A stretch of DNA of 64,000 nucleotides from Porticoccaceae bacterium (GTDB lineage: Bacteria > Pseudomonadota > Gammaproteobacteria > Pseudomonadales > Porticoccaceae), in assembly GCA_018664075.1 (NCBI GenBank), contig JABJOY010000024.1:1-64000 (forward strand), in the 5' to 3' direction. Both the position numbers and the translations under genes were made by a program. Each line of letters opens with the position of its first letter. The stretch's first letter is position 1. The notes under the pieces were generated by a model. It was not told the origin of the DNA. It saw only the letters and a program-made list of their open reading frames with translations, and did no database searches. Below, piece by piece: positions 1 to 64,000 of this stretch.

Positions 1-225
1 GAAGCCGCTATTGATGCTGCCCTCAGCCGTGATCTCTATGTTTCTCTCGCCGAGCCCCTAGAAGGTCAGGCCTGGGCTGTCCGGCTGCAGGTAAAGCCAT
101 TTGTGCGCTGTATCTGGCTGGGCGGTTTGATGATTGCTCTGGGTGGCCTGCTAGCCGCGATGGATAAACGTTACCGGCGCAGACGCAAGAGCACAGAGAA
201 TACTGTGAATATGGTGCCGGGCTGA
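1..225 (+). CDS. ccmF: Cytochrome c-type biogenesis protein CcmF, C-terminal fragment (5' end outside window)
   Basis: Frame 1 open from base 1 to TGA at 223-225; C-terminal TM segment followed by DKRYRRRRK tail; directly upstream of ccmG with TGATG overlap. Confidence 0.8.
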
Positions 226-761
226 TGAATAGACTCGCACTATTTATCCCTCTGGCGCTCTTTGCCGCGCTCAGTGTTGTGCTGCTTTTGGGGCTCGATA
301 AAGACCCTCAGGAATTGCCCTCTGCGCTGGTTGGCGAACCTTTTCCTGAATTCTTTTTGCCCCGGCTTGAGGGTGATCAGGCGATTGTCAGCCGCGAGGA
401 CTTCCGCGGTCAGGTGCTGCTGGTCAATGTCTGGGCAACCTGGTGTTTTGCCTGCCGTATTGAGCATCAGAAGCTCAACAGCCTGGCCGAGCAGGGGGTT
501 GTGATTGTTGGCCTTAATTACAAGGATCAGCGGGCTGAGGCCAAACTTTGGCTTTATGAGCGGGGCAATCCCTATCAGTTTAATATTTTCGATGCCGAGG
601 GTAGCCTGGGCATTGATCTGGGGGTGTATGGCGCACCGGAAACATATCTGGTTGATGGCGACGGTATAATCCGCCACCGTCGGGTTGGGGTGGTGGATGA
701 TCGCATTTGGGATGCTGAGTTTAAGGCGCTGTACCAAGAGCTAACCGGAGTTTCTCAATGA
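225..761 (+). CDS. ccmG: Thiol:disulfide interchange protein CcmG/DsbE
   Basis: N-terminal TM, VNVWATWCFACRIEH thioredoxin-like motif, GAPETYLVD cis-Pro motif; ccm cluster context. Confidence 0.93.
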   Translation: MNRLALFIPLALFAALSVVLLLGLDKDPQELPSALVGEPFPEFFLPRLEGDQAIVSREDFRGQVLLVNVWATWCFACRIEHQKLNSLAEQGVVIVGLNYKDQRAEAKLWLYERGNPYQFNIFDAEGSLGIDLGVYGAPETYLVDGDGIIRHRRVGVVDDRIWDAEFKALYQELTGVSQ

Positions 762-1234
762 GGGGGCTGGGGTTTGCGGTTCTCAGCTTGCTGCTCGCCA
801 ACATGGCTGTTGCCAGCACAGCTGTGGTTGAATTTTCCGATGAGTCTCTGCGCATCAGGTATCAGCAGCTAGTTCAGGAATTGCGCTGCCCCAAGTGTCA
901 AAACCAAAATCTGGCGGATTCCAATTCTCCTATCTCTGAGGATTTGCGTGCTCAGGTTCATAGGTTGCTTGAGGAGGGTATGAGCGATCGGGAGATCAAA
1001 AATTATCTCAAGAGCCGCTACTCTGAATTTATTCTTTACCGACCAGAGGTGAACCAAAATACCTGGCTGTTGTGGGCCGCGCCGGTGGTTTTTCTGCTAT
1101 TTGGTTTATGGGTTCTCTACAGACTGTATTTTAATCGCTCCAGCAGCGATATGCCGGTGGAACAAAATGATCAACTGAGCTCTGTGGATCAACAGCGTCT
1201 GGATCAGCTTTTACGCAATAAGGATAAACAGTAA
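758..1234 (+). CDS. ccmH: Cytochrome c-type biogenesis protein CcmH
   Basis: LRCPKCQNQNLADSNSPI motif (LRCxxCQ), C-terminal TM, 4-nt overlap with ccmG. Confidence 0.93.
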   Translation: MRGLGFAVLSLLLANMAVASTAVVEFSDESLRIRYQQLVQELRCPKCQNQNLADSNSPISEDLRAQVHRLLEEGMSDREIKNYLKSRYSEFILYRPEVNQNTWLLWAAPVVFLLFGLWVLYRLYFNRSSSDMPVEQNDQLSSVDQQRLDQLLRNKDKQ

Positions 1235-2460
1235 TGACATTCTGGCCCATGTTTATACTGATGCTGGTGGCCGCCAGTATTTTTATCCTCTACCCATTCA
1301 TATCGAGCTGGCGTCGTTCCAGCTCGGATTTCTCGGTTGAGCAGACCAATGTGGCTATTTTTCGCGAGCAGCAGGAACAGTTCCAGCGCCAGTTGAATAA
1401 TGCCGAGATCAGCCAGATTCAGTATGAACAGCTGCTTGCGGATGCCCAGCAACTCCTGTTGACCAATACAGCGACTGAGCATTCCGCATCGCAGCTCAGC
1501 AGATCAGGCCTGTGGCTGCTGCCGGTGCTGATTATCACTGTGCCTCTGATCACTTGGCTTAGCTACAACAAGCTGGGTGCCTATGCTGACGAAGAAATTG
1601 TTCGGTTAATGGAGCAGGGCCCCGAGCTAACTGAAGATGCTGAACGGTTTGAGCAATGGCGTGAGCAGCTAGACGGCGCAGTTGCACAGCGCGCCGAGCA
1701 GCGTCCTGAAAATGTTTATTACTGGGTTATGCTGGCCCAGTCGGCACTTGCAGAAGGTGATCTGCTCTCCGCCAGTCAGCATCTTGCTGCGGCCGTTGAG
1801 GCTCAGCCAGAGGATGGGTATCTGCTCGCGCAATATGCCGAGACATTATTTCTGCTGCAAGGCAGTACGTTTAGTGCGCCAGTTGTGGATGCTATGGAGA
1901 GAGCCTTTGCGGTAGATTCCAGCAATCCTACAGTGCTGGGCTTAAAAGGTATTCAGGCATTTCAGAATGGTCAGTTACAGTTGGCGGTTACCTATTGGCT
2001 GGGCGCTCGTCAGAGTTTGGATCCCGCCAGTTCCACAGCTCAGGCTCTGCTGGTTGGTATAGAGCGCGCTGAGAAAATACTCTCTGGCGGCGAGCCGCTG
2101 TCCCCGGAGCAGTCTGATCGGCCGAAGATTAAGCTGTCAGTGAGTCTGGACTCGAACATTGCCTTTACCCCTGACCAGCTGGTATTTGTGGCTGTTGTTG
2201 CGGCCTCCGGGTCTCCTATGCCCCTAGCTGCACGCAAGCTGCGGGCTGCCGATCTACCTGCGACTTTGACTTTGAGCGACAGTGATGCGCTGATGGCGGG
2301 GCGGGGGATATCCAGTACCACTGAGGTGCGCCTGGTGGCTCGATTATCGGCGACTGGCTCAGCGACACCGCAGTCTGGAGACTGGGAGACCAGTTCTGAG
2401 ATTGTTGAGCTACCCTCCAATGATATTATCCGGCTCTTTATCAATCGCCAGAGGCCTTAA
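1234..2460 (+). CDS. ccmI: Cytochrome c biogenesis protein CcmI (TPR)
   Basis: N-terminal TMs, TPR-like central region; end of ccm operon, overlaps ccmH stop. Confidence 0.85.
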   Translation: MTFWPMFILMLVAASIFILYPFISSWRRSSSDFSVEQTNVAIFREQQEQFQRQLNNAEISQIQYEQLLADAQQLLLTNTATEHSASQLSRSGLWLLPVLIITVPLITWLSYNKLGAYADEEIVRLMEQGPELTEDAERFEQWREQLDGAVAQRAEQRPENVYYWVMLAQSALAEGDLLSASQHLAAAVEAQPEDGYLLAQYAETLFLLQGSTFSAPVVDAMERAFAVDSSNPTVLGLKGIQAFQNGQLQLAVTYWLGARQSLDPASSTAQALLVGIERAEKILSGGEPLSPEQSDRPKIKLSVSLDSNIAFTPDQLVFVAVVAASGSPMPLAARKLRAADLPATLTLSDSDALMAGRGISSTTEVRLVARLSATGSATPQSGDWETSSEIVELPSNDIIRLFINRQRP

Positions 2461-2653
2461 GTCAGCTGCCGGGGGCCTTAATCACTACCAACGGGCCTGA
2501 TTTTAGTCTCTGATAATAGCCTGATCCGAAGTAAATGCCTCAATCAATGATTTACTGTTTTGTGTAGGGCTCAGACTGTGTAGAATTGAAGGCTAACTGA
2601 TAAGCAATCCTGCGGCCAACGGACTGGACCGAATATAAGTAGAATGACTAAAC

Positions 2654-5600
2654 ATGCGGCTTAAATCGATCAAATTAGCTGGGTTCAAATCCTTTGTGGA
2701 CCCAACAAATGTCAACTTTCCAAGTAACCTGTGCGCCGTGGTCGGCCCCAATGGCTGTGGCAAATCGAATATTATCGATGCCGTGCGCTGGGTCATGGGT
2801 GAGAGCTCGGCCAAGAATCTCCGCGGCGAGTCCATGTCTGATGTGATCTTTAATGGCTCCGGTGGTCGCAAGCCAGTGGGGCAGGCTGCTATTGAACTGA
2901 TATTCGATAACTCCGATGGTCGTATCGTCGGTGAGTACGCCTCCTACAATGAGATTGGTATCAAGCGCAAAGTGACCCGCGATGGTCAGTCTAATTACTA
3001 CCTCAATGGCAATAAATGCCGCCGCCGTGATATTACCGATATCTTTCTGGGCACAGGTCTGGGTCCGCGCAGTTACGCCATTATTGAGCAGGGCATGATC
3101 TCCCGTCTGATTGAGGCCAAGCCGGATGAACTGCGAGTTTATATTGAAGAAGCCGCAGGTATTTCCAAATATAAAGAGCGCCGCCGGGATACCGAGGGGC
3201 GCATTCAGCGCACCATGGAAAACCTTGAGCGTCTGACCGATATCCGCGATGAGCTGGGTCGTCAGCTGGGTCGTCTTGAGCGTCAGGCTAAAGCCGCAGA
3301 GAAATACGCTGAGTATAAAAAAGAAGAGCGTCAGATCTCCGCGGAATTGCTGGCCCTGAAATGGCGTGGTTACAACGCCTCTGCCACCGAGCAAAAACAG
3401 GTGATTGGTGCGCTGGAAATCGAGCAGGAAAAATTTATCACCCAGCGTAGTGGTTGTGACACGGCCATTGAAAAACTGCGCACGGAATTTACCGATCGCA
3501 GCGATGCATTCAATGAAGTGCAGGCGCGTTTTTATAAAATTGGCGGTGACGTTGCCCGTATTGAACAGGCCATAGAGCACGCCCAGCAGCGGGCTCAGGA
3601 GCTGTCCCAGGATCTGGAGCAGACTGAGCGCAACTTTAGCGAAGCGGAGCAGCACCTGGCCGCGGATCGGCAAAAGGCCGCCGGATGGCAGGCAGAATTT
3701 GATGAACTGGCGCCGGGGCTGGAAGAGGCCACCGCCGCTGAAGCAATTTCCTCAGAGGCACTGCAATCCGCAGAAGCGGCTATGCAGAGTTGGCAGCAAA
3801 CCTGGGATGAGTTCAATCAGAAGTCAGCCAGCCCGAGACAGCAGGCGGAGGTGCAGCAGTCTCGCATTCAGCATCTGGAACAGCTGATGCGTCGTTTAAG
3901 CGAGCGACAGGAATCACTGTCCACCGAGGCCAGCAGTTTTCAGGCCAGTCCCGCTGAGGAAGAAATGGCCACCATTCAGGCCATGCTGTCTGAAGCGGAA
4001 CTTAACCGCGACAGTATTGAGAAACAGCGCGTCGACAATGCCGATGAAATCGAAGCATTGCGCGGCGAAGAAAAAATTGCCGCAGAGCAGCACGATAGCG
4101 CCCGCAGTCGTCAGCAAACCTTAAAAGGTCGTCAGGCCTCTCTCGAAGCATTGCAACAGGCAGCCAAAGGTGATGATGCCGAGCGACAGTGGCTGGCCGC
4201 CAAAGGCCTCGGTGATAAACCTCGCCTAGCCGATTCTGTCGAACCGAGCAGTGGCTGGGAAGTGGCGGTTGAAACTGTGCTTGGCAGTTATTTGCAGGCG
4301 GTTGCCGTGGACGATATCGCAGGCGCCGTGGATATGCTGGATGACTTTAAAAAGGGTGAGTTGCTACTGGTGGGCAATGCCGCTGCTAGTGTTCAATCTG
4401 GTGATAAAGGCCGGCTGCTCAGGGATCTGGTTAAAGGGGATGCAGCTCGCGGTTTAATGAGCAATGTCTATGCCGTCGAAAGTCTGGCCGCTGCATTAAA
4501 AATGCAGCCCTCGCTGTCAGCCATAGAATCTGTGGTCACCCAGGATGGTATCTGGCTGGGCAATAACTGGTTGCGGGTGGCTCGAGATAAAGATGCCACT
4601 GCAGGTGTGCTGCAGCGCAAGCAAGAGCTGGAAACCATTGTTGCCGAGTTGGAGCAGTTGGATAACAGTATTGGCGAGCTGGAAAAGACCCGCCAAACTA
4701 ATGAACAGCGCATGCAGAGTCTCGAGCAGAACCGTCAGGAAATTGCCGCCAATATTTCCCAGCAGCAGGCTAGCTATACTGATTTGCGCTCCAAGCTAAC
4801 GGGCTTTGAGGTGCAGATTGAACAGTACAAGGCGCGGAAAGAGCGCGCTGAAAACGAGCTTGCTGAAGTGGTGACCCAGAGTGAAACCGAGCAGGAAAAT
4901 CTCTCCGCAGCCCGGGTTATTTTGCAGGAATCCATCGACAAGATGGAGGCGGATACAGTGCGCCGTGAAGAGCTTATTGCTCAGCGCGATACCTGCCGCA
5001 TCCAGCTCGATGAAGTGCGCCAGACCGCTCGCCACGATCGCGATCGCCGTCAGGAACTGGCCATGCGCGAGGGCTCTCTGGGCACTCAGTTAACCTCAAT
5101 CAAAGAGGGTATAAGCCGTCTGGAAGTGCAGGTGGAGCGGCTTCAAGAGCGCCGCGAGCAGTTGCGCGAAGCTTTTAATATCAAAGAAGATCCCACTGAT
5201 AGTCACAAGATTGAATTGGAAACTCAGCTTGAAGCTCGCCTGCTGGTTGAGAATGAACTAGCCGAAGTCCGAGCTGCTGTCGAGGCCATTGAGCACCAGA
5301 TGCGCGAGCAGGAAAAGCTGCGCAGTGAAATGGAAGTCGAGGTGCAGAAGGTTCAGGGCAAGCTTGAGCAGCAGCGTATTTCTGCCCAGGAGATAAGGAC
5401 TCTGAGTCGCACTATTGAAGAACAGATTGCCGAGAAAAAAGCCGATCTGGAAACCTTGTTGGAAACGCTGGATGAAGATGCGGCGCTGGTGGATTGGGAA
5501 GAGCAGTTGGAGTTGATTGGCAACCGTATTCAGCGCCTTGGCCCCATCAATCTGGCGGCTATTGATGAGTACAAAATTGAGTCAGAGCGCAAAGACTACC

Positions 5601-6151
5601 TTGATCAGCAAAATGCTGAGCTGGAAGATGCATTGACGACTCTGCAGAATGCGATCCAGAAAATTGATCGCGAGACGCGCACCAGATTTAAAGAGACCTT
5701 TGAGCTGGTCAATGGTCATATTCAGGAGCTGTTCCCGAAACTGTTTGGCGGTGGCCATGCCTACCTTGAGATGACAGGGGATGATCTGCTGGATACAGGG
5801 GTTACGCTAATGGCGCGCCCACCAGGTAAAAAGAACTCATCTATTCACCTGCTATCTGGTGGCGAGAAAGCAATGACGGCGATTGCCATGGTGTTCTCAA
5901 TCTTTAAATTAAATCCTGCACCTTTCTGTATGCTGGATGAGGTTGATGCGCCGTTGGATGACGCCAATGTAGGGCGCTATGCCAATATGGTCAAAGAGAT
6001 GTCTGATCAGGTACAGTTCATCTTTATTACCCACAACAAGATTTCAATGGAAGCGGCCAATCAGTTAATGGGTGTGACCATGCATGAACCTGGGGTATCC
6101 AGACTGGTAACAGTGGATGTCAATCAGGCGGCTGAACTGGCTGAGGCCTGA
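2654..6151 (+). CDS. smc: Chromosome segregation protein SMC
   Basis: MRLKSIKLAGFKSFVDPT, Walker A GPNGCGKSNIIDAVRWVMGE, signature LLSGGEKAMTAIAM, Walker B CMLDEVDAPLDD; 1165 aa coiled coil. Confidence 0.97.
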   Translation: MRLKSIKLAGFKSFVDPTNVNFPSNLCAVVGPNGCGKSNIIDAVRWVMGESSAKNLRGESMSDVIFNGSGGRKPVGQAAIELIFDNSDGRIVGEYASYNEIGIKRKVTRDGQSNYYLNGNKCRRRDITDIFLGTGLGPRSYAIIEQGMISRLIEAKPDELRVYIEEAAGISKYKERRRDTEGRIQRTMENLERLTDIRDELGRQLGRLERQAKAAEKYAEYKKEERQISAELLALKWRGYNASATEQKQVIGALEIEQEKFITQRSGCDTAIEKLRTEFTDRSDAFNEVQARFYKIGGDVARIEQAIEHAQQRAQELSQDLEQTERNFSEAEQHLAADRQKAAGWQAEFDELAPGLEEATAAEAISSEALQSAEAAMQSWQQTWDEFNQKSASPRQQAEVQQSRIQHLEQLMRRLSERQESLSTEASSFQASPAEEEMATIQAMLSEAELNRDSIEKQRVDNADEIEALRGEEKIAAEQHDSARSRQQTLKGRQASLEALQQAAKGDDAERQWLAAKGLGDKPRLADSVEPSSGWEVAVETVLGSYLQAVAVDDIAGAVDMLDDFKKGELLLVGNAAASVQSGDKGRLLRDLVKGDAARGLMSNVYAVESLAAALKMQPSLSAIESVVTQDGIWLGNNWLRVARDKDATAGVLQRKQELETIVAELEQLDNSIGELEKTRQTNEQRMQSLEQNRQEIAANISQQQASYTDLRSKLTGFEVQIEQYKARKERAENELAEVVTQSETEQENLSAARVILQESIDKMEADTVRREELIAQRDTCRIQLDEVRQTARHDRDRRQELAMREGSLGTQLTSIKEGISRLEVQVERLQERREQLREAFNIKEDPTDSHKIELETQLEARLLVENELAEVRAAVEAIEHQMREQEKLRSEMEVEVQKVQGKLEQQRISAQEIRTLSRTIEEQIAEKKADLETLLETLDEDAALVDWEEQLELIGNRIQRLGPINLAAIDEYKIESERKDYLDQQNAELEDALTTLQNAIQKIDRETRTRFKETFELVNGHIQELFPKLFGGGHAYLEMTGDDLLDTGVTLMARPPGKKNSSIHLLSGGEKAMTAIAMVFSIFKLNPAPFCMLDEVDAPLDDANVGRYANMVKEMSDQVQFIFITHNKISMEAANQLMGVTMHEPGVSRLVTVDVNQAAELAEA

Positions 6152-6242
6152 CAGCCTAGGAGTCGTGAAAAAAAGAACTGCGTTTCTTTAAATTGCGAAT
6201 TACAGTAAGTTAACTTTTTTGATAGTTGAGTAAGCCGCAGAT

Positions 6243-7100
6243 ATGGATTTTTTTGGCCCACGTGGACTATTGTTGGTCGTTGGAGTGCTGGTTGTTCTGG
6301 CCTTGGTGCTGGACGGCTTGCGCCGCATAAAACGCAATCGCTACGAAAACCTGCACATGTCATCGCGCAAGTTGCAGAAATCTGCATCCAATAACAGCGA
6401 TGACTCGGATCCCTATCTTGACAGCCAGTTTCCCTCGGGAGGTTCCCGTGTGGTTGGTGTGCGTGATCAAGGTAGTCTTGAAGAGGTTGAATCTCTGTTG
6501 CGCGGCACTGATGGCTTTTCAGGCTCTGCGCCATCCCGGCAAGAACAGCTCGACCTCGAGGCCACGCCGGTGGAACAGGGGCGAGCCGAACTACAAAAAG
6601 CAGAATTAGAAAAGGCGCAACTGGATATGGGCCAGGCCCAGCAGTTAGCGTCCAAGGCCAAAGCCTCTGCTCCTCAGGAAGTGTTAGTGATGCACCTGAT
6701 GGCGAATAAAGGCGAGACCATTGATGGCCAGCAGTTGCTCGATGGCGTGCTGGCTGCCGGATTTCGCTTTGGCGGCAGAAAGATTTTCGACCGTCATATT
6801 GGCGATCAGGGTTCCGGTGAAATCCTGTTCAGTCTGGCCAACGTTGCCAATCCCGGCACCTTTGATCTAAATACGATTGCACAGCTACAAACTCCAGGCG
6901 TCACATTGTTTATGGATCTTGAACAGTTGACTGATCCAGTGGCGGCCTTCGATACCATGATAAAGTCTGTCGACAGCCTGGTTGCCCAGTTGCATCTCAA
7001 TGTGCAGGACGAATCTCGCAGTTCAATGACCAAGCAGACTATTGACCACTATCGTCAGCGTGCCCGCGCGGTTTCCCATAAACGCGACAAGGGCAACTGA
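6243..7100 (+). CDS. zipA: Cell division protein ZipA
   Basis: N-terminal TM, linker, C-terminal ZipA domain (VLVMHLMANKGETIDGQQLLDGVLAAGFRFG); located between smc and ligA. Confidence 0.92.
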   Translation: MDFFGPRGLLLVVGVLVVLALVLDGLRRIKRNRYENLHMSSRKLQKSASNNSDDSDPYLDSQFPSGGSRVVGVRDQGSLEEVESLLRGTDGFSGSAPSRQEQLDLEATPVEQGRAELQKAELEKAQLDMGQAQQLASKAKASAPQEVLVMHLMANKGETIDGQQLLDGVLAAGFRFGGRKIFDRHIGDQGSGEILFSLANVANPGTFDLNTIAQLQTPGVTLFMDLEQLTDPVAAFDTMIKSVDSLVAQLHLNVQDESRSSMTKQTIDHYRQRARAVSHKRDKGN

Positions 7101-7107
7101 CAACTAA

Positions 7108-9162
<2,055 letters not shown>

Positions 9163-9195
9163 CAGCAAATACAAATATTAGCAGGGAGCTAAATA

Positions 9196-9621
9196 GTGGA
9201 AATGGATCTTCAATCTGAGTCAGTGGTTTATGGCTGCATTAAAAATGTCGCTGTTGACAGTGGTGTGGAGCATCGCCGCAATAATCGCGCGGCCATGCTG
9301 GAACTTCCCTCGGCAGAATCCTGGAGTCTGGTAAATCGTGAGATGTTTGCACTGCCAGAGAAGCAATGCGCGGATCTGCACCTAACCACTGATGTGATGC
9401 ATTTTGGTGCCTCCTATCAGGGCGTCGAGCATGAGTGGAAGTACTGGCTCGAGCAGTTTGAAAAGTTGTTGCGCAAGATGTATTGGGTGTCGGCGACTGT
9501 GCATCTAGAGACTGAACTCTCGGGGCTGCACTCATTTATTTATGAAGTGGATGGGGTGTCTCATATTCCCAACCAGTCGGATATTAAGTTACGCTGTGAA
9601 TGGGCCAGAGAGCTGGTTTAG
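9196..9621 (+). CDS. Hypothetical protein (GTG start)
   Basis: 141-aa ORF with GGGAG-type RBS, in-line with ligA; no family recognised. Confidence 0.6.
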   Translation: MEMDLQSESVVYGCIKNVAVDSGVEHRRNNRAAMLELPSAESWSLVNREMFALPEKQCADLHLTTDVMHFGASYQGVEHEWKYWLEQFEKLLRKMYWVSATVHLETELSGLHSFIYEVDGVSHIPNQSDIKLRCEWARELV

Positions 9622-9658
9622 AGCGTATCTACATAAGTTAAATAAAGCGGGTATTAGA

Positions 9659-9883
9659 GTGATTTGGTCAAAAAAGAAAAATGCCAACAAGCAGAGATCG
9701 ACCTGGATAGCTTCCATGGTGGCATGTTTCTTGTTTTTGCTGATGGCGGTCAAGGTCTATAAAGTGCCGGTCGACGAAATGGCTGGCAATCTGTTTGCCC
9801 TGGTACTGGGACTGGTTATGATTATCGCCGCGGCAGCTCTGCTGGGGCGCCTGATAGTTGCACTGCGCCAGCGTTTTAAATAG
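9659..9883 (+). CDS. Small membrane protein, two predicted TM helices (GTG start proposed within the longer ORF 9542-9883)
   Basis: Hydrophobic segments STWIASMVACFLFLLMAVKV and LFALVLGLVMIIAAAALLGRLIV; the upstream part of the supplied ORF overlaps the preceding CDS and looks non-native. Confidence 0.5.
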   Translation: MIWSKKKNANKQRSTWIASMVACFLFLLMAVKVYKVPVDEMAGNLFALVLGLVMIIAAAALLGRLIVALRQRFK

Positions 9884-11125
9884 GTGCCTAGACAGAGTTT
9901 CTCGTTTGGTTATTTTTTAGCCACCATAGCGACCAGTAATCTGGCCATGGGCATCCATAAGGTGCTGTATCCCTGGCTGGTGGTGGGGGTTCTTCATGAA
10001 TCTCCCAGTCGGTTGGGTGTGGCCCAGTTGGCGCTGCTGTTACCCAATCTGCTATTTATTTTGCCCGGTGGCGTGGTGTCAGATCGCTCCCACCGCGGCA
10101 CCTGGTTGTCTCTGTTATTTCTGCTGTTTCTGTTGCCTCTCGGGCTGTTGATGGTGGCTGTGATCAGTGGCGAGCTAAGTTTTACCATGCTGCTGCTGTT
10201 TGGTATCACCTTTGGCAGTCTGCTGGCCTTTGTCCAGCCTGCCCGGGAGAGTCTACTCGGCTATGCTGCTCCAGAGCTAATGCATCAGGCCGTGGCCAAG
10301 GTGATGGCAACGCAGTTTATTGCTCAGGGCATTGGTTTTCTTATTGCCGGGCAGCTGGGTAACTTAAGCCTGCCCGAACTGCTGGCCATTCAGATTGTTA
10401 TTTTTGTGCTTAGCTCTATATTGATTAAACGCAGTCATCCTTTGCCCAAGCAGCAGCCGGAGGAGTTAGCCGAAAGGGGCGAGGTGGAAACAAAATCAGT
10501 AAAACAAACCTTGCTTGAACTGGGCGATGGGCTGCAGCTGTTTCGAGATGATAAAGGCCTGATACATCTATTGCTGATTGTTTTTGCCACAGGGTTTCTC
10601 GCCTTTGGCGTCTACCTGGTGGGCATGCCGCTGATTGCCCGGGAATTTTATAATGGCGGCGCTGAACTGTATGCGGCACTTCAGGTGGTGTTTAGTCTGG
10701 GTATTGTCAGTGCCAATTTGGGCGTGATGAAACAGGCCAAGCTCAATGCCAAACCTGGCCGCCTGATGGTCGTCAGCTTTCTGCTGAGAGGCAGTCTGGT
10801 TGGGGTGATTGCATTGGTGCCAAGCCTGTGGCTGCTGTTTCCCGTGGTCTATGTATGGGGCTTTTTCTCTGGGCTATCCATGACTCTGGGGCGAACCATA
10901 CTACATAACCAAGTATCCCATGCCATGAGATCCAGAGCGGCCTCTGTGTATCAGCTCTGTCTGTTGGCCGGTGCGCCGCTGGGGGCCTGGGTCTGTGGTC
11001 TGACTATTGAACGTATTGGTTTGAGCTCGGCATTTGTGCTGATTGCTGGTGCCACCTTGCTGGTCTCGGTTTTGACTGCTGTCTTTTCACCACTGTGGCA
11101 TCTAAAGGCGGTTAGATCTGCCTGA
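9884..11125 (+). CDS. MFS transporter (GTG start)
   Basis: 12-TM-like hydrophobicity, GGVVSDRSHRGTW MFS loop motif. Confidence 0.85.
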   Translation: MPRQSFSFGYFLATIATSNLAMGIHKVLYPWLVVGVLHESPSRLGVAQLALLLPNLLFILPGGVVSDRSHRGTWLSLLFLLFLLPLGLLMVAVISGELSFTMLLLFGITFGSLLAFVQPARESLLGYAAPELMHQAVAKVMATQFIAQGIGFLIAGQLGNLSLPELLAIQIVIFVLSSILIKRSHPLPKQQPEELAERGEVETKSVKQTLLELGDGLQLFRDDKGLIHLLLIVFATGFLAFGVYLVGMPLIAREFYNGGAELYAALQVVFSLGIVSANLGVMKQAKLNAKPGRLMVVSFLLRGSLVGVIALVPSLWLLFPVVYVWGFFSGLSMTLGRTILHNQVSHAMRSRAASVYQLCLLAGAPLGAWVCGLTIERIGLSSAFVLIAGATLLVSVLTAVFSPLWHLKAVRSA

Positions 11126-11873
11126 AGGCAATCAGGGCCGCGGTAATAGCGACATTCAAAGACTCGACATCATTGGCCATGGGAATGGCGACACGGTGAT
11201 CGCTGAGGGCAGCAACTTCTGGACTGACCCCTTCAGTTTCATTACCCAGTACAAACACCACAGGTGCCTTGGGCGCAAAGTCCGTCAGCGGGGTTGCCTG
11301 ATGTGAAGACATTGTGCAGATTTCATAACCCTGCTGTTTAAAGTCTGCCAGTGCCTTTGACAGGGAATCACAGCGCAGAATATTGCCTTTAAACAATGTG
11401 CCAGCACTGGCTTTAATCACCAGAGGTGAAATATCTGCAGTGCCTTTGCTTGGCAGCAGCAGAGCCTGAGCTGGACTGGCAGTAACACTACGGATAATCA
11501 TGCCCAGATTCTGTGGGTTGGTAATGCCATCCAGAGCAATAATGGTTCCAGCCGGGCCGTCGCTCAGTGCCTGCTGGTAGGGCTGGTAGCCAGGGCAGTG
11601 AATATCGCAGGCCACCCCTTGGTCCTGTTTGCTATTGCGAGAAATACGCGACAGCTCCGAGCGGCTGTGAAAACAGATCTCGATATTGCGCTTGGCTGCC
11701 AGTTGACGGATCTGCGCAATAATACCGCCATCCCGATTTGAGTCCGCCAGGTGCAATCGAAATATTTTAAGTTTGCTGTCTTCGAGTATCTCCAGCACCG
11801 GCTTGCGGCCATATACAGTGATCAGCTGATCAAAAAATGATTTTCGCGCAAGGTACTCCGGGCTGTCATTCAT
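11112..11873 (-). CDS. SpoU/TrmH-family RNA 2'-O-methyltransferase
   Basis: LDGITNPQNLGMIIRSV, VFVLGNETEGVSPEV, IPMANDVESLNVAITAALIAF SPOUT motifs. Confidence 0.9.
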   Translation of the reverse strand: MNDSPEYLARKSFFDQLITVYGRKPVLEILEDSKLKIFRLHLADSNRDGGIIAQIRQLAAKRNIEICFHSRSELSRISRNSKQDQGVACDIHCPGYQPYQQALSDGPAGTIIALDGITNPQNLGMIIRSVTASPAQALLLPSKGTADISPLVIKASAGTLFKGNILRCDSLSKALADFKQQGYEICTMSSHQATPLTDFAPKAPVVFVLGNETEGVSPEVAALSDHRVAIPMANDVESLNVAITAALIAFRQI

Positions 11874-11891
11874 AGCTCTAAATCCTTGGCT

Positions 11892-12767
11892 CTAATTCTT
11901 TTTGTCGCTGGGCTTCAACAGCTGTTCTATCTGCTGCAACTGCTGCTCAGAGGCCTGACCTTGCCGTTGAGAAATTGGCAATGTGGCATTGCCCAGAGCG
12001 CTGTAAACCTGTTGCCAGAGATCGGCCTGTTCATGGCCATTAAACGCCTGCAAGTGGTTGGCGACAGTGGCAGAATCACCGCGGGCAATGGGGCCCGTGA
12101 GTGCGGCAGTCGCGCCTGTACTCAGATAATTATCTAATGTCTGTCTGATCAATGAACCCAAAATATTGCCATGGCTATTATCGGCGCCTGCCGCTGTGAG
12201 CATCTGCTGGCTAGTGTCCAGCAGGCTTACCAGATAGTTACAGGCCATCACCGTTGCGCTGTGGTACAGGGCTTTTTGCTGGCTATCAATGGCAAAGGGC
12301 AGGGCACCTATAGACTTAAACAGAGGCTGCAGCTGTGCAACCGCCTCAGCCTGGCCTTCGATAGCACAGTGACTGCCAGAAAAGGTCTCTAATGATTGCT
12401 GTGGATTGGCAAAGCTGTGGACAGGGTGCACAGAGGCGACACTGATATTTTCTTGAGCTGGAGCGAGAACCGAAGAACTTGTGGAGCCGCTGCAGTGAAA
12501 AACCACAGCGCCACCATGCACAGTACCAGAGGCTAACAGTGCTTGATATGCAGCTTCAATTTGACTGTCAGGGGTTGCGATCATCCAGAGGTCGGCTGGT
12601 ACAGCTGTTTCCATAGTAGCTGCGGTGCCGGAGCCTATAAAATCAATAGCCTGCCGGGCTGATGGCTGCCCGGAATTGATGATCTGCCCAATAGTCACAT
12701 GCTCACTGAGCAGGCGACACAATGTCCTGCCTAGACGACCAGCTCCCACACAGGATAGGGTTGTCAT
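11892..12767 (-). CDS. Rossmann-like/DUF2520 domain protein (ProC/TyrA-like dehydrogenase fold)
   Basis: LSCVGAGRLGRTLCRLL N-terminal nucleotide-binding motif, VHPVHSF.NP DUF2520-type motif. Confidence 0.8.
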   Translation of the reverse strand: MTTLSCVGAGRLGRTLCRLLSEHVTIGQIINSGQPSARQAIDFIGSGTAATMETAVPADLWMIATPDSQIEAAYQALLASGTVHGGAVVFHCSGSTSSSVLAPAQENISVASVHPVHSFANPQQSLETFSGSHCAIEGQAEAVAQLQPLFKSIGALPFAIDSQQKALYHSATVMACNYLVSLLDTSQQMLTAAGADNSHGNILGSLIRQTLDNYLSTGATAALTGPIARGDSATVANHLQAFNGHEQADLWQQVYSALGNATLPISQRQGQASEQQLQQIEQLLKPSDKKN

Positions 12768-12773
12768 AATGAT

Positions 12774-13520
12774 TTAAGCTAACAGCTCTCTGTAGGCCTG
12801 CACCGCATTGGCCATACCCATGGCCAGTGAATCAACGGTAAAGGCGTGGCCGATAGACACTTCTAAAAGATCGGGGATACTGGCAAATTTGGTTAGATTG
12901 TCGAGGTTGAGGTCGTGGCCCGCATTGACCCCCATGCCCAACTCAGTTGCCAGTTCAGCTGCTGCCAGATGCTGTTCGAAGATAGCTTGCAACTGGTCTG
13001 TTCCCCAGGCTGCGGCATAGGGCCCGGTGTAGAGTTCGATGCGGTCGGCGCCTATTTGAGAGGCCAGTTTAATTTGCTCCAGATCCGGATCCATAAAGAG
13101 GCTGACGCGCATACCCTGTTTTTGCAGGCGCTGGATAACAGGTGCCAGTTGTTCGGCGGAGCTGGTTAGATAAAAACCATGGTCAGAGGTGAGCTGGTCA
13201 TCCCCATCTGGAACCAGCGTGCACTGGTCGGGCTGAGTTTCTTCAACTAGCTCTACAAAACCGGGATAGTCTGCCATGGCAGGAGCAAAGGGATTGCCCT
13301 CAATATTAAATTCGACATCTGGGATTGGCGACACCAGTGCGGCTAACTGACGCACATCTGATGGTCGGATATGGCGCTGGTCCGGGCGCGGATGCACCGT
13401 AATACCGTCGGCACCCTGGTCAATACAGAGCTGCGCATGCTCAACAACATTGGGGTAATTGCCTTCTCTTGAGTTGCGAAGCAGGGCAATTTTGTTGAGG
13501 TTAACACTCAGTGCAGTCAT
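12774..13520 (-). CDS. pdxJ: Pyridoxine 5'-phosphate synthase
   Basis: LSVNLNKIALLRNSR, GADGITVHPRPDQRHI, GMGVNAGHDLNLDN, EVSIGHAF. Confidence 0.95.
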   Translation of the reverse strand: MTALSVNLNKIALLRNSREGNYPNVVEHAQLCIDQGADGITVHPRPDQRHIRPSDVRQLAALVSPIPDVEFNIEGNPFAPAMADYPGFVELVEETQPDQCTLVPDGDDQLTSDHGFYLTSSAEQLAPVIQRLQKQGMRVSLFMDPDLEQIKLASQIGADRIELYTGPYAAAWGTDQLQAIFEQHLAAAELATELGMGVNAGHDLNLDNLTKFASIPDLLEVSIGHAFTVDSLAMGMANAVQAYRELLA

Positions 13521-13531
13521 AGTTTTGCCGC

Positions 13532-14182
13532 TTATCTGACCGGAATAGGTCGCTCAAAAGACAGGGTTTTAGCCTCGGGCTCAGGCAGGGCAGACCAGGC
13601 TTCTGGATTGACCAGACGAGCACTGAGAATACGGATCGCCGCTACAGGTACATTCTGGTACATGCTGACAGTCTGGGTTTCTGCGACAGCAATAGTATCT
13701 ACCACATTCATACCACTAACCACTTTGCCAAATACCGCATAGCCTGGATTCTCGTCTCTAGCGTCTAGGAAACGATTGTTTTTATGATTGATAAAAAACT
13801 GCGCTTTGGCGCTGTCCGGGTCGGCCATACGTGCCATGGCAATGGTGCCACGTTTGTTTTTTAACCCATTAGCGGATTCATTAACAATGGCAGAGCGGCT
13901 TGATTCTCGGGGGCTAAGATCAAAGGTAAAGCCACCGGTCTGAATCATAAAGCCTTCGATAACGCGGTGAAAAATCAATCCGTCATAATGGAAATCATTT
14001 ACCAGCTTAACAAAGTTGTCCACGGTAACTGGTGCTGCCTTGGGGTACAGCTCAATAACAATATCGCCAGCTTCAGTTTTCAGCATCACCTGCGGGTTAG
14101 CCTCTTCGGCTATAGATAGATTGGCCGTTATCAACAGCGCCACAGTCAGGAGCAAGTTATAAAGTGATTTTTGCATTGTCAT
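13532..14182 (-). CDS. Periplasmic cyclophilin-type peptidyl-prolyl cis-trans isomerase
   Basis: Signal peptide, VTVDNFVKLVNDFHYDGLIFHRVIEGFMIQTGGF, FFINHKNN. Confidence 0.92.
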   Translation of the reverse strand: MTMQKSLYNLLLTVALLITANLSIAEEANPQVMLKTEAGDIVIELYPKAAPVTVDNFVKLVNDFHYDGLIFHRVIEGFMIQTGGFTFDLSPRESSRSAIVNESANGLKNKRGTIAMARMADPDSAKAQFFINHKNNRFLDARDENPGYAVFGKVVSGMNVVDTIAVAETQTVSMYQNVPVAAIRILSARLVNPEAWSALPEPEAKTLSFERPIPVR

Positions 14183-14198
14183 AATTACCTTTATCGGC

Positions 14199-14921
14199 TT
14201 ACTGCCATTCGGAGAAGCGTTTGCGACCGCGCAGCTTGGGAATCAGCACAACCAGAATGGCACCGAGAAATACGGTGAGCCCACCATACAAGAATGATTC
14301 GTTACGCTTGTCTTTTTGCAGGTCATCAAAATTAGCTTTCAGCACATCATTTTCTCGCTGCAGCATATGGTTTTGTTTGACCAGTTTCTGGTTCTGTTCG
14401 TTAAGGGCAATCACATCAGAGGAGATTTCTTTGATGCTCGCCAGCTCAGCGACCAGATTCTCTTTGCTGCCTTCGGTACTGTCGAGTTTGCCGCGCAGAG
14501 ATTTAGATTGCTGGCGAAGTTCAGACATAATCTGTTCCAGCTGACCGTTGCGGTCGGCAAGTTTTTTCAATCTGGCCTGATCTTTGGCCAGCTGAACGCG
14601 GGCAATTGGAGTTGAGGTGAGGTGCTGCTGTTCCATCCAGCCCTCGACACCTTTGTCAGTAAGTACCAGAGCCCAGTCATCGTTTTCGGCCAGCAATTTA
14701 ATGGGCGTCCCCGATTTGATGCCACGGTGGACAATGATGCAGCGCCGGCAGGGAGTTTCCCGCAGTGGCACATAAAATTCATCGGAGATATAGCGCTGCA
14801 GTGGCACCGCAAGTCGCTCTACGGCCTCAGGTTTTTCTGCTTCCTCAACAGTCTCCTGAGCGACCGCATTGGGCGCAAAGTAGCAGGTAATAACAAATAG
14901 GCTAATCAGTAAATAATTCAT
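14199..14921 (-). CDS. SH3-domain / coiled-coil membrane protein (TIGR04211-like)
   Basis: Signal peptide, YISDEFYVPLRETPCRRCIIVHRGIKSGTPIKLL bacterial SH3, coiled coil, C-terminal TM. Confidence 0.8.
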   Translation of the reverse strand: MNYLLISLFVITCYFAPNAVAQETVEEAEKPEAVERLAVPLQRYISDEFYVPLRETPCRRCIIVHRGIKSGTPIKLLAENDDWALVLTDKGVEGWMEQQHLTSTPIARVQLAKDQARLKKLADRNGQLEQIMSELRQQSKSLRGKLDSTEGSKENLVAELASIKEISSDVIALNEQNQKLVKQNHMLQRENDVLKANFDDLQKDKRNESFLYGGLTVFLGAILVVLIPKLRGRKRFSEWQ

Positions 14922-14991
14922 TGGTTTTTAATCGCTAGTTTAAATCAGGCAGATCATACCCTGATATGAGTTAAATGATAACTGTGCTCAA

Positions 14992-15029
14992 GAGCCATCA
15001 GCGGGTTTAGGAGCCATCAGCTGTTTTAA
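14992..15029. repeat. Imperfect 19-bp tandem duplication, intergenic
   Basis: gagccatcagcgggtttag / gagccatcagctgttttaa (16/19 identical). Confidence 0.85.
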
Positions 15030-15034
15030 GATAC

Positions 15035-15334
15035 CTACGGCAGCACTTTTTTAAATGGTTTTACCGTTACCCTGGCATACACCCCGGCATCGATATAGGG
15101 ATCTGCATCAGCCCAGCTTTGTGCGCTTGTAAGGCTGTCAAACTCGGCGATAACCAAGCTGCCGGTAAATCCAGCTTCACCAGGCTCAGCATTGTCGATG
15201 GCAGGGTGAGGCCCAGCGGCAAATAATCGCCCGGCATCCTTAAGTTGCTGCAGGCGATCGAGATGCGCTGGTCGAGCCTGCATTCTCTTTTGAAGGCTGT
15301 TTTCAGTATCTTCACTAATAATGGCGTACCACAT
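15035..15334 (-). CDS. YciI-like protein
   Basis: [44 protein letters not shown] YciI motifs. Confidence 0.9.
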
Positions 15335-15367
15335 GGTATTAAATCCTTTGTAAGCTGCAGCAGCAGG

Positions 15368-16099
15368 TTATTTCTGTTTAACAATTTCCTCGAGAGGCAT
15401 GCCGGTCAGTTTGGTAATACCGCGAAACAGATAAAACAAATCTGCTGTGAGCACAAGCATTGCAGGCAAGGCGATAACAGGAAAGCTCAGAGCAGTCATT
15501 TTGCCAAGCTGTTCATTAAACGCCACTGTGCCTGGTTCCGCCGTGAGAATAACCACTGCCAATAGATAATTGAGCACCGAGGATAAAAAGAATGAGCCGG
15601 CGAGAATCCATGAGGCGTTGATCAGTAATTTGTCGAATTCCCGCACCCGGTTATGTTGCACCAGCGCCTGATTTATCTTTTGCGTATCCATTACTGATTC
15701 GTTAAGCAGAAAAGTATGAATCAAAGGCTGGGAAGTTTTCAGGGACAGCAATGTAGCCAGGCCAAACATTGCAGGAATGGAGGCCTCTTTGATGGCGATA
15801 TAGATCGCATCCAATTCCATCAGGCTTATTCCACCTGTCAGGGTGACACTCACTACTCCGAGGGCTGAGAAAAAGTTGAGCTTGCCGCGTGTAAAAAAAT
15901 CATGAAGCCCGTAAATGATCGGAAATGAAAGGGCCACTACTATAGCCAGCTTAATACCCAGATAATCATCGCCACTTAACTTAGTCAGAATCAACGTGGG
16001 CACGAGTAAATTACAGGCCAGATTAAGCAGCAGGCTCTCTTGCTTTTCAGCGGGCTGGTCCTGAGTTTGCTCAGGCGCTCTGGAGTCTTGATTGGACAT
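15368..16099 (-). CDS. Multi-spanning membrane protein, VC0807-like family
   Basis: LLLNLACNLLVPTLILTKLSGDDYLG..FFSALGVVSVTLTGGISLMELD pattern, about 6 TM. Confidence 0.7.
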   Translation of the reverse strand: MSNQDSRAPEQTQDQPAEKQESLLLNLACNLLVPTLILTKLSGDDYLGIKLAIVVALSFPIIYGLHDFFTRGKLNFFSALGVVSVTLTGGISLMELDAIYIAIKEASIPAMFGLATLLSLKTSQPLIHTFLLNESVMDTQKINQALVQHNRVREFDKLLINASWILAGSFFLSSVLNYLLAVVILTAEPGTVAFNEQLGKMTALSFPVIALPAMLVLTADLFYLFRGITKLTGMPLEEIVKQK

Positions 16100-16329
16100 G
16101 AATAAACTGATGATCGTTGGCGTTGCAGCATTGTAGCGGTTGAGGAGTAATTGTCGAGATATCGGGCAGTTTATTTGTTGCCAAATAGAAGTATAACTTC
16201 GTTTTTGCAGATATGTCTGATTATATTATTGAAAACCCATAACTATTGATCTATTAATTTATACCAATTGAAATTTTTATTAGGAATATGCTGTAACTTA
16301 TTAATATATATGGAAATAGTTGCCTAATT

Positions 16330-17295
16330 ATGAGTAATGTTGAGGCTGATTCAGAGGTGCAAGAAGCGGTATTAACAGAGTCCGAAATGGGAGATTTGTT
16401 AGTTGCCTATCTCAACCAACTGGGCATCGAATATGTTTTCGGGGTGCCGGGTGGGGCGATCGAGCCTCTTTACAATGCGCTGGCACGCAGTGAACGTCAG
16501 GGTGGTGTTCGGGCTGTAGTGGCCAGGCATGAGACCGGCGCTGCATTTATGGCCGATGGTTACGCCCGCAATACAGGCAAGCTCGGAGTCTGTTGCTCTA
16601 CAACCGGCCCCGGAGCCACCAATATGATTACCGGCGTGGCATCAGCTTATGAGAATAATGTGCCTTTGCTGGTTATTACGGCACAGACCGCTATTTCAAC
16701 TTTTGGCAAAGGCGCAATTCAAGACTCTTCATGCACAGGCATTAATACAGTCGGCCTGTACCAGCATTGCACCAGATACAATACTTTGATTTCTCACCCG
16801 GCTCAGTTCGAGCACAAGCTATCAGCGGCCATTATGTCGGCGATGGGATCTCCAGCTGGGCCTGCCCATATTAGTGTTCCAAGGGATGTGATGGCGCAGC
16901 AGGCTCTGGTTAATTGTCCCAGTTATTCTCTTGATGACTTGCTAAATCAGCCCACCCTAATTGACGATAATGCCGTTGCCAGTCTCTACAAAGAGATTGT
17001 CAGATCCAAGCGCCCAGTATTTATTATTGGAGATGAAGCCTGTAATGCAATGCCTGCTATCCTTGAAGTCGCTGCTGAGATTAACGCACAAATACTAGTG
17101 ACGCCCCATGGCAAAGGTCTGGTCAGCCCTTATCACCCACAATTTAAAGGGGTGATTGGCTTTGCCGGGCATATTTCTGCCTCACGGTTATTGGCAGATC
17201 CAGGGGTAGATCTTGTTGTTGCTATTGGCGCTCGTTTCGGTGAATTTTCAAGCCGCGAGGGCTCTTCAATCAAAGCGCGAGGGCTCTCCCATTAA
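16330..17295 (+). pseudogene. Truncated thiamine-pyrophosphate enzyme, acetolactate-synthase-like (N-terminal Pyr domain plus part of central domain only)
   Basis: LGIEYVFGVPGGAIEPLYNALAR, VARHETGAAFMADGYAR, TGPGATNMITGVASAYENNVPLLVIT; ends in mid central domain after VVAIGARFGEFSSREG, C-terminal TPP-binding domain absent. Confidence 0.75.
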
Positions 17296-17297
17296 AG
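17254..17297 (+). repeat. 22-bp imperfect tandem duplication (2 units, 19/22 identical)
   Basis: cgcgagggctcttcaatcaaag / cgcgagggctctcccattaaag; second unit contains the stop codon of the truncated ALS-like ORF. Confidence 0.9.
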
Positions 17298-17366
17298 AGC
17301 CAAGCTGTGTGATAATACGCGCCGGTAAAAGTGCAACCAGCGTATTAACAGAGCAGAAAGGCCAGC

Positions 17367-17990
17367 ATGAGTCAGTATTTTTCTATCCATCCAGATAATC
17401 CTCAGCATCGGCTAATTGCCCAGGCGGCAGAAATTGTTCGCCGCGGCGGGGTGATTGTGTATCCTACAGATTCAGTCTATGCCATAGGCTGCCATATTGG
17501 CGACAAACATGCCCTTGATCGGGTGCGCAATATTCGCCGGGTCGACAAAAATCATAACTTCACCCTACTGTGCCGCGACCTGTCCGAACTGGCCAACTAT
17601 GCCAAAGTAGACAATAACGATTTCCGTATTCTCAAAGCCCAGACTCCAGGGCCGTTTACTTTTATATTGCCGGCCTCATCCGAAGTGCCCAAGCGCCTCA
17701 TGCACCCCAAGCGCAAGACCGTTGGCATACGCGTGCCAGACAGCCCAATTGCTCAGGCTCTGCTTGATGAACTGGGTGAGCCAATGATGACGGTGACCCT
17801 GATTATGCCCGGGGATGAATATCCATTGACTGACCCCTACGATATTCGTCAGACCCTTGAACCCCATGTCGACGCCATTATTGATGGTGGTTACTGTGGG
17901 CTTGAGCCCACCACAGTGGTAGATATGACTGGCGATCAGCCTGAGTTGCGGCGTCAGGGCATGGGTGATTTTTCACTTATCGGATATTGA
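17367..17990 (+). CDS. Sua5/YciO/YrdC-family protein
   Basis: GGVIVYPTDSVYAIGCHIGD, NFTLLCRDLSELANYAKV, GPFTFILPAS, KTVGIRVPD; upstream of scpA as in other gammaproteobacteria. Confidence 0.92.
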   Translation: MSQYFSIHPDNPQHRLIAQAAEIVRRGGVIVYPTDSVYAIGCHIGDKHALDRVRNIRRVDKNHNFTLLCRDLSELANYAKVDNNDFRILKAQTPGPFTFILPASSEVPKRLMHPKRKTVGIRVPDSPIAQALLDELGEPMMTVTLIMPGDEYPLTDPYDIRQTLEPHVDAIIDGGYCGLEPTTVVDMTGDQPELRRQGMGDFSLIGY

Positions 17991-18037
17991 TGATGTTCAA
18001 CAGGCGTATTGTGGTTATAATCGGCCCTTGAATACTG

Positions 18038-18928
18038 ATGGGATATCAAGTGTCTAGCGAAGCAACCTCAATTGATGATTCTCAGCCTGCATCTGACAGC
18101 GCTGCAACCATTGCCCAAGCCCCCAAAGCGGCCATGCCTGGCCACCAGCAAGAGGAAATGCCTTTTGCTGTGGTGCAGGGCAAAGAAATCACTGTACTGC
18201 CCAAAGACCTGTATATTCCGCCGGATGCACTTGAGGTAATTCTCGAAGCCTTTGAGGGGCCACTGGATCTTCTGCTCTATCTTATCCGCCGCCAAAACCT
18301 CGATATCCTTGAGATTAATGTGGCTGAAATCACTCGCCAATATATGGGCTATATTGACCTGATGACATCTATCCAGCTGGAGTTAGCCGCCGAATATCTG
18401 GTGATGGCCGCTATGTTGGCCGAGATCAAATCCCGTATGTTGCTGCCGCGACAGCCGGTAGATGAAGAAGACGAAGCAGACCCCCGGGCAGAGCTGATTC
18501 GTCGGCTGCAAGAATATGAGCGCTTTAAAACCGCTGCTGAAGATATGGATGAAATACCGCGCATGGGTCGCGATATCCACCAGGCCAGAGCCGAAGGGCC
18601 TGATCGCGAGCAGGCTAGGCCCCATCCAGATGTTGATATGCGCGAGTTGCTGACCGCCCTGGGTGAAGTATTGCGCCGGGCAGAGATGTTTGAGAGCCAC
18701 CAGATTGAGTTAGAAAAATTGTCCACCCGGGAGCGGATGTCCCTGGTGTTGGAGAACCTCCATGGTCAGCAGTTTGTGCCCTTTGTCAGCCTGTTTAAAG
18801 AGGCTGAGGGTCGTCTGGGTGTGGTGGTCACATTCCTGGCGATTATGGAATTAATTAAAGAGTCATTAGTAGAGATTGTGCAGAGCGAATCTTTTGGTCC
18901 AATACACGTAAAAGCAAGAACATCATGA
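18038..18928 (+). CDS. scpA: Segregation and condensation protein A
   Basis: LEAFEGPLDLLLYLIRRQNLDILEINVAEITRQYMGYI, AAEYLVMAAMLAEIKSRMLLP. Confidence 0.95.
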   Translation: MGYQVSSEATSIDDSQPASDSAATIAQAPKAAMPGHQQEEMPFAVVQGKEITVLPKDLYIPPDALEVILEAFEGPLDLLLYLIRRQNLDILEINVAEITRQYMGYIDLMTSIQLELAAEYLVMAAMLAEIKSRMLLPRQPVDEEDEADPRAELIRRLQEYERFKTAAEDMDEIPRMGRDIHQARAEGPDREQARPHPDVDMRELLTALGEVLRRAEMFESHQIELEKLSTRERMSLVLENLHGQQFVPFVSLFKEAEGRLGVVVTFLAIMELIKESLVEIVQSESFGPIHVKARTS

Positions 18929-19644
18929 ACCCAGATACGATCAGAAAAATCATAGAAGGCGCGCTGTTGGCTGCGGGCAAACCACTGGATATTCCTCGAC
19001 TGGAAGCATTGTTCGAGGAAGATGAGCGCCCACCCCGGGATCAGATAAAAGCAGCACTCGAAGAAATTGAAAGCGACTGTCGCGAGCGGGGCTTTGAGTT
19101 AAAGCAGGTTGGCAGCGGCTACCGTTTTCAGGTGCGACAGGAACTGGCCCCCTGGGTCAATCGGCTGTGGGAAGAGAAGCCCAAGCGCTACTCCCGCGCC
19201 ATGCTTGAGACCTTGTCTCTGATTGCCTACCGCCAGCCATTAACCCGTGGCGATATTGAACTGGTGCGCGGTGTAGCGGTGAGTTCCGATATTATTAAAA
19301 CCCTGCAAGAGCGCGACTGGGTGCGTGTCGTGGGCTATCGCGATGTGCCGGGCAAACCAGCACTGTATGCCACCACCAAGCAGTTTCTCGATTACTTCAA
19401 TCTTAAGAGCCTGGAGCATTTGCCGGCTCTGGGTGAGATTAAAGACCTGGCGGAACTGGATCCGGAACTGGAGTTGAGTCTGGCTGATCCCGCTGTGATT
19501 CCCGCCGCGACTACAGCAGCCAATGATGAACAAACCAACACAGATTTTGAGTTAGACCAGCAGCAGGACGGAGTTGAGTCACAGCTTGATGAAGATGAAA
19601 GCCACGAGCCACAAGAACAGAGCAGTACACCTATCAATGAGTGA
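18925..19644 (+). CDS. scpB: Segregation and condensation protein B
   Basis: IIEGALLAAGKPL, RAMLETLSLIAYRQPLTRGDIE, LPALGEIKDLAEL; acidic Gln/Glu-rich tail. Confidence 0.95.
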   Translation: MNPDTIRKIIEGALLAAGKPLDIPRLEALFEEDERPPRDQIKAALEEIESDCRERGFELKQVGSGYRFQVRQELAPWVNRLWEEKPKRYSRAMLETLSLIAYRQPLTRGDIELVRGVAVSSDIIKTLQERDWVRVVGYRDVPGKPALYATTKQFLDYFNLKSLEHLPALGEIKDLAELDPELELSLADPAVIPAATTAANDEQTNTDFELDQQQDGVESQLDEDESHEPQEQSSTPINE

Positions 19645-20476
19645 AAAATTACAAAAAGTTCTGGCAACCGCCGGTCTGGGTTCGCGCCGCGAGCTGGAAA
19701 AATGGATCTCCGCTGGCCGAGTGTCAGTCAATGGTTCCATAGCCAAGCTGGGTGACCGTGCGGAGTCCACTGACCGCATTATGGTTGATGGGCGCCCGAT
19801 TAAAATTATTACCGATGATAGTCCCAGAGTGCTGATGTACAGCAAGCCCGAAGGGGAGGTCAGCACCACCTCAGACCCGGATGGGCGACCCACAGTGTTT
19901 GACAAGCTGCCCCGCTTAAACCGTGGCCGCTGGATTGCCATTGGGCGCCTGGATATTAATACCAGCGGATTGCTGCTGTTTACCAATCACGGTGAGCTGG
20001 CTAATCGCTTGATGCACCCCTCCTATGAAGTGAAGCGTGAATATATGGCGCGGATCCATGGAGAGGTGGACGAGGCTATGATCAAGCGCCTGACCGATGG
20101 TGTTATTCTTGAGGACGGCATTGCCAAGTTCCAAACCGTTAAGGCCCAGCATGCGCGAACTCCAGACGAGCGGGGCGGCAGCAACCGCTGGTTTAGAGTG
20201 ATTCTGGCGGAAGGGCGCACCAGAGAAGTACGCCGCCTGTGGGAATCCCAGGATGTGGAAGTCAATCGCCTCAAGCGCATTAGCTACGGGCCGATTGAAC
20301 TGCCCTCCATTGTGCGCCGCTCTGAATATATAGAGCTGGATCCCAAGCAGGTGATTTCCCTGTTCCGGGCTGTGGCGCTCAAGCCGCCAAGATTTAGTGA
20401 AAAAATGGTGTATAAAGATATTCGCGAGCGCAAAGAGAAGAAGCTGCGCGCACGGGGTGACACCAGCAAGCGCTAG
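19637..20476 (+). CDS. rluB: 23S rRNA pseudouridine synthase RluB (start at 19637 within the longer ORF 19574-20476)
   Basis: MSEKLQKVLATAGLGSRRELEKWI S4 domain, GRLDINTSGLLLFTNHGELANRLMHPS catalytic motif. Confidence 0.95.
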   Translation: MSEKLQKVLATAGLGSRRELEKWISAGRVSVNGSIAKLGDRAESTDRIMVDGRPIKIITDDSPRVLMYSKPEGEVSTTSDPDGRPTVFDKLPRLNRGRWIAIGRLDINTSGLLLFTNHGELANRLMHPSYEVKREYMARIHGEVDEAMIKRLTDGVILEDGIAKFQTVKAQHARTPDERGGSNRWFRVILAEGRTREVRRLWESQDVEVNRLKRISYGPIELPSIVRRSEYIELDPKQVISLFRAVALKPPRFSEKMVYKDIRERKEKKLRARGDTSKR

Positions 20477-21241
20477 TCAGCGATTCTGGGCATTGATCGA
20501 CTGCCCGTTAACCTCAGAACTGTCCGATCCCAGCAGATAGAGATAAGCAGGCATAATCTCTTCAGCGCTTTTCAGGCTGTTGGGGTTTTCTGCTGGATAA
20601 GCCTGGGCGCGCATATTGGTTCGCGTGGCCCCGGGGTTGATAGCATTGATCCGCACATTACCCAAACCCTCAAGCTCCGCAGCCCAGGTTTGCACCATGC
20701 CTTCGACAGCAAACTTGGATACCCCATAGGCACCCCAGAAAGCGCGGCCTACTTTGCCGACACTGGAGGTGGTAAAGACCACCGAGGCGTCGGTGGATTT
20801 TTCCAAAACAGGCATTAGTGCCTGAGTCATTTGGAACTGGGCGCTGACATTCACTTTTAACACCTTGTCCCAGACATCCTGGCGATAGTTGTTTAACGGT
20901 GTGCGCTGGCCGAGAATCCCGGCATTTAAAAGCAGTGCATCAAGGCGACCAAACTGGTTATCCAGAGCCACTGCCAGCTGGTGATAATCGTCCTGTTTGG
21001 CGCCTTCCAGATCAATCGGATAGATCACCGGCTCAGCGGTATTCAGTTCCAGAATCTGATCGAAAACCTGCTCCAGCTTGGCGACTGTGCGCCCAGCCAG
21101 AATCACTGTTGCCCCGGCCTTGGCGCAGGCCAGGGCCGCCGCTTTGCCGATGCCATCACCAGCACCAGTAATTAAGATAACCCGGTCTTGTAACAGGTTG
21201 TCTGGCGCGGCGTAGTGAATAACTTGTTCTGCTGTGAGCAA
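20477..21241 (-). CDS. yciK: Short-chain dehydrogenase, YciK family
   Basis: ILITGAGDGIGKAAALACAKAGATVILAGR, LLLNAGILG, YGVSKFAVEG. Confidence 0.9.
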   Translation of the reverse strand: MLTAEQVIHYAAPDNLLQDRVILITGAGDGIGKAAALACAKAGATVILAGRTVAKLEQVFDQILELNTAEPVIYPIDLEGAKQDDYHQLAVALDNQFGRLDALLLNAGILGQRTPLNNYRQDVWDKVLKVNVSAQFQMTQALMPVLEKSTDASVVFTTSSVGKVGRAFWGAYGVSKFAVEGMVQTWAAELEGLGNVRINAINPGATRTNMRAQAYPAENPNSLKSAEEIMPAYLYLLGSDSSEVNGQSINAQNR

Positions 21242-21252
21242 CGTCTTGTCCT

Positions 21253-21924
21253 TTAATTAAACAGTAATGAATGGAGCTGCTGAGACTGTTCAACAACCCA
21301 ATCGGCATTCCATTGGTGAATATTCTGGCCCGCTTCAATATAGCCCCAGGCGGCGGCAATGGTGCGCATCCCTGCGGCCCGGCCAGCATCAATATCGCGG
21401 ATATGATCGCCCACATAGAGACAGTCCGCAGGGGCGATATCAATTTCTTTGCAGGCCAAAAACATAGGTTCCGGGTGTGGTTTAGGCTGGGCCACATGGT
21501 CAGGGCAGATCACTGTAGCCGCACCTCGAAGGGGCAATTGCTGCAGCACTGCATCGGTATAGCGGCAGGGCTTGTTGGTGACAATGCCCCAGGGAATATC
21601 CTGCTGGGAACATTGCTCAAGCACCTGCGCCAGGCCATCAAATAGCACAGTTTTGTCAGCCAGATTGGCAAAGTACAGTTCGAGAAACTCCTCTCGCAGA
21701 GACTCAAAGTCCCGATGTTCCGGGGTTAGGCCAAAGCCGGTTTGAATAAGACCTATGGAGCCATTGGTGACACTGGTGCGAACTGCAGAGTCGGGCAGTG
21801 GCTCGCGGCCATGGAGGCCGAGTTGTTTATTGAGAGCAGTGACAAAGTCCGGTGCTGTATCCAGCAGAGTGCCGTCCAGATCAAACAGCAGAGCTTTAAA
21901 ATCTAGCATGGCTTGCGCGCGCAA
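21253..21924 (-). CDS. HAD phosphatase, Gph/MupP family
   Basis: [45 protein letters not shown]; ubiG-yciK context as for mupP in Pseudomonas; alternative start MLDFK. Confidence 0.9.
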
Positions 21925-22613
21925 ATCATATAGTTAACGTCCACATCCCGCTCATCTAGCTTGTAGGTCTTGGTGATCGGGTTATAGAGCAGGCCAGTCA
22001 TCTGGTCGATTTCCAGTCCGGCTTCGCGAATCCATTGGCCCAGTTCCGAGGGGCGAATAAATTTGCTGTATTCATGGGTGCCTTTGGGCAGCATGCGCAG
22101 AACATATTCCACGCCAATTATCGCCAGTAGATAAGATTTGGGGTTGCGATTGATAGTTGAGAAAAACAGCGTGCCGCCAGGTTTACACATGGCCGCGCAG
22201 GCTGCCACGACGGAGTTGGGGTCTGGCACATGTTCTAGCATTTCAAGACAGGTCACAGTATCAAAGGCCTCGGCATGACTTTCGGCATAGTCTTCGGCAG
22301 TGGACTTTTCATAGGTCACGGCAACCCCGGACTCAAGCTTGTGCAGATTGCCCACCGCCAATGGGGCATCGCCCATATCGATACCTGTGACTACGGCACC
22401 GCGCTGGGCCAGCGCTTCGCACAGAATGCCGCCGCCACAGCCAACATCCAGAACAGTCTTTTCTGCCACTGGCGCCAGACTGTCAATCCAGTTGGCGCGC
22501 AATGGGTTGATATCATGCAGTGGCTTAAATTCACTGTTTCTGTCCCACCAGCGGCTGGCCAGTTCTTCAAACTTGCGAATTTCATGGGGGTCAACATTGT
22601 GAGCTTTTGACAT
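21903..22613 (-). CDS. ubiG: Ubiquinone biosynthesis O-methyltransferase UbiG
   Basis: [52 protein letters not shown]. Confidence 0.96.
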
Positions 22614-22632
22614 TATCGGTTTCCAATACTGG

Positions 22633-23958
22633 TCAGTTTGCGATCTTGTTACGCCATTCTGTGGCTGCCTGGATCAGGCTCTGGTGGTTCATGGTTTGTA
22701 GCTGACCCTCGTTGAGCAGAGGCTTGCCCGCTACCCAGCTGTGTGACACCTGGCTGCCAGCATTGCAGTAGACCAGCTGTGAGGCGGGATTATACAGCGG
22801 TTGCATGGCAATAGAATCCATTTTTACCGCAATAATATCCGCCGACTTGCCCGCTTCAAGGCTGCCTATCTCATTGTCCCAGCCCAGAGCCGCAGCACCA
22901 TTAATAGTGGCCATACGCAGTGCGGCATGGGCATCCAGAGCGCTGGCGTCCTGAGATGCATGTTTAGCCAGCAGCGCGGCAGTTTTTAGTTCACCAAATA
23001 GATCTAGATCATTATTGCTGGCGGCACCATCTGTACCAATGGCCACATTGATGCCAACGGCCATTAAGTCTGTCACCGGGCACTGGCCGCTGGCCAGTTT
23101 CATATTGGACTCGGGGCAGTGAATAACATGGCAATTGTGGTCTTGCAGCAGGCTGATATCTGAAGCATCCACCTGTGTCATATGCACCAGCTGAGTCTGG
23201 GGTAGCAGTAGTCCCAGATCACGCAGGCGCTGCAATGGACGACAGTCATATTGCTCCAGGGACTCGTGGATTTCGCTGGCGGTCTCATGGCAGTGGATAT
23301 GTATTGGCATATCCAGCTCATTGGCGTAGAGGGCAATTTTTTCCATAGCGCTGTCGGAGACCGAATAGGGCGCATGGGGGGCACAGGCAATTTTCAGCAA
23401 GGGCTGGTCGCCGTATTTGTCATTCAGTGCCAAACCTTTATGAATATAGTCATCGGCATCGCGCCCATAGGCGGTGGCAAAGTCCAGCACTGGAAAGCCA
23501 ATCTGGCAACGCATGCCGGCATGGCGAACTGCTTCCGCAATCTGCTCATGGTAGAAATACATATCAGCAAAGCAGGTAGTACCACTGGCAATCATTTCCG
23601 CCATGGCCAGCATTGTGCCATCGCGAACAAACTCTTCACTCACATGGCGACTTTCCGCGGGCCAGATATGATTTTCCAGCCAGGGTCTCAGGGGCAGGTC
23701 ATCGGCATAGCCGCGCAGCAGACTCATGGCAGCATGGCCATGGGCATTGACCAGCCCGGGCATCACAATATGATCATTAAGCTGCTCGATTTTGCGTGCA
23801 TCAAAGCGCTTGGCCGCTTCAGCCTGTGGATAAATCCCAATAATGCGCTCAGCATCAATTGCCAGGGCGCAATTCTCCAGAATCTGGTTGTTGGGAACCA
23901 CAGGAATTATCCATCTGCAGTTGATTAATAAGTCTATTTTTGTGCCTTGCATGATCAC
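22633..23958 (-). CDS. TRZ/ATZ-family amidohydrolase (MTA/SAH deaminase-like)
   Basis: [53 protein letters not shown]. Confidence 0.92.
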
Positions 23959-24192
23959 TCCCGAGTCAGGTTTCGGAGTATACCGAGTTTTTTGCGAGGT
24001 TTAAGCTACATAGGCGCTTTGAAGGCAATAAAAGCGGGAAAAACAGCCTTGTTATGTGCTAAAATTCTGCCCTTTAGAAGGGTTGTTGCAGGCTTGTTAC
24101 AGCAGCGCTTTTCGGGCTTGCCAGACCGGGGTTTCAAGCACTGGGTTGGTAATGGCAAAAGTTATAATAAAATCGGGAAACTAAAAGACATT

Positions 24193-26781
24193 ATGGGTGA
24201 TTTAGCAAAGGAAATTGTTCCGATCAATATTGAGGATGAGCTTAAACAGTCATATCTCGACTATGCCATGAGCGTTATTGTTGGCAGAGCGCTGCCAGAT
24301 GTTCGCGATGGCCTTAAGCCGGTGCACAGGCGCGTACTGTTTGCCATGAGCGAGCTGAACAACGACTGGAACAAAGCCTACAAGAAATCTGCCCGTGTGG
24401 TGGGTGATGTGATTGGTAAATACCATCCCCACGGCGACTCCGCTGTGTATGAAACTATTGTACGTATGGCCCAGCCATTCTCATTGCGGTACATGCTGGT
24501 GGACGGTCAGGGTAACTTTGGCTCGATTGATGGCGACAGCGCTGCGGCCATGCGATACACCGAAATTCGCATGACCAAAATTGCCCATGCGCTGCTGGAA
24601 GATTTAGAAAAAGATACCGTCGACTTTGTCCCCAACTACGACGAAACCGAACAGATACCCATGGTGATGCCAACCCGCATCCCCAACCTGCTAGTCAATG
24701 GCTCCTCCGGTATTGCCGTGGGCATGGCCACCAATATTCCGCCGCACAACCTCACCGAAGTGGTTAAGGGTTGCCTCGCACTGATCGATAACAGTGACAT
24801 TACCATTGATGAATTGATGGAATATATTCCCGGGCCAGATTTCCCCACTGGTGCCATTATCAATGGTAGAGCCGGCATTATTCAGGCTTACAGAACAGGC
24901 CGGGGCCGCATCTATGTGCGCGCCAAAGCCGATATTGAAGTTGATGAAAAGACCAAGCGCGAAACCATTATTATCCACGAGATTCCCTACCAGCTAAACA
25001 AAGCTCGCCTGATTGAGCGTATTGCCGAGCTGGTAAAAGAGAAAAAGATCGAAGGTATCTCCGAGCTGCGGGATGAGTCTGACAAAGACGGCCTGCGGGT
25101 GGTAATTGAGCTGAAGCGGGGCGAGATGGGTGAGGTAGTGCTTAATAATCTCTATGCCCAGACCCAGCTGCAGTCAGTATTTGGTATCAATGTGGTAGCT
25201 CTGGTCGATGGCCAGCCCAAGATTCTCAACCTTAAACAGATGCTTGAGGCCTTTGTTCGTCACCGCCGAGAAGTGGTCACGCGCAGAACCATCTATCTGC
25301 TGCGCAAGGCTCGCGAGCGCGCCCATACATTGGAAGGCTTTGCCATTGCGCTGGCCAATATCGATGAAATTATTACCCTGATCAAGCAGTCTACAACCCC
25401 TGCAGATGCCCGTGAGGCACTGGTAGCAAAAGGCTGGAACCCAGGTTCTGTGGTAGAGATGCTGGATCGTGCCGGTGCCTCGGCAACCCGCCCGGAGTGG
25501 CTGGAGGAGCAGTACGGTCTGCGCGACGGCCAATACCATCTGTCCCCAGAGCAGGCCAAAGATATTCTCGAACTGCGCCTGCACCGCCTTACCGGCATGG
25601 AGCACGACAAGATAATAGAAGAGTTCGCCGTCAAGCTGGAAGAAATTGCCGACTATCAGGATATTCTCGGTGATATCAATCGCCTGATGACTGTGATTCG
25701 CGAAGAGCTGGAAGCTGTAGTTGAAGAGTTTGGCGACGAGCGTCGCAGTGAGATCGTTGAATCCCAGCACGATCTGACCGTTGAAGACCTGATTACGGAA
25801 GAAGACCGCGTGGTAACTATTTCCCACGGTGGCTATGCCAAGACCCAGCCCCTCACCGACTATCAGGCCCAGCGCCGCGGCGGTATGGGCAAGTCGGCAA
25901 CTGCAGTGAAAGATGAAGACTTTGTTGAACACCTGCTGGTTGCCAGCACCCATGCCACGATTCTGTGCTTTACCAATCTGGGCAAAGTTTACTGGCTCAA
26001 GGTGTATCAGATTCCTGTGGCCGGGCGTAATTCCCGGGGCCGCCCAGTGGTCAATCTATTGCCCCTCGATGAGGGAGAGCGAATCAGTTCAATTCTGCCC
26101 GTTGAAGAATACAGCGCAGATAAGTTTGTGGTTATGGCCACGGCCAATGGCACAGTGAAGAAAACTTCATTGGATCAGTACTCCCGTCCACGCAGTGTTG
26201 GTTTGCGCGCCGTGGATCTGGTTGAAGGTGATCAGCTGGTGGGTACCGCTATTATTGATGACAACAGTGATGTGATGTTGCTCAGCTCGGAGGGCAAGGC
26301 CGTGCGCTTTGCCAGCACCGATGCCCGGGCCATGGGTCGAGTCTCCAAAGGTGTGCGCGGTATGCGCCTCCCCGAAGAGCACAGGGTGATCTCGATGGTG
26401 GTGCCCGAAGAAGACGGATTCCTGCTTACGGTCTGTGAAAATGGCTATGGCAAGCGCACCAAAGTGGATGAGTTCCCCACAAAAGGGCGTGGTGGTAAAG
26501 GCATGATTGCGATTCAGGCCAGCGAGCGCAACGGCCCATTGGTTGGAGCCACCCAGCTATTTGCCGGTGATGAGATTATGCTGATCTCCGATCAGGGCAC
26601 CATGGTTCGCACCAGAGGTGACGAAGTATCAGTGGTCGGCCGCAACACCCAGGGCGTGCGCATTATTCGCCTTAGAGACAATGAAAATCTGGTTAGTCTG
26701 GCGCGTATTGCCGAGCCAGAGGAAGATGAACTGGCAGAAGACGAAAGCGGCGCCAGCGCCGAAGCATCTGCAGAAGAATAA
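24193..26781 (+). CDS. gyrA: DNA gyrase subunit A (start 24193 within the longer ORF 23947-26781)
   Basis: [61 protein letters not shown], GyrA C-terminal repeats. Confidence 0.97.
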
Positions 26782-26792
26782 AAGGATAGAGC

Positions 26793-27878
26793 ATGTCTGA
26801 CAAAAACCCTTTACTGGGGCTAAGAGACAAGATCGATGCGTTGGACCTACAGATTATGCAGGCCATCAGCGATCGTGCTAAATGTGCGCAGCAGGTTGCC
26901 GAGGTCAAGAAAGGGCAGGGCGACAAGGCCTATTACAAGCCTGAGCGTGAAGCACAGGTGCTGCGCCATATTATGGAAAAAAATGCAGGCCCCCTGGACA
27001 ATGAAGAGATGGCGAGGCTGTTTCGTCAGATTATGTCCGCCTGCCTGGCGCTAGAACAGCCAGTTAAAGTGGCGTTTCTGGGGCCCGAGGGTACCTTCAC
27101 CCAGGAGGCGGCGCTCAAGCATTTTGGCGACTCCGCTGTTAGCGTGCCACTGGCCGCCATTGATGAAGTATTCCGCGAAGTGCTGGCCGGGTCTTGCAAC
27201 TATGGTGTAGTGCCAGTGGAAAATAGCACAGAAGGTGTTGTCAGCCACACCTTGGATAGCTTTATGGACTCGTCACTGAAAATTTGTGGCGAAGTAGAGC
27301 TTCGTATCCATCAGAATTTTTTGACCGGGCCCAACACCAATAAAGACAGTATTACCAGGGTGTACTCCCATGCTCAGTCACTGGCTCAGTGTCGACAGTG
27401 GTTGAATTCTAAGTACCCCAATATTGAGCGCGTGGCTGTGAGCAGCAATGCTGAAGCAGCGAAACGTGTGCAGGGTGAATGGAACTCAGCGGCCATTGCC
27501 GGGGATATTTCCTGCCAGCTGTATGGCCTTGAAAAGCTCTGGGACAAAATTGAAGACAATCCAGACAACTCCACCAGATTTTTGATTATTGGTCGTGAAG
27601 CAGTACCTCCCAGTGGTGATGACAGAACCTCAATAGTGGTCTCTGTACACAACAAGCCTGGCGCATTGCACGACCTGCTGGAACCATTCCGCCGCAACAA
27701 TGTGGATATGACTCGCCTTGAGTCACGCCCCTCGCGCAGTAGCAAGTGGTCCTATGTATTCTTTATTGATTTTGTCGGTCATATTGAAGATGCGCCGGTA
27801 GCAGCGGTGCTGCAAGAGCTTAAATCTGATGTCGCCGATCTAAAAGTACTGGGGTCATATCCTCGGGCTGTCCTGTAA
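26793..27878 (+). CDS. pheA: Chorismate mutase / prephenate dehydratase (P-protein)
   Basis: LRDKIDALDLQIMQAISDRAKCAQQVAEVK CM domain, FLGPEGTFTQEAALKHFG, VVPVENSTEGVVSHTLD, TRFLIIGRE, ACT-domain ESRPSR. Confidence 0.95.
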   Translation: MSDKNPLLGLRDKIDALDLQIMQAISDRAKCAQQVAEVKKGQGDKAYYKPEREAQVLRHIMEKNAGPLDNEEMARLFRQIMSACLALEQPVKVAFLGPEGTFTQEAALKHFGDSAVSVPLAAIDEVFREVLAGSCNYGVVPVENSTEGVVSHTLDSFMDSSLKICGEVELRIHQNFLTGPNTNKDSITRVYSHAQSLAQCRQWLNSKYPNIERVAVSSNAEAAKRVQGEWNSAAIAGDISCQLYGLEKLWDKIEDNPDNSTRFLIIGREAVPPSGDDRTSIVVSVHNKPGALHDLLEPFRRNNVDMTRLESRPSRSSKWSYVFFIDFVGHIEDAPVAAVLQELKSDVADLKVLGSYPRAVL

Positions 27879-27924
27879 ATCGCAGCTCGTAAAATTAAGC
27901 CCGTAACTGATAGCTGGTAAACAA

Positions 27925-30186
27925 ATGTCCCATAACTCAATGAGTGCAACACCTATCATCAATCGCCTTGTGGTGGTTGGTCTGGGGCTTATTGGCTCGA
28001 GTTTAGCGGCCGCAGCCCGTGAAAAAGGCTTGGCCAAAGAAGTGATTGGCATTTCTCGCCGCGCTTCGACGGTCGAGATAGCGGTGAAAGCAGGCATTAT
28101 TGATCGCGGTGAAGATACTGTAGCAGCAGTAGCTGCAGAGCTTGGTGAAGGGGATATGCTGGTAATTGGCGTGCCTACCTTAACCGTGCCCGCAGTCTTG
28201 CAGGACTGCGCCAATTTGCTCACAGTCGATGTCACCATAACAGATGTGGCCAGTGTTAAAGGCTCAGTCATGGATGCAGCCATTGATATTTATGGCCAGC
28301 TGCCCAGCCAGTTTGTGCCAGGTCATCCTATTGCCGGCTCAGAGAAAAGCGGCGTTACTGCGGCCAATTCCAACTTGTTTATTGACCATCGGGTGATTCT
28401 CACCCCAGATACCAGTACCGCAGACAAGCATATACAGCTGGTTGCGGCGCTATGGACAGGGGCAGGGGCCACAGTCTCTAGTATGGCGCGCAAAGAGCAT
28501 GATGAAATTCTTGCCGCCACCAGCCATCTGCCCCATTTTCTTGCCTACTCCCTAGTGGATACCCTGGCAGCAATGGGTGATAACCGGGAAATCTTTCGCT
28601 ACGCCGCCGGTGGCTTTCGGGACTTTACCAGAATCGCAGCCAGCGACCCGGTGATGTGGCGGGATATTGCCCTCGCCAACCGCGAATCTATTCTCACCAT
28701 TCTCGATCAGGTGATGGACAACTTTAAAGAAATGCGCAGCGCTATAGATAGTGGCGATGCAGATTACATGATGAGCGTGTTTACCCGAGCTCGGGATGCG
28801 CGCAATCATTTTGGCCAAATTCTAGAACAACAAGCATTACAGGGTGGAATACAGAGTCCCATGGTAGAAAAAATAAGTAACTATCGGGTAAAACCCGGTG
28901 GCAATGCAGTAGGGGATATTCGAGTTCCCGGTGATAAATCAATGTCCCACCGCTCCATTATGCTGGGCTCCCTGGCCGAGGGGCTGACTGAAGTCACCGG
29001 CTTTCTTGAAGGTGAAGACAGCCTGGCCACATTGCAGTCATTCCGCGATATGGGTGTGGTGATTCAAGGCCCGGAGCAGGGTCGAGTTGCTATTAATGGC
29101 GTTGGGCTGCATGGCCTTAAAGCTCCAGGCAAGCCACTGTATCTGGGCAATTCCGGCACTTCCATACGTCTGCTTAGCGGGCTGTTGGCCGGCCAGGCCT
29201 TTGATGTAGAGCTTACTGGCGATGCCTCGCTGTCAGGCCGCCCCATGGGTCGTGTGGCCGACCCATTGCGTGAGATGGGTGCAGTGATTGAAACTGCAGA
29301 AGGCGGCAGACCACCATTAAAAATTAAAGGCGGGCAAAAGTTGACGCCAATTGACTACCAGATGCCCATGGCCAGTGCCCAGGTTAAGTCCTGTGTTTTG
29401 TTGGCTGGCCTCTATGCCGAAGGCGAGACCTCAGTGGTTGAGCCTGCGCCCACTCGCGACCATACCGAACGCATGTTGCGGGGCTTTGGTTACTCTGTGA
29501 CCACAGATGGCAGCAAAGCCTCACTCCGCGGCGGCGGCAGCTTAACCGCCACTCGTATTGATGTGCCAGCAGATATCTCCAGTGCCGCATTCTTTATGGT
29601 CGCCGCGGCTATAGTGCCGGGGTCTAATATTGTGCTGCGCCATGTGGGTGTTAACCCAACCCGGGTTGGGGTGATTAATATTCTGCGCCAGATGGGCACC
29701 AGCATCGAGCTGTTTAATGAAACAGAAGTGGGCGGCGAACCGGTGGCTGACATTCGTGTTCAATACGGCGAGCTGAAGGGCATTAATATCCCGGAGGATC
29801 AGGTGCCATTGGCAATTGATGAATTCCCTGTACTGTTTGTAGCCGCGGCCTGTGCCGAAGGTCTTACCGTGCTTACCGGTGCGGAAGAACTGCGGGTTAA
29901 AGAGAGCGACCGTATTCAGAGCATGGCCGATGGCCTGGTGACTCTGGGCATTGATGCCCAGTCCACTCCCGATGGCATTCGTATTCAGGGTGGCCAGCTG
30001 GGTTCAGGACAAGTGCATAGCCATGATGATCATCGTATTGCCATGGCCTTCACCATAGCGGCACTGCGCGCCACAGGGGAGATACTGGTCCATGACTGCA
30101 ATAATGTCGCCACCTCATTTCCCAACTTTATTAATTTAGCACGCCAGGTAGGCATTGATCTGCAGCGAGAAATGTTAGGCGATTAA
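27925..30186 (+). CDS. Bifunctional prephenate dehydrogenase / 3-phosphoshikimate 1-carboxyvinyltransferase (TyrA-AroA fusion)
   Basis: VVVGLGLIGSSLAAAAREKG (TyrA) then VPGDKSMSHRSIMLGSLAEG, YLGNSGTSIRLLSGLLAG, DHRIAMAF (AroA) in a single 753-aa frame. Confidence 0.95.
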   Translation: MSHNSMSATPIINRLVVVGLGLIGSSLAAAAREKGLAKEVIGISRRASTVEIAVKAGIIDRGEDTVAAVAAELGEGDMLVIGVPTLTVPAVLQDCANLLTVDVTITDVASVKGSVMDAAIDIYGQLPSQFVPGHPIAGSEKSGVTAANSNLFIDHRVILTPDTSTADKHIQLVAALWTGAGATVSSMARKEHDEILAATSHLPHFLAYSLVDTLAAMGDNREIFRYAAGGFRDFTRIAASDPVMWRDIALANRESILTILDQVMDNFKEMRSAIDSGDADYMMSVFTRARDARNHFGQILEQQALQGGIQSPMVEKISNYRVKPGGNAVGDIRVPGDKSMSHRSIMLGSLAEGLTEVTGFLEGEDSLATLQSFRDMGVVIQGPEQGRVAINGVGLHGLKAPGKPLYLGNSGTSIRLLSGLLAGQAFDVELTGDASLSGRPMGRVADPLREMGAVIETAEGGRPPLKIKGGQKLTPIDYQMPMASAQVKSCVLLAGLYAEGETSVVEPAPTRDHTERMLRGFGYSVTTDGSKASLRGGGSLTATRIDVPADISSAAFFMVAAAIVPGSNIVLRHVGVNPTRVGVINILRQMGTSIELFNETEVGGEPVADIRVQYGELKGINIPEDQVPLAIDEFPVLFVAAACAEGLTVLTGAEELRVKESDRIQSMADGLVTLGIDAQSTPDGIRIQGGQLGSGQVHSHDDHRIAMAFTIAALRATGEILVHDCNNVATSFPNFINLARQVGIDLQREMLGD

Positions 30187-30219
30187 CCCGCTTATCAGTT
30201 CAGATACAAAGGTAAAACC

Positions 30220-30906
30220 ATGGCAACTATTATTACAATTGACGGCCCAAGCGGGGCTGGCAAAGGCACTATCAGCCGTATGTTGGCGAAAAAGCTGCGC
30301 TTCCATTATCTGGATAGCGGCGCCCTCTATCGGCTCCTGGGGCTGGCTGCAGTGCGTCACAGTGTTGATATGGCCAATCAACAGGACCTCAGCACACTGG
30401 CCGGTCATATGGATATAGACTTTGAGGCTAGCGGTGATGAGTTAAAGGTTTTGCTGGAAGGCGAAGATGTCAGTCTCGAATTGCGCACCGAAAATACCGG
30501 CGCTCTGGCATCTCAGGTCGCGTCATTGCCCAATGTTCGCGCAGCACTGCTCAGACGCCAGCAGCTGTTTGCCAAAGAGCCTGGCCTGGTTGCCGATGGT
30601 CGCGATATGGGCACAGTGGTTTTTCCCGAGGCTCCACTCAAAATTTATCTGACGGCCAGCGCCGAAGAGCGCGCCCAGCGCCGCTATAAAGAGTTGCTTG
30701 CCAAAGGCGAAAATGTTAGTCTGCGCGCCCTTGAAGAGCAGGTGCGCTCTCGAGATGAACGGGATATGAGCCGAGATGCTTCGCCATTGATACCAGCGGC
30801 GGATGCAGTGCAGTTAGACAGCTCGGAGTTATCTATTCAAGAAGTGATGGATACAGTGCTAAACCTGGTGTACTTAAAAGGTCTTGCAACCAGTGTCGAT
30901 CATTAA
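30220..30906 (+). CDS. cmk: Cytidylate kinase
   Basis: ITIDGPSGAGKGTISRMLAKKL, YLDSGALYR, VADGRDMGTVVFPEAPLKIYLTASAEERAQRR. Confidence 0.97.
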   Translation: MATIITIDGPSGAGKGTISRMLAKKLRFHYLDSGALYRLLGLAAVRHSVDMANQQDLSTLAGHMDIDFEASGDELKVLLEGEDVSLELRTENTGALASQVASLPNVRAALLRRQQLFAKEPGLVADGRDMGTVVFPEAPLKIYLTASAEERAQRRYKELLAKGENVSLRALEEQVRSRDERDMSRDASPLIPAADAVQLDSSELSIQEVMDTVLNLVYLKGLATSVDH

Positions 30907-30909
30907 ACG

Positions 30910-30958
30910 GGCTTTCCAGCAATTGCCAGCTAACATTGCTGCAAGCCTTTATTTTAAC
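30910..30958 (+). terminator. Hairpin with U-rich tail between cmk and rpsA (terminator or attenuator-like)
   Basis: GGCTT-tc-CAGCAAT-N11-ATTGCTG-c-AAGCC followed by TTTATTTTAA. Confidence 0.6.
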
Positions 30959-30962
30959 TGAC

Positions 30963-30983
30963 CCGCGTAAACTGGCCACGCGG
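30963..30983 (+). promoter_or_regulatory. rpsA leader hairpin CCGCGT-N9-ACGCGG
   Basis: 6-bp perfect GC-rich stem, 51 bp upstream of rpsA ATG. Confidence 0.5.
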
Positions 30984-31034
30984 AAAAAAGAGATCAGCCC
31001 ATGCTGTCACTCTGTCAATACTTAGGTATTTCCC

Positions 31035-32708
31035 ATGAGCGAAAATTTCGCAGATCTATTTGAAGAAAGTCTACAAACCGTAGAAATGAACCCCGGCGCC
31101 ATTATTACTGGCGTAATTATCGATGTCGATAAAGACTGGGTTACCGTGCATGCTGGTCTAAAGTCTGAAGGCGTTATTCCCGCGGAACAATTTTTTAACG
31201 ATAAAGGTGAACTTGAAGTTGCTGTTGGCGACGAAGTTCAGGTTGCTCTGGAAGCTGTTGAAGATGGCTTCGGTGCTACCAAACTTTCTCGTGAGAAAGC
31301 CCGCCGTGCAGAATCCTGGATCGAGCTTGAAGCAGCACATACTGCTGATGAAGTGGTTACAGGTGTTATCTCCGGTAAGGTTAAAGGTGGTTTCACAGTT
31401 GATGTTCGCGGCTTGCGCGCGTTCCTGCCAGGTTCACTGGTTGATGTTCGCCCACTGCGCGAAATTACTCACCTGGAAAACATCGAATTAGAATTTAAAG
31501 TGATCAAACTCGACCCCAAGCGCAACAACGTTGTTGTTAGCCGTCGTGCGGTAATGGAGAGTGCAAACTCTGTAGAGCGCGAAGAACTGCTGGCCAACCT
31601 GGAAGAAGGCGCGTCACTGAAAGGTGTTATTAAGAACCTGACTGACTACGGTGCCTTTGTTGATCTGGGCGGCATTGATGGCCTGCTGCATATCACTGAT
31701 ATGTCTTGGAAGCGCATCAAGCACCCATCCGAGATGATCAATGTTGGCGACGAGATTGATGTTAAGGTTCTCAAATTTGACCGTGAGCGCAACCGCGTAT
31801 CGCTGGGCATGAAACAGATGGGCGAAGATCCCTGGGGCGACATCAAAGGTCGTTACCCAGAGGGCGCACGCTGTAAAGCCAAGATCACCAACCTCACCGA
31901 CTACGGTTGTTTTGCCGAGCTGGAAGATGGTGTTGAAGGTCTGGTACACGTTTCTGAAATGGATTGGACTAACAAAAATGTTCACCCATCCAAGATCGTT
32001 GATCTGGGTCAGGAAGTTGAAGTTATGGTACTGGACATCGACGAAGAACGCCGTCGTATCTCTCTGGGTATCAAGCAGTGCTTCACCAACCCATGGGATG
32101 ACTTTGCTTCAAGCATGACCAAAGGCGACAAGATCTCAGGCAAGATCAAATCTATCACTGACTTCGGTATCTTTATCGGTCTGGACGGTGGTATCGATGG
32201 TCTGGTTCACCTGTCAGATATCTCCTGGAACGAAACTGGCGAAGAAGCTGTTCGCAACTTCAAGAAAGGCGAAGAAGTTGAGACTGTTGTGCTTAGCATT
32301 GATGCAGAACGTGAGCGTATCTCGCTGGGCATTAAGCAGCTTTCAGACGATCCGTTTAACAACTACGTAGCCGAGAACGACAAGGGTGCGATTGTTAAAG
32401 GAACTGTTAAAGAAGTTGACGCCAAAGGCGCGGTTATCGACCTGGGTAACGACATCGAAGCTTCACTGAAAGGCTCTGAGCTATCTCGCGACAAAGTAGA
32501 AGATGCCCGCAATGAGCTGACGGTTGGTGCTGAAGTTGAAGCCAAGATTATTAATGTGGATCGCAAGAACCGCACAATTAGTCTGTCGATCAAAGCGAAA
32601 GATGTTTCTGACGAAAAAGATGCAGTTAAAGCGCATCGCAAGACAGAAGCTGATACAGCATCACCAGCTACTATCGGTGACCTGATCAAGGCTCAAATGG
32701 ACAAATAA
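31035..32708 (+). CDS. rpsA: 30S ribosomal protein S1
   Basis: 557 aa with repeated S1 motifs ([30 protein letters not shown] etc.), FADLFEESL start; cmk-rpsA-ihfB context. Confidence 0.98.
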
Positions 32709-32723
32709 GGTTCAATTGAGTTC

Positions 32724-32753
32724 AAAAAGGGTGGCTATGCCACCCTTTTTTTT
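32724..32753 (+). terminator. Rho-independent terminator after rpsA
   Basis: aaaaagggtggc-tat-gccacccttttttttt-type hairpin with T tract. Confidence 0.92.
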
Positions 32754-32865
32754 GTCCTGAAAAGGGCATTTGCCCAAGTTTTGCTTGAATAAATTTAAAA
32801 CTTCAATAAAATCAAAGAGTAACAAAGCCCATAACAACTTCGGATCAACAAGACGCTAAACCGGC

Positions 32866-33150
32866 ATGACCAAATCTGAACTTATCGACAAGATCTCCGC
32901 CAGTCAGGACCAGCTTCCACCTAAAGATGTGGAAATCGCCGTGCGCATGATTTTAGAGAGAATGACCTCAGCACTGGTTGGCAATCAGCGTATAGAAATC
33001 CGCGGCTTTGGCAGTTTTTCCCTGCACTACCGCGCACCCAGAGTAGGGCGCAACCCCAAAACCGGCGACGCAGTGCAATTAACTGGCAAGTACGTCCCAT
33101 ACTTCAAACCAGGCAAAGACCTGCGCACCAGAGTAAACGATAGCCTGTAA
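32866..33150 (+). CDS. ihfB: Integration host factor subunit beta
   Basis: [41 protein letters not shown]. Confidence 0.97.
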
Positions 33151-33186
33151 TCAATATTTGGCCAGTACGACAGATCAATCGATAAT

Positions 33187-33218
33187 AAAAAAGGGGATAA
33201 CGCAGTTATCCCCTTTTT
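33187..33218. terminator. Bidirectional terminator between convergent ihfB and the PQQ dehydrogenase gene
   Basis: aaaaggggataac-gca-gttatcccctttt: 13-bp perfect stem flanked by A and T tracts. Confidence 0.92.
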
Positions 33219-33236
33219 CACATATCGGATGTAGCT

Positions 33237-35447
33237 TTAGTACATCATATCCCGCGTCGCATTTAGCATCCATGGGAAGTACACCCCAAGCTTTGCCGCA
33301 CCGTAGGACACCCAGTACTCGATCTTCTGCATAAATGTCATCTCAACCTTCTCTGGCAGCTGCTGTTGCTGTCTGTCGAGATAGGCGTGAATGGCTTCTG
33401 CATCTTCCATGCTGTTAGTCTCGTAGAAACCCACCATGCCTTTGTGAGCTCTTGAGCCGCCCAGAACTATGCCGACAAAGTCTATATGGGTCTGCTCACT
33501 CATATAGCGCAGGTCAGGCACAACATAATTACTCTTGGCGCTGATACCATGACAAGTGCCACAGTTACGGCCATAGAGTTCCTCACCTTTTTTGATTATC
33601 TCAGGGTCGGTGATGGCTTCGTGGCCCAGGGCCAGAATGGTGGCCAGACTTTCATCGGGCAGGGTTTTGGTTTGGCCAAAGTCGCCCAGTTTAAAAACCA
33701 GCAGTTTGTTTTGATTGACCTTGTTGCGCTTCAGGTCGTCGCCGATCGTCAGCATTACTGTGCCGCCGCTGCCCTGGGCAACGGCGATATATTGCTCGCC
33801 GTCCAGCTCATAGCTCATGGGGCCAGCCAGTACGGCGCTGTCGGATTGATACTGCCATAGAGAGTCGCCATTTTCTGCATCATAGGCGGTGAAGGTGCCT
33901 TTGCCAGTGCCCTGGAAAACCAGGTCGCCGTCGGTGCTTAAAATGCCTCCATTGGCTGGTTTATCATGGTGCACTTTCCAGGCTGCTTCCTGTTTGACCG
34001 GGTCCCAGGCCAATAGCTCACCATAGACCAGAGCATCGGTTGAAGCTTTGCCGGCGACCCAGCTCAGAGGGTCTCTGGATTCATTCAGGTCGACGCCGGT
34101 GTTCCAGCGGTTAAGCTGATACTTGGTGGTTTTCTGGGCGCTAAAGTAATGGGGAATGCTCTGTGCCGGAATATACATCAGACCGGTTTTGGGGCTGAAG
34201 GACATGGGCTGCCAGTTGTGGGCGCCGTAGGGTGAGGGCCAGATATAGCTGCCACCATTTGACTGGTAGTCGGCATATTCTGTTTCTACCGGACGGCCGG
34301 TTTCCATATCAATATGGCTGGCCCAGGTTACTTTGGCGAAGGGTTCTGCGGACAGCAGCTCACCGGTGGCGCGGTCCAGCACATAGAAGAAGCCGTTTTT
34401 GGGCGCCTGCATTATCACCTGACGCATCTCGCCTTTGTGTTCAATCTCTGCCAATGTCAGCTGCTGGGTGGCGGTGTAGTCCCAGTTATCTTTGGGTGTT
34501 ACCTGATAGTGCCACACATAGGCACCAGTATCTGGGCGCAGGGCTACGATGGAACTCACGTAAAGGTTGTCGCCGCCGCCGGGGCTGCGCAGGTCGCGGT
34601 TCCAGGGGGAGCCATTGCCTGTGCCTATATAGAGTAGGTCCAGATCCGGGTCATAGACGATGGAGTCCCAGACGGTACCACCGCCGCCACCGAGCTTGTG
34701 CCAAGACTTGTCGCCCCAGGTTTCTACGGCTCTTTCAAGGGCAGGGTGTTCCTGAGGCTTGTTGGGGTCGCCCGGCACTGTGTAGAAACGCCATAACTGG
34801 TCGCCGGTGGCGGTGTCGTAGGCGGTGATATAGCCGCGCACGCCGAGCTCTGCGCCGCCGTTACCGATAATGATCTTGCCATCTACAATGCGAGGTGCGC
34901 CGGTGACACTGTAGTTGCTGTTGGCTGGGGTGGTCTGCACGGACCAGTTCTGTTCACCGGTCTTGGCGTCCAGTGCGATCAGACGTCCATCCAAGGTGCC
35001 AAAGAATACTTGCAGGCCTGTCTCTGCATCGCCCTGCCACAGGGCTACGCCGCGGTTGACTGCACCACAGCAGGCTTTAATCAGATGGTCTCTGGGTACC
35101 TGTGCATCGTAGTGCCACAGTTCTTCGCCGGTGCGAGCATCAAGGGCGTGAACATGGGCCCAGCCAGTGCTAACATAAAGTACGCCCTCGTGCATCAATG
35201 GCGTGGCTTCCATACCCCTTGCGGTGGAAAATTTAAATGACCAGGCGAGATCCAGTTCATCGACATTGTCGCGATTAATCTTATCCAGCGGGCTGAACCG
35301 CTGCTCTTTGTAATTGCGGCCGTAACTCAGCCATTCGCTGTCTGGATTGCTAATGGTCTCTTGATTGACGATGCTAGCCTGGGTTTGCATAACCCCAGCG
35401 CCCAGTAGCAACATTGCGGCGGTAACTTTGATGAGTCGGGATGCCAT
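33237..35447 (-). CDS. PQQ-dependent quinohemoprotein alcohol dehydrogenase (with C-terminal cytochrome c domain)
   Basis: Signal peptide; vicinal CC in KACCGAVNRGVALW; repeated ALDAxTGxxxW PQQ propeller motifs; NWDYTATQ; heme motif CGTCH. Confidence 0.93.
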   Translation of the reverse strand: MASRLIKVTAAMLLLGAGVMQTQASIVNQETISNPDSEWLSYGRNYKEQRFSPLDKINRDNVDELDLAWSFKFSTARGMEATPLMHEGVLYVSTGWAHVHALDARTGEELWHYDAQVPRDHLIKACCGAVNRGVALWQGDAETGLQVFFGTLDGRLIALDAKTGEQNWSVQTTPANSNYSVTGAPRIVDGKIIIGNGGAELGVRGYITAYDTATGDQLWRFYTVPGDPNKPQEHPALERAVETWGDKSWHKLGGGGGTVWDSIVYDPDLDLLYIGTGNGSPWNRDLRSPGGGDNLYVSSIVALRPDTGAYVWHYQVTPKDNWDYTATQQLTLAEIEHKGEMRQVIMQAPKNGFFYVLDRATGELLSAEPFAKVTWASHIDMETGRPVETEYADYQSNGGSYIWPSPYGAHNWQPMSFSPKTGLMYIPAQSIPHYFSAQKTTKYQLNRWNTGVDLNESRDPLSWVAGKASTDALVYGELLAWDPVKQEAAWKVHHDKPANGGILSTDGDLVFQGTGKGTFTAYDAENGDSLWQYQSDSAVLAGPMSYELDGEQYIAVAQGSGGTVMLTIGDDLKRNKVNQNKLLVFKLGDFGQTKTLPDESLATILALGHEAITDPEIIKKGEELYGRNCGTCHGISAKSNYVVPDLRYMSEQTHIDFVGIVLGGSRAHKGMVGFYETNSMEDAEAIHAYLDRQQQQLPEKVEMTFMQKIEYWVSYGAAKLGVYFPWMLNATRDMMY

Positions 35448-35488
35448 AGGATTCTCCCCTGTTTATTTTTTAATTATTGTTGTAAGTT

Positions 35489-36076
35489 TTATTGTAGGGC
35501 CATTTCGATAAATTGCATACGATCCTGGCCGAAAAACATATCGTCGCCAATAAACATGGTTGGGGCGCCAAAACAGCCCCGGGCGACAGCCGCTTCCGTG
35601 TTGCTGATCAAGGCGGCTTTGACCTCTGGTTCCTGAGTACCGGCAATAATCTGTTGTGCATCAAGCCCGGCATCGGATAGCACTCTGCCAACAACCTCCA
35701 GATCACCCATATTCTCTCTATCGACCCAGATTGCATTGAACACAGCCTCTATGTAGGCCTGACAATACTCTTTGCCTTGAGCTGCAACGGCGCCGCGCAT
35801 CAGATTTAGGGTGTTGATGGGGAAGTGGGGGTTGATGGTCAGTGGCACCTGATACAGGGCGGCAAAGCGGGGCAGGTCATGGGCCAGCATGTAGTTGCCT
35901 TTGGCGGGAACTGTTACGGGCGATGTATTGCCTGTGGCTTTAAACAGGCCGCCGAGTAGTATGGGGCGATAGTCAATGGTGCAGTTATATTCTGCACCGA
36001 GTTGCTGGAGGCGTCGGTGGGCCAAATAGGCTGTGGGGCTACCGAAATCAAAATAAAATTCGACGGTTTGACTCAT
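35489..36076 (-). CDS. 2-hydroxychromene-2-carboxylate isomerase-like / kappa-class GST (DsbA-like fold)
   Basis: VEFYFDFGSPTAYLAHRRL, PFPINTL-like segment, GCFGAPTMFIGDDMFFGQDRM. Confidence 0.92.
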   Translation of the reverse strand: MSQTVEFYFDFGSPTAYLAHRRLQQLGAEYNCTIDYRPILLGGLFKATGNTSPVTVPAKGNYMLAHDLPRFAALYQVPLTINPHFPINTLNLMRGAVAAQGKEYCQAYIEAVFNAIWVDRENMGDLEVVGRVLSDAGLDAQQIIAGTQEPEVKAALISNTEAAVARGCFGAPTMFIGDDMFFGQDRMQFIEMALQ

Positions 36077-36206
36077 TGCAATTGCCTGTTCTGTACTGGT
36101 GTGAATCCTGAGCTTATTTTTGGCTAGAGAGTAGCGTCGGTAAGGCTTGGTTGTAAATCGAAAAGCATGACCCGTCAGTTCGGGTTTATGCCGCTGCGGC
36201 TACTGG

Positions 36207-36797
36207 CTATTTGGCTGCAATCAGCGGATTGAGAATATCTTCAATCAGACTGATGCTGGCCTCTGGGCTCAGAGACTGGTGATCTCGCAGTCGGTTCCAG
36301 TATTCGAAAGACAAAATAGCGACAACGGCTTCCTGGATATTGTTGCCAAGCCCGGTTAGCTCCGGCAGCGAGGCGTAGATATTGCTGCGCAGCTGGTTTT
36401 GGTAGTGCTGGTAATTGTGCTTGAGAAATGCAGATCTCCAGCGCCTGGTGGCGGTGGATTTTAAAATATTGGCATGGTCTTCGTACAGATTGCCCAGCTG
36501 TTTTACGGTATGGGTAATGCGCTGTTGCAGGGGCTGCTGCTCATCGGCTTGTTGCAGACGGTGATTAAATTCTTTGCGCCACAGCTCGTCAGCGGTGGCA
36601 AAAATAGCCTCCATATCTTCAAAGTGACGGAACACTGAGCGGATGCCGACCTTGGCGTGATCAGCCACTTGCTGGGCCGTGGGTACCAGATTGCCCTGGG
36701 CGATAAGCTGCAGCATGGCTTCAACAATCACCTGTCTGCTGCGGTCGCTGCGAAGGCGGCGGCCATCTACTTTTGCTGGACTGGTGTTATCTGACAT
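36207..36797 (-). CDS. TetR-family transcriptional regulator
   Basis: RSRQVIVEAMLQLIAQGNLVPTAQQVADHAKVGIRSVFRHFEDMEAIF HTH. Confidence 0.9.
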   Translation of the reverse strand: MSDNTSPAKVDGRRLRSDRSRQVIVEAMLQLIAQGNLVPTAQQVADHAKVGIRSVFRHFEDMEAIFATADELWRKEFNHRLQQADEQQPLQQRITHTVKQLGNLYEDHANILKSTATRRWRSAFLKHNYQHYQNQLRSNIYASLPELTGLGNNIQEAVVAILSFEYWNRLRDHQSLSPEASISLIEDILNPLIAAK

Positions 36798-36880
36798 AGG
36801 AATAACTTCTAAGGGATCGGTAAGGGGTTAAGTCTGTCATATTTAGAGAAAATTTGCACTCCGCCCGGGCCTTTCGCTGG

Positions 36881-37954
36881 TTACAAACCACTATTATTAA
36901 CCAGGATAGCTGTGGAGTTGGCGGGCAGTGAAACTGCAGTGCCATCCTGCCCCAATGTAAACTGACTAAAATGCTCGTCGACGCCCTTTAACCAGGCGGC
37001 CTCGGCACCGAGCTGATCCAATGGCGGCACCACATGATAGTAGAGCAGGTGGCCCACATCGGCATCTCGCGCAGTTTCGGCGGCTTCTATTGGAGATGCA
37101 TGGTAGTCGAGTACATCATGAAATATTTTCGCCATATTATCCTGGCCCGCATTGGTCGCGCCCTGGTTCATAGCCTTGAGCAATTCAGGGGATAGGGCTT
37201 CATGGACCAGCAGGTCAATACCCCGGGCAAATTTTTCAATATTGGCTGATTTACTGGTATCACCAGAGATCAGAGCGGTGCGGCCGGCGTAGCTAAATCT
37301 GTAGGCTACGGCGGGAGAGATAGGAAAATGATCCACTGCCAGCATTTCTACTGTTAGACCGTCCTGTTCATAGACAGTGATAAGTTCGTCATCAGCGGGG
37401 ACTGGGGCACTGACTGCGACCATACCGGCGCCACTCAGCGGTGTGGTGTTATCCCCGTGATGATCATTGCGGTAGATCACATCCTGAGCATAGGCTTGAT
37501 TAAAACCATCGACTACCGCGGATACACCCTCAGGGCCATAGATATTAAGCGGTGCATCGTGAGCGCCATTGGCCCAGCGCAATGTGGCTACCTCGCCAAG
37601 ACCATCGATATGATCAGAGTGGAAATGAGTGACAAAAACACCGCTTACCTGCCCGGGTGAATAGCCCATGCGGCCAAGGTTGCGTATGCCATTGCTGCCA
37701 CTGTCGACCAAAAATAGTTTACCGGCAGCAACTACTGCGACACAGGGTCCAGACCGGCTCGCCGAGGGCATTGGACCACCGGCACCGCACAGGGCTATAT
37801 GCAGGCCATCGCCCAGCGCATCGATCTTGTTACTTTGCAGATTGGCTTCCATGCCCTGGGGCACAAGCCTGAGAAAAATATCGCCCCGCTGGCTAAAGAG
37901 GGCCAGTCCCAAAATAAGCAGTATCACAGCTGAGATATAGCGTTCTTTCATCAT
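36881..37954 (-). CDS. MBL-fold metallo-hydrolase (RNase Z/arylsulfatase-like), N-terminal membrane anchor or signal
   Basis: VFVTHFHSDHIDGLGEVATLRW, LFLVDSG, ALISGDTSKSANI; N-terminal hydrophobic helix. Confidence 0.88.
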   Translation of the reverse strand: MMKERYISAVILLILGLALFSQRGDIFLRLVPQGMEANLQSNKIDALGDGLHIALCGAGGPMPSASRSGPCVAVVAAGKLFLVDSGSNGIRNLGRMGYSPGQVSGVFVTHFHSDHIDGLGEVATLRWANGAHDAPLNIYGPEGVSAVVDGFNQAYAQDVIYRNDHHGDNTTPLSGAGMVAVSAPVPADDELITVYEQDGLTVEMLAVDHFPISPAVAYRFSYAGRTALISGDTSKSANIEKFARGIDLLVHEALSPELLKAMNQGATNAGQDNMAKIFHDVLDYHASPIEAAETARDADVGHLLYYHVVPPLDQLGAEAAWLKGVDEHFSQFTLGQDGTAVSLPANSTAILVNNSGL

Positions 37955-38009
37955 CTGATTTGTCCCCTACCAGGCACATTGATTTAAAAGCGCACAATAA
38001 ATTATAGGG

Positions 38010-38034
38010 TGACATGGTGGCATACAGTATGTCA
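38010..38034. promoter_or_regulatory. Candidate operator in divergent promoter (tgacat-N13-atgtca containing CATAC-A-GTATG palindrome)
   Basis: Read directly; sits between divergent MBL hydrolase and GST-like genes, near a TetR gene. Confidence 0.4.
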
Positions 38035-38072
38035 ATATATTCTAGCAAAACTAGCCTGCTCAGGAGCCTGTT

Positions 38073-39110
38073 GTGACTCAGTCCAAGCCCATTACTCTCA
38101 TTGGTGCACCGCCTTCCCCCTACACCAGAAAAATGATTTCTATTCTCAGGTATCGACGCATTCCATACAGCATTGTCTGGGGTGATCCCGGTGCTGTGCT
38201 TCTGGGAATGGGCATTGCCAAACCCAAGGTGGCACTGCTGCCCACCTTTGTGCTGCCCGATAAAAGAGGAGAGATGCAGGCAGTCTGTGACTCGACCCCG
38301 ATAATTCGCCGCCTGGAAACTGAGCATAATGGCCGCTCGGTAATCCCGGATGATCCGGCAATGGCCTTTATTGATTATCTACTGGAAGACTTTGCCGATG
38401 AGTGGGGCACCAAATATATGTTCCATTACCGCTGGCACCCAGAAGCAGATGCGGATAACGCGGGCACTCTGTTGCCACTGTTTCAGAAGGTAAATCTGCC
38501 GGAGCAGACGTTTGCCCAGTTTAAACCCTTTATCACCGAGCGCCAGGTGGGGCGTCTACATGTTGTAGGTTCCAATGAGGTGACTGCGCCGGTGATTGAT
38601 GCCAGCTACCTGCGCTTTTTATCGGCGATGGAGGCTCACCTGGCCGAGCAGCCCTATCTGATGGGTCATCGCCCCGGGGCATCGGATTTCTCTATTTATG
38701 GTCAGCTGACCCAGCTGGTAGGTTTTGATCCAACACCGCGGTCCATTACCCACAGGGTTTCTCCGCGGACTGTCGCCTATACGGGACTGATGGAGGATCA
38801 AACCGGGCTTGAGCCTGCAGCGGAAGACTGGAATACCATTGAAACTGCACCGGACAGTCTGCAGGCAATCTTAAATGAGGTGGGACATGTCTACGCTCCC
38901 GCGCTGCTGGCTAATGCCAGAGCTATGGAGGCAGGGGAGAAAACCTGGGAGACGGAAATAGATGGCAGTCGCTGGACTCAGCAGACGTTTAATTACCAAG
39001 GCAAGTGCCTCCAGCGCATTAACGCCGAATATCAGGCGTTAACTGCGGCTGACAGAGCCCGTGTGGACATAATCCTCGAAGGCACGGGCTGTGAGCAGAT
39101 TATTCTTTAG
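38073..39110 (+). CDS. Long glutathione S-transferase-like protein (GTG start)
   Basis: ITLIGAPPSPYTRKMISILRYRRIPY Trx-fold N-terminus, GST-C-like helices, about 100-aa C-terminal extension. Confidence 0.8.
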   Translation: MTQSKPITLIGAPPSPYTRKMISILRYRRIPYSIVWGDPGAVLLGMGIAKPKVALLPTFVLPDKRGEMQAVCDSTPIIRRLETEHNGRSVIPDDPAMAFIDYLLEDFADEWGTKYMFHYRWHPEADADNAGTLLPLFQKVNLPEQTFAQFKPFITERQVGRLHVVGSNEVTAPVIDASYLRFLSAMEAHLAEQPYLMGHRPGASDFSIYGQLTQLVGFDPTPRSITHRVSPRTVAYTGLMEDQTGLEPAAEDWNTIETAPDSLQAILNEVGHVYAPALLANARAMEAGEKTWETEIDGSRWTQQTFNYQGKCLQRINAEYQALTAADRARVDIILEGTGCEQIIL

Positions 39111-39117
39111 GTCTGAT

Positions 39118-39591
39118 TTATGCCTTTTTATTCTGCAGGGACAGCACCAGCATAATGCTGGCTATAGCTAGCAGCGGCAAATTGCTCACAGCCCCCGGAG
39201 GCACATGTTCGTAATAGGGTGTTGACAATGGATGCATGGTGCCTGCTGCCATGCGCATAGGCATTTCGATCACCACGGTGAGCCATAGTAGTGGCAGCAG
39301 GTTGCGATAGCGCCACATGCAGACATAAAAAATAGTCAGGGTTATCAGCTGAGCTGACCCCCAGAGCGAGGCAAACAGATAAATCACATTATTGGGGTTG
39401 GGAGCGCCCTCCGCAAAGGGGAAGATAATAATTGAAGCTATGCTGTTGATGCCGCCATCGTCCGCTAGGAAATGCATAAAGCCGCGAAAGGTGTACATGG
39501 CGATCAGCAGATAAAACACATACAGGGCGATGTTATTGCCCTGATAATCGTTATTGGCCTGCTTGGGAAACAGTTTATCGATAAGACTCAT
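39118..39591 (-). CDS. Hypothetical membrane protein (about 4 TM)
   Basis: 157-aa ORF with four hydrophobic segments; between convergent/divergent neighbours. Confidence 0.65.
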   Translation of the reverse strand: MSLIDKLFPKQANNDYQGNNIALYVFYLLIAMYTFRGFMHFLADDGGINSIASIIIFPFAEGAPNPNNVIYLFASLWGSAQLITLTIFYVCMWRYRNLLPLLWLTVVIEMPMRMAAGTMHPLSTPYYEHVPPGAVSNLPLLAIASIMLVLSLQNKKA

Positions 39592-39718
39592 TGGGGGCTA
39601 CTCTTGTTAAATTTTCTCAAGCATAATAAATTAACAGTGTCTATGCCAGTTTATTTTATGCCGATAAGCTGCTAACTTAGCCGCTGTTCTCAATAATAAA
39701 AACAACCAGAGGCTGAGT

Positions 39719-41098
39719 ATGACAGAGCAATTTAAAGAGCAGGGTGGGGCGGCGACTATGGACCCGAGCGCCGCCTTCCGCTGGCTGTCCTCAAAGGTTA
39801 TGACCTATATTATCAGCCCCCGGCGGCAGGCTAAAATACGGGCAAAAGCCGAAAAACACCGCCGCGCTGCTGGTGCTCGACATGTGGTTGAATACTTTCA
39901 TCAGGTGGAGGACGGTTATAGTCATTTGGCGGCTCAGGCACTGCAGTCTCTGAGCCAGCGCTATGATATTGATCTGCGCTGTTATCTGGTTAGTGGACCG
40001 TCCGGGGGTAATAGCGTTGAGCCTGATCTGTTGTTGAAACTCTCCCATTATGATGCCTCGCTTATCGCTCCCCATTACAATCTCGATTTCCCCCAGTCAA
40101 AGGGGCTTTCCGACCCTGCGGCAATTGCTCAAGCAGAATCAATTTTGGCTGCCCAGGACAGTAAGAGCTTTATTGCGCTGGCGGCTGCTGTGGGTGCTGC
40201 TCTGTGGTCTGGTGACGCTGTAGCTCTAAATACATTGGCAGAGCAGCATGGTTGCGCAGCAGAGAAGCAGGCTGAAGCCTGTCTGGCCCAGGGCAATGCC
40301 CGGCGCGCTGAGTTAAAACATTATTCCGGAGCCATGTTCTACTATGGTGAGGAATGGTATTGGGGTGTTGATCGGCTGCATTATTTAGAGGAGCGCCTGG
40401 CTGAACTGGGAGCGGATAAGGATCCACAGCAGCCCATGCTAATGCCAGGCTTTGGGGTTGAAGCGGGCAGGCACAGAGACAATGGCAGCCTGACATTGGA
40501 GATTTACCCTTCATTGCGCAGTCCATATACCGCCATGGTCTTTGACCAGACATTGGCACTGGCGGAGACGACCGGGGTTAACCTGGTGGTGCGTCCTGTG
40601 CTGCCCATGGTCATGCGCGGTGTGCCTGCGACTCGTGAGAAGGGCATGTATATCTTTACCGATGCGGCCCGTGAGGCGCGCAGTGCCGGAGTGCCCTTTG
40701 GTAACTTTTATGACCCCATTGGCGAGCCTGCGAGGCGCTGTTATTCGCTTTATCCCTGGGCCTGTGAACAGGGTTTGGGCAACCAATTACTATCCAGCTT
40801 TCTGAGTTCCGCCTTTGTCCAAGGGGTTAATACCAATAATAATCGCGGCCTTAAACTGGTGGTTGAAAAAGCCGGGCTCGACTGGTCTGTGGCTAAAACT
40901 CTGCTCGGCCAGTCTGGCTGGCAGGAGATATTGGAGAGCAATCGACTGGCCATGTATCAGGCTGGTCTCTGGGGTGTGCCGAGTTTTCGCCTGTTGGACA
41001 AGCAGGGTGAGCCGGTGCTGGCACTCTGGGGTCAGGATCGACTATGGTTGCTGGCCCGGGAAATTGAGCGCCTGTTGGCGCTGAACACAGAGTCTTAA
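39719..41098 (+). CDS. Tandem DsbA/HCCA-isomerase-like thioredoxin-fold protein lacking CxxC
   Basis: N-half VVEYFHQVEDGYSHLAAQAL and C-half LEIYPSLRSPYTAMVFDQTL plus WGVPSFRLLDKQGEPVLALWGQDRLWLLAREI; two domain repeats in one ORF. Confidence 0.75.
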   Translation: MTEQFKEQGGAATMDPSAAFRWLSSKVMTYIISPRRQAKIRAKAEKHRRAAGARHVVEYFHQVEDGYSHLAAQALQSLSQRYDIDLRCYLVSGPSGGNSVEPDLLLKLSHYDASLIAPHYNLDFPQSKGLSDPAAIAQAESILAAQDSKSFIALAAAVGAALWSGDAVALNTLAEQHGCAAEKQAEACLAQGNARRAELKHYSGAMFYYGEEWYWGVDRLHYLEERLAELGADKDPQQPMLMPGFGVEAGRHRDNGSLTLEIYPSLRSPYTAMVFDQTLALAETTGVNLVVRPVLPMVMRGVPATREKGMYIFTDAAREARSAGVPFGNFYDPIGEPARRCYSLYPWACEQGLGNQLLSSFLSSAFVQGVNTNNNRGLKLVVEKAGLDWSVAKTLLGQSGWQEILESNRLAMYQAGLWGVPSFRLLDKQGEPVLALWGQDRLWLLAREIERLLALNTES

Positions 41099-41111
41099 TA
41101 AGGTTTTTTTT

Positions 41112-42635
41112 ATGGCATCAAAACAATCGGATCATCACAGCATTGGCCCATTTATGGATCGCGTCGCGGAGTCGCTGGATGGCAATCGCAGCGCCGATGT
41201 TCAAAAACGTCATGGCAAAGGTTATCGCACCGCCCGGGAGAATCTCGAACATCTGGTGGATGGGGGCAGCTTCGTTGAGTACGGGCAGTTTGCCGTGGCA
41301 GCTCAGCGCAATCGCCGCAGTGCTGTGGAGCTTAAATCCAAAACTGCTGCCGATGGTGTGATTACCGGATTGGCAAGAATTAATACCGACCTGTTTGGGG
41401 CTGACCAGTCCCAGGCGGCGGTGATTATCAATGATTATATGAGCCTGGCTGGTACCCAGGGGTTTTTCCACCATGCCAAGATAGACCGAATGTTAGAGGT
41501 GGCGACCGAGCGATCACTGCCGGTGGTGATGTATACCGAGGGCGGCGGTGGCCGGCCCGGAGATACGGATGTCAGTACCCAGATAGCAGGTCTTAATATC
41601 ACCACCTGGCTGGTGTGGAGTCAGCTGGCGGGAGTTGTTCCCCGTATTGTGGTCAACAATGGCTACTGTTTTGCCGGTAATGCAGCTCTGTATGGGGGTG
41701 CAGATATTTGTATCGCTACCAAGTCGTCCTTTATCGGTATGGCTGGCCCGGCCATGATTGAAGGCGGCGGTCTGGGATCTTTTGCGGCAGAGGAGATTGG
41801 TCCTGCGGAGGTTAATACCAGAAATGGGGTGATTGATATTCTGGCCGCAGATGAGACAGAAGCAACAGCTCTGGCCCAACAGGTGCTGGGGTATTTTCAG
41901 GGCCCGCTCAAGGACTGGACTGTTGCAGATCAAACGCTGCTGCAGAGCATAATGCCGGAGGACAGGCGCTACACCTACGATATTAGAAAGCTGATTAATG
42001 TACTGGCCGACGACGATAGCTTTTTGGAGTTACAGCCTGAATATGGCAAAACTATTGTCACTGGTTTTGTGCGCATTGAAGGCCATCCCTGTGGCTTGAT
42101 CGCCAATGACAATAAGGTGCTGGGTGGTGCTGTGGATGCCGTGTCGGCGGCCAAGACGGCACGGTTTTTAAATCTTTGCAGCAGTTTCTCTCTGCCCGTG
42201 ATTAGTCTCTGCGATACCCCGGGCTTTATGGTTGGGCCGGACAGCGAGGCTGAGGGTGCCGCCCGAAAGATGGCCGAACTATTTACTGCGGGCGCCAATC
42301 TTAAGTCACCCCTGGTATGTATTTTTGTGCGCAAGGCCTATGGTCTGGGCGCCATGGCCATGGCCGGCAGCTCCTTTGTCAAGCCGGTCTATAGTGCCGC
42401 CTGGCCCATGGGCGAATTCGGTGGTATGGGTCTTGAGGGTGCGGTGAAGCTAGGCTTTAAAAAAGAGCTGGAAGAACTTGAAGGCGAGGCGCGGGAAGAT
42501 CTGTTTAACAAGCTGGTGGCCAAGATGTACGAGGGAGGCAAGGCAGCGGAGGCAGCGGCATTTTTGGAGATCGATGGGGTGATTAATCCTATGGATACCA
42601 GAGCCGTGATTATCAATAGTATCGGATTAAATTAA
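41112..42635 (+). CDS. Acyl-CoA carboxylase, carboxyltransferase subunit
   Basis: ADGVITGLARINTD, CDTPGFMVGPDSEAEGAARKMAEL, VRKAYGLGAMAMAG, WPMGEFGGMGLEGAV. Confidence 0.93.
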   Translation: MASKQSDHHSIGPFMDRVAESLDGNRSADVQKRHGKGYRTARENLEHLVDGGSFVEYGQFAVAAQRNRRSAVELKSKTAADGVITGLARINTDLFGADQSQAAVIINDYMSLAGTQGFFHHAKIDRMLEVATERSLPVVMYTEGGGGRPGDTDVSTQIAGLNITTWLVWSQLAGVVPRIVVNNGYCFAGNAALYGGADICIATKSSFIGMAGPAMIEGGGLGSFAAEEIGPAEVNTRNGVIDILAADETEATALAQQVLGYFQGPLKDWTVADQTLLQSIMPEDRRYTYDIRKLINVLADDDSFLELQPEYGKTIVTGFVRIEGHPCGLIANDNKVLGGAVDAVSAAKTARFLNLCSSFSLPVISLCDTPGFMVGPDSEAEGAARKMAELFTAGANLKSPLVCIFVRKAYGLGAMAMAGSSFVKPVYSAAWPMGEFGGMGLEGAVKLGFKKELEELEGEAREDLFNKLVAKMYEGGKAAEAAAFLEIDGVINPMDTRAVIINSIGLN

Positions 42636-42653
42636 TAACAACAGGAGGCCATT

Positions 42654-42944
42654 ATGGCACTGGGAGTACTGGCAACAATTACCGTTCAAGAAGGTAAAAA
42701 TGAAGAATTTGAAACCCTGTTTAAGGGCCTGACAGAAAAGGTATTGGCCAATGAGGAGGGTACATTGCTCTATGCGTTGCATCGCAGTAAGTCCAACCCT
42801 CAGGAATATGTGGTAATGGAGCAGTATCGCAGTGCCGCTGATATCGATGCCCATGGCAAGACGGATTACTTTCTTGAGGCGCAGAAAATGATGGGTGGGC
42901 TGGTGTCTGCTGCGCCGGTTATTCAAGTGCTGGATGTGGTTTAA
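42654..42944 (+). CDS. Antibiotic biosynthesis monooxygenase (ABM) domain protein
   Basis: TITVQEGKNEEFETLFKGLTEKVLANEEGTLLYALHRSKSNPQEYVVMEQYRSAADIDAH. Confidence 0.9.
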   Translation: MALGVLATITVQEGKNEEFETLFKGLTEKVLANEEGTLLYALHRSKSNPQEYVVMEQYRSAADIDAHGKTDYFLEAQKMMGGLVSAAPVIQVLDVV

Positions 42945-42981
42945 ACCCTGAAATCAAACGTCAAACATTAGGAAAATAATA

Positions 42982-43359
42982 ATGAATAAAGTCCTTAAAA
43001 TAGTGGTGGCCTTACTGGCCCTGGTTTTTGCTTCGATTGGCCTGCGCTGGCTAGTGGCACCGGAAGGGGTCGCTGTCGAATTCGGTATGATATTAATGGA
43101 GGGGCTGGGTCTTAGCTCGCAAATTGGTGATCTGGGTGCCTTCTTCTTATCTCTGGCCATTTTTATCCTGCTGGCGCTGACCAGCGGTCGCCGCTTTTGG
43201 TATTACCCGCCGATTATTCTGCTGGGTCTGACAGCGATTATGCGCACGATGGCATGGATGTTTCACGGTGCCAGTCTGGCGGTGGATATGATTGCTGTGG
43301 AAATTATTGCCTGTGTGGTTCTCTATCTTGGCTCGGCCCGGTTAGCTGACGAGGACTAA
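42982..43359 (+). CDS. Hypothetical small membrane protein (about 4 TM)
   Basis: 125-aa ORF, hydrophobic segments; 2-nt gap to sulfatase gene. Confidence 0.7.
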   Translation: MNKVLKIVVALLALVFASIGLRWLVAPEGVAVEFGMILMEGLGLSSQIGDLGAFFLSLAIFILLALTSGRRFWYYPPIILLGLTAIMRTMAWMFHGASLAVDMIAVEIIACVVLYLGSARLADED

Positions 43360-43361
43360 TA

Positions 43362-45146
43362 GTGAAATCCATTTTCGGCCGGTGCCGACCACTGACCCTT
43401 TTGTTGCTACTGTTATCGGCACTGGGTCAGTCCGCACTGGTAAACGCTCAAGAGAGTCCCAATATTGTTTTGATTCTGGCTGACGATCTGGGCTTTAGCG
43501 ATCTGGCATCCTATGGCAGTGAAATCCACACGCCGAGTATTTCGGCACTGGCGGAGCAGGGTGTTAGCTTTACTAACTACCATACCGGCGCCAATTGCGC
43601 GCCGTCCCGGGCCATGTTGTTGACTGGTGTGGATAGTCATCGCACAGGTGTGCCCAATATTCCGGAAATGATCCCGCCAGAGCAGTCCAAGTACAGCCAT
43701 TATTCTGGCACCCTGGGCCACAATGTGGTGACTGTGGCGACATTGTTGCAGGACGCTGGCTATCACACCTATATGGCGGGCAAGTGGCATCTGGGTCAAG
43801 CCCCGGATCAGCTGCCCAGTGTTCGGGGCTTTGAGCGCACAGTGGCGCTGGCGGATTCTGGAGCCGATAACTGGGAGCAGAAACCCTATCTGCCAATCTA
43901 TAAAAAAGCTAACTGGTATGCGGATGGACAGGACTATCAATTGCCCGAGGACTTTTATTCGTCGCGCTTTTTAGTGGATAAAACCATTGAGTTTATCGAT
44001 AGCAATCAGGGTGATGGCCAGCCTTTCTTCGCCTATGTGCCATTTCAGGCGGTGCATATACCGGTACAGGCACCCCAGGAATATATTGATCGCTATATGG
44101 GTGTTTACGATGATGGCTGGACGGCCCTGCGCGCAGAGCGATTGGGGCGCGCTATTGAACTGGGAATAGTGCCAGCTGATACTGCCATGGTAACTATGGC
44201 CAGCACCTCTGATTGGGATGCTTTAAGTGCGGATGAGCAAGCCTATGAAGCCAAGCGTATGGCGGTCTATGGCGCGATGGTTGAAGCTATGGATCATCAT
44301 ATTGGCCGCCTGGTGAAACACTTAAAAGCCATAGGCGAATATGACAATACAGTATTTATTTTTTCCTCGGACAATGGCGCCGAAGCCATGGGCGAGCCAG
44401 TTCAAAATTCTTGGAGTAATAGTCGCCGCCCGGCCTCTCAGGGTTACAGTGTCGACTATGAAACTCTGGGTCTAAAGGGTAGTTTTAATGCTATTAACCC
44501 CGGTTTTTCCAGTGCTGCTGCATCACCTCTATCCTATTACAAATTTTATCTGGGTGAGGGCGGTATGCGGGTGCCGATGATTATTGCTGGCGCGGGCATA
44601 GAGACCAGGAATCAGCTGAGCAATGCCTTTACCTTTGTTACCGATATCACACCAACGATTCTCGCCCTGGCCGATGTGGAGCCAGCGCCTGCTCGCTATG
44701 GGGGCCGTTTGGTAGAGCCGATTATTGGTCAGAGTCTTATGCCTGTGCTGGAAGGCAGTGCCGAGGCAGTTTATGGGCAGAATGATGCGGTGGGTTACGA
44801 GTTAGTCGGCCATGGGGCATTATTTATGGGCGACTATAAAATTGTCTTTAACCGGGATATCTGGGGAGACAACCAGTGGCGTCTGTTTAACATTGTTGCG
44901 GATCCGGGCGAGACCAATGATCTTAGTGGGCAAAATCCTGCTCAGTTACAGCTTATGCTGGGCCGCTATCAGCAATATCTAGCGGAGAATAATGTTCTGC
45001 CTATGCCAGCGGGCTACAGTTTTTTGACGCAGGTTACGTATAACGCGCTGAATAACGTCTTTCGCGACAATATCCTGATTGGTATTTTAATGTTTTTCCT
45101 CTTGCTGCCTTTTGTGCTGGTTTATCGCAGTAAATCAAAAGGCTAA
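43362..45146 (+). CDS. Type I sulfatase (arylsulfatase-like), secreted with C-terminal TM anchor (GTG start)
   Basis: PNIVLILADDLGFSDL, formylglycine motif CAPSRAMLLTG, YMAGKWHLG, FSSDNGAE; C-terminal hydrophobic helix ILIGILMFFLLLPFVLVYRSK. Confidence 0.93.
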   Translation: MKSIFGRCRPLTLLLLLLSALGQSALVNAQESPNIVLILADDLGFSDLASYGSEIHTPSISALAEQGVSFTNYHTGANCAPSRAMLLTGVDSHRTGVPNIPEMIPPEQSKYSHYSGTLGHNVVTVATLLQDAGYHTYMAGKWHLGQAPDQLPSVRGFERTVALADSGADNWEQKPYLPIYKKANWYADGQDYQLPEDFYSSRFLVDKTIEFIDSNQGDGQPFFAYVPFQAVHIPVQAPQEYIDRYMGVYDDGWTALRAERLGRAIELGIVPADTAMVTMASTSDWDALSADEQAYEAKRMAVYGAMVEAMDHHIGRLVKHLKAIGEYDNTVFIFSSDNGAEAMGEPVQNSWSNSRRPASQGYSVDYETLGLKGSFNAINPGFSSAAASPLSYYKFYLGEGGMRVPMIIAGAGIETRNQLSNAFTFVTDITPTILALADVEPAPARYGGRLVEPIIGQSLMPVLEGSAEAVYGQNDAVGYELVGHGALFMGDYKIVFNRDIWGDNQWRLFNIVADPGETNDLSGQNPAQLQLMLGRYQQYLAENNVLPMPAGYSFLTQVTYNALNNVFRDNILIGILMFFLLLPFVLVYRSKSKG

Positions 45147-45173
45147 TAACGCTTATTCGACGAGTACAACTGT

Positions 45174-46295
45174 ATGACCCATGCCCTCTATGCCTTGCCC
45201 CATTCATTATATTCAGGCCGAGCCCGCTCCTACCTGATTAAAAACAATATTCCCTTCCAGGAGTTTTCCTGTGGCCATGAGAGTTTTAAAGCGGAGATTG
45301 TGGCCGAAGCCAAGCTGGCTACCATTCCGGTACTGCGCACCGAAGAGGGGCAGGTGATTCGCGATGGCGCTGCTATTATTGAGTATTTCGAAGCGGCTAA
45401 CGGTCGCCCCTGTCTGCCGGCAACGCCAAAGCAGCAAATTGTCAGTGGGCTTTTTGATCTGATTGGTGCCGAGGGCCTGCTGCGTCCCGCCATGCATTAT
45501 CGCTGGAATTTTCCCGAGGAGAATCTGTCTTTTTTGCACTACCACTTTTTTCATTCGCAGCGCGACCATCCAGAGCGCGAGGCTAAAACTCAACATATGA
45601 TGGATAAGATGCGCTATGCAGCCACTGTATTTGGGGTTACTGATGATAGCCGCGAGCTGGTAGAGGCTCTGTACATGGAGTTTTTACTGGCTCTGGATAA
45701 GCATTTTGAACAGTACCCCTATCTGTTGGGTTGGAAACCCTGCATAGGTGACTTTGGTTTATTGGCGCCGCTTTTTGCTCATCTGGGTCGCGACCCAAAG
45801 CCATTACAGATAATGCAGCAGCAGGCTGTACATGTGTATCGCTGGGTGGAACGTATGAATCGTTCAAATCAGGATGTCCCGGAGTACTATAATGCGGGCT
45901 CTGGCTTTCTGGCAGATGATCAGATTCCGGATACCTTGCTGGCAGTGCTGCGCGCTGCGGCGCAAGATTTTCTGCCCGAGACCAGAGCTGCTGCACAGTC
46001 TATTAATGGCTGGCTAGCGGACAACCCTGCGGCCAGGGGCGATAGGGCCTCGCGTTACTTGGGGCAGAATGAAGGCAAAGCCCACTTTGTGGTGCGCGGG
46101 CAGAGCTTTGAGACCGGCGCCCAACCTTACAGATTTTTCCAGCTACAGATAGTTCAGGATGCCTATAAATCGTGCGATGACGCTGAGCGTGCCGGCATAG
46201 AGACTATGCTGGATTCTTGTGGGCTGCAGGAGTTGCTGACTATTGAGCTCGACCGGCGGCTGGAGCAGCGGGATAATTTGGAGGTCTGGGTCTAG
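45174..46295 (+). CDS. Long glutathione S-transferase-like protein, paralogous to 38073-39110
   Basis: YALPHSLYSGRARSYLIKNNIPFQEF, LATIPVLRTEEGQVIRDGAAIIEYFE; long C-terminal extension. Confidence 0.82.
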   Translation: MTHALYALPHSLYSGRARSYLIKNNIPFQEFSCGHESFKAEIVAEAKLATIPVLRTEEGQVIRDGAAIIEYFEAANGRPCLPATPKQQIVSGLFDLIGAEGLLRPAMHYRWNFPEENLSFLHYHFFHSQRDHPEREAKTQHMMDKMRYAATVFGVTDDSRELVEALYMEFLLALDKHFEQYPYLLGWKPCIGDFGLLAPLFAHLGRDPKPLQIMQQQAVHVYRWVERMNRSNQDVPEYYNAGSGFLADDQIPDTLLAVLRAAAQDFLPETRAAAQSINGWLADNPAARGDRASRYLGQNEGKAHFVVRGQSFETGAQPYRFFQLQIVQDAYKSCDDAERAGIETMLDSCGLQELLTIELDRRLEQRDNLEVWV

Positions 46296-46424
46296 CCTTG
46301 GCCTCTAAGCCCCTTTATTTCGCAACTCCATAGTCATTATTGGTTAAGGCATATCCAAGAGTGCTGGGTTACTATAAATCAGTTTTGAACGACTTTTGGT
46401 TAAAGGTTGATTCTAGTATTTTAT

Positions 46425-46443
46425 TTGGCACAATTAGTGCCAA
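46425..46443. promoter_or_regulatory. Perfect 7-5-7 palindrome TTGGCAC-AATTA-GTGCCAA; operator or sigma-54-like promoter candidate
   Basis: Read directly, about 40 bp upstream of ATG 46483; GG...GC spacing of 12 nt as in -24/-12 promoters, with GTGC in place of TTGC. Confidence 0.55.
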
Positions 46444-46482
46444 TATATTCCCGTTAAGAAAATCTATTAAAAGGAGCAACGT

Positions 46483-48555
46483 ATGGTCGCGCTAACATCT
46501 ATGGTTGATTACAACGTCGAAGGGGGCGTTGCTGTATTAACTCTCAATAACCCCCCGGTTAATGCTCTGAGTCAGGGTGTTCGACAGGGTCTCAAAGAAG
46601 GTGTTGAAAAGGCGTTAGCCGATGACTCTGCCCAGGCAATAATGATCTTTTGTGAAGGCCGCACCTTTATTGCCGGTGCCGATATCTCCGAGTTTTCCTC
46701 TGGCCCTATGGAGCCTAATTTCCATGCGGTGCTGTCGACCATGGATGCATCTCCCAAGCCAATTGTTGCCGCAATTCACGGTACTGCTCTCGGCGGTGGT
46801 CTAGAAACTGCGCTGTGCTGTAACTACCGGGTTGCGGTGAGCAGTGCCAAGTTTGGTCTGCCGGAAGTGAATCTGGGTCTGTTGCCTGGCGCCGGTGGCA
46901 CCCAGCGATTGCCCCGTGTTGTTGGCGTAGAAAAAACCCTGGCCATGGTGACCTCTGGTGTCCCCATAGGTGCTGCTGAAGCCCATCAGCTGGGGCTGGT
47001 TGACCAGCTGGTTGAGGGTGACTTGCGCGCTGAAGCATTGGCCTTTGCCAAAGATAAGGCGGCTCAGGGCGGCTCTCATCCACGGGTGCGCGACAATGAT
47101 GACAAGTTGCAGAGTGCCAAAGATAACCCGGAAATTTTTGCAGCTACGCGCAAGATGCTGGCCCGTAAGACTCGCGGCTTTTTGGCCCCGGAATACAATA
47201 TTCGCTGTATTGAAGCGGCGGTTAATCAGCCCTTTGATGAGGGTTTAAAAACCGAGGGCAAACTCTTTGCTGAGCTAATGGCTGGCCCTCAGTCCCAGGC
47301 CCAACAGTATTTCTTTTTCTCTGAGCGTCAAGCAGGCAAGGTGCCGGGGCTATCAGATGATGCCAAAGAATTACCTATTGCCAAGGTGGGTGTTATTGGC
47401 GGTGGCCTGATGGGCGGAGGTATTTCCATGAACTTCGCCAATGTCGGTGTGCCTGTGATCATTGTGGAAACCAGTCAGGAAGCACTGGATCGCGGTCTGG
47501 GTACTATCCGCAAAAACTATGAAAACACTGCACGCAAAGGTCGTCTGACCGAAGAGGCCGTGGAGCAGCGCTGTGGCCTGATTCAGGGCACTGTGGATAT
47601 GGCCGACCTGGCTGACTGTGACCTGATTATCGAAGCTGTGTTTGAAAATATGGCGGTCAAAAAAGATATCTTTACTCGCCTAGATGAGATTGCCAAACAG
47701 GGCGCTATTCTTGCCTCAAACACCTCAGCGCTGGATCTCAATGAAATCGCCGCTGTGACCAGCAGGCCTGAGTCAGTGATTGGCCTGCATTTTTTCTCCC
47801 CAGCCAATGTTATGAAACTTCTTGAAGTGGTGCGCGGAGAAAAAACCTCTGACGATGTGATTAAAACCAGTATGGCGCTGGCCAAGCGCATTCGCAAAGT
47901 GGCGGTGCTTGTAGGTGTTTGCCCGGGCTTTGTAGGCAACCGTATTTTATTTCCACGCCAGATTGAAGCCAGCAAGCTGGCCCTTGAAGGCGCGCCGATC
48001 GAGCAGGTGGACAAGGTGCTATTTGATTTTGGCTTCCCAATGGGAGCATTCCAGATGGGTGATCTGGCCGGCCTGGATCTGGGTTGGGATAAAGATAACT
48101 CCGACCCAATGGATGTTAAGGATCGCCTCTGTGAACTGGGTCGCCGCGGTCAAAAGACCGCTGCAGGCTATTACGACTACGATGAAAAGCGCATGCCAAC
48201 ACCAGCTGCTGTGACTGCGGAACTGTTTGCCGAGGTTGCCGCAGCCCAGGGTATTATTCAGGGGGATATTTCCGATGAAGAGATTCTCGATCGCTGCCTG
48301 TTACCCATGATCAATGAGGGGGCAAAAATCCTCGACGAAGGTATTGCCGTGCGCGCCAGTGATATTGATGTGACCTATGTCTACGGCTATGGCTGGCCCG
48401 TCTATCGCGGTGGCCCCATGCACTATGCCAACAGTATGGGTCTGGATAAGGTGCTGGCAAAAATCAATCATTACCATGAGACCACAGGTGATGACTTCTG
48501 GGCGCCAAGCTCACTGCTGGTATCATTGGCAGAGCAGGGCAAGCGCTTTAAATAA
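46483..48555 (+). CDS. Enoyl-CoA hydratase / 3-hydroxyacyl-CoA dehydrogenase (FadB/FadJ-like bifunctional)
   Basis: [84 protein letters not shown]. Confidence 0.95.
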
Positions 48556-48585
48556 GTAACAAAATGACTAAAAAGGAGAGGGAAA

Positions 48586-49554
48586 ATGAAGACACGTATT
48601 ACAGAGCTGTTGGGTATTGAGCATCCGATTATTCAGGGCGGTATGCACCATGTCGGCCTGGCTGAGATGGCGGCTGCTGTATCCAATGCCGGCGGTTTGG
48701 GTATTATCACAGCTCTGACCCAGGGCACCCCAGAGAAGCTGGCGGCGGAAATTGCTCGCTGTAAAACTATGACCGACAAGCCCATTGGCGTGAATATCAC
48801 TTTTCTGCCCTCTATGACACCACCGGATTATCCAGGTCTGATTCAGGCGGTGATAGATGGCGGCGTAAAAATTGTTGAGACAGCTGGTAATAACCCTGCA
48901 CCTTATATGCCTGCGTTAAAAGAAGCTGGTATTAAAGTGATTCACAAATGCACCGCGGTTCGCCATGCCCTAAAAGCTGAGAAAGTGGGCTGCGATGCGG
49001 TATCGGTGGATGGCTTTGAATGTGGCGGCCACCCGGGTGAAGATGATATCCCCAACTTTATTCTGTTGCCCAGAGCTGCCGATGAACTGACCATTCCTTT
49101 TGTGTCTTCCGGTGGTATGGCCGATGCCCGCAGTCTGGTGGCCTCTCTGGCCATGGGTGCTGATGGTATGAATATGGGGACCAGATTTATTGCTACCAAA
49201 GAAGCGCCAGTCCATGACAATGTAAAAGCCGCTATTCTGGCTGCCAGTGAGTTGGATACCCGTCTCGTAATGCGCCCATTACGCAATACCGAGCGTGTGC
49301 TGAATAACCCTGCGGTAGAACGTTTGCTGGAGAAAGAAAAAGCCCTGGGTGCAGATATTAAAATCGACGATATCCTTCCGGAAGTGGCTGGTGTTTACCC
49401 GAAAATCATGAAAGAGGGTGATATGGATGCCGGTGCCTGGTCCTGTGGTATGGTGGCTGGACTGATCAATGATGTACCCACGGTACAGGAATTGATGGAC
49501 CGCATTATGTCTGAGGCGGACAGCCTGATTAAAGACCGTTTAGCTGGTCTTTAA
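48586..49554 (+). CDS. Nitronate monooxygenase / NAD(P)H-dependent flavin oxidoreductase family
   Basis: GIEHPIIQGGMHHVGLAEMAAAVSNAGGLGIITA, GCDAVSVDGFECGGHPGEDD, GADGMNMGTRFIATKE. Confidence 0.93.
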   Translation: MKTRITELLGIEHPIIQGGMHHVGLAEMAAAVSNAGGLGIITALTQGTPEKLAAEIARCKTMTDKPIGVNITFLPSMTPPDYPGLIQAVIDGGVKIVETAGNNPAPYMPALKEAGIKVIHKCTAVRHALKAEKVGCDAVSVDGFECGGHPGEDDIPNFILLPRAADELTIPFVSSGGMADARSLVASLAMGADGMNMGTRFIATKEAPVHDNVKAAILAASELDTRLVMRPLRNTERVLNNPAVERLLEKEKALGADIKIDDILPEVAGVYPKIMKEGDMDAGAWSCGMVAGLINDVPTVQELMDRIMSEADSLIKDRLAGL

Positions 49555-49593
49555 TAACCATAAAATAACAATATCAAAAAATAAGAAGGACTT

Positions 49594-50628
49594 ATGTCTG
49601 TAGTAGATACATTAGATGAGGCTCTCCTGGCCAGCTATTTAGAGGCCAATGTTGAGGAGTTTAAAGGCCCCTTAACCGCCAACAAATTTGCTGGCGGTCA
49701 GTCTAACCCCACGTTTAAAATTGATGCTGCCTCTGGCTCCTATGTGCTGCGTCGTCAGCCGCCGGGCAAGCTGCTCAAATCTGCCCATGCAGTGGATCGC
49801 GAGTATCGGGTTTTAGCGGCACTGGCCGATACCGATGTGCCTGTAGCCAGGGTCTATCACCTCTGTGAAGACCCGGAAGTGATAGGTTCCATGTTTTATA
49901 TTATGGAATTCTGTGATGGCAATGTGCACTGGGCATCGTCTCTGGAGGATGTTTCCAGTAATCAGCAGCGGGCCAAAATGTATGACGAGATGAGCCGGGT
50001 TATGGCGGCGATTCACTCGGTAGATCTTGAGAAAGTTGGACTCAGTGACTATGGTCGTCCGGGCAATTATTTCCAGCGCCAGTACGATCGCTGGTCTGCT
50101 CAGTACAAAGCATCCGAGTTAAAGCCGATCCCGGAGATGAATCAGGTGATTGAATGGCTGGGCAATAATATTCCTGAGGACGATGGCAAGGTGTCCCTGG
50201 TTCATGGCGACTACCGGCTGGATAACCTGATGTTTAGCGCAGACAATGAGCGCGTGATTGCAGTACTGGATTGGGAGCTGTCCACATTGGGCCATCCCTA
50301 TGCAGATCTGGCCTACCAGTGCATGGGCATGCGCCTGCCTTCAGGCAATGGCCCCGGTGCTTCCTCCGGGCTGCTTGGTGTAGATACTCAGGCATTGGGT
50401 ATCCCCAGTGAGCAGGACTATATCGACAGCTATTGCCAGCGTATGGGTATCGACAAACTGGATAACTGGAATTTCTATCTGGCGTTTAGTTTTTTCCGTT
50501 TAGCGGCTATTGCCCAGGGCGTAGCCAAGCGAGCGGCGGATGGCAATGCCTCCAGCAAGGCTGCCGGCGGCATTGCGACTTTGGTTCAGCCCATTGCTGC
50601 CAATGCTTTAGCCATTATTAACGGGTAG
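49594..50628 (+). CDS. Phosphotransferase (APH/ACAD10-11 N-terminal-like) family protein
   Basis: FAGGQSNPTFKI, YVLRRQPPGKLLKSAHAVDREYRVL, LVHGDYRLDNLMF, VIAVLDWELSTLGHPYADLAY. Confidence 0.92.
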   Translation: MSVVDTLDEALLASYLEANVEEFKGPLTANKFAGGQSNPTFKIDAASGSYVLRRQPPGKLLKSAHAVDREYRVLAALADTDVPVARVYHLCEDPEVIGSMFYIMEFCDGNVHWASSLEDVSSNQQRAKMYDEMSRVMAAIHSVDLEKVGLSDYGRPGNYFQRQYDRWSAQYKASELKPIPEMNQVIEWLGNNIPEDDGKVSLVHGDYRLDNLMFSADNERVIAVLDWELSTLGHPYADLAYQCMGMRLPSGNGPGASSGLLGVDTQALGIPSEQDYIDSYCQRMGIDKLDNWNFYLAFSFFRLAAIAQGVAKRAADGNASSKAAGGIATLVQPIAANALAIING

Positions 50629-50722
50629 CAGGCTCAGTAGTGGATGGCAGCAGTATGGCCATCATTAACCCTGTGACGCCATCAACAGTGGCAGGGTAGG
50701 GAATTGGTCGGGCGCCCATGTG

Positions 50723-50810
50723 CTAGATAGCCGGAGCACAGCCTGTCTCAGACGCCAGATATACAAAATAGTAAAAAATCTCTATCATTAGTGCTCCTGT
50801 GTCTATCTGG
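50723..50810 (+). promoter_or_regulatory. Two-arm inverted repeat in cysC leader (8 bp with one G-U, plus 7 bp; colinear)
   Basis: CTAGATAG (50723-50730) with CTATCTGG (50803-50810); GGAGCAC (50733-50739) with GTGCTCC (50791-50797). Confidence 0.55.
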
Positions 50811-50820
50811 AAATCAAGCT

Positions 50821-51441
50821 ATGACGGAACAAAAAGCCACCAATGTGCATTGGCACGACGGTGATATTACACGCGAGGATCGCGCCAGACTTCTCGGGCA
50901 AAAGGGGGCTACATTGTGGTTCACTGGATTGTCCGGCAGCGGCAAAAGTACAGTGGCTGTTGCACTGGAAAAGGTGCTGTATGAGCGAGGCAAGCTAACC
51001 TACCGTTTAGATGGCGATAATGTTCGTCTGGGGATCAATAAAAACCTTGGCTTCTCTGCCGATGATCGCACTGAAAATATTCGGCGCATAGGCGAAATTG
51101 CCAAGCTGTTTGTGGACTCGGGTGTGATTGCTCTCTCCAGTTTTATTAGCCCCTATGCTGCCGACCGGGATCGTGTCCGTGAGCTGCATATGGAGTCCGG
51201 CTGTGCTTTTATTGAAATATTTGTCGACTGCTCTCTCCAGGCTGCGGAGTCCCGGGACCCCAAAGGGCTCTATAAAAAGGCCCGTGCCGGAGAAATTAAG
51301 AACTTTACTGGTATCGATGATCCCTATGAGCCTCCACAGGCTGCGGAAATTCATTTGCGCACTGACAAGATGAGCCTTGAGCAAGAGGTCGCGGCTATCG
51401 TCGACTATCTGCTGGCACATGATTTGATCGCTGCGTCCTAA
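50821..51441 (+). CDS. cysC: Adenylyl-sulfate kinase
   Basis: GATLWFTGLSGSGKSTVAVALEKVLYERG, YRLDGDNVRLGINKNLGFSADDRTENIRRIGE, DPKGLYKKARAGEIKNFTGIDDPYE. Confidence 0.96.
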   Translation: MTEQKATNVHWHDGDITREDRARLLGQKGATLWFTGLSGSGKSTVAVALEKVLYERGKLTYRLDGDNVRLGINKNLGFSADDRTENIRRIGEIAKLFVDSGVIALSSFISPYAADRDRVRELHMESGCAFIEIFVDCSLQAAESRDPKGLYKKARAGEIKNFTGIDDPYEPPQAAEIHLRTDKMSLEQEVAAIVDYLLAHDLIAAS

Positions 51442-51484
51442 TTTACATTAAACTTTTTTCATCTACTTTTCAGGAGAACAACTT

Positions 51485-52675
51485 TTGATCAAGCCCCATG
51501 GCTCGGATACCCTCAATCCATTATTAGTCACTGACCCACAACAGCTACAAGCACTGCAGACTGAGGCAGAGTCGCTGCCCTCATTGCAGCTTAACTCCGC
51601 TGCCGCAGCCAATGCGGTGATGCTTGGAGCGGGCTACTTTAATCCCTTAGATGGTTATATGAATCTCGCCGATGCACTTGCTGTGGCAGAAAACCTGCAT
51701 ACAGTTGATGGTCTTTTCTGGCCTGTGCCTGTGCTTAATCTGGTAGAGGATGCCTCTGCAATTGCAGACGCAAGCCGCATAGCTCTGCGTGACCCGAACA
51801 CCGAGGGTAATCCAGTGATGGCAATTATGGATGTCAGCGCTATTGAGACGGTCAGCGGTGCCCAGATAGAGATGATGGCGCAACAGATATTTGCCACTAC
51901 TGATCCTGAACACCCTGGTGTGGCCACCTTTACAGGACTTGGGCGAAATCTGGTGTCAGGCAGTATTCAGGTGCTGAGCCTTAGTTATTTCCAGGCAGAC
52001 TTTCCGGATACCTTTAGAACAGCTGGCGAAATCCGCGATGAAATTGCCCAGCGCGGCTGGAATAAAGTCGTGGCCTTTCAGACCCGCAATCCAATGCATC
52101 GTGCCCATGAAGAGCTTTGTCATATGGCTATGGAGCGCTTGGAAGCAGATGGCGTGGTAGTGCATATGCTGCTGGGCAAATTAAAGCAGGGGGATATTCC
52201 CGCCTCAGTCCGAGATGACTGCATTCGCAAAATGGTTGAGCTCTATTTCCCAGCCAACTCTGTAATGGTGACCGGCTATGGCTTTGATATGCTCTATGCA
52301 GGTCCCAGAGAGGCTGTGCTCCACGCGGTATTTCGGCAGAATATGGGCTGTACCCATCTGATTGTGGGTCGCGATCACGCTGGTGTGGGTGACTATTATG
52401 GAGCCTTTGATGCCCAGACCATCTTTGCCGATAGAGTTCCGGCTGGCGCTTTGGAGATTGAAATCTTTAATGCGGACCACACTGCATTTTCCAAGAAACT
52501 TGGTCGTGTGGTGATGATGAATGAGGCGGACGACCATACCAAGGACGATTTTATTTTGCTCTCTGGCACTAAGGTGCGACAGATGCTGGGTGATGGTATT
52601 GCCCCGCCGCCGGAATTTTCCCGTCCTGAGGTGGCCCAGATATTGATGGATTACTACCAGCTTGAGAGTGCTTGA
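51485..52675 (+). CDS. sat: Sulfate adenylyltransferase, single-chain Sat type
   Basis: NPLDGYMN, VAFQTRNPMHRAHEELC (QxRNPxHxxH), GRDHAGVGDYYGAFDAQ. Confidence 0.96.
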   Translation: MIKPHGSDTLNPLLVTDPQQLQALQTEAESLPSLQLNSAAAANAVMLGAGYFNPLDGYMNLADALAVAENLHTVDGLFWPVPVLNLVEDASAIADASRIALRDPNTEGNPVMAIMDVSAIETVSGAQIEMMAQQIFATTDPEHPGVATFTGLGRNLVSGSIQVLSLSYFQADFPDTFRTAGEIRDEIAQRGWNKVVAFQTRNPMHRAHEELCHMAMERLEADGVVVHMLLGKLKQGDIPASVRDDCIRKMVELYFPANSVMVTGYGFDMLYAGPREAVLHAVFRQNMGCTHLIVGRDHAGVGDYYGAFDAQTIFADRVPAGALEIEIFNADHTAFSKKLGRVVMMNEADDHTKDDFILLSGTKVRQMLGDGIAPPPEFSRPEVAQILMDYYQLESA

Positions 52676-52740
52676 TCGATAGAGACCCTGGGCTGCAGGA
52701 CAATACTGGTAATACTCAGAATAACGAATTTAGAGGCACC

Positions 52741-53697
52741 GTGACCAACTACGATATTTTTAATGGCGACGCTGACGGTATCTGCGCTCTTGTGCAGCTG
52801 CGTCTGGCTGAGCCCAGAAAAGCGCAGTTGGTCACTGGGGTAAAACGGGATATTAACCTGTTGAAACAGGTTGATGCTCAGGCAGGAGACCGCCTTACTG
52901 TCCTCGATATTTCCATGGATAAAAATCGTGATGATCTGCATCGCGCTTTAAATGCCGGTGCCGAGGTTTTTTATGTAGACCACCATTTTGCCGGTGAGGT
53001 GCCTGCCTTTGCGTCGCTGAGGTCAATGATTAATGAGGCGCCCGATGTCTGCACCAGCTTGCTGATCAATCATTATTTACGCGGTGCCCATGTCAACTGG
53101 GGCATTGTGGGTACCTTTGGTGACAACCTGAAAAAGACTGCTCTGGGCATGGCCAAGAATACTCAGCTCAATGACGAGCAGTTAGGTCTTCTTGAGCGTC
53201 TGGGTATCTATATTAATTACAATGGCTACGGCTCCGATATTACAGAGCTATATTTCCATCCCGCGGAGCTCTACCAGCTAGCGTCTGAGTATGCCAACCC
53301 ATTGGATTTTATCAGTGCAGGGGCCCATGCCTTTGAGCGCCTGGAGACTGGCTACCATGCGGATCTCAGTCTGGCCCAGTCGGTGCCGCCATTGACGGTC
53401 ACTGATGCCATTGCCGTTTTTGAATTACCTGATATGCCTTGGGCTCGACGGGTAGGTGGTGTGTTCAGCAATGACCTTACCAACCAAAACCCGGATCGCG
53501 CCCATGCAGTGATAACCGCTAAACCCAATGGTAATTATTTGGTTAGCCTGCGCGCGCCCTTAAATAATAAGCAAGGTGCAGCAACACTGTGCCGACAGTT
53601 TCCTACCGGAGGTGGTCGCGAGGCTGCCGCTGGTATTAATGATTTGCCTGCTGATATGCTGGAGCAGTTTATTAACTTGTTCAGACAGGCCTATTGA
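52741..53697 (+). CDS. DHH-family phosphoesterase (GTG start proposed)
   Basis: [31 protein letters not shown] (DHH), [30 protein letters not shown]1 motif. Confidence 0.88.
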
Positions 53698-53707
53698 GGA
53701 ATTCTCC

Positions 53708-54187
53708 ATGACTGATCGTCCCTTTTCTATTTTAGGTATTCAACAGATTGCTGTTGGTGGTACAGATAAACAGCAACTGCGCAGTTTTTGGGTAGACCTA
53801 CTGGGCCTCAGTTACCGAGAGACCTTTGTCAGTGAAAGCGAGAATGTGGATGAAGATATCTGTGAGATGGGTGCCGGTGACTTTGCGGTGGAAGTAGATC
53901 TGATGCAGCCGCTGGATGCAGATAAAAAACCACGTGTTGATATCCCTGCGTTAAATCATGTGGGCCTGTGGGTGGATAATCTTGCTGCAGCGGTGGACTG
54001 GCTGACTGAGCAGGGTCTGCGTTTTACCCCCGGTGGTATCCGCAGTGGCGCCGCTGGTTACGATGTCTGCTTTGTGCATCCCAAAGGCAATGATGAGTTC
54101 CCTCTGAGCTCTCAGGGCGTGCTGGTGGAACTGGTGCAGGCGCCAGATTCGGTTATCAACGCCTACAAAGTACTTGCTGAAGCTTAA
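53708..54187 (+). CDS. Glyoxalase/VOC-family protein
   Basis: [61 protein letters not shown]. Confidence 0.9.
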
Positions 54188-54328
54188 AATCACGTAAATT
54201 CAATGGTTTAGGGTGCAATCTGTAGTACTTTTCTGTAAGCTGCGCGCCATTCTGGACCATCCCACGAATTCAATTTATCTTTGCCACTCAGGTCCAAAGT
54301 CGGCATACCTCAATTAAAAGACGATTTT

Positions 54329-55855
54329 ATGACCTTTGATGAACTGGGCTTATCAGCTCCTATTCTTAAAGCTATTGCCGCGCAAGGCTATAGCGAGCCT
54401 TCACCGATTCAAACCAAGGCAGTTCCTGCTGTATTAGCCGGCCATGATGTTATGGCTGCTGCTCAGACAGGTACCGGTAAAACTGCTGGCTTTACATTGC
54501 CAATTCTGGAGCGTCTGTCCAAGGGCCGTCGCGCTGGTCCCAATCAGGCGCGCACTTTGATTCTGACTCCTACTCGGGAACTCGCGGCTCAGGTGGGTGA
54601 GTCGGTAGCACTGTATGGCAAGCATCTGAACTTGAGTTCTACGGTGGTATTTGGCGGTGTAAAGATTAACCCGCAGATGATGAAGCTACGTCGTGGTGTC
54701 GATATCCTGGTCGCGACGCCAGGTCGCCTAATGGATCTGCACAGCCAGAATGCAGTCAAGTTCGAACACCTGGAAGTACTGGTGCTCGACGAAGCCGACC
54801 GTATGCTGGATATGGGTTTTATCCATGATATCAAGCGAATTATTGGGCTGCTGCCGCGACGCCGCCAGAACCTGATGTTTTCGGCGACTTTTTCCGATGA
54901 TATCCGCGGTCTGGCCAAAGGCTTGGTGCGCAACCCCATAGAAATTTCTGTTAGCCCGCGCAATGCCGCGGCACCCTCGGTTGAGCAGTGGATTTGTCCG
55001 GTAGACAAGAAACAAAAGGGACCATTGCTGATCAAGCTGATTAAAGATGGCGGCTGGGATCAGGCGTTGGTCTTTACCAAAACCAAACATGGTGCCAACA
55101 AGCTGACCAAGCAGTTAGATGCGGCTGGTATTACCGCTGCCGCTATTCATGGCAACAAAAGCCAGGGGGCTCGAACCAGAGCGTTGGCTGATTTTAAAGC
55201 CAGTGAAATCCGCATACTGGTAGCAACTGATATCGCCGCCCGTGGTTTGGATATCGAGCAGCTGCCTCAGGTGGTCAACTTTGATTTGCCCAATGTATCT
55301 GAGGACTATGTCCATCGCATTGGCCGCACCGGCCGCGCTGGAGCAACGGGTCAGGCTATTTCGCTGGTGAGTGCGGACGAGGTGGATCTGCTCTCCGATA
55401 TTGAGCGTCTGACGCAAAAGTTGCTTGAGCGCAGAGAAATTGATGGCTTTGAGCCCGACCAAAACCTGCCTGAAACTACATTAAATAAACCTGTGCGACG
55501 CAACAAACCGCGCAAGGCTCTCAATAGGGAGAACAGTGCCGGTGATAACAGCCGCCACAATAATAAGTCGAGTCGATCAAAGAACCGCTCGGCCTATGGT
55601 CATGGCCCCAAGCCTGGCAGTAAGCTCAAATCTGGTGGTCGCAATCAGACCAGCAAGCCGGGACAGCGCTCTGAAGGTGCATCTGGGAAGTCAGATTCTC
55701 GCAGCGGCGAAGCGGGTCGTTCAGACTCACGGGGCAATGTTGCAGCGAAAAAGCCTGCTGGCAACTCCCCCTATGGCAGCGGTGGCAATAGAAGTTCCAG
55801 CGGTCGCAATCGCCCCTCGGGCGGTAATTCCAATCGCAGTTCAGGTCGCACGTAA
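54329..55855 (+). CDS. DEAD-box RNA helicase RhlE-like
   Basis: [72 protein letters not shown]; long basic low-complexity tail. Confidence 0.95.
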
Positions 55856-55944
55856 CTTGCCGTTTGTATAGGTCTGTCACAAGGCCTGCCGATAACCTTA
55901 TTTCTATCTCAGATGATCTGTATTGATCGAAGGAACCCCTTTCA

Positions 55945-57510
55945 ATGTTTGAGCTTCATTTTAATAAAATTGCAACACTCAAGAACGATGTACTTTCGGG
56001 TCTTACTGTTGCTCTGGCCCTGGTGCCAGAGGCTGTCGCCTTTGCCTTTGTGGCTGGGGTTGATCCGCTGGTTGGCCTATATGCCGCCTTTATGGTGGGT
56101 CTGATTACCGCCTGTATCGGTGGCCGCCCGGGTATGATCAGTGGTGCCACTGGCGCTCTGGCTGTGGTGATGGTGTCACTGGTAGCTGACCATGGCGTTG
56201 AGTATTTGTTTATTACTGTGGTGCTGATGGGCATTCTGCAGATTACTGCCGGGGTGCTAAAACTGGGTAAGTTTATCCGCATGGTGCCTTACCCGGTGAT
56301 GCTAGGGTTTGTAAATGGCCTGGCCATTGTGATCTTTCTGGCTCAGCTTGGGCAGTTTGGCGAGGCCGGTCAGCCCGGCTGGCTGGATGGCACCTTTATG
56401 CAGGGCAGCATTGTTGATGTGGCCTGGTTGCAGGGTGAGGAGCTGTATATGCTGCTGAGTCTAGTGCTGGTGACCATGATTATAATTCATTCACTGCCGC
56501 GCTTTACCACTGCGCTACCTTCGTCCCTGGTGGCTATTGGTGTTGTGACTGGCCTGGTACTAGGGCTGGATATCAACACCAGAGTGGTGGGAGATGTGGC
56601 CAGTATCAGTGGTGGCTTGCCCAGTTTCCATATTCCCCAGGTGCCATTTAGCCTTGAGACTCTGTGGATTATCTTACCCTACGCGATTATTTTGGCGGCT
56701 ATCGGCTTGATTGAATCCCTGCTGACATTGCGCCTGATTGATGAGATTACCGAAACTCGCGGCCGCGGCAATCGTGAATGTATAGGCCAGGGTGTGGCCA
56801 ATACCGTCACTGGTTTCTTTGGCGGCATGGGGGGTTGTGCCATGATTGGTCAGAGCATGATCAATGTAAATTCCGGTGGTCGCGGCCGCATGTCTGGCAT
56901 CAGTGCGGCAGTGTTTTTGTTGCTGTTTATTCTGGTGGCCTCGCCATTGATTGAGCAGATTCCCCTGGCTGCATTGATTGGTGTGATGTTTATTGTGGTG
57001 ATCGGCACCTTTGAATGGTCGAGCTTTCGTATTGTCGGCAAGGTGCCCCGCAGCGATGCACTGATTCTGGTGACTGTGTCCGGGGTGACTGTAGCCACAG
57101 ATTTGGCAGTTGCCGTGGTAGTGGGTGTCATTATTTCGGCGCTGGTATTTGCCTGGGAGCATGCCAAGCATATTCGCATTGATGCCCGCGAAGATCACAA
57201 AGGCTCTACCGTTTATGCAGTGACTGGGCCATTGTTCTTTGGCTCTGTCACCTCCTTTTTGGAGCGCTTTGACCCCAAGGCAGACAATGATGACGTGGTA
57301 ATTGATTTTGCTCGCTCCAGGGTGGCGGATCACTCCGGGTTGGAAGCCATTGATACTTTGGCTGAGCGCTATGAAAATGCGGGAAAAACATTACACTTGG
57401 TACATCTGAGTGAAGAGTGCCGCAAGCTGTTAAAGAAAGCCGGCAATTTGGTCGAGGTCAATGTGATCGAAGATCCTAAATACTTTGTTGCGGAAGACAG
57501 TCTAGCCTGA
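55945..57510 (+). CDS. SulP/SLC26-family anion permease with STAS domain
   Basis: [45 protein letters not shown]-terminal STAS-like [20 protein letters not shown]. Confidence 0.93.
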
Positions 57511-58028
57511 TGAATTTAAAACTGGCCATTTTTAAACCTATGCTAAAGCTGGCGATGGAGCGCACCGGCCATGGCGCTGCATTGGGTTTTGAATTGACCA
57601 GAGTAGGGCGCGGGGAAGTGGAGATGAGCTTCCCCTACAAGGAAGAGGTGGTGGGTAACCCTGTTACTGGTGTTGTCCATGGCGGGGTGATTGTCAGCCT
57701 GCTGGATACCTGCTGTGGCTGTGCCGCTATCTCTGTGCTCAAGCGACCCTCGGTGACTCCCACTATGGATCTGCGTCTGGACTATATGCATCCGGCGGAA
57801 CCCGGCCAGCCTATCTACGTGTCAGCCAAGGTCTATAGAGATACTTCCAATGTGATTTTCTGCCGCGGCTCGGCCTGGCAGGATGATCCGGAAAACCCAA
57901 TTGCCCATTGTGTAGCCACCTTTATGAGAGTGGATACCCCGAGTATTTCTCTGGGCAATGTGATTCGTCGTCGCTTTAAGCGTCTGATCCATGGGGACAA
58001 GGCCTATGAGCGAGAGGCGGATAAATGA
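57510..58028 (+). CDS. PaaI-like hotdog thioesterase
   Basis: VTGVVHGGVIVSLLDTCCGCAAISVL, MDLRLDYMHPAEPGQPIYVSAKVYR. Confidence 0.88.
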   Translation: MNLKLAIFKPMLKLAMERTGHGAALGFELTRVGRGEVEMSFPYKEEVVGNPVTGVVHGGVIVSLLDTCCGCAAISVLKRPSVTPTMDLRLDYMHPAEPGQPIYVSAKVYRDTSNVIFCRGSAWQDDPENPIAHCVATFMRVDTPSISLGNVIRRRFKRLIHGDKAYEREADK

Positions 58029-58471
58029 GTATCCAACTTAAGGAATTGCTGACCGGTTTGACTAGTGCCAGAGCTGCAGGCAACCCCCAGTCTGTTCTGG
58101 ATTTGATTCCCTACAGCAGCTTTATCGGCGCTCAGGCCAGGTTAGAGCAGGATGGGGTGCTGTACTGGTTAGATCGACGTCCATCCAATATAGGCAACCC
58201 CAGTCTGCCCGCTATTCATGGTGGTGTGATTGGCGGTTTTCTCGAGCTCAGTGCAGCCATAGAAATTCTCTATACACTGGATGTAAATCTGGTGCCCAAG
58301 GTGGTGGATTTCTCCCTGGATTATCTGCGCCCGGGCCGCTATAAAACGATCTATGCCAATTGCACCGTGCTGCGTCAGGGTAACAAACTGGTCAATGTTA
58401 CGGCCACCGCCTGGCAGGACGATATCCAGACACCCATAGCGACTGCCCGCTGCCACTTTCTGATTTCCTGA
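58025..58471 (+). CDS. Second PaaI-like hotdog thioesterase-family protein
   Basis: LPAIHGGVIGGFLELSAAIEIL, VDFSLDYLRPGRYKTIYANCTVLRQGNKLVNVTATAWQDD; ATGA overlap with preceding gene. Confidence 0.85.
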   Translation: MSIQLKELLTGLTSARAAGNPQSVLDLIPYSSFIGAQARLEQDGVLYWLDRRPSNIGNPSLPAIHGGVIGGFLELSAAIEILYTLDVNLVPKVVDFSLDYLRPGRYKTIYANCTVLRQGNKLVNVTATAWQDDIQTPIATARCHFLIS

Positions 58472-58492
58472 GTAAAATTTCTCCCGCCGGTG

Positions 58493-58520
58493 CTTGAAAT
58501 CATCGCGCTCGCCCCCATCT
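58493..58520 (+). promoter_or_regulatory. Sigma-32 heat-shock promoter of htpG
   Basis: CTTGAAA-N13-CCCCATCT, matching E. coli RpoH consensus CTTGAAA/CCCCATNT; 49 bp upstream of htpG ATG. Confidence 0.9.
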
Positions 58521-58569
58521 CTTAAAACAACAAAAAGTAACAGTTTTTTAATTAGGAGATATAACGGAA

Positions 58570-60519
58570 ATGACTGCCAAAGCTAAATCAGGTGCTGAAA
58601 CCCTGGGTTTTCAAACCGAGGCCAAGCAACTTCTTCATTTAATGATTCACTCCCTGTACTCCAACAAGGAGATTTTCCTGCGAGAATTAATTTCTAACGC
58701 CTCCGATGCCACTGACAAATTGCGTTTTGAAGCGCTTGAAAACTCCGCGCTGTATGAAGATGATGGCGACTTGCGTATTCGTATTGCTGTGGATGAAGAG
58801 GCCAAGACCATTGAAATTTCCGACAATGGTATAGGTATGTCGAGAGAGGAGGTGATTACCAATCTGGGTACTATTGCCAAGTCTGGCACTGCTGAGTTTC
58901 TGAAAAACCTGACCGGCGATCAGAAGCAGGATTCCCAGTTGATTGGTCAGTTTGGTGTGGGCTTTTATTCTTCGTTTATTGTTGCTGATCGCGTAGTGGT
59001 CGAGACCCGCCGTGCCGCGGCTGGCGTTGACGAAGGCGTGCGCTGGAGCTGTGAGGGTGAAGCGGACTATCAGATTGAGCAGATTGAACGCCCTCAGCGT
59101 GGTACTTCTATTACGCTGCACCTGAAATCCGAAGAGCAGGAATTTGCCAATGACTGGCGACTGCGCAGTATTGTGAAGAAATACTCTGACCATATTGCTA
59201 TTCCGGTGCAAATGCTTAAGCCAGCGACACCACCAATGCCAGGGGTTGAAGACAAGGCAGATGATATTGAAGATGCCGAGATTGTCCCCGAATGGGATGC
59301 GGTGAATGATGCTCAGGCCCTGTGGACCAAATCGCGAAATGATGTCAGCGATGAGGACTACAAAGAGTTTTATCGCCATGTGTCCCATGACTTTGCCGAG
59401 CCACTGGCCTGGAGCCACAATCGCGTGGAAGGTAAGCAGGATTACACCAGTTTGCTGTATATCCCAGGCATGGCGCCTATGGATCTGTACCAGCGCGAAG
59501 CGGCCCGCGGTATCAAACTGTATATCAAGCGCACCTTTATTATGGATGACGCGGAACAGTTTATGCCCATGTACCTGCGATTTGTAAAAGGTGTGCTGGA
59601 CAGTGCCGATCTGCCTCTCAATGTGTCGCGGGAGATTCTGCAAAGCACCCCAATGGTTGACAGTATTCGTGCCGCTCTGACCAAACGAGTACTGGATATG
59701 CTGGCCAAGCTGGCCAAAAATGAACCAGAAAAGTACGCCACATTCTGGACCCAGTTTGGAGCTGTGCTCAAAGAGGGCCCCAGTGAAGATAACGGCAACC
59801 GCGAGAAGATTGCCAAACTTTTCCGCTTTGCCAGCTCTAGCAGCGAAGGTGCTGAGCCAACAGTGAGCCTGGCTGATTATATTGAGCGCATGAAAGAAGG
59901 GCAGGACAAAATCTACTATGTCACCGGCGACAGCTATTCGGTTATTGCCAACAGCCCCTATCTAGAAGTGTTCCGCAAGCATGGTATCGAAGTGCTGCTG
60001 ATGTCCGATCGTATCGATGAATGGATGATGGGTTATCTGACTGAATTTGATGGCAAGTCATTCCAGGATGTTGCCCGCGGCGAGCTGGATCTAAGCAAAA
60101 TTACTGGCGAAGACCCAAAGTCAGAGAGCAATGCAGAGGCTGACGATAAAGCTGATGATGGCGAGCATGGGGAGCTACTAACCCGCATTAAATCACTGCT
60201 GGAAGAGAAGGTGGAAGAGGTGCGCAGCACCAGCCGTCTGACCAGTTCACCGGCCTGCCTGGTGGTGGGTGACAATGATATGGGTGAGCAGATGCGCAAA
60301 ATTATGCAGGCCGCCGGTCAGGCTGTTCCAGAGTCCAAGCCGATTCTTGAGATTAATATGCAGCATCCTCTGGTGGGCAAACTGGAGACTGAAACTGATA
60401 CTGATGCGTCGGCGCGCCTGGCCAGAATCCTGTTTGATCAGGCTGCACTGTCTGCAGGCAGACCATTGGAGAACCCTGCTGAATTTGTCCAGGAGCTAAA
60501 TCATATAATGTTTGGCTAA
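58570..60519 (+). CDS. htpG: Chaperone HtpG (Hsp90)
   Basis: [70 protein letters not shown]. Confidence 0.98.
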
Positions 60520-60536
60520 AACCGGCCCAAGTAGGT

Positions 60537-60568
60537 TAAAAAGCGCTCTTTCGGGGGCGCTTTTTTGA
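60537..60568 (+). terminator. Rho-independent terminator after htpG
   Basis: aaaaagcgctctttcgggggcgcttttttg: AAAAGCGC...GCGCTTTT stem with T tract. Confidence 0.85.
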
Positions 60569-60615
60569 TTTCTGGGCTTATAATGTGGCCTGCGGGTGAC
60601 CTTGTAGGAGCGATC

Positions 60616-61647
60616 TTGAGTCAGATTAAAAATCATAAAGTAGCTGTGTTGGGTGGCGGGAGTTTTGGTACCGCTATTGCCCATATGATTGCCAGTAATA
60701 ATTACCAGACCAGTTTTTGGCTGCGCAGTGAAACGCGCGTTCAGCAGATCAGGGATACTGGTGAAAATGCCGCCTATTTGCCCGGTTACAGGCTGCATAA
60801 GTCGCTGCAGCTGGGAACAGATTTGGAGCAGGCGGTAGCAGATGCGGATACGGTATTTTTTGCCGTGCCCAGCAGCTCTATTCGTCAGCTTGCCCGGCAG
60901 GCTTGCCCCTTTTTAAAACCCGGCACTATTTTGATCAGTACCGCCAAAGGTATTGAGTCAGACAGTTTTATGCTGCCCAGCCAGATTCTGGAACAGGAAA
61001 TACCCCAGTGTGAGGTGGGCGTGATCAGCGGTCCAAATCTGGCTAAGGAGATTGCGGCATTTGAGATTACCGCGACGGTGGTGGCCAGTGATAGCGATAG
61101 TTTGTGCGCTCAGGTTCAGGCGTTGCTGAGCTCGAAGTATTTTCGCGTCTATGCCAATCATGATCGTTACGGCGTTGAATTGGCTGGGGCGCTAAAAAAT
61201 ATTTATGCCATTGTGTCCGGTATTGCCGAGGCTATGCATGCGGGACAAAATACCAAGTCTGTGGTGCTGACTCGAAGCCTAGCTGAGATGAGTCGTTTTG
61301 CGGTCAAGTTGGGGGCCAATCCATTGACATTTTTAGGTCTCAGCGGTGTTGGTGACCTCTATGTGACCTGCACCTCGCCCCTGAGCCGAAACTTCCGTAT
61401 TGGTGTGGCTCTGGGGCAGGGCAAAACCCTGGATCAGGCAATCGCCGAGGTCGGCCAGGTTGCTGAAGGCGTAAATACGACTAAACTAGTAAAAGAGAAA
61501 GCCGATGCTTTGGGTATTTATATGCCCCTGGCCTCCGCTTTGTATGCCACATTATTTGAGCAACGACCGATTATGGAATCATTGAAAACCATGATGCTCG
61601 CGGAACAAAATACTGATGTTGAATTTATGGTGAAGACAAATGACTGA
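60616..61647 (+). CDS. gpsA: Glycerol-3-phosphate dehydrogenase [NAD(P)+] (TTG start proposed within the longer ORF)
   Basis: [74 protein letters not shown]. Confidence 0.95.
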
Positions 61648-62053
61648 CAATAAACTCCCTCTGACAAATATTAATACCTGGATTCGTTTTGCCTATATGG
61701 TGCTGTTTACCGTGCTGTTAATGGCTGCCCGACTGGTGATCAGTCTGGTGGTTATTGTGCAGTTTGCGCTGGTGTTGCTGACGGGCAATGACAACGAGAA
61801 TCTGCGCAATCTTGGCCAGGGGCTGGGCAAGTGGGTGTATCAGACGCTGATGTTTTTAACCTTCAATGCTAATGATAAGCCTTTTCCCTTTAATGAATGG
61901 CCTGTTGTAGACCCCTCTGAGGGCTATGAAGTGCGTTCGCCGGAGCAGGTTGAAGATGCCGAGTTTGTCGAGGTAGATGAAGCCGATGATATTGATGACG
62001 GCGATGTGCCTTCATTTACCGATGGCGACAGCGAGCCTGAAAAAGATAAGTAG
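61640..62053 (+). CDS. DUF4389-like membrane protein with acidic tail
   Basis: [69 protein letters not shown]. Confidence 0.8.
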
Positions 62054-62058
62054 TTAAC

Positions 62059-62508
62059 TTGGAGCTGTTGATACTGCGCCATGGCGATGCAGAGGCTGGA
62101 TCGCCGGACCGCTATCGACAGCTTTCGGCCTATGGCCGCGATCAAGTCCAGCGCCAGGCCCTGAAGCATCAGCATGAAGCTGCTGCGATAGAGTTGGTGG
62201 TCAGTAGCCCCTACACTAGGGCGGCTCAGACCGCAGAAATTTTTATCAGAACAATAAAACATAACAGAATCGATTGGTTAGATGATCTAACGCCCCAGGG
62301 TAATCTGCGGGCCATAGAGGGATTTTTGCAACAAACCCAAGCTCAACATGTGCTGCTGGTAAGTCATTTGCCATTGGTAGGGTTGTTGATCGATTATTTA
62401 ACCGGAGACAGAGGTGCAGGTATGGGCACCGGGAATCTTGCCTCCCTCTCTATGGACTACCCTGCACAGGGTTTAGCTACATTAAACTGGAATCACCATG
62501 TCGATTGA
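62059..62508 (+). CDS. Phosphohistidine phosphatase SixA-like (TTG start)
   Basis: LLILRHGDAEAGSPDRYRQLSAYGRDQV, VVSSPYTRAAQTAEI, LLVSHLPLVGLL. Confidence 0.9.
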   Translation: MELLILRHGDAEAGSPDRYRQLSAYGRDQVQRQALKHQHEAAAIELVVSSPYTRAAQTAEIFIRTIKHNRIDWLDDLTPQGNLRAIEGFLQQTQAQHVLLVSHLPLVGLLIDYLTGDRGAGMGTGNLASLSMDYPAQGLATLNWNHHVD

Positions 62509-63358
62509 ATTTATCCGCGAACGCACCTTTGAAAATAACGGTATACAGCTGGCTGCAAAAGAATGGGGCCGCTCCGGCTATCAGCCAGTGATTGCTCTGC
62601 ACGGCTGGCTGGATAATGCCAATAGCTTTGATCGCATGCTGCCGGGTATGGAGCACCTGCATATTATTGCCCTTGATCTGGCTGGCCATGGCCGCAGCGG
62701 TTTTCGCTCAAGGGATTCCGGCTACGATATCTGGCACGATATTGGCGATGTTATGGCTGTGGCAGATCAGATGGGCTGGGATACCTTTGCCCTGATTGGT
62801 CATTCCAGGGGCGCCATTATCTCCAGTTTGATTGCCGGGACATTTCCAGAGCGTATCAGTCATGCGGCCCTGATTGATGGCTATGTGCCTCTGCCTACTC
62901 CGGCGGATAAATCCCCGGAACAGATCGCTCGAGCTATTCGTGAGGCCAAGCGCTTTGGGGCGTCCTCGCCCACAGTATTTGGTGATTATGAGCGGGCGGT
63001 ACAGGCTCGCGTTAAAGGCTTTGTGCCTCTGCAATACGAAGCAGCTGCCATACTGGCGGAGCGCGGCGTAGCGGAACTGGAGGAGGGTGGTTTTTACTGG
63101 CGCAATGATCAGCGTTTGAAAGCGGCCTCGATGATTAAATTTACTCGAGATCATATCCAGAGCTTTCTAGATGCAATAACTGCCAGAATTATGTTTATTC
63201 AGGCTGAGAGCAGCGGCTTTACGCCTGAGGCAGATCAATTGAAACTGTTTAAATCGGTACCCCAACTGCAGTTTGAGACTATGCCAGGCTCCCACCATCT
63301 GCATTTGGAAGATCAAGCTGAGCTGGTCGCGGCCAAGGTGCAAAGCTTTTTACTTTGA
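62498..63358 (+). CDS. Alpha/beta hydrolase
   Basis: VIALHGWLDNANSFDRMLP, LDLAGHGRSG, FALIGHSRGAIISSLIAG, C-terminal GSHHLHLED. Confidence 0.93.
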   Translation: MSIEFIRERTFENNGIQLAAKEWGRSGYQPVIALHGWLDNANSFDRMLPGMEHLHIIALDLAGHGRSGFRSRDSGYDIWHDIGDVMAVADQMGWDTFALIGHSRGAIISSLIAGTFPERISHAALIDGYVPLPTPADKSPEQIARAIREAKRFGASSPTVFGDYERAVQARVKGFVPLQYEAAAILAERGVAELEEGGFYWRNDQRLKAASMIKFTRDHIQSFLDAITARIMFIQAESSGFTPEADQLKLFKSVPQLQFETMPGSHHLHLEDQAELVAAKVQSFLL

Positions 63359-63468
63359 TATCTGCCCGTTATCTTGACCAGGCTCAAGCTAAGCTCTACT
63401 TTTAAGTTATTGGGCTGAGTCTGTATTATTATTTCTGCACTGTTAATCTGAAATATTGGAGGAGAGTC

Positions 63469-63720
63469 ATGATGGCAATAACTGTTGCGCAGTTGACGGC
63501 ATTTCTGGGTTGGAGCAGTTTAATTAATATAGGCATTTTATTGATCAGCACCTTGTTTGTGGTCTGGCGTCGGGATTTTGCCGTTAAGATTCACAGTTCA
63601 ATGTTTGACCTTGATCCGCAGGCAGTTCCGAAAATGTATTTTGATTATTTGGGCCGCTACAAGCTGCTGCTGCTGGTGTTTAATATTGTGCCTTATCTTG
63701 CGCTGAGGATTATCGCTTAG
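63469..63720 (+). CDS. Small conserved membrane protein (DUF6868-like)
   Basis: 83 aa, two TM segments, FGWSSxINIG/MYFDYLGRYKLLLLVFNIVPYLALRI pattern. Confidence 0.7.
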   Translation: MMAITVAQLTAFLGWSSLINIGILLISTLFVVWRRDFAVKIHSSMFDLDPQAVPKMYFDYLGRYKLLLLVFNIVPYLALRIIA

Positions 63721-63801
63721 GGTTAAACGATAGTCGTTAAAGGGGCAGGGATTTGCCTGCTGGAATCTGATTTCCAGAATTGACAAGGAGTCTGTAGAGA
63801 A

Positions 63802-64000
63802 ATGGAGTTTTCACCTGAAGCTGCGTTAGAACCGCAACCCTGTTCTGTGTGTTGTGGTAGTAAAATCCACCAATGTTCCCAATGCTACGGCAGTGGCAAT
63901 GTTATCTGTATTGGCTGCTTTGGCAATGATCACGAGCAGGTCTGTTCTATCTGCAATGGCCACAAGAAGACCCAGTGCAGCCTCTGTATTCAGGGATTGG
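63802..64000 (+). CDS. Cysteine-rich, multi-CxxC (DnaJ zinc-finger-like) protein, 3' end outside window
   Basis: My translation: MEFSPEAALEPQPCSVCCGSKIHQCSQCYGSGNVICIGCFGNDHEQVCSICNGHKKTQCSLCIQGL... Confidence 0.65.
   Translation, partial: MEFSPEAALEPQPCSVCCGSKIHQCSQCYGSGNVICIGCFGNDHEQVCSICNGHKKTQCSLCIQGL

Follow-up and report, generated by a model that had tools for sequence, protein, structure and literature searches.

Six plus-strand open reading frames (ORFs) at positions 39719-46295 of the window (the 64,000-nucleotide stretch analyzed here, from a SAR92-type Porticoccaceae MAG) probably represent the form taken in SAR92 by a conserved module that catabolizes a small lipophilic organosulfate, a reading to which we assign a probability of roughly 55%. 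Gene content, gene order, conservation, sulfatase catalytic residues, folds, and hydrophobic segments were established from sequence; the compartments, order of steps, substrate class, glutathione use, and regulation proposed below are inferred. The alcohol of the sulfate ester would be fatty, terpenoid, steroid-like, or phenolic, and the substrate would not be a polysaccharide. A literature search found no published account of the cluster; it also found none for DUF2855 and nothing relevant for DUF3604.

The strand, coordinates, and intergenic gaps (13, 18, 37, 2, and 27 nt) were exactly as first described. Products ∼70 to 97% identical to the six, encoded in the same order with short gaps, occur in four to six close relatives; thus, by this measure of conservation, the ORFs are real genes. 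Pfam and NCBIfam assigned DSBA (second half of gene 1), Carboxyl_trans, ABM, Sulfatase, and GST_N/GST_C to genes 1, 2, 3, 5, and 6, respectively, and no family to gene 4. All six genes are present in the same order in four relatives, and two further relatives (L031 and L034) lack the carboxyltransferase alone. Linkage is conserved rather than scattered in other genomes, contrary to the pattern named at the outset as evidence against an operon. Support for cotranscription, which had been called very likely, comes from the gaps and the conserved order and not from promoters or terminators, since a scan for these elements yielded nothing above shuffled sequence.

The treatment of the six genes as a unit did not hold. 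Two close relatives lack the carboxyltransferase, genes 2 to 6 are missing from a sister SAR92 clade that retains mbl-gstA-gene 1-fadB, and several recurrent partners in distant genomes (among them a second sulfatase, a metallo-β-lactamase [MBL]-fold hydrolase, a TetR-type regulator, and a formylglycine-generating enzyme [FGE]) are absent from the six. Judged by these gene distributions, the natural unit is not the six genes, and the carboxyltransferase, ABM protein, and gene 4 membrane protein are accessory. The operon forms the clade-specific margin of a more extensive locus, arranged as pqq-hccA-tetR-mbl / gstA / operon / fadB-nmo-aph (Table 1). The membrane protein between gstA and the operon is retained in some relatives, partial in L032, and absent from L034 and L072.

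Table 1. Genes of the operon and the surrounding locus, with database matches (E values)
Feature	Coordinates	Strand	Length	Matches and remarks
pqq, PQQ-dependent quinohemoprotein alcohol dehydrogenase	33237..35447	-		PQQ propeller, PF01011 1.5e-89; cytochrome c
hccA, single-domain HCCA-isomerase/kappa-GST-like	35489..36076	-		PF01323 2.6e-45; profile relative of both gene 1 halves
tetR, TetR-type regulator	36207..36797	-		PF00440 7.1e-05, slightly below cutoff
mbl, MBL-fold hydrolase	36881..37954	-		PF00753 6.9e-15; 8gyg 4.2e-20; N-terminal hydrophobic segment
gstA, long GST	38073..39110	+	345 aa	GST_N_3 1.8e-10
Membrane protein between gstA and operon	39118..39591	-	157 aa	No family
Gene 1, tandem kappa-GST/HCCA-isomerase fold protein	39719..41098	+	459 aa	Module core
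Gene 2, stand-alone carboxyltransferase	41112..42635	+	507 aa	Long-chain acyl-CoA carboxylase type; 4rcn 3.8e-159; 5fif 2.8e-148
Gene 3, ABM-domain protein	42654..42944	+	96 aa	PF03992 3.4e-22
Gene 4, small multipass membrane protein	42982..43359	+	125 aa	No family
Gene 5, predicted S1 sulfatase A	43362..45146	+	594 aa	GTG start; CAPSR motif; PF00884 1.4e-63; 1hdh 5.9e-117
Gene 6, long GST	45174..46295	+	373 aa	C-terminal extension; GST_N_3 6.2e-08
fadB, FadB-like enoyl-CoA hydratase/3-hydroxyacyl-CoA dehydrogenase	46483..48555	+		3' of locus in close SAR92 relatives
nmo, nitronate monooxygenase-like flavoprotein	48586..49554	+		PF03060 2.4e-57
aph, APH-type phosphotransferase	49594..50628	+		PF01636 3.3e-52

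Gene 1 encodes a fused pair of kappa-GST/HCCA-isomerase folds. The protein, originally labeled a tandem thioredoxin fold, consists of two fused halves rather than a single-domain subunit (hhalign E value of 4e-12 between the halves) and is specifically a kappa-GST/HCCA-isomerase fusion, with a DsbA-type thioredoxin fold, an inserted helical domain, and close similarity to HCCA isomerase and GSTK1. Profile searches matched 3fz5 (2e-14), 2imd (5.9e-14), and GSTK1 (7e-09), and the AF2 model (pLDDT of 92.9) matched PDB entries 2imd and 1yzx with TMt values of 0.80 and 0.73. No solved structure spanned both halves (best query TM-score, 0.38). Helix 1 of half 2 begins with Ser-Pro-Tyr, the catalytic motif of the superfamily, with P269 and Y270 invariant and S268 conserved in at least 90% of sequences; half 1 has DxYS in its place. 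Because the window protein lacks CXXC, a DsbA/FrnE disulfide oxidoreductase function was ruled out; the conserved columns also contain no Cys. A plasmid collection queried with gene 1 gave no match.

The carboxyltransferase encoded by gene 2 is dispensable, and no biotin carboxylase (BC) or biotin carboxyl carrier protein (BCCP) gene lies beside it at the locus; for these two reasons, a complete carboxylase in the operon was rejected. Three Biotin_carb_C loci occur elsewhere, one of them amid leucine-degradation genes, and a partner may act in trans. The ABM domain of gene 3 marks a putative monooxygenase, with a weak LsrG-type match as well; L036 and L038 likewise carry relatives of this gene near gene 1. 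Gene 4, which immediately precedes the sulfatase gene in L041, L139, and L140 as well, shows three strong hydropathy segments, and the four transmembrane segments first proposed are plausible only.

Sulfatase A resembles the Pseudomonas arylsulfatase and is predicted to be a type I (S1, formylglycine) enzyme. It carries the CxPxR motif of this type (C79-A-P-S-R83) together with the metal- and sulfate-binding residues, and its catalytic residues are invariant (D41, D42, C79, R83, K141, H143, H232, D337, N338, and K394). Hydrophobic segments at its N terminus (residues 11 to 29) and C terminus (570 to 588) fit a site outside the cytoplasm, as had been proposed under the term periplasmic desulfation. 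As for formylglycine formation, the window's genome encodes no FGE-family protein of ordinary size, and an FGE-type domain occurs there only within a protein of 697 aa, which we count against the main reading; an FGE gene adjoins the module in L116, L117, and L121.

Several flanking genes recur with gene 1 elsewhere. Of the wide loci examined, 23 contain relatives of the PQQ dehydrogenase. In Halieaceae loci, the TetR gene is the immediate upstream neighbor of gene 1, in L116 and L121 it lies nearby, relatives of mbl adjoin gene 1 in other classes too, and a relative of gstA (46%) sits between both sulfatases of L117. In SAR92 strain H231, sulfatase B, DUF2855, FadD, short-chain dehydrogenases/reductases (SDRs), an ene-reductase, an acyl-CoA dehydrogenase (ACAD), and an enoyl-CoA hydratase (ECH) lead into the locus within ∼29 kb.

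In other classes, the tandem gene clusters with two S1 sulfatase types, the MBL hydrolase, a GST, TetR, and FGE. Gene 1, sulfatases A and B, MBL, and FGE occur together in L116 and L117; both sulfatases accompany gene 1 in L114 and L172, and MBL and GST do so in L120 and L121 (the latter also with FGE and TetR). For the GC-rich L107, L115, and L119-L121, gene content was taken from tblastn, as longest-ORF maps miss genes there. Genomes G746 and G110 each encode only two sulfatases, all beside gene 1. Among 13 genomes picked by match strength alone (leaving out G110, which had been picked for context), 6/36 sulfatases lie within ∼10 kb of the tandem gene versus 0.23 expected, with P = 0.001 for three genomes having at least one near sulfatase and 8e-10 for three having at least two. 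The predicted combination of a sulfatase with tandem thioredoxin-fold and GST proteins is thus a genuine association across classes. Gene 1 lacks a neighboring sulfatase in 10/13 of these genomes, and it can therefore work without one. Sulfatase/GST/TetR/DUF2855 clusters also persist in L139 and L141, though gene 1 lies elsewhere. Alpha/beta hydrolases resembling haloalkane dehalogenases adjoin gene 1 in L114 and L121; as Pfam assigns them nothing more specific than the general hydrolase fold, a halogenated sulfolipid substrate is only a guess.

In the proposed pathway, sulfatase A, anchored in the membrane and facing the periplasm, would remove sulfate together with its partner, sulfatase B, and perhaps the MBL hydrolase, and the freed alcohol would be oxidized by the PQQ alcohol dehydrogenase. 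Glutathione-dependent isomerization, adduct formation, or adduct removal may take place in the cytoplasm through the tandem protein, HccA, and the long GSTs; gshB is present, which we count in favor of the main reading. A CoA ligase, ene-reductase, ACAD, hydratase, and FadB would complete β-oxidation, although these genes may be linked for general and not functional reasons. The module would be under TetR control. The original model of desulfation, uptake, and CoA/glutathione-dependent processing is broadly supported and agrees with a neighborhood rich in CoA-ester genes, but the operon has no uptake gene, and its carboxyltransferase has no BC or carrier beside it. More broadly, we tentatively propose that marine Gammaproteobacteria and further classes of the same phylum share a widespread, so far undescribed route by which lipophilic organosulfates are degraded with the help of glutathione; its signature enzyme would be the fused double kappa-GST, which would have coevolved with an MBL-fold sulfatase and two sulfatases of the S1 type.

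The strongest competitor, though an unlikely one, is detoxification rather than nutrition: the sulfatase would expose a reactive group on sulfated or electrophilic algal defense compounds, which the GSTs and tandem kappa-GST would conjugate or isomerize. Four GST-fold proteins within one locus, the TetR-type regulator, and the best fold match of gene 6 (model pLDDT of 87.6), the styrene-epoxide GST StyI (9qd3), fit this view. The neighboring CoA ligase, ACAD, ECH, FadB, and PQQ dehydrogenase instead indicate full breakdown, and the conserved set includes no efflux pump. Less probable again is that these are neighboring catabolic genes without a joint pathway, which would lie together because such genomes are generally enriched in sulfatases, GSTs, and SDRs. 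While the SDR, GST, and FadD families are abundant and gene 1 often lacks a sulfatase, the excess over expectation, the gene order shared by relatives, and the two genomes whose only sulfatases lie at gene 1 argue against chance proximity.

We consider it improbable that the sulfatases release sulfate for assimilation while the other genes merely handle the leftover alcohol. The P. aeruginosa relative of sulfatase A reportedly serves sulfate starvation, but seawater is rich in sulfate, and no sulfate or sulfonate transporter was recognized in the conserved set. Least probable of all is a polysaccharide-related sulfatase locus, even though the habitat is marine and algal, the best solved relatives of sulfatase B include carrageenan sulfatases, and Halieaceae sulfatases have been read as polysaccharide related (PMC10100682). 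Sulfatase A is nearest to an arylsulfatase, its partners are GST and CoA genes, and the scanned gene products include no carbohydrate-active family, whether glycoside hydrolase or polysaccharide lyase; a polysaccharide utilization locus was rejected on the last ground.

Coastal SAR92 and Halieaceae bacteria are abundant and react to algal blooms; the sulfatases that they encode have been interpreted as polysaccharide enzymes. Should small lipophilic sulfates be the substrates of the module, some of the polysaccharide-sulfatase count is misassigned, and a route of marine organosulfur turnover would be testable in cultured strain H231. The fused double kappa-GST, a protein without a solved two-domain counterpart, offers a searchable marker.

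Among known systems, isoprene and styrene degradation clusters likewise place GSTs beside SDR dehydrogenases and CoA enzymes, and StyI belongs to them. However, the match to the IsoI profile NF049950 is weak (22 bits versus a cutoff of 300), and no di-iron monooxygenase was recognized in the locus; to our knowledge, sulfatases are not part of such clusters. The best solved relative of the mbl product is an MBL-fold arylsulfatase (8gyg), from which it differs by a hydrophobic segment at the N terminus; it also matches RNase Z models and PNGM-1, so an arylsulfatase is a candidate assignment only. Residues 13 to 501 of gene 2 match the carboxyltransferase domain of the long-chain acyl-CoA carboxylase LCC (4rcn), but gene 2 stands alone, whereas its relatives include BC and BCCP in ∼1100-aa single chains or, in part, as BCCP-carboxyltransferase fusions. 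Each half of gene 1 has the fold of the 2-hydroxychromene-2-carboxylate isomerase NahD and kappa-class GSTs, and half 2 keeps the SPY, GVPSF, and WGQDR motifs. Unlike these enzymes, gene 1 fuses two domains in one chain, with DxYS in half 1, and its neighbors are sulfatases rather than naphthalene genes. Finally, sulfatase A matches the P. aeruginosa arylsulfatase (PAS, 1hdh) over residues 31 to 547, including all catalytic residues, but differs in its terminal hydrophobic segments and in having as partners another sulfatase, of a second S1 type, and GST-fold enzymes.

The six plus-strand genes of the window were predicted to form one operon, and the run and its gaps of 13, 18, 37, 2, and 27 nt were borne out. 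Domain searches agreed with the original prediction gene by gene (DSBA-like, Carboxyl_trans, ABM, no family, Sulfatase, and GST). The window belongs to a 79-kb contig in a MAG of 2.06 Mb; the closest named genomes come from the SAR92 clade and Porticoccaceae. Because promoter- and terminator-like sites in the window scan showed no excess over shuffled sequence, the case for an operon is built on gene spacing and conservation. A gene for a membrane protein of no family, which some relatives retain and others lack, separates gstA from the operon (see the table).

Features located in the window and in related loci
Feature	Location	Coordinates	Note
Six-gene run	Window	39719-46295	+ strand
Membrane protein	Window	39118-39591	157 aa; strand opposite to operon
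Sulfatase B	G000:C37 (L137)	8794-11561	Window's genome
FGE domain	G000:C93	26965-27723	Inside 697-aa protein
CT relatives	L163	4417-6183	Biotin-carrier-like domain fused N-terminally
	L164	4726-6495	Same
	L165	4893-6659	Same
GST N-terminal-like stretch	L114	10601-10898	In frame ahead of sulfatase A sequence
DUF3604-like proteins	L136	11289-13076	Near gene 1 or sulfatase A relatives
	L041	1565-3421	Same
	L144		Same

A gene-neighborhood check retrieved all six genes in the same order, with similar gap sizes, from four loci of close relatives (L032, L033, L035, and L072); they are not scattered there. Larger gaps before the sulfatase are upper bounds, as the gap script sets some sulfatase starts too far downstream. 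In two further loci (L031 and L034), the carboxyltransferase (CT) gene alone is gone, and its former flanks are now 47 nt apart. Upstream, relatives carry pqq-hccA-tetR-mbl (minus strand) and gstA (plus strand); downstream, they carry fadB-nmo-aph. A sister group (L053 to L059) has mbl, gstA, gene 1, and fadB, with genes 2 to 6 missing. In five Halieaceae loci (L041, L044, L046, L047, and L049), tetR immediately precedes gene 1, mbl lies downstream, and a TonB-type receptor is often present; in Haliea salexigens (L041), the 4-TM and sulfatase genes are found as a pair too, at 48% and 62% identity. The 4-TM gene immediately precedes sulfatase A (gene 5) in L139 and L140 as well. Three SAR92 genomes (L065 to L067) encode a second gene 1 paralogue (57 to 58%) within its own conserved neighborhood of an AMP-ligase-like gene, an SDR, and TonB-type receptors.

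Gene 5 is one of two sulfatase genes in the window's genome; the other, of a second type (B), adjoins DUF2855, FadD, SDR, FMN ene-reductase, ACAD, and ECH genes on another contig. In the previously studied SAR92 isolate H231 (PMC10746254), the sulfatase B set is contiguous with the pqq-hccA-tetR-mbl-gstA-operon-fadB-nmo-aph locus, about 29 kb in total by positions taken from L138 and L032. This contiguity is the strongest sign of a pathway ending in beta-oxidation.

Besides the window's own genome, gene 1 relatives occurred in 11 of 369 genomes drawn from the class and 15 of 399 from the phylum. Read by tblastn, their surroundings revealed a recurring gene set: in L117, an unbroken row of gene 1, FGE, mbl, sulfatase A, gstA, and sulfatase B; in L116, FGE, gene 1, mbl, tetR, sulfatase B, and sulfatase A; and in L121, mbl, gene 1, a hydrolase, gst, tetR, and FGE. 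Gene 1 also neighbored mbl and gst (L120), mbl (L118), or both sulfatases (L114 and L172). In two genomes (G746 and G110), the only two sulfatases both adjoin gene 1. Among 13 genomes with gene 1 matches above about 230 bits, 6/36 sulfatases lay within ~10 kb of gene 1, versus 0.23 expected if sulfatases were placed at random (P = 0.001 that three genomes would have one or more nearby; P = 8e-10 that three would have two or more); these figures are indicative, as the count of five in fragmented G438 came from merging seven partial matches. Where gene 1 is elsewhere (G069 and G087), sulfatases, GSTs, a 4-TM gene, TetR, and DUF2855 still cluster together (L139 and L141). The GST-like stretch in L114 is perhaps a fused GST remnant.

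From gene content, order, conservation, catalytic residues, and folds, we infer a pathway from desulfation to glutathione/CoA-dependent catabolism under TetR, to which we give a little better than even odds (about 0.55). Anchored sulfatases would desulfate a substrate in the periplasm, the PQQ enzyme would oxidize the alcohol released, a reactive intermediate would be processed glutathione-dependently, and CoA activation would precede beta-oxidation, with TetR as the putative controller. The window's sulfatase A has hydrophobic segments at both ends, and glutathione synthetase is encoded in the genome. Mere co-location of the genes is a less probable rival. A glycan role is another; in a Halieaceae study, 87 sulfatases were counted and interpreted as potential for sulfated polysaccharides (PMC10100682). 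Detoxification and sulfur scavenging are likewise ranked below the catabolic pathway. A difficulty for that pathway is how its Cys-type sulfatases would be activated: no formylglycine-generating enzyme (FGE) of the ordinary kind was found in the window's genome, and the sole FGE domain found there lies inside a larger protein.

Gene 2 encodes a CT of the long-chain acyl-CoA carboxylase type, without biotin carboxylase (BC) or carrier (BCCP); relatives are ~1,100-aa single chains, BCCP-CT fusions, or stand-alone like gene 2. No BC was recognized beside the three fused relatives in the table.

The protein families in the locus are all known already; the combination with a fused double kappa-GST as its core was not found described in the open-access literature searched. 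Alignment of 36 sequences resolved the gene 1 product into two homologous halves, with motifs DxYS and WGxDR in half 1 and SPY, GVPSF, and WGQDR in half 2 (profile E values of 4e-12 between halves and 9e-20 for half 2 versus HccA). CXXC is not present. By analogy, the product would be an isomerase or transferase that depends on glutathione and whose first site has degenerated, and possibly an internal pseudo-dimer.

Among known systems, sulfatase A resembles the Pseudomonas aeruginosa arylsulfatase PAS, with every catalytic residue invariant in 10/10 aligned proteins. The nearest solved structure to the mbl product is an MBL-fold arylsulfatase, and RNase Z models match as well. The GST encoded by gene 6, which has a C-terminal extension, is predicted to be closest in fold to the styrene-epoxide GST StyI, although the query TM-score is modest (0.48 to 0.49). 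No solved protein spans both domains of the confident gene 1 model (pLDDT 92.9), the single domains of which match solved HCCA isomerase and kappa GST structures.
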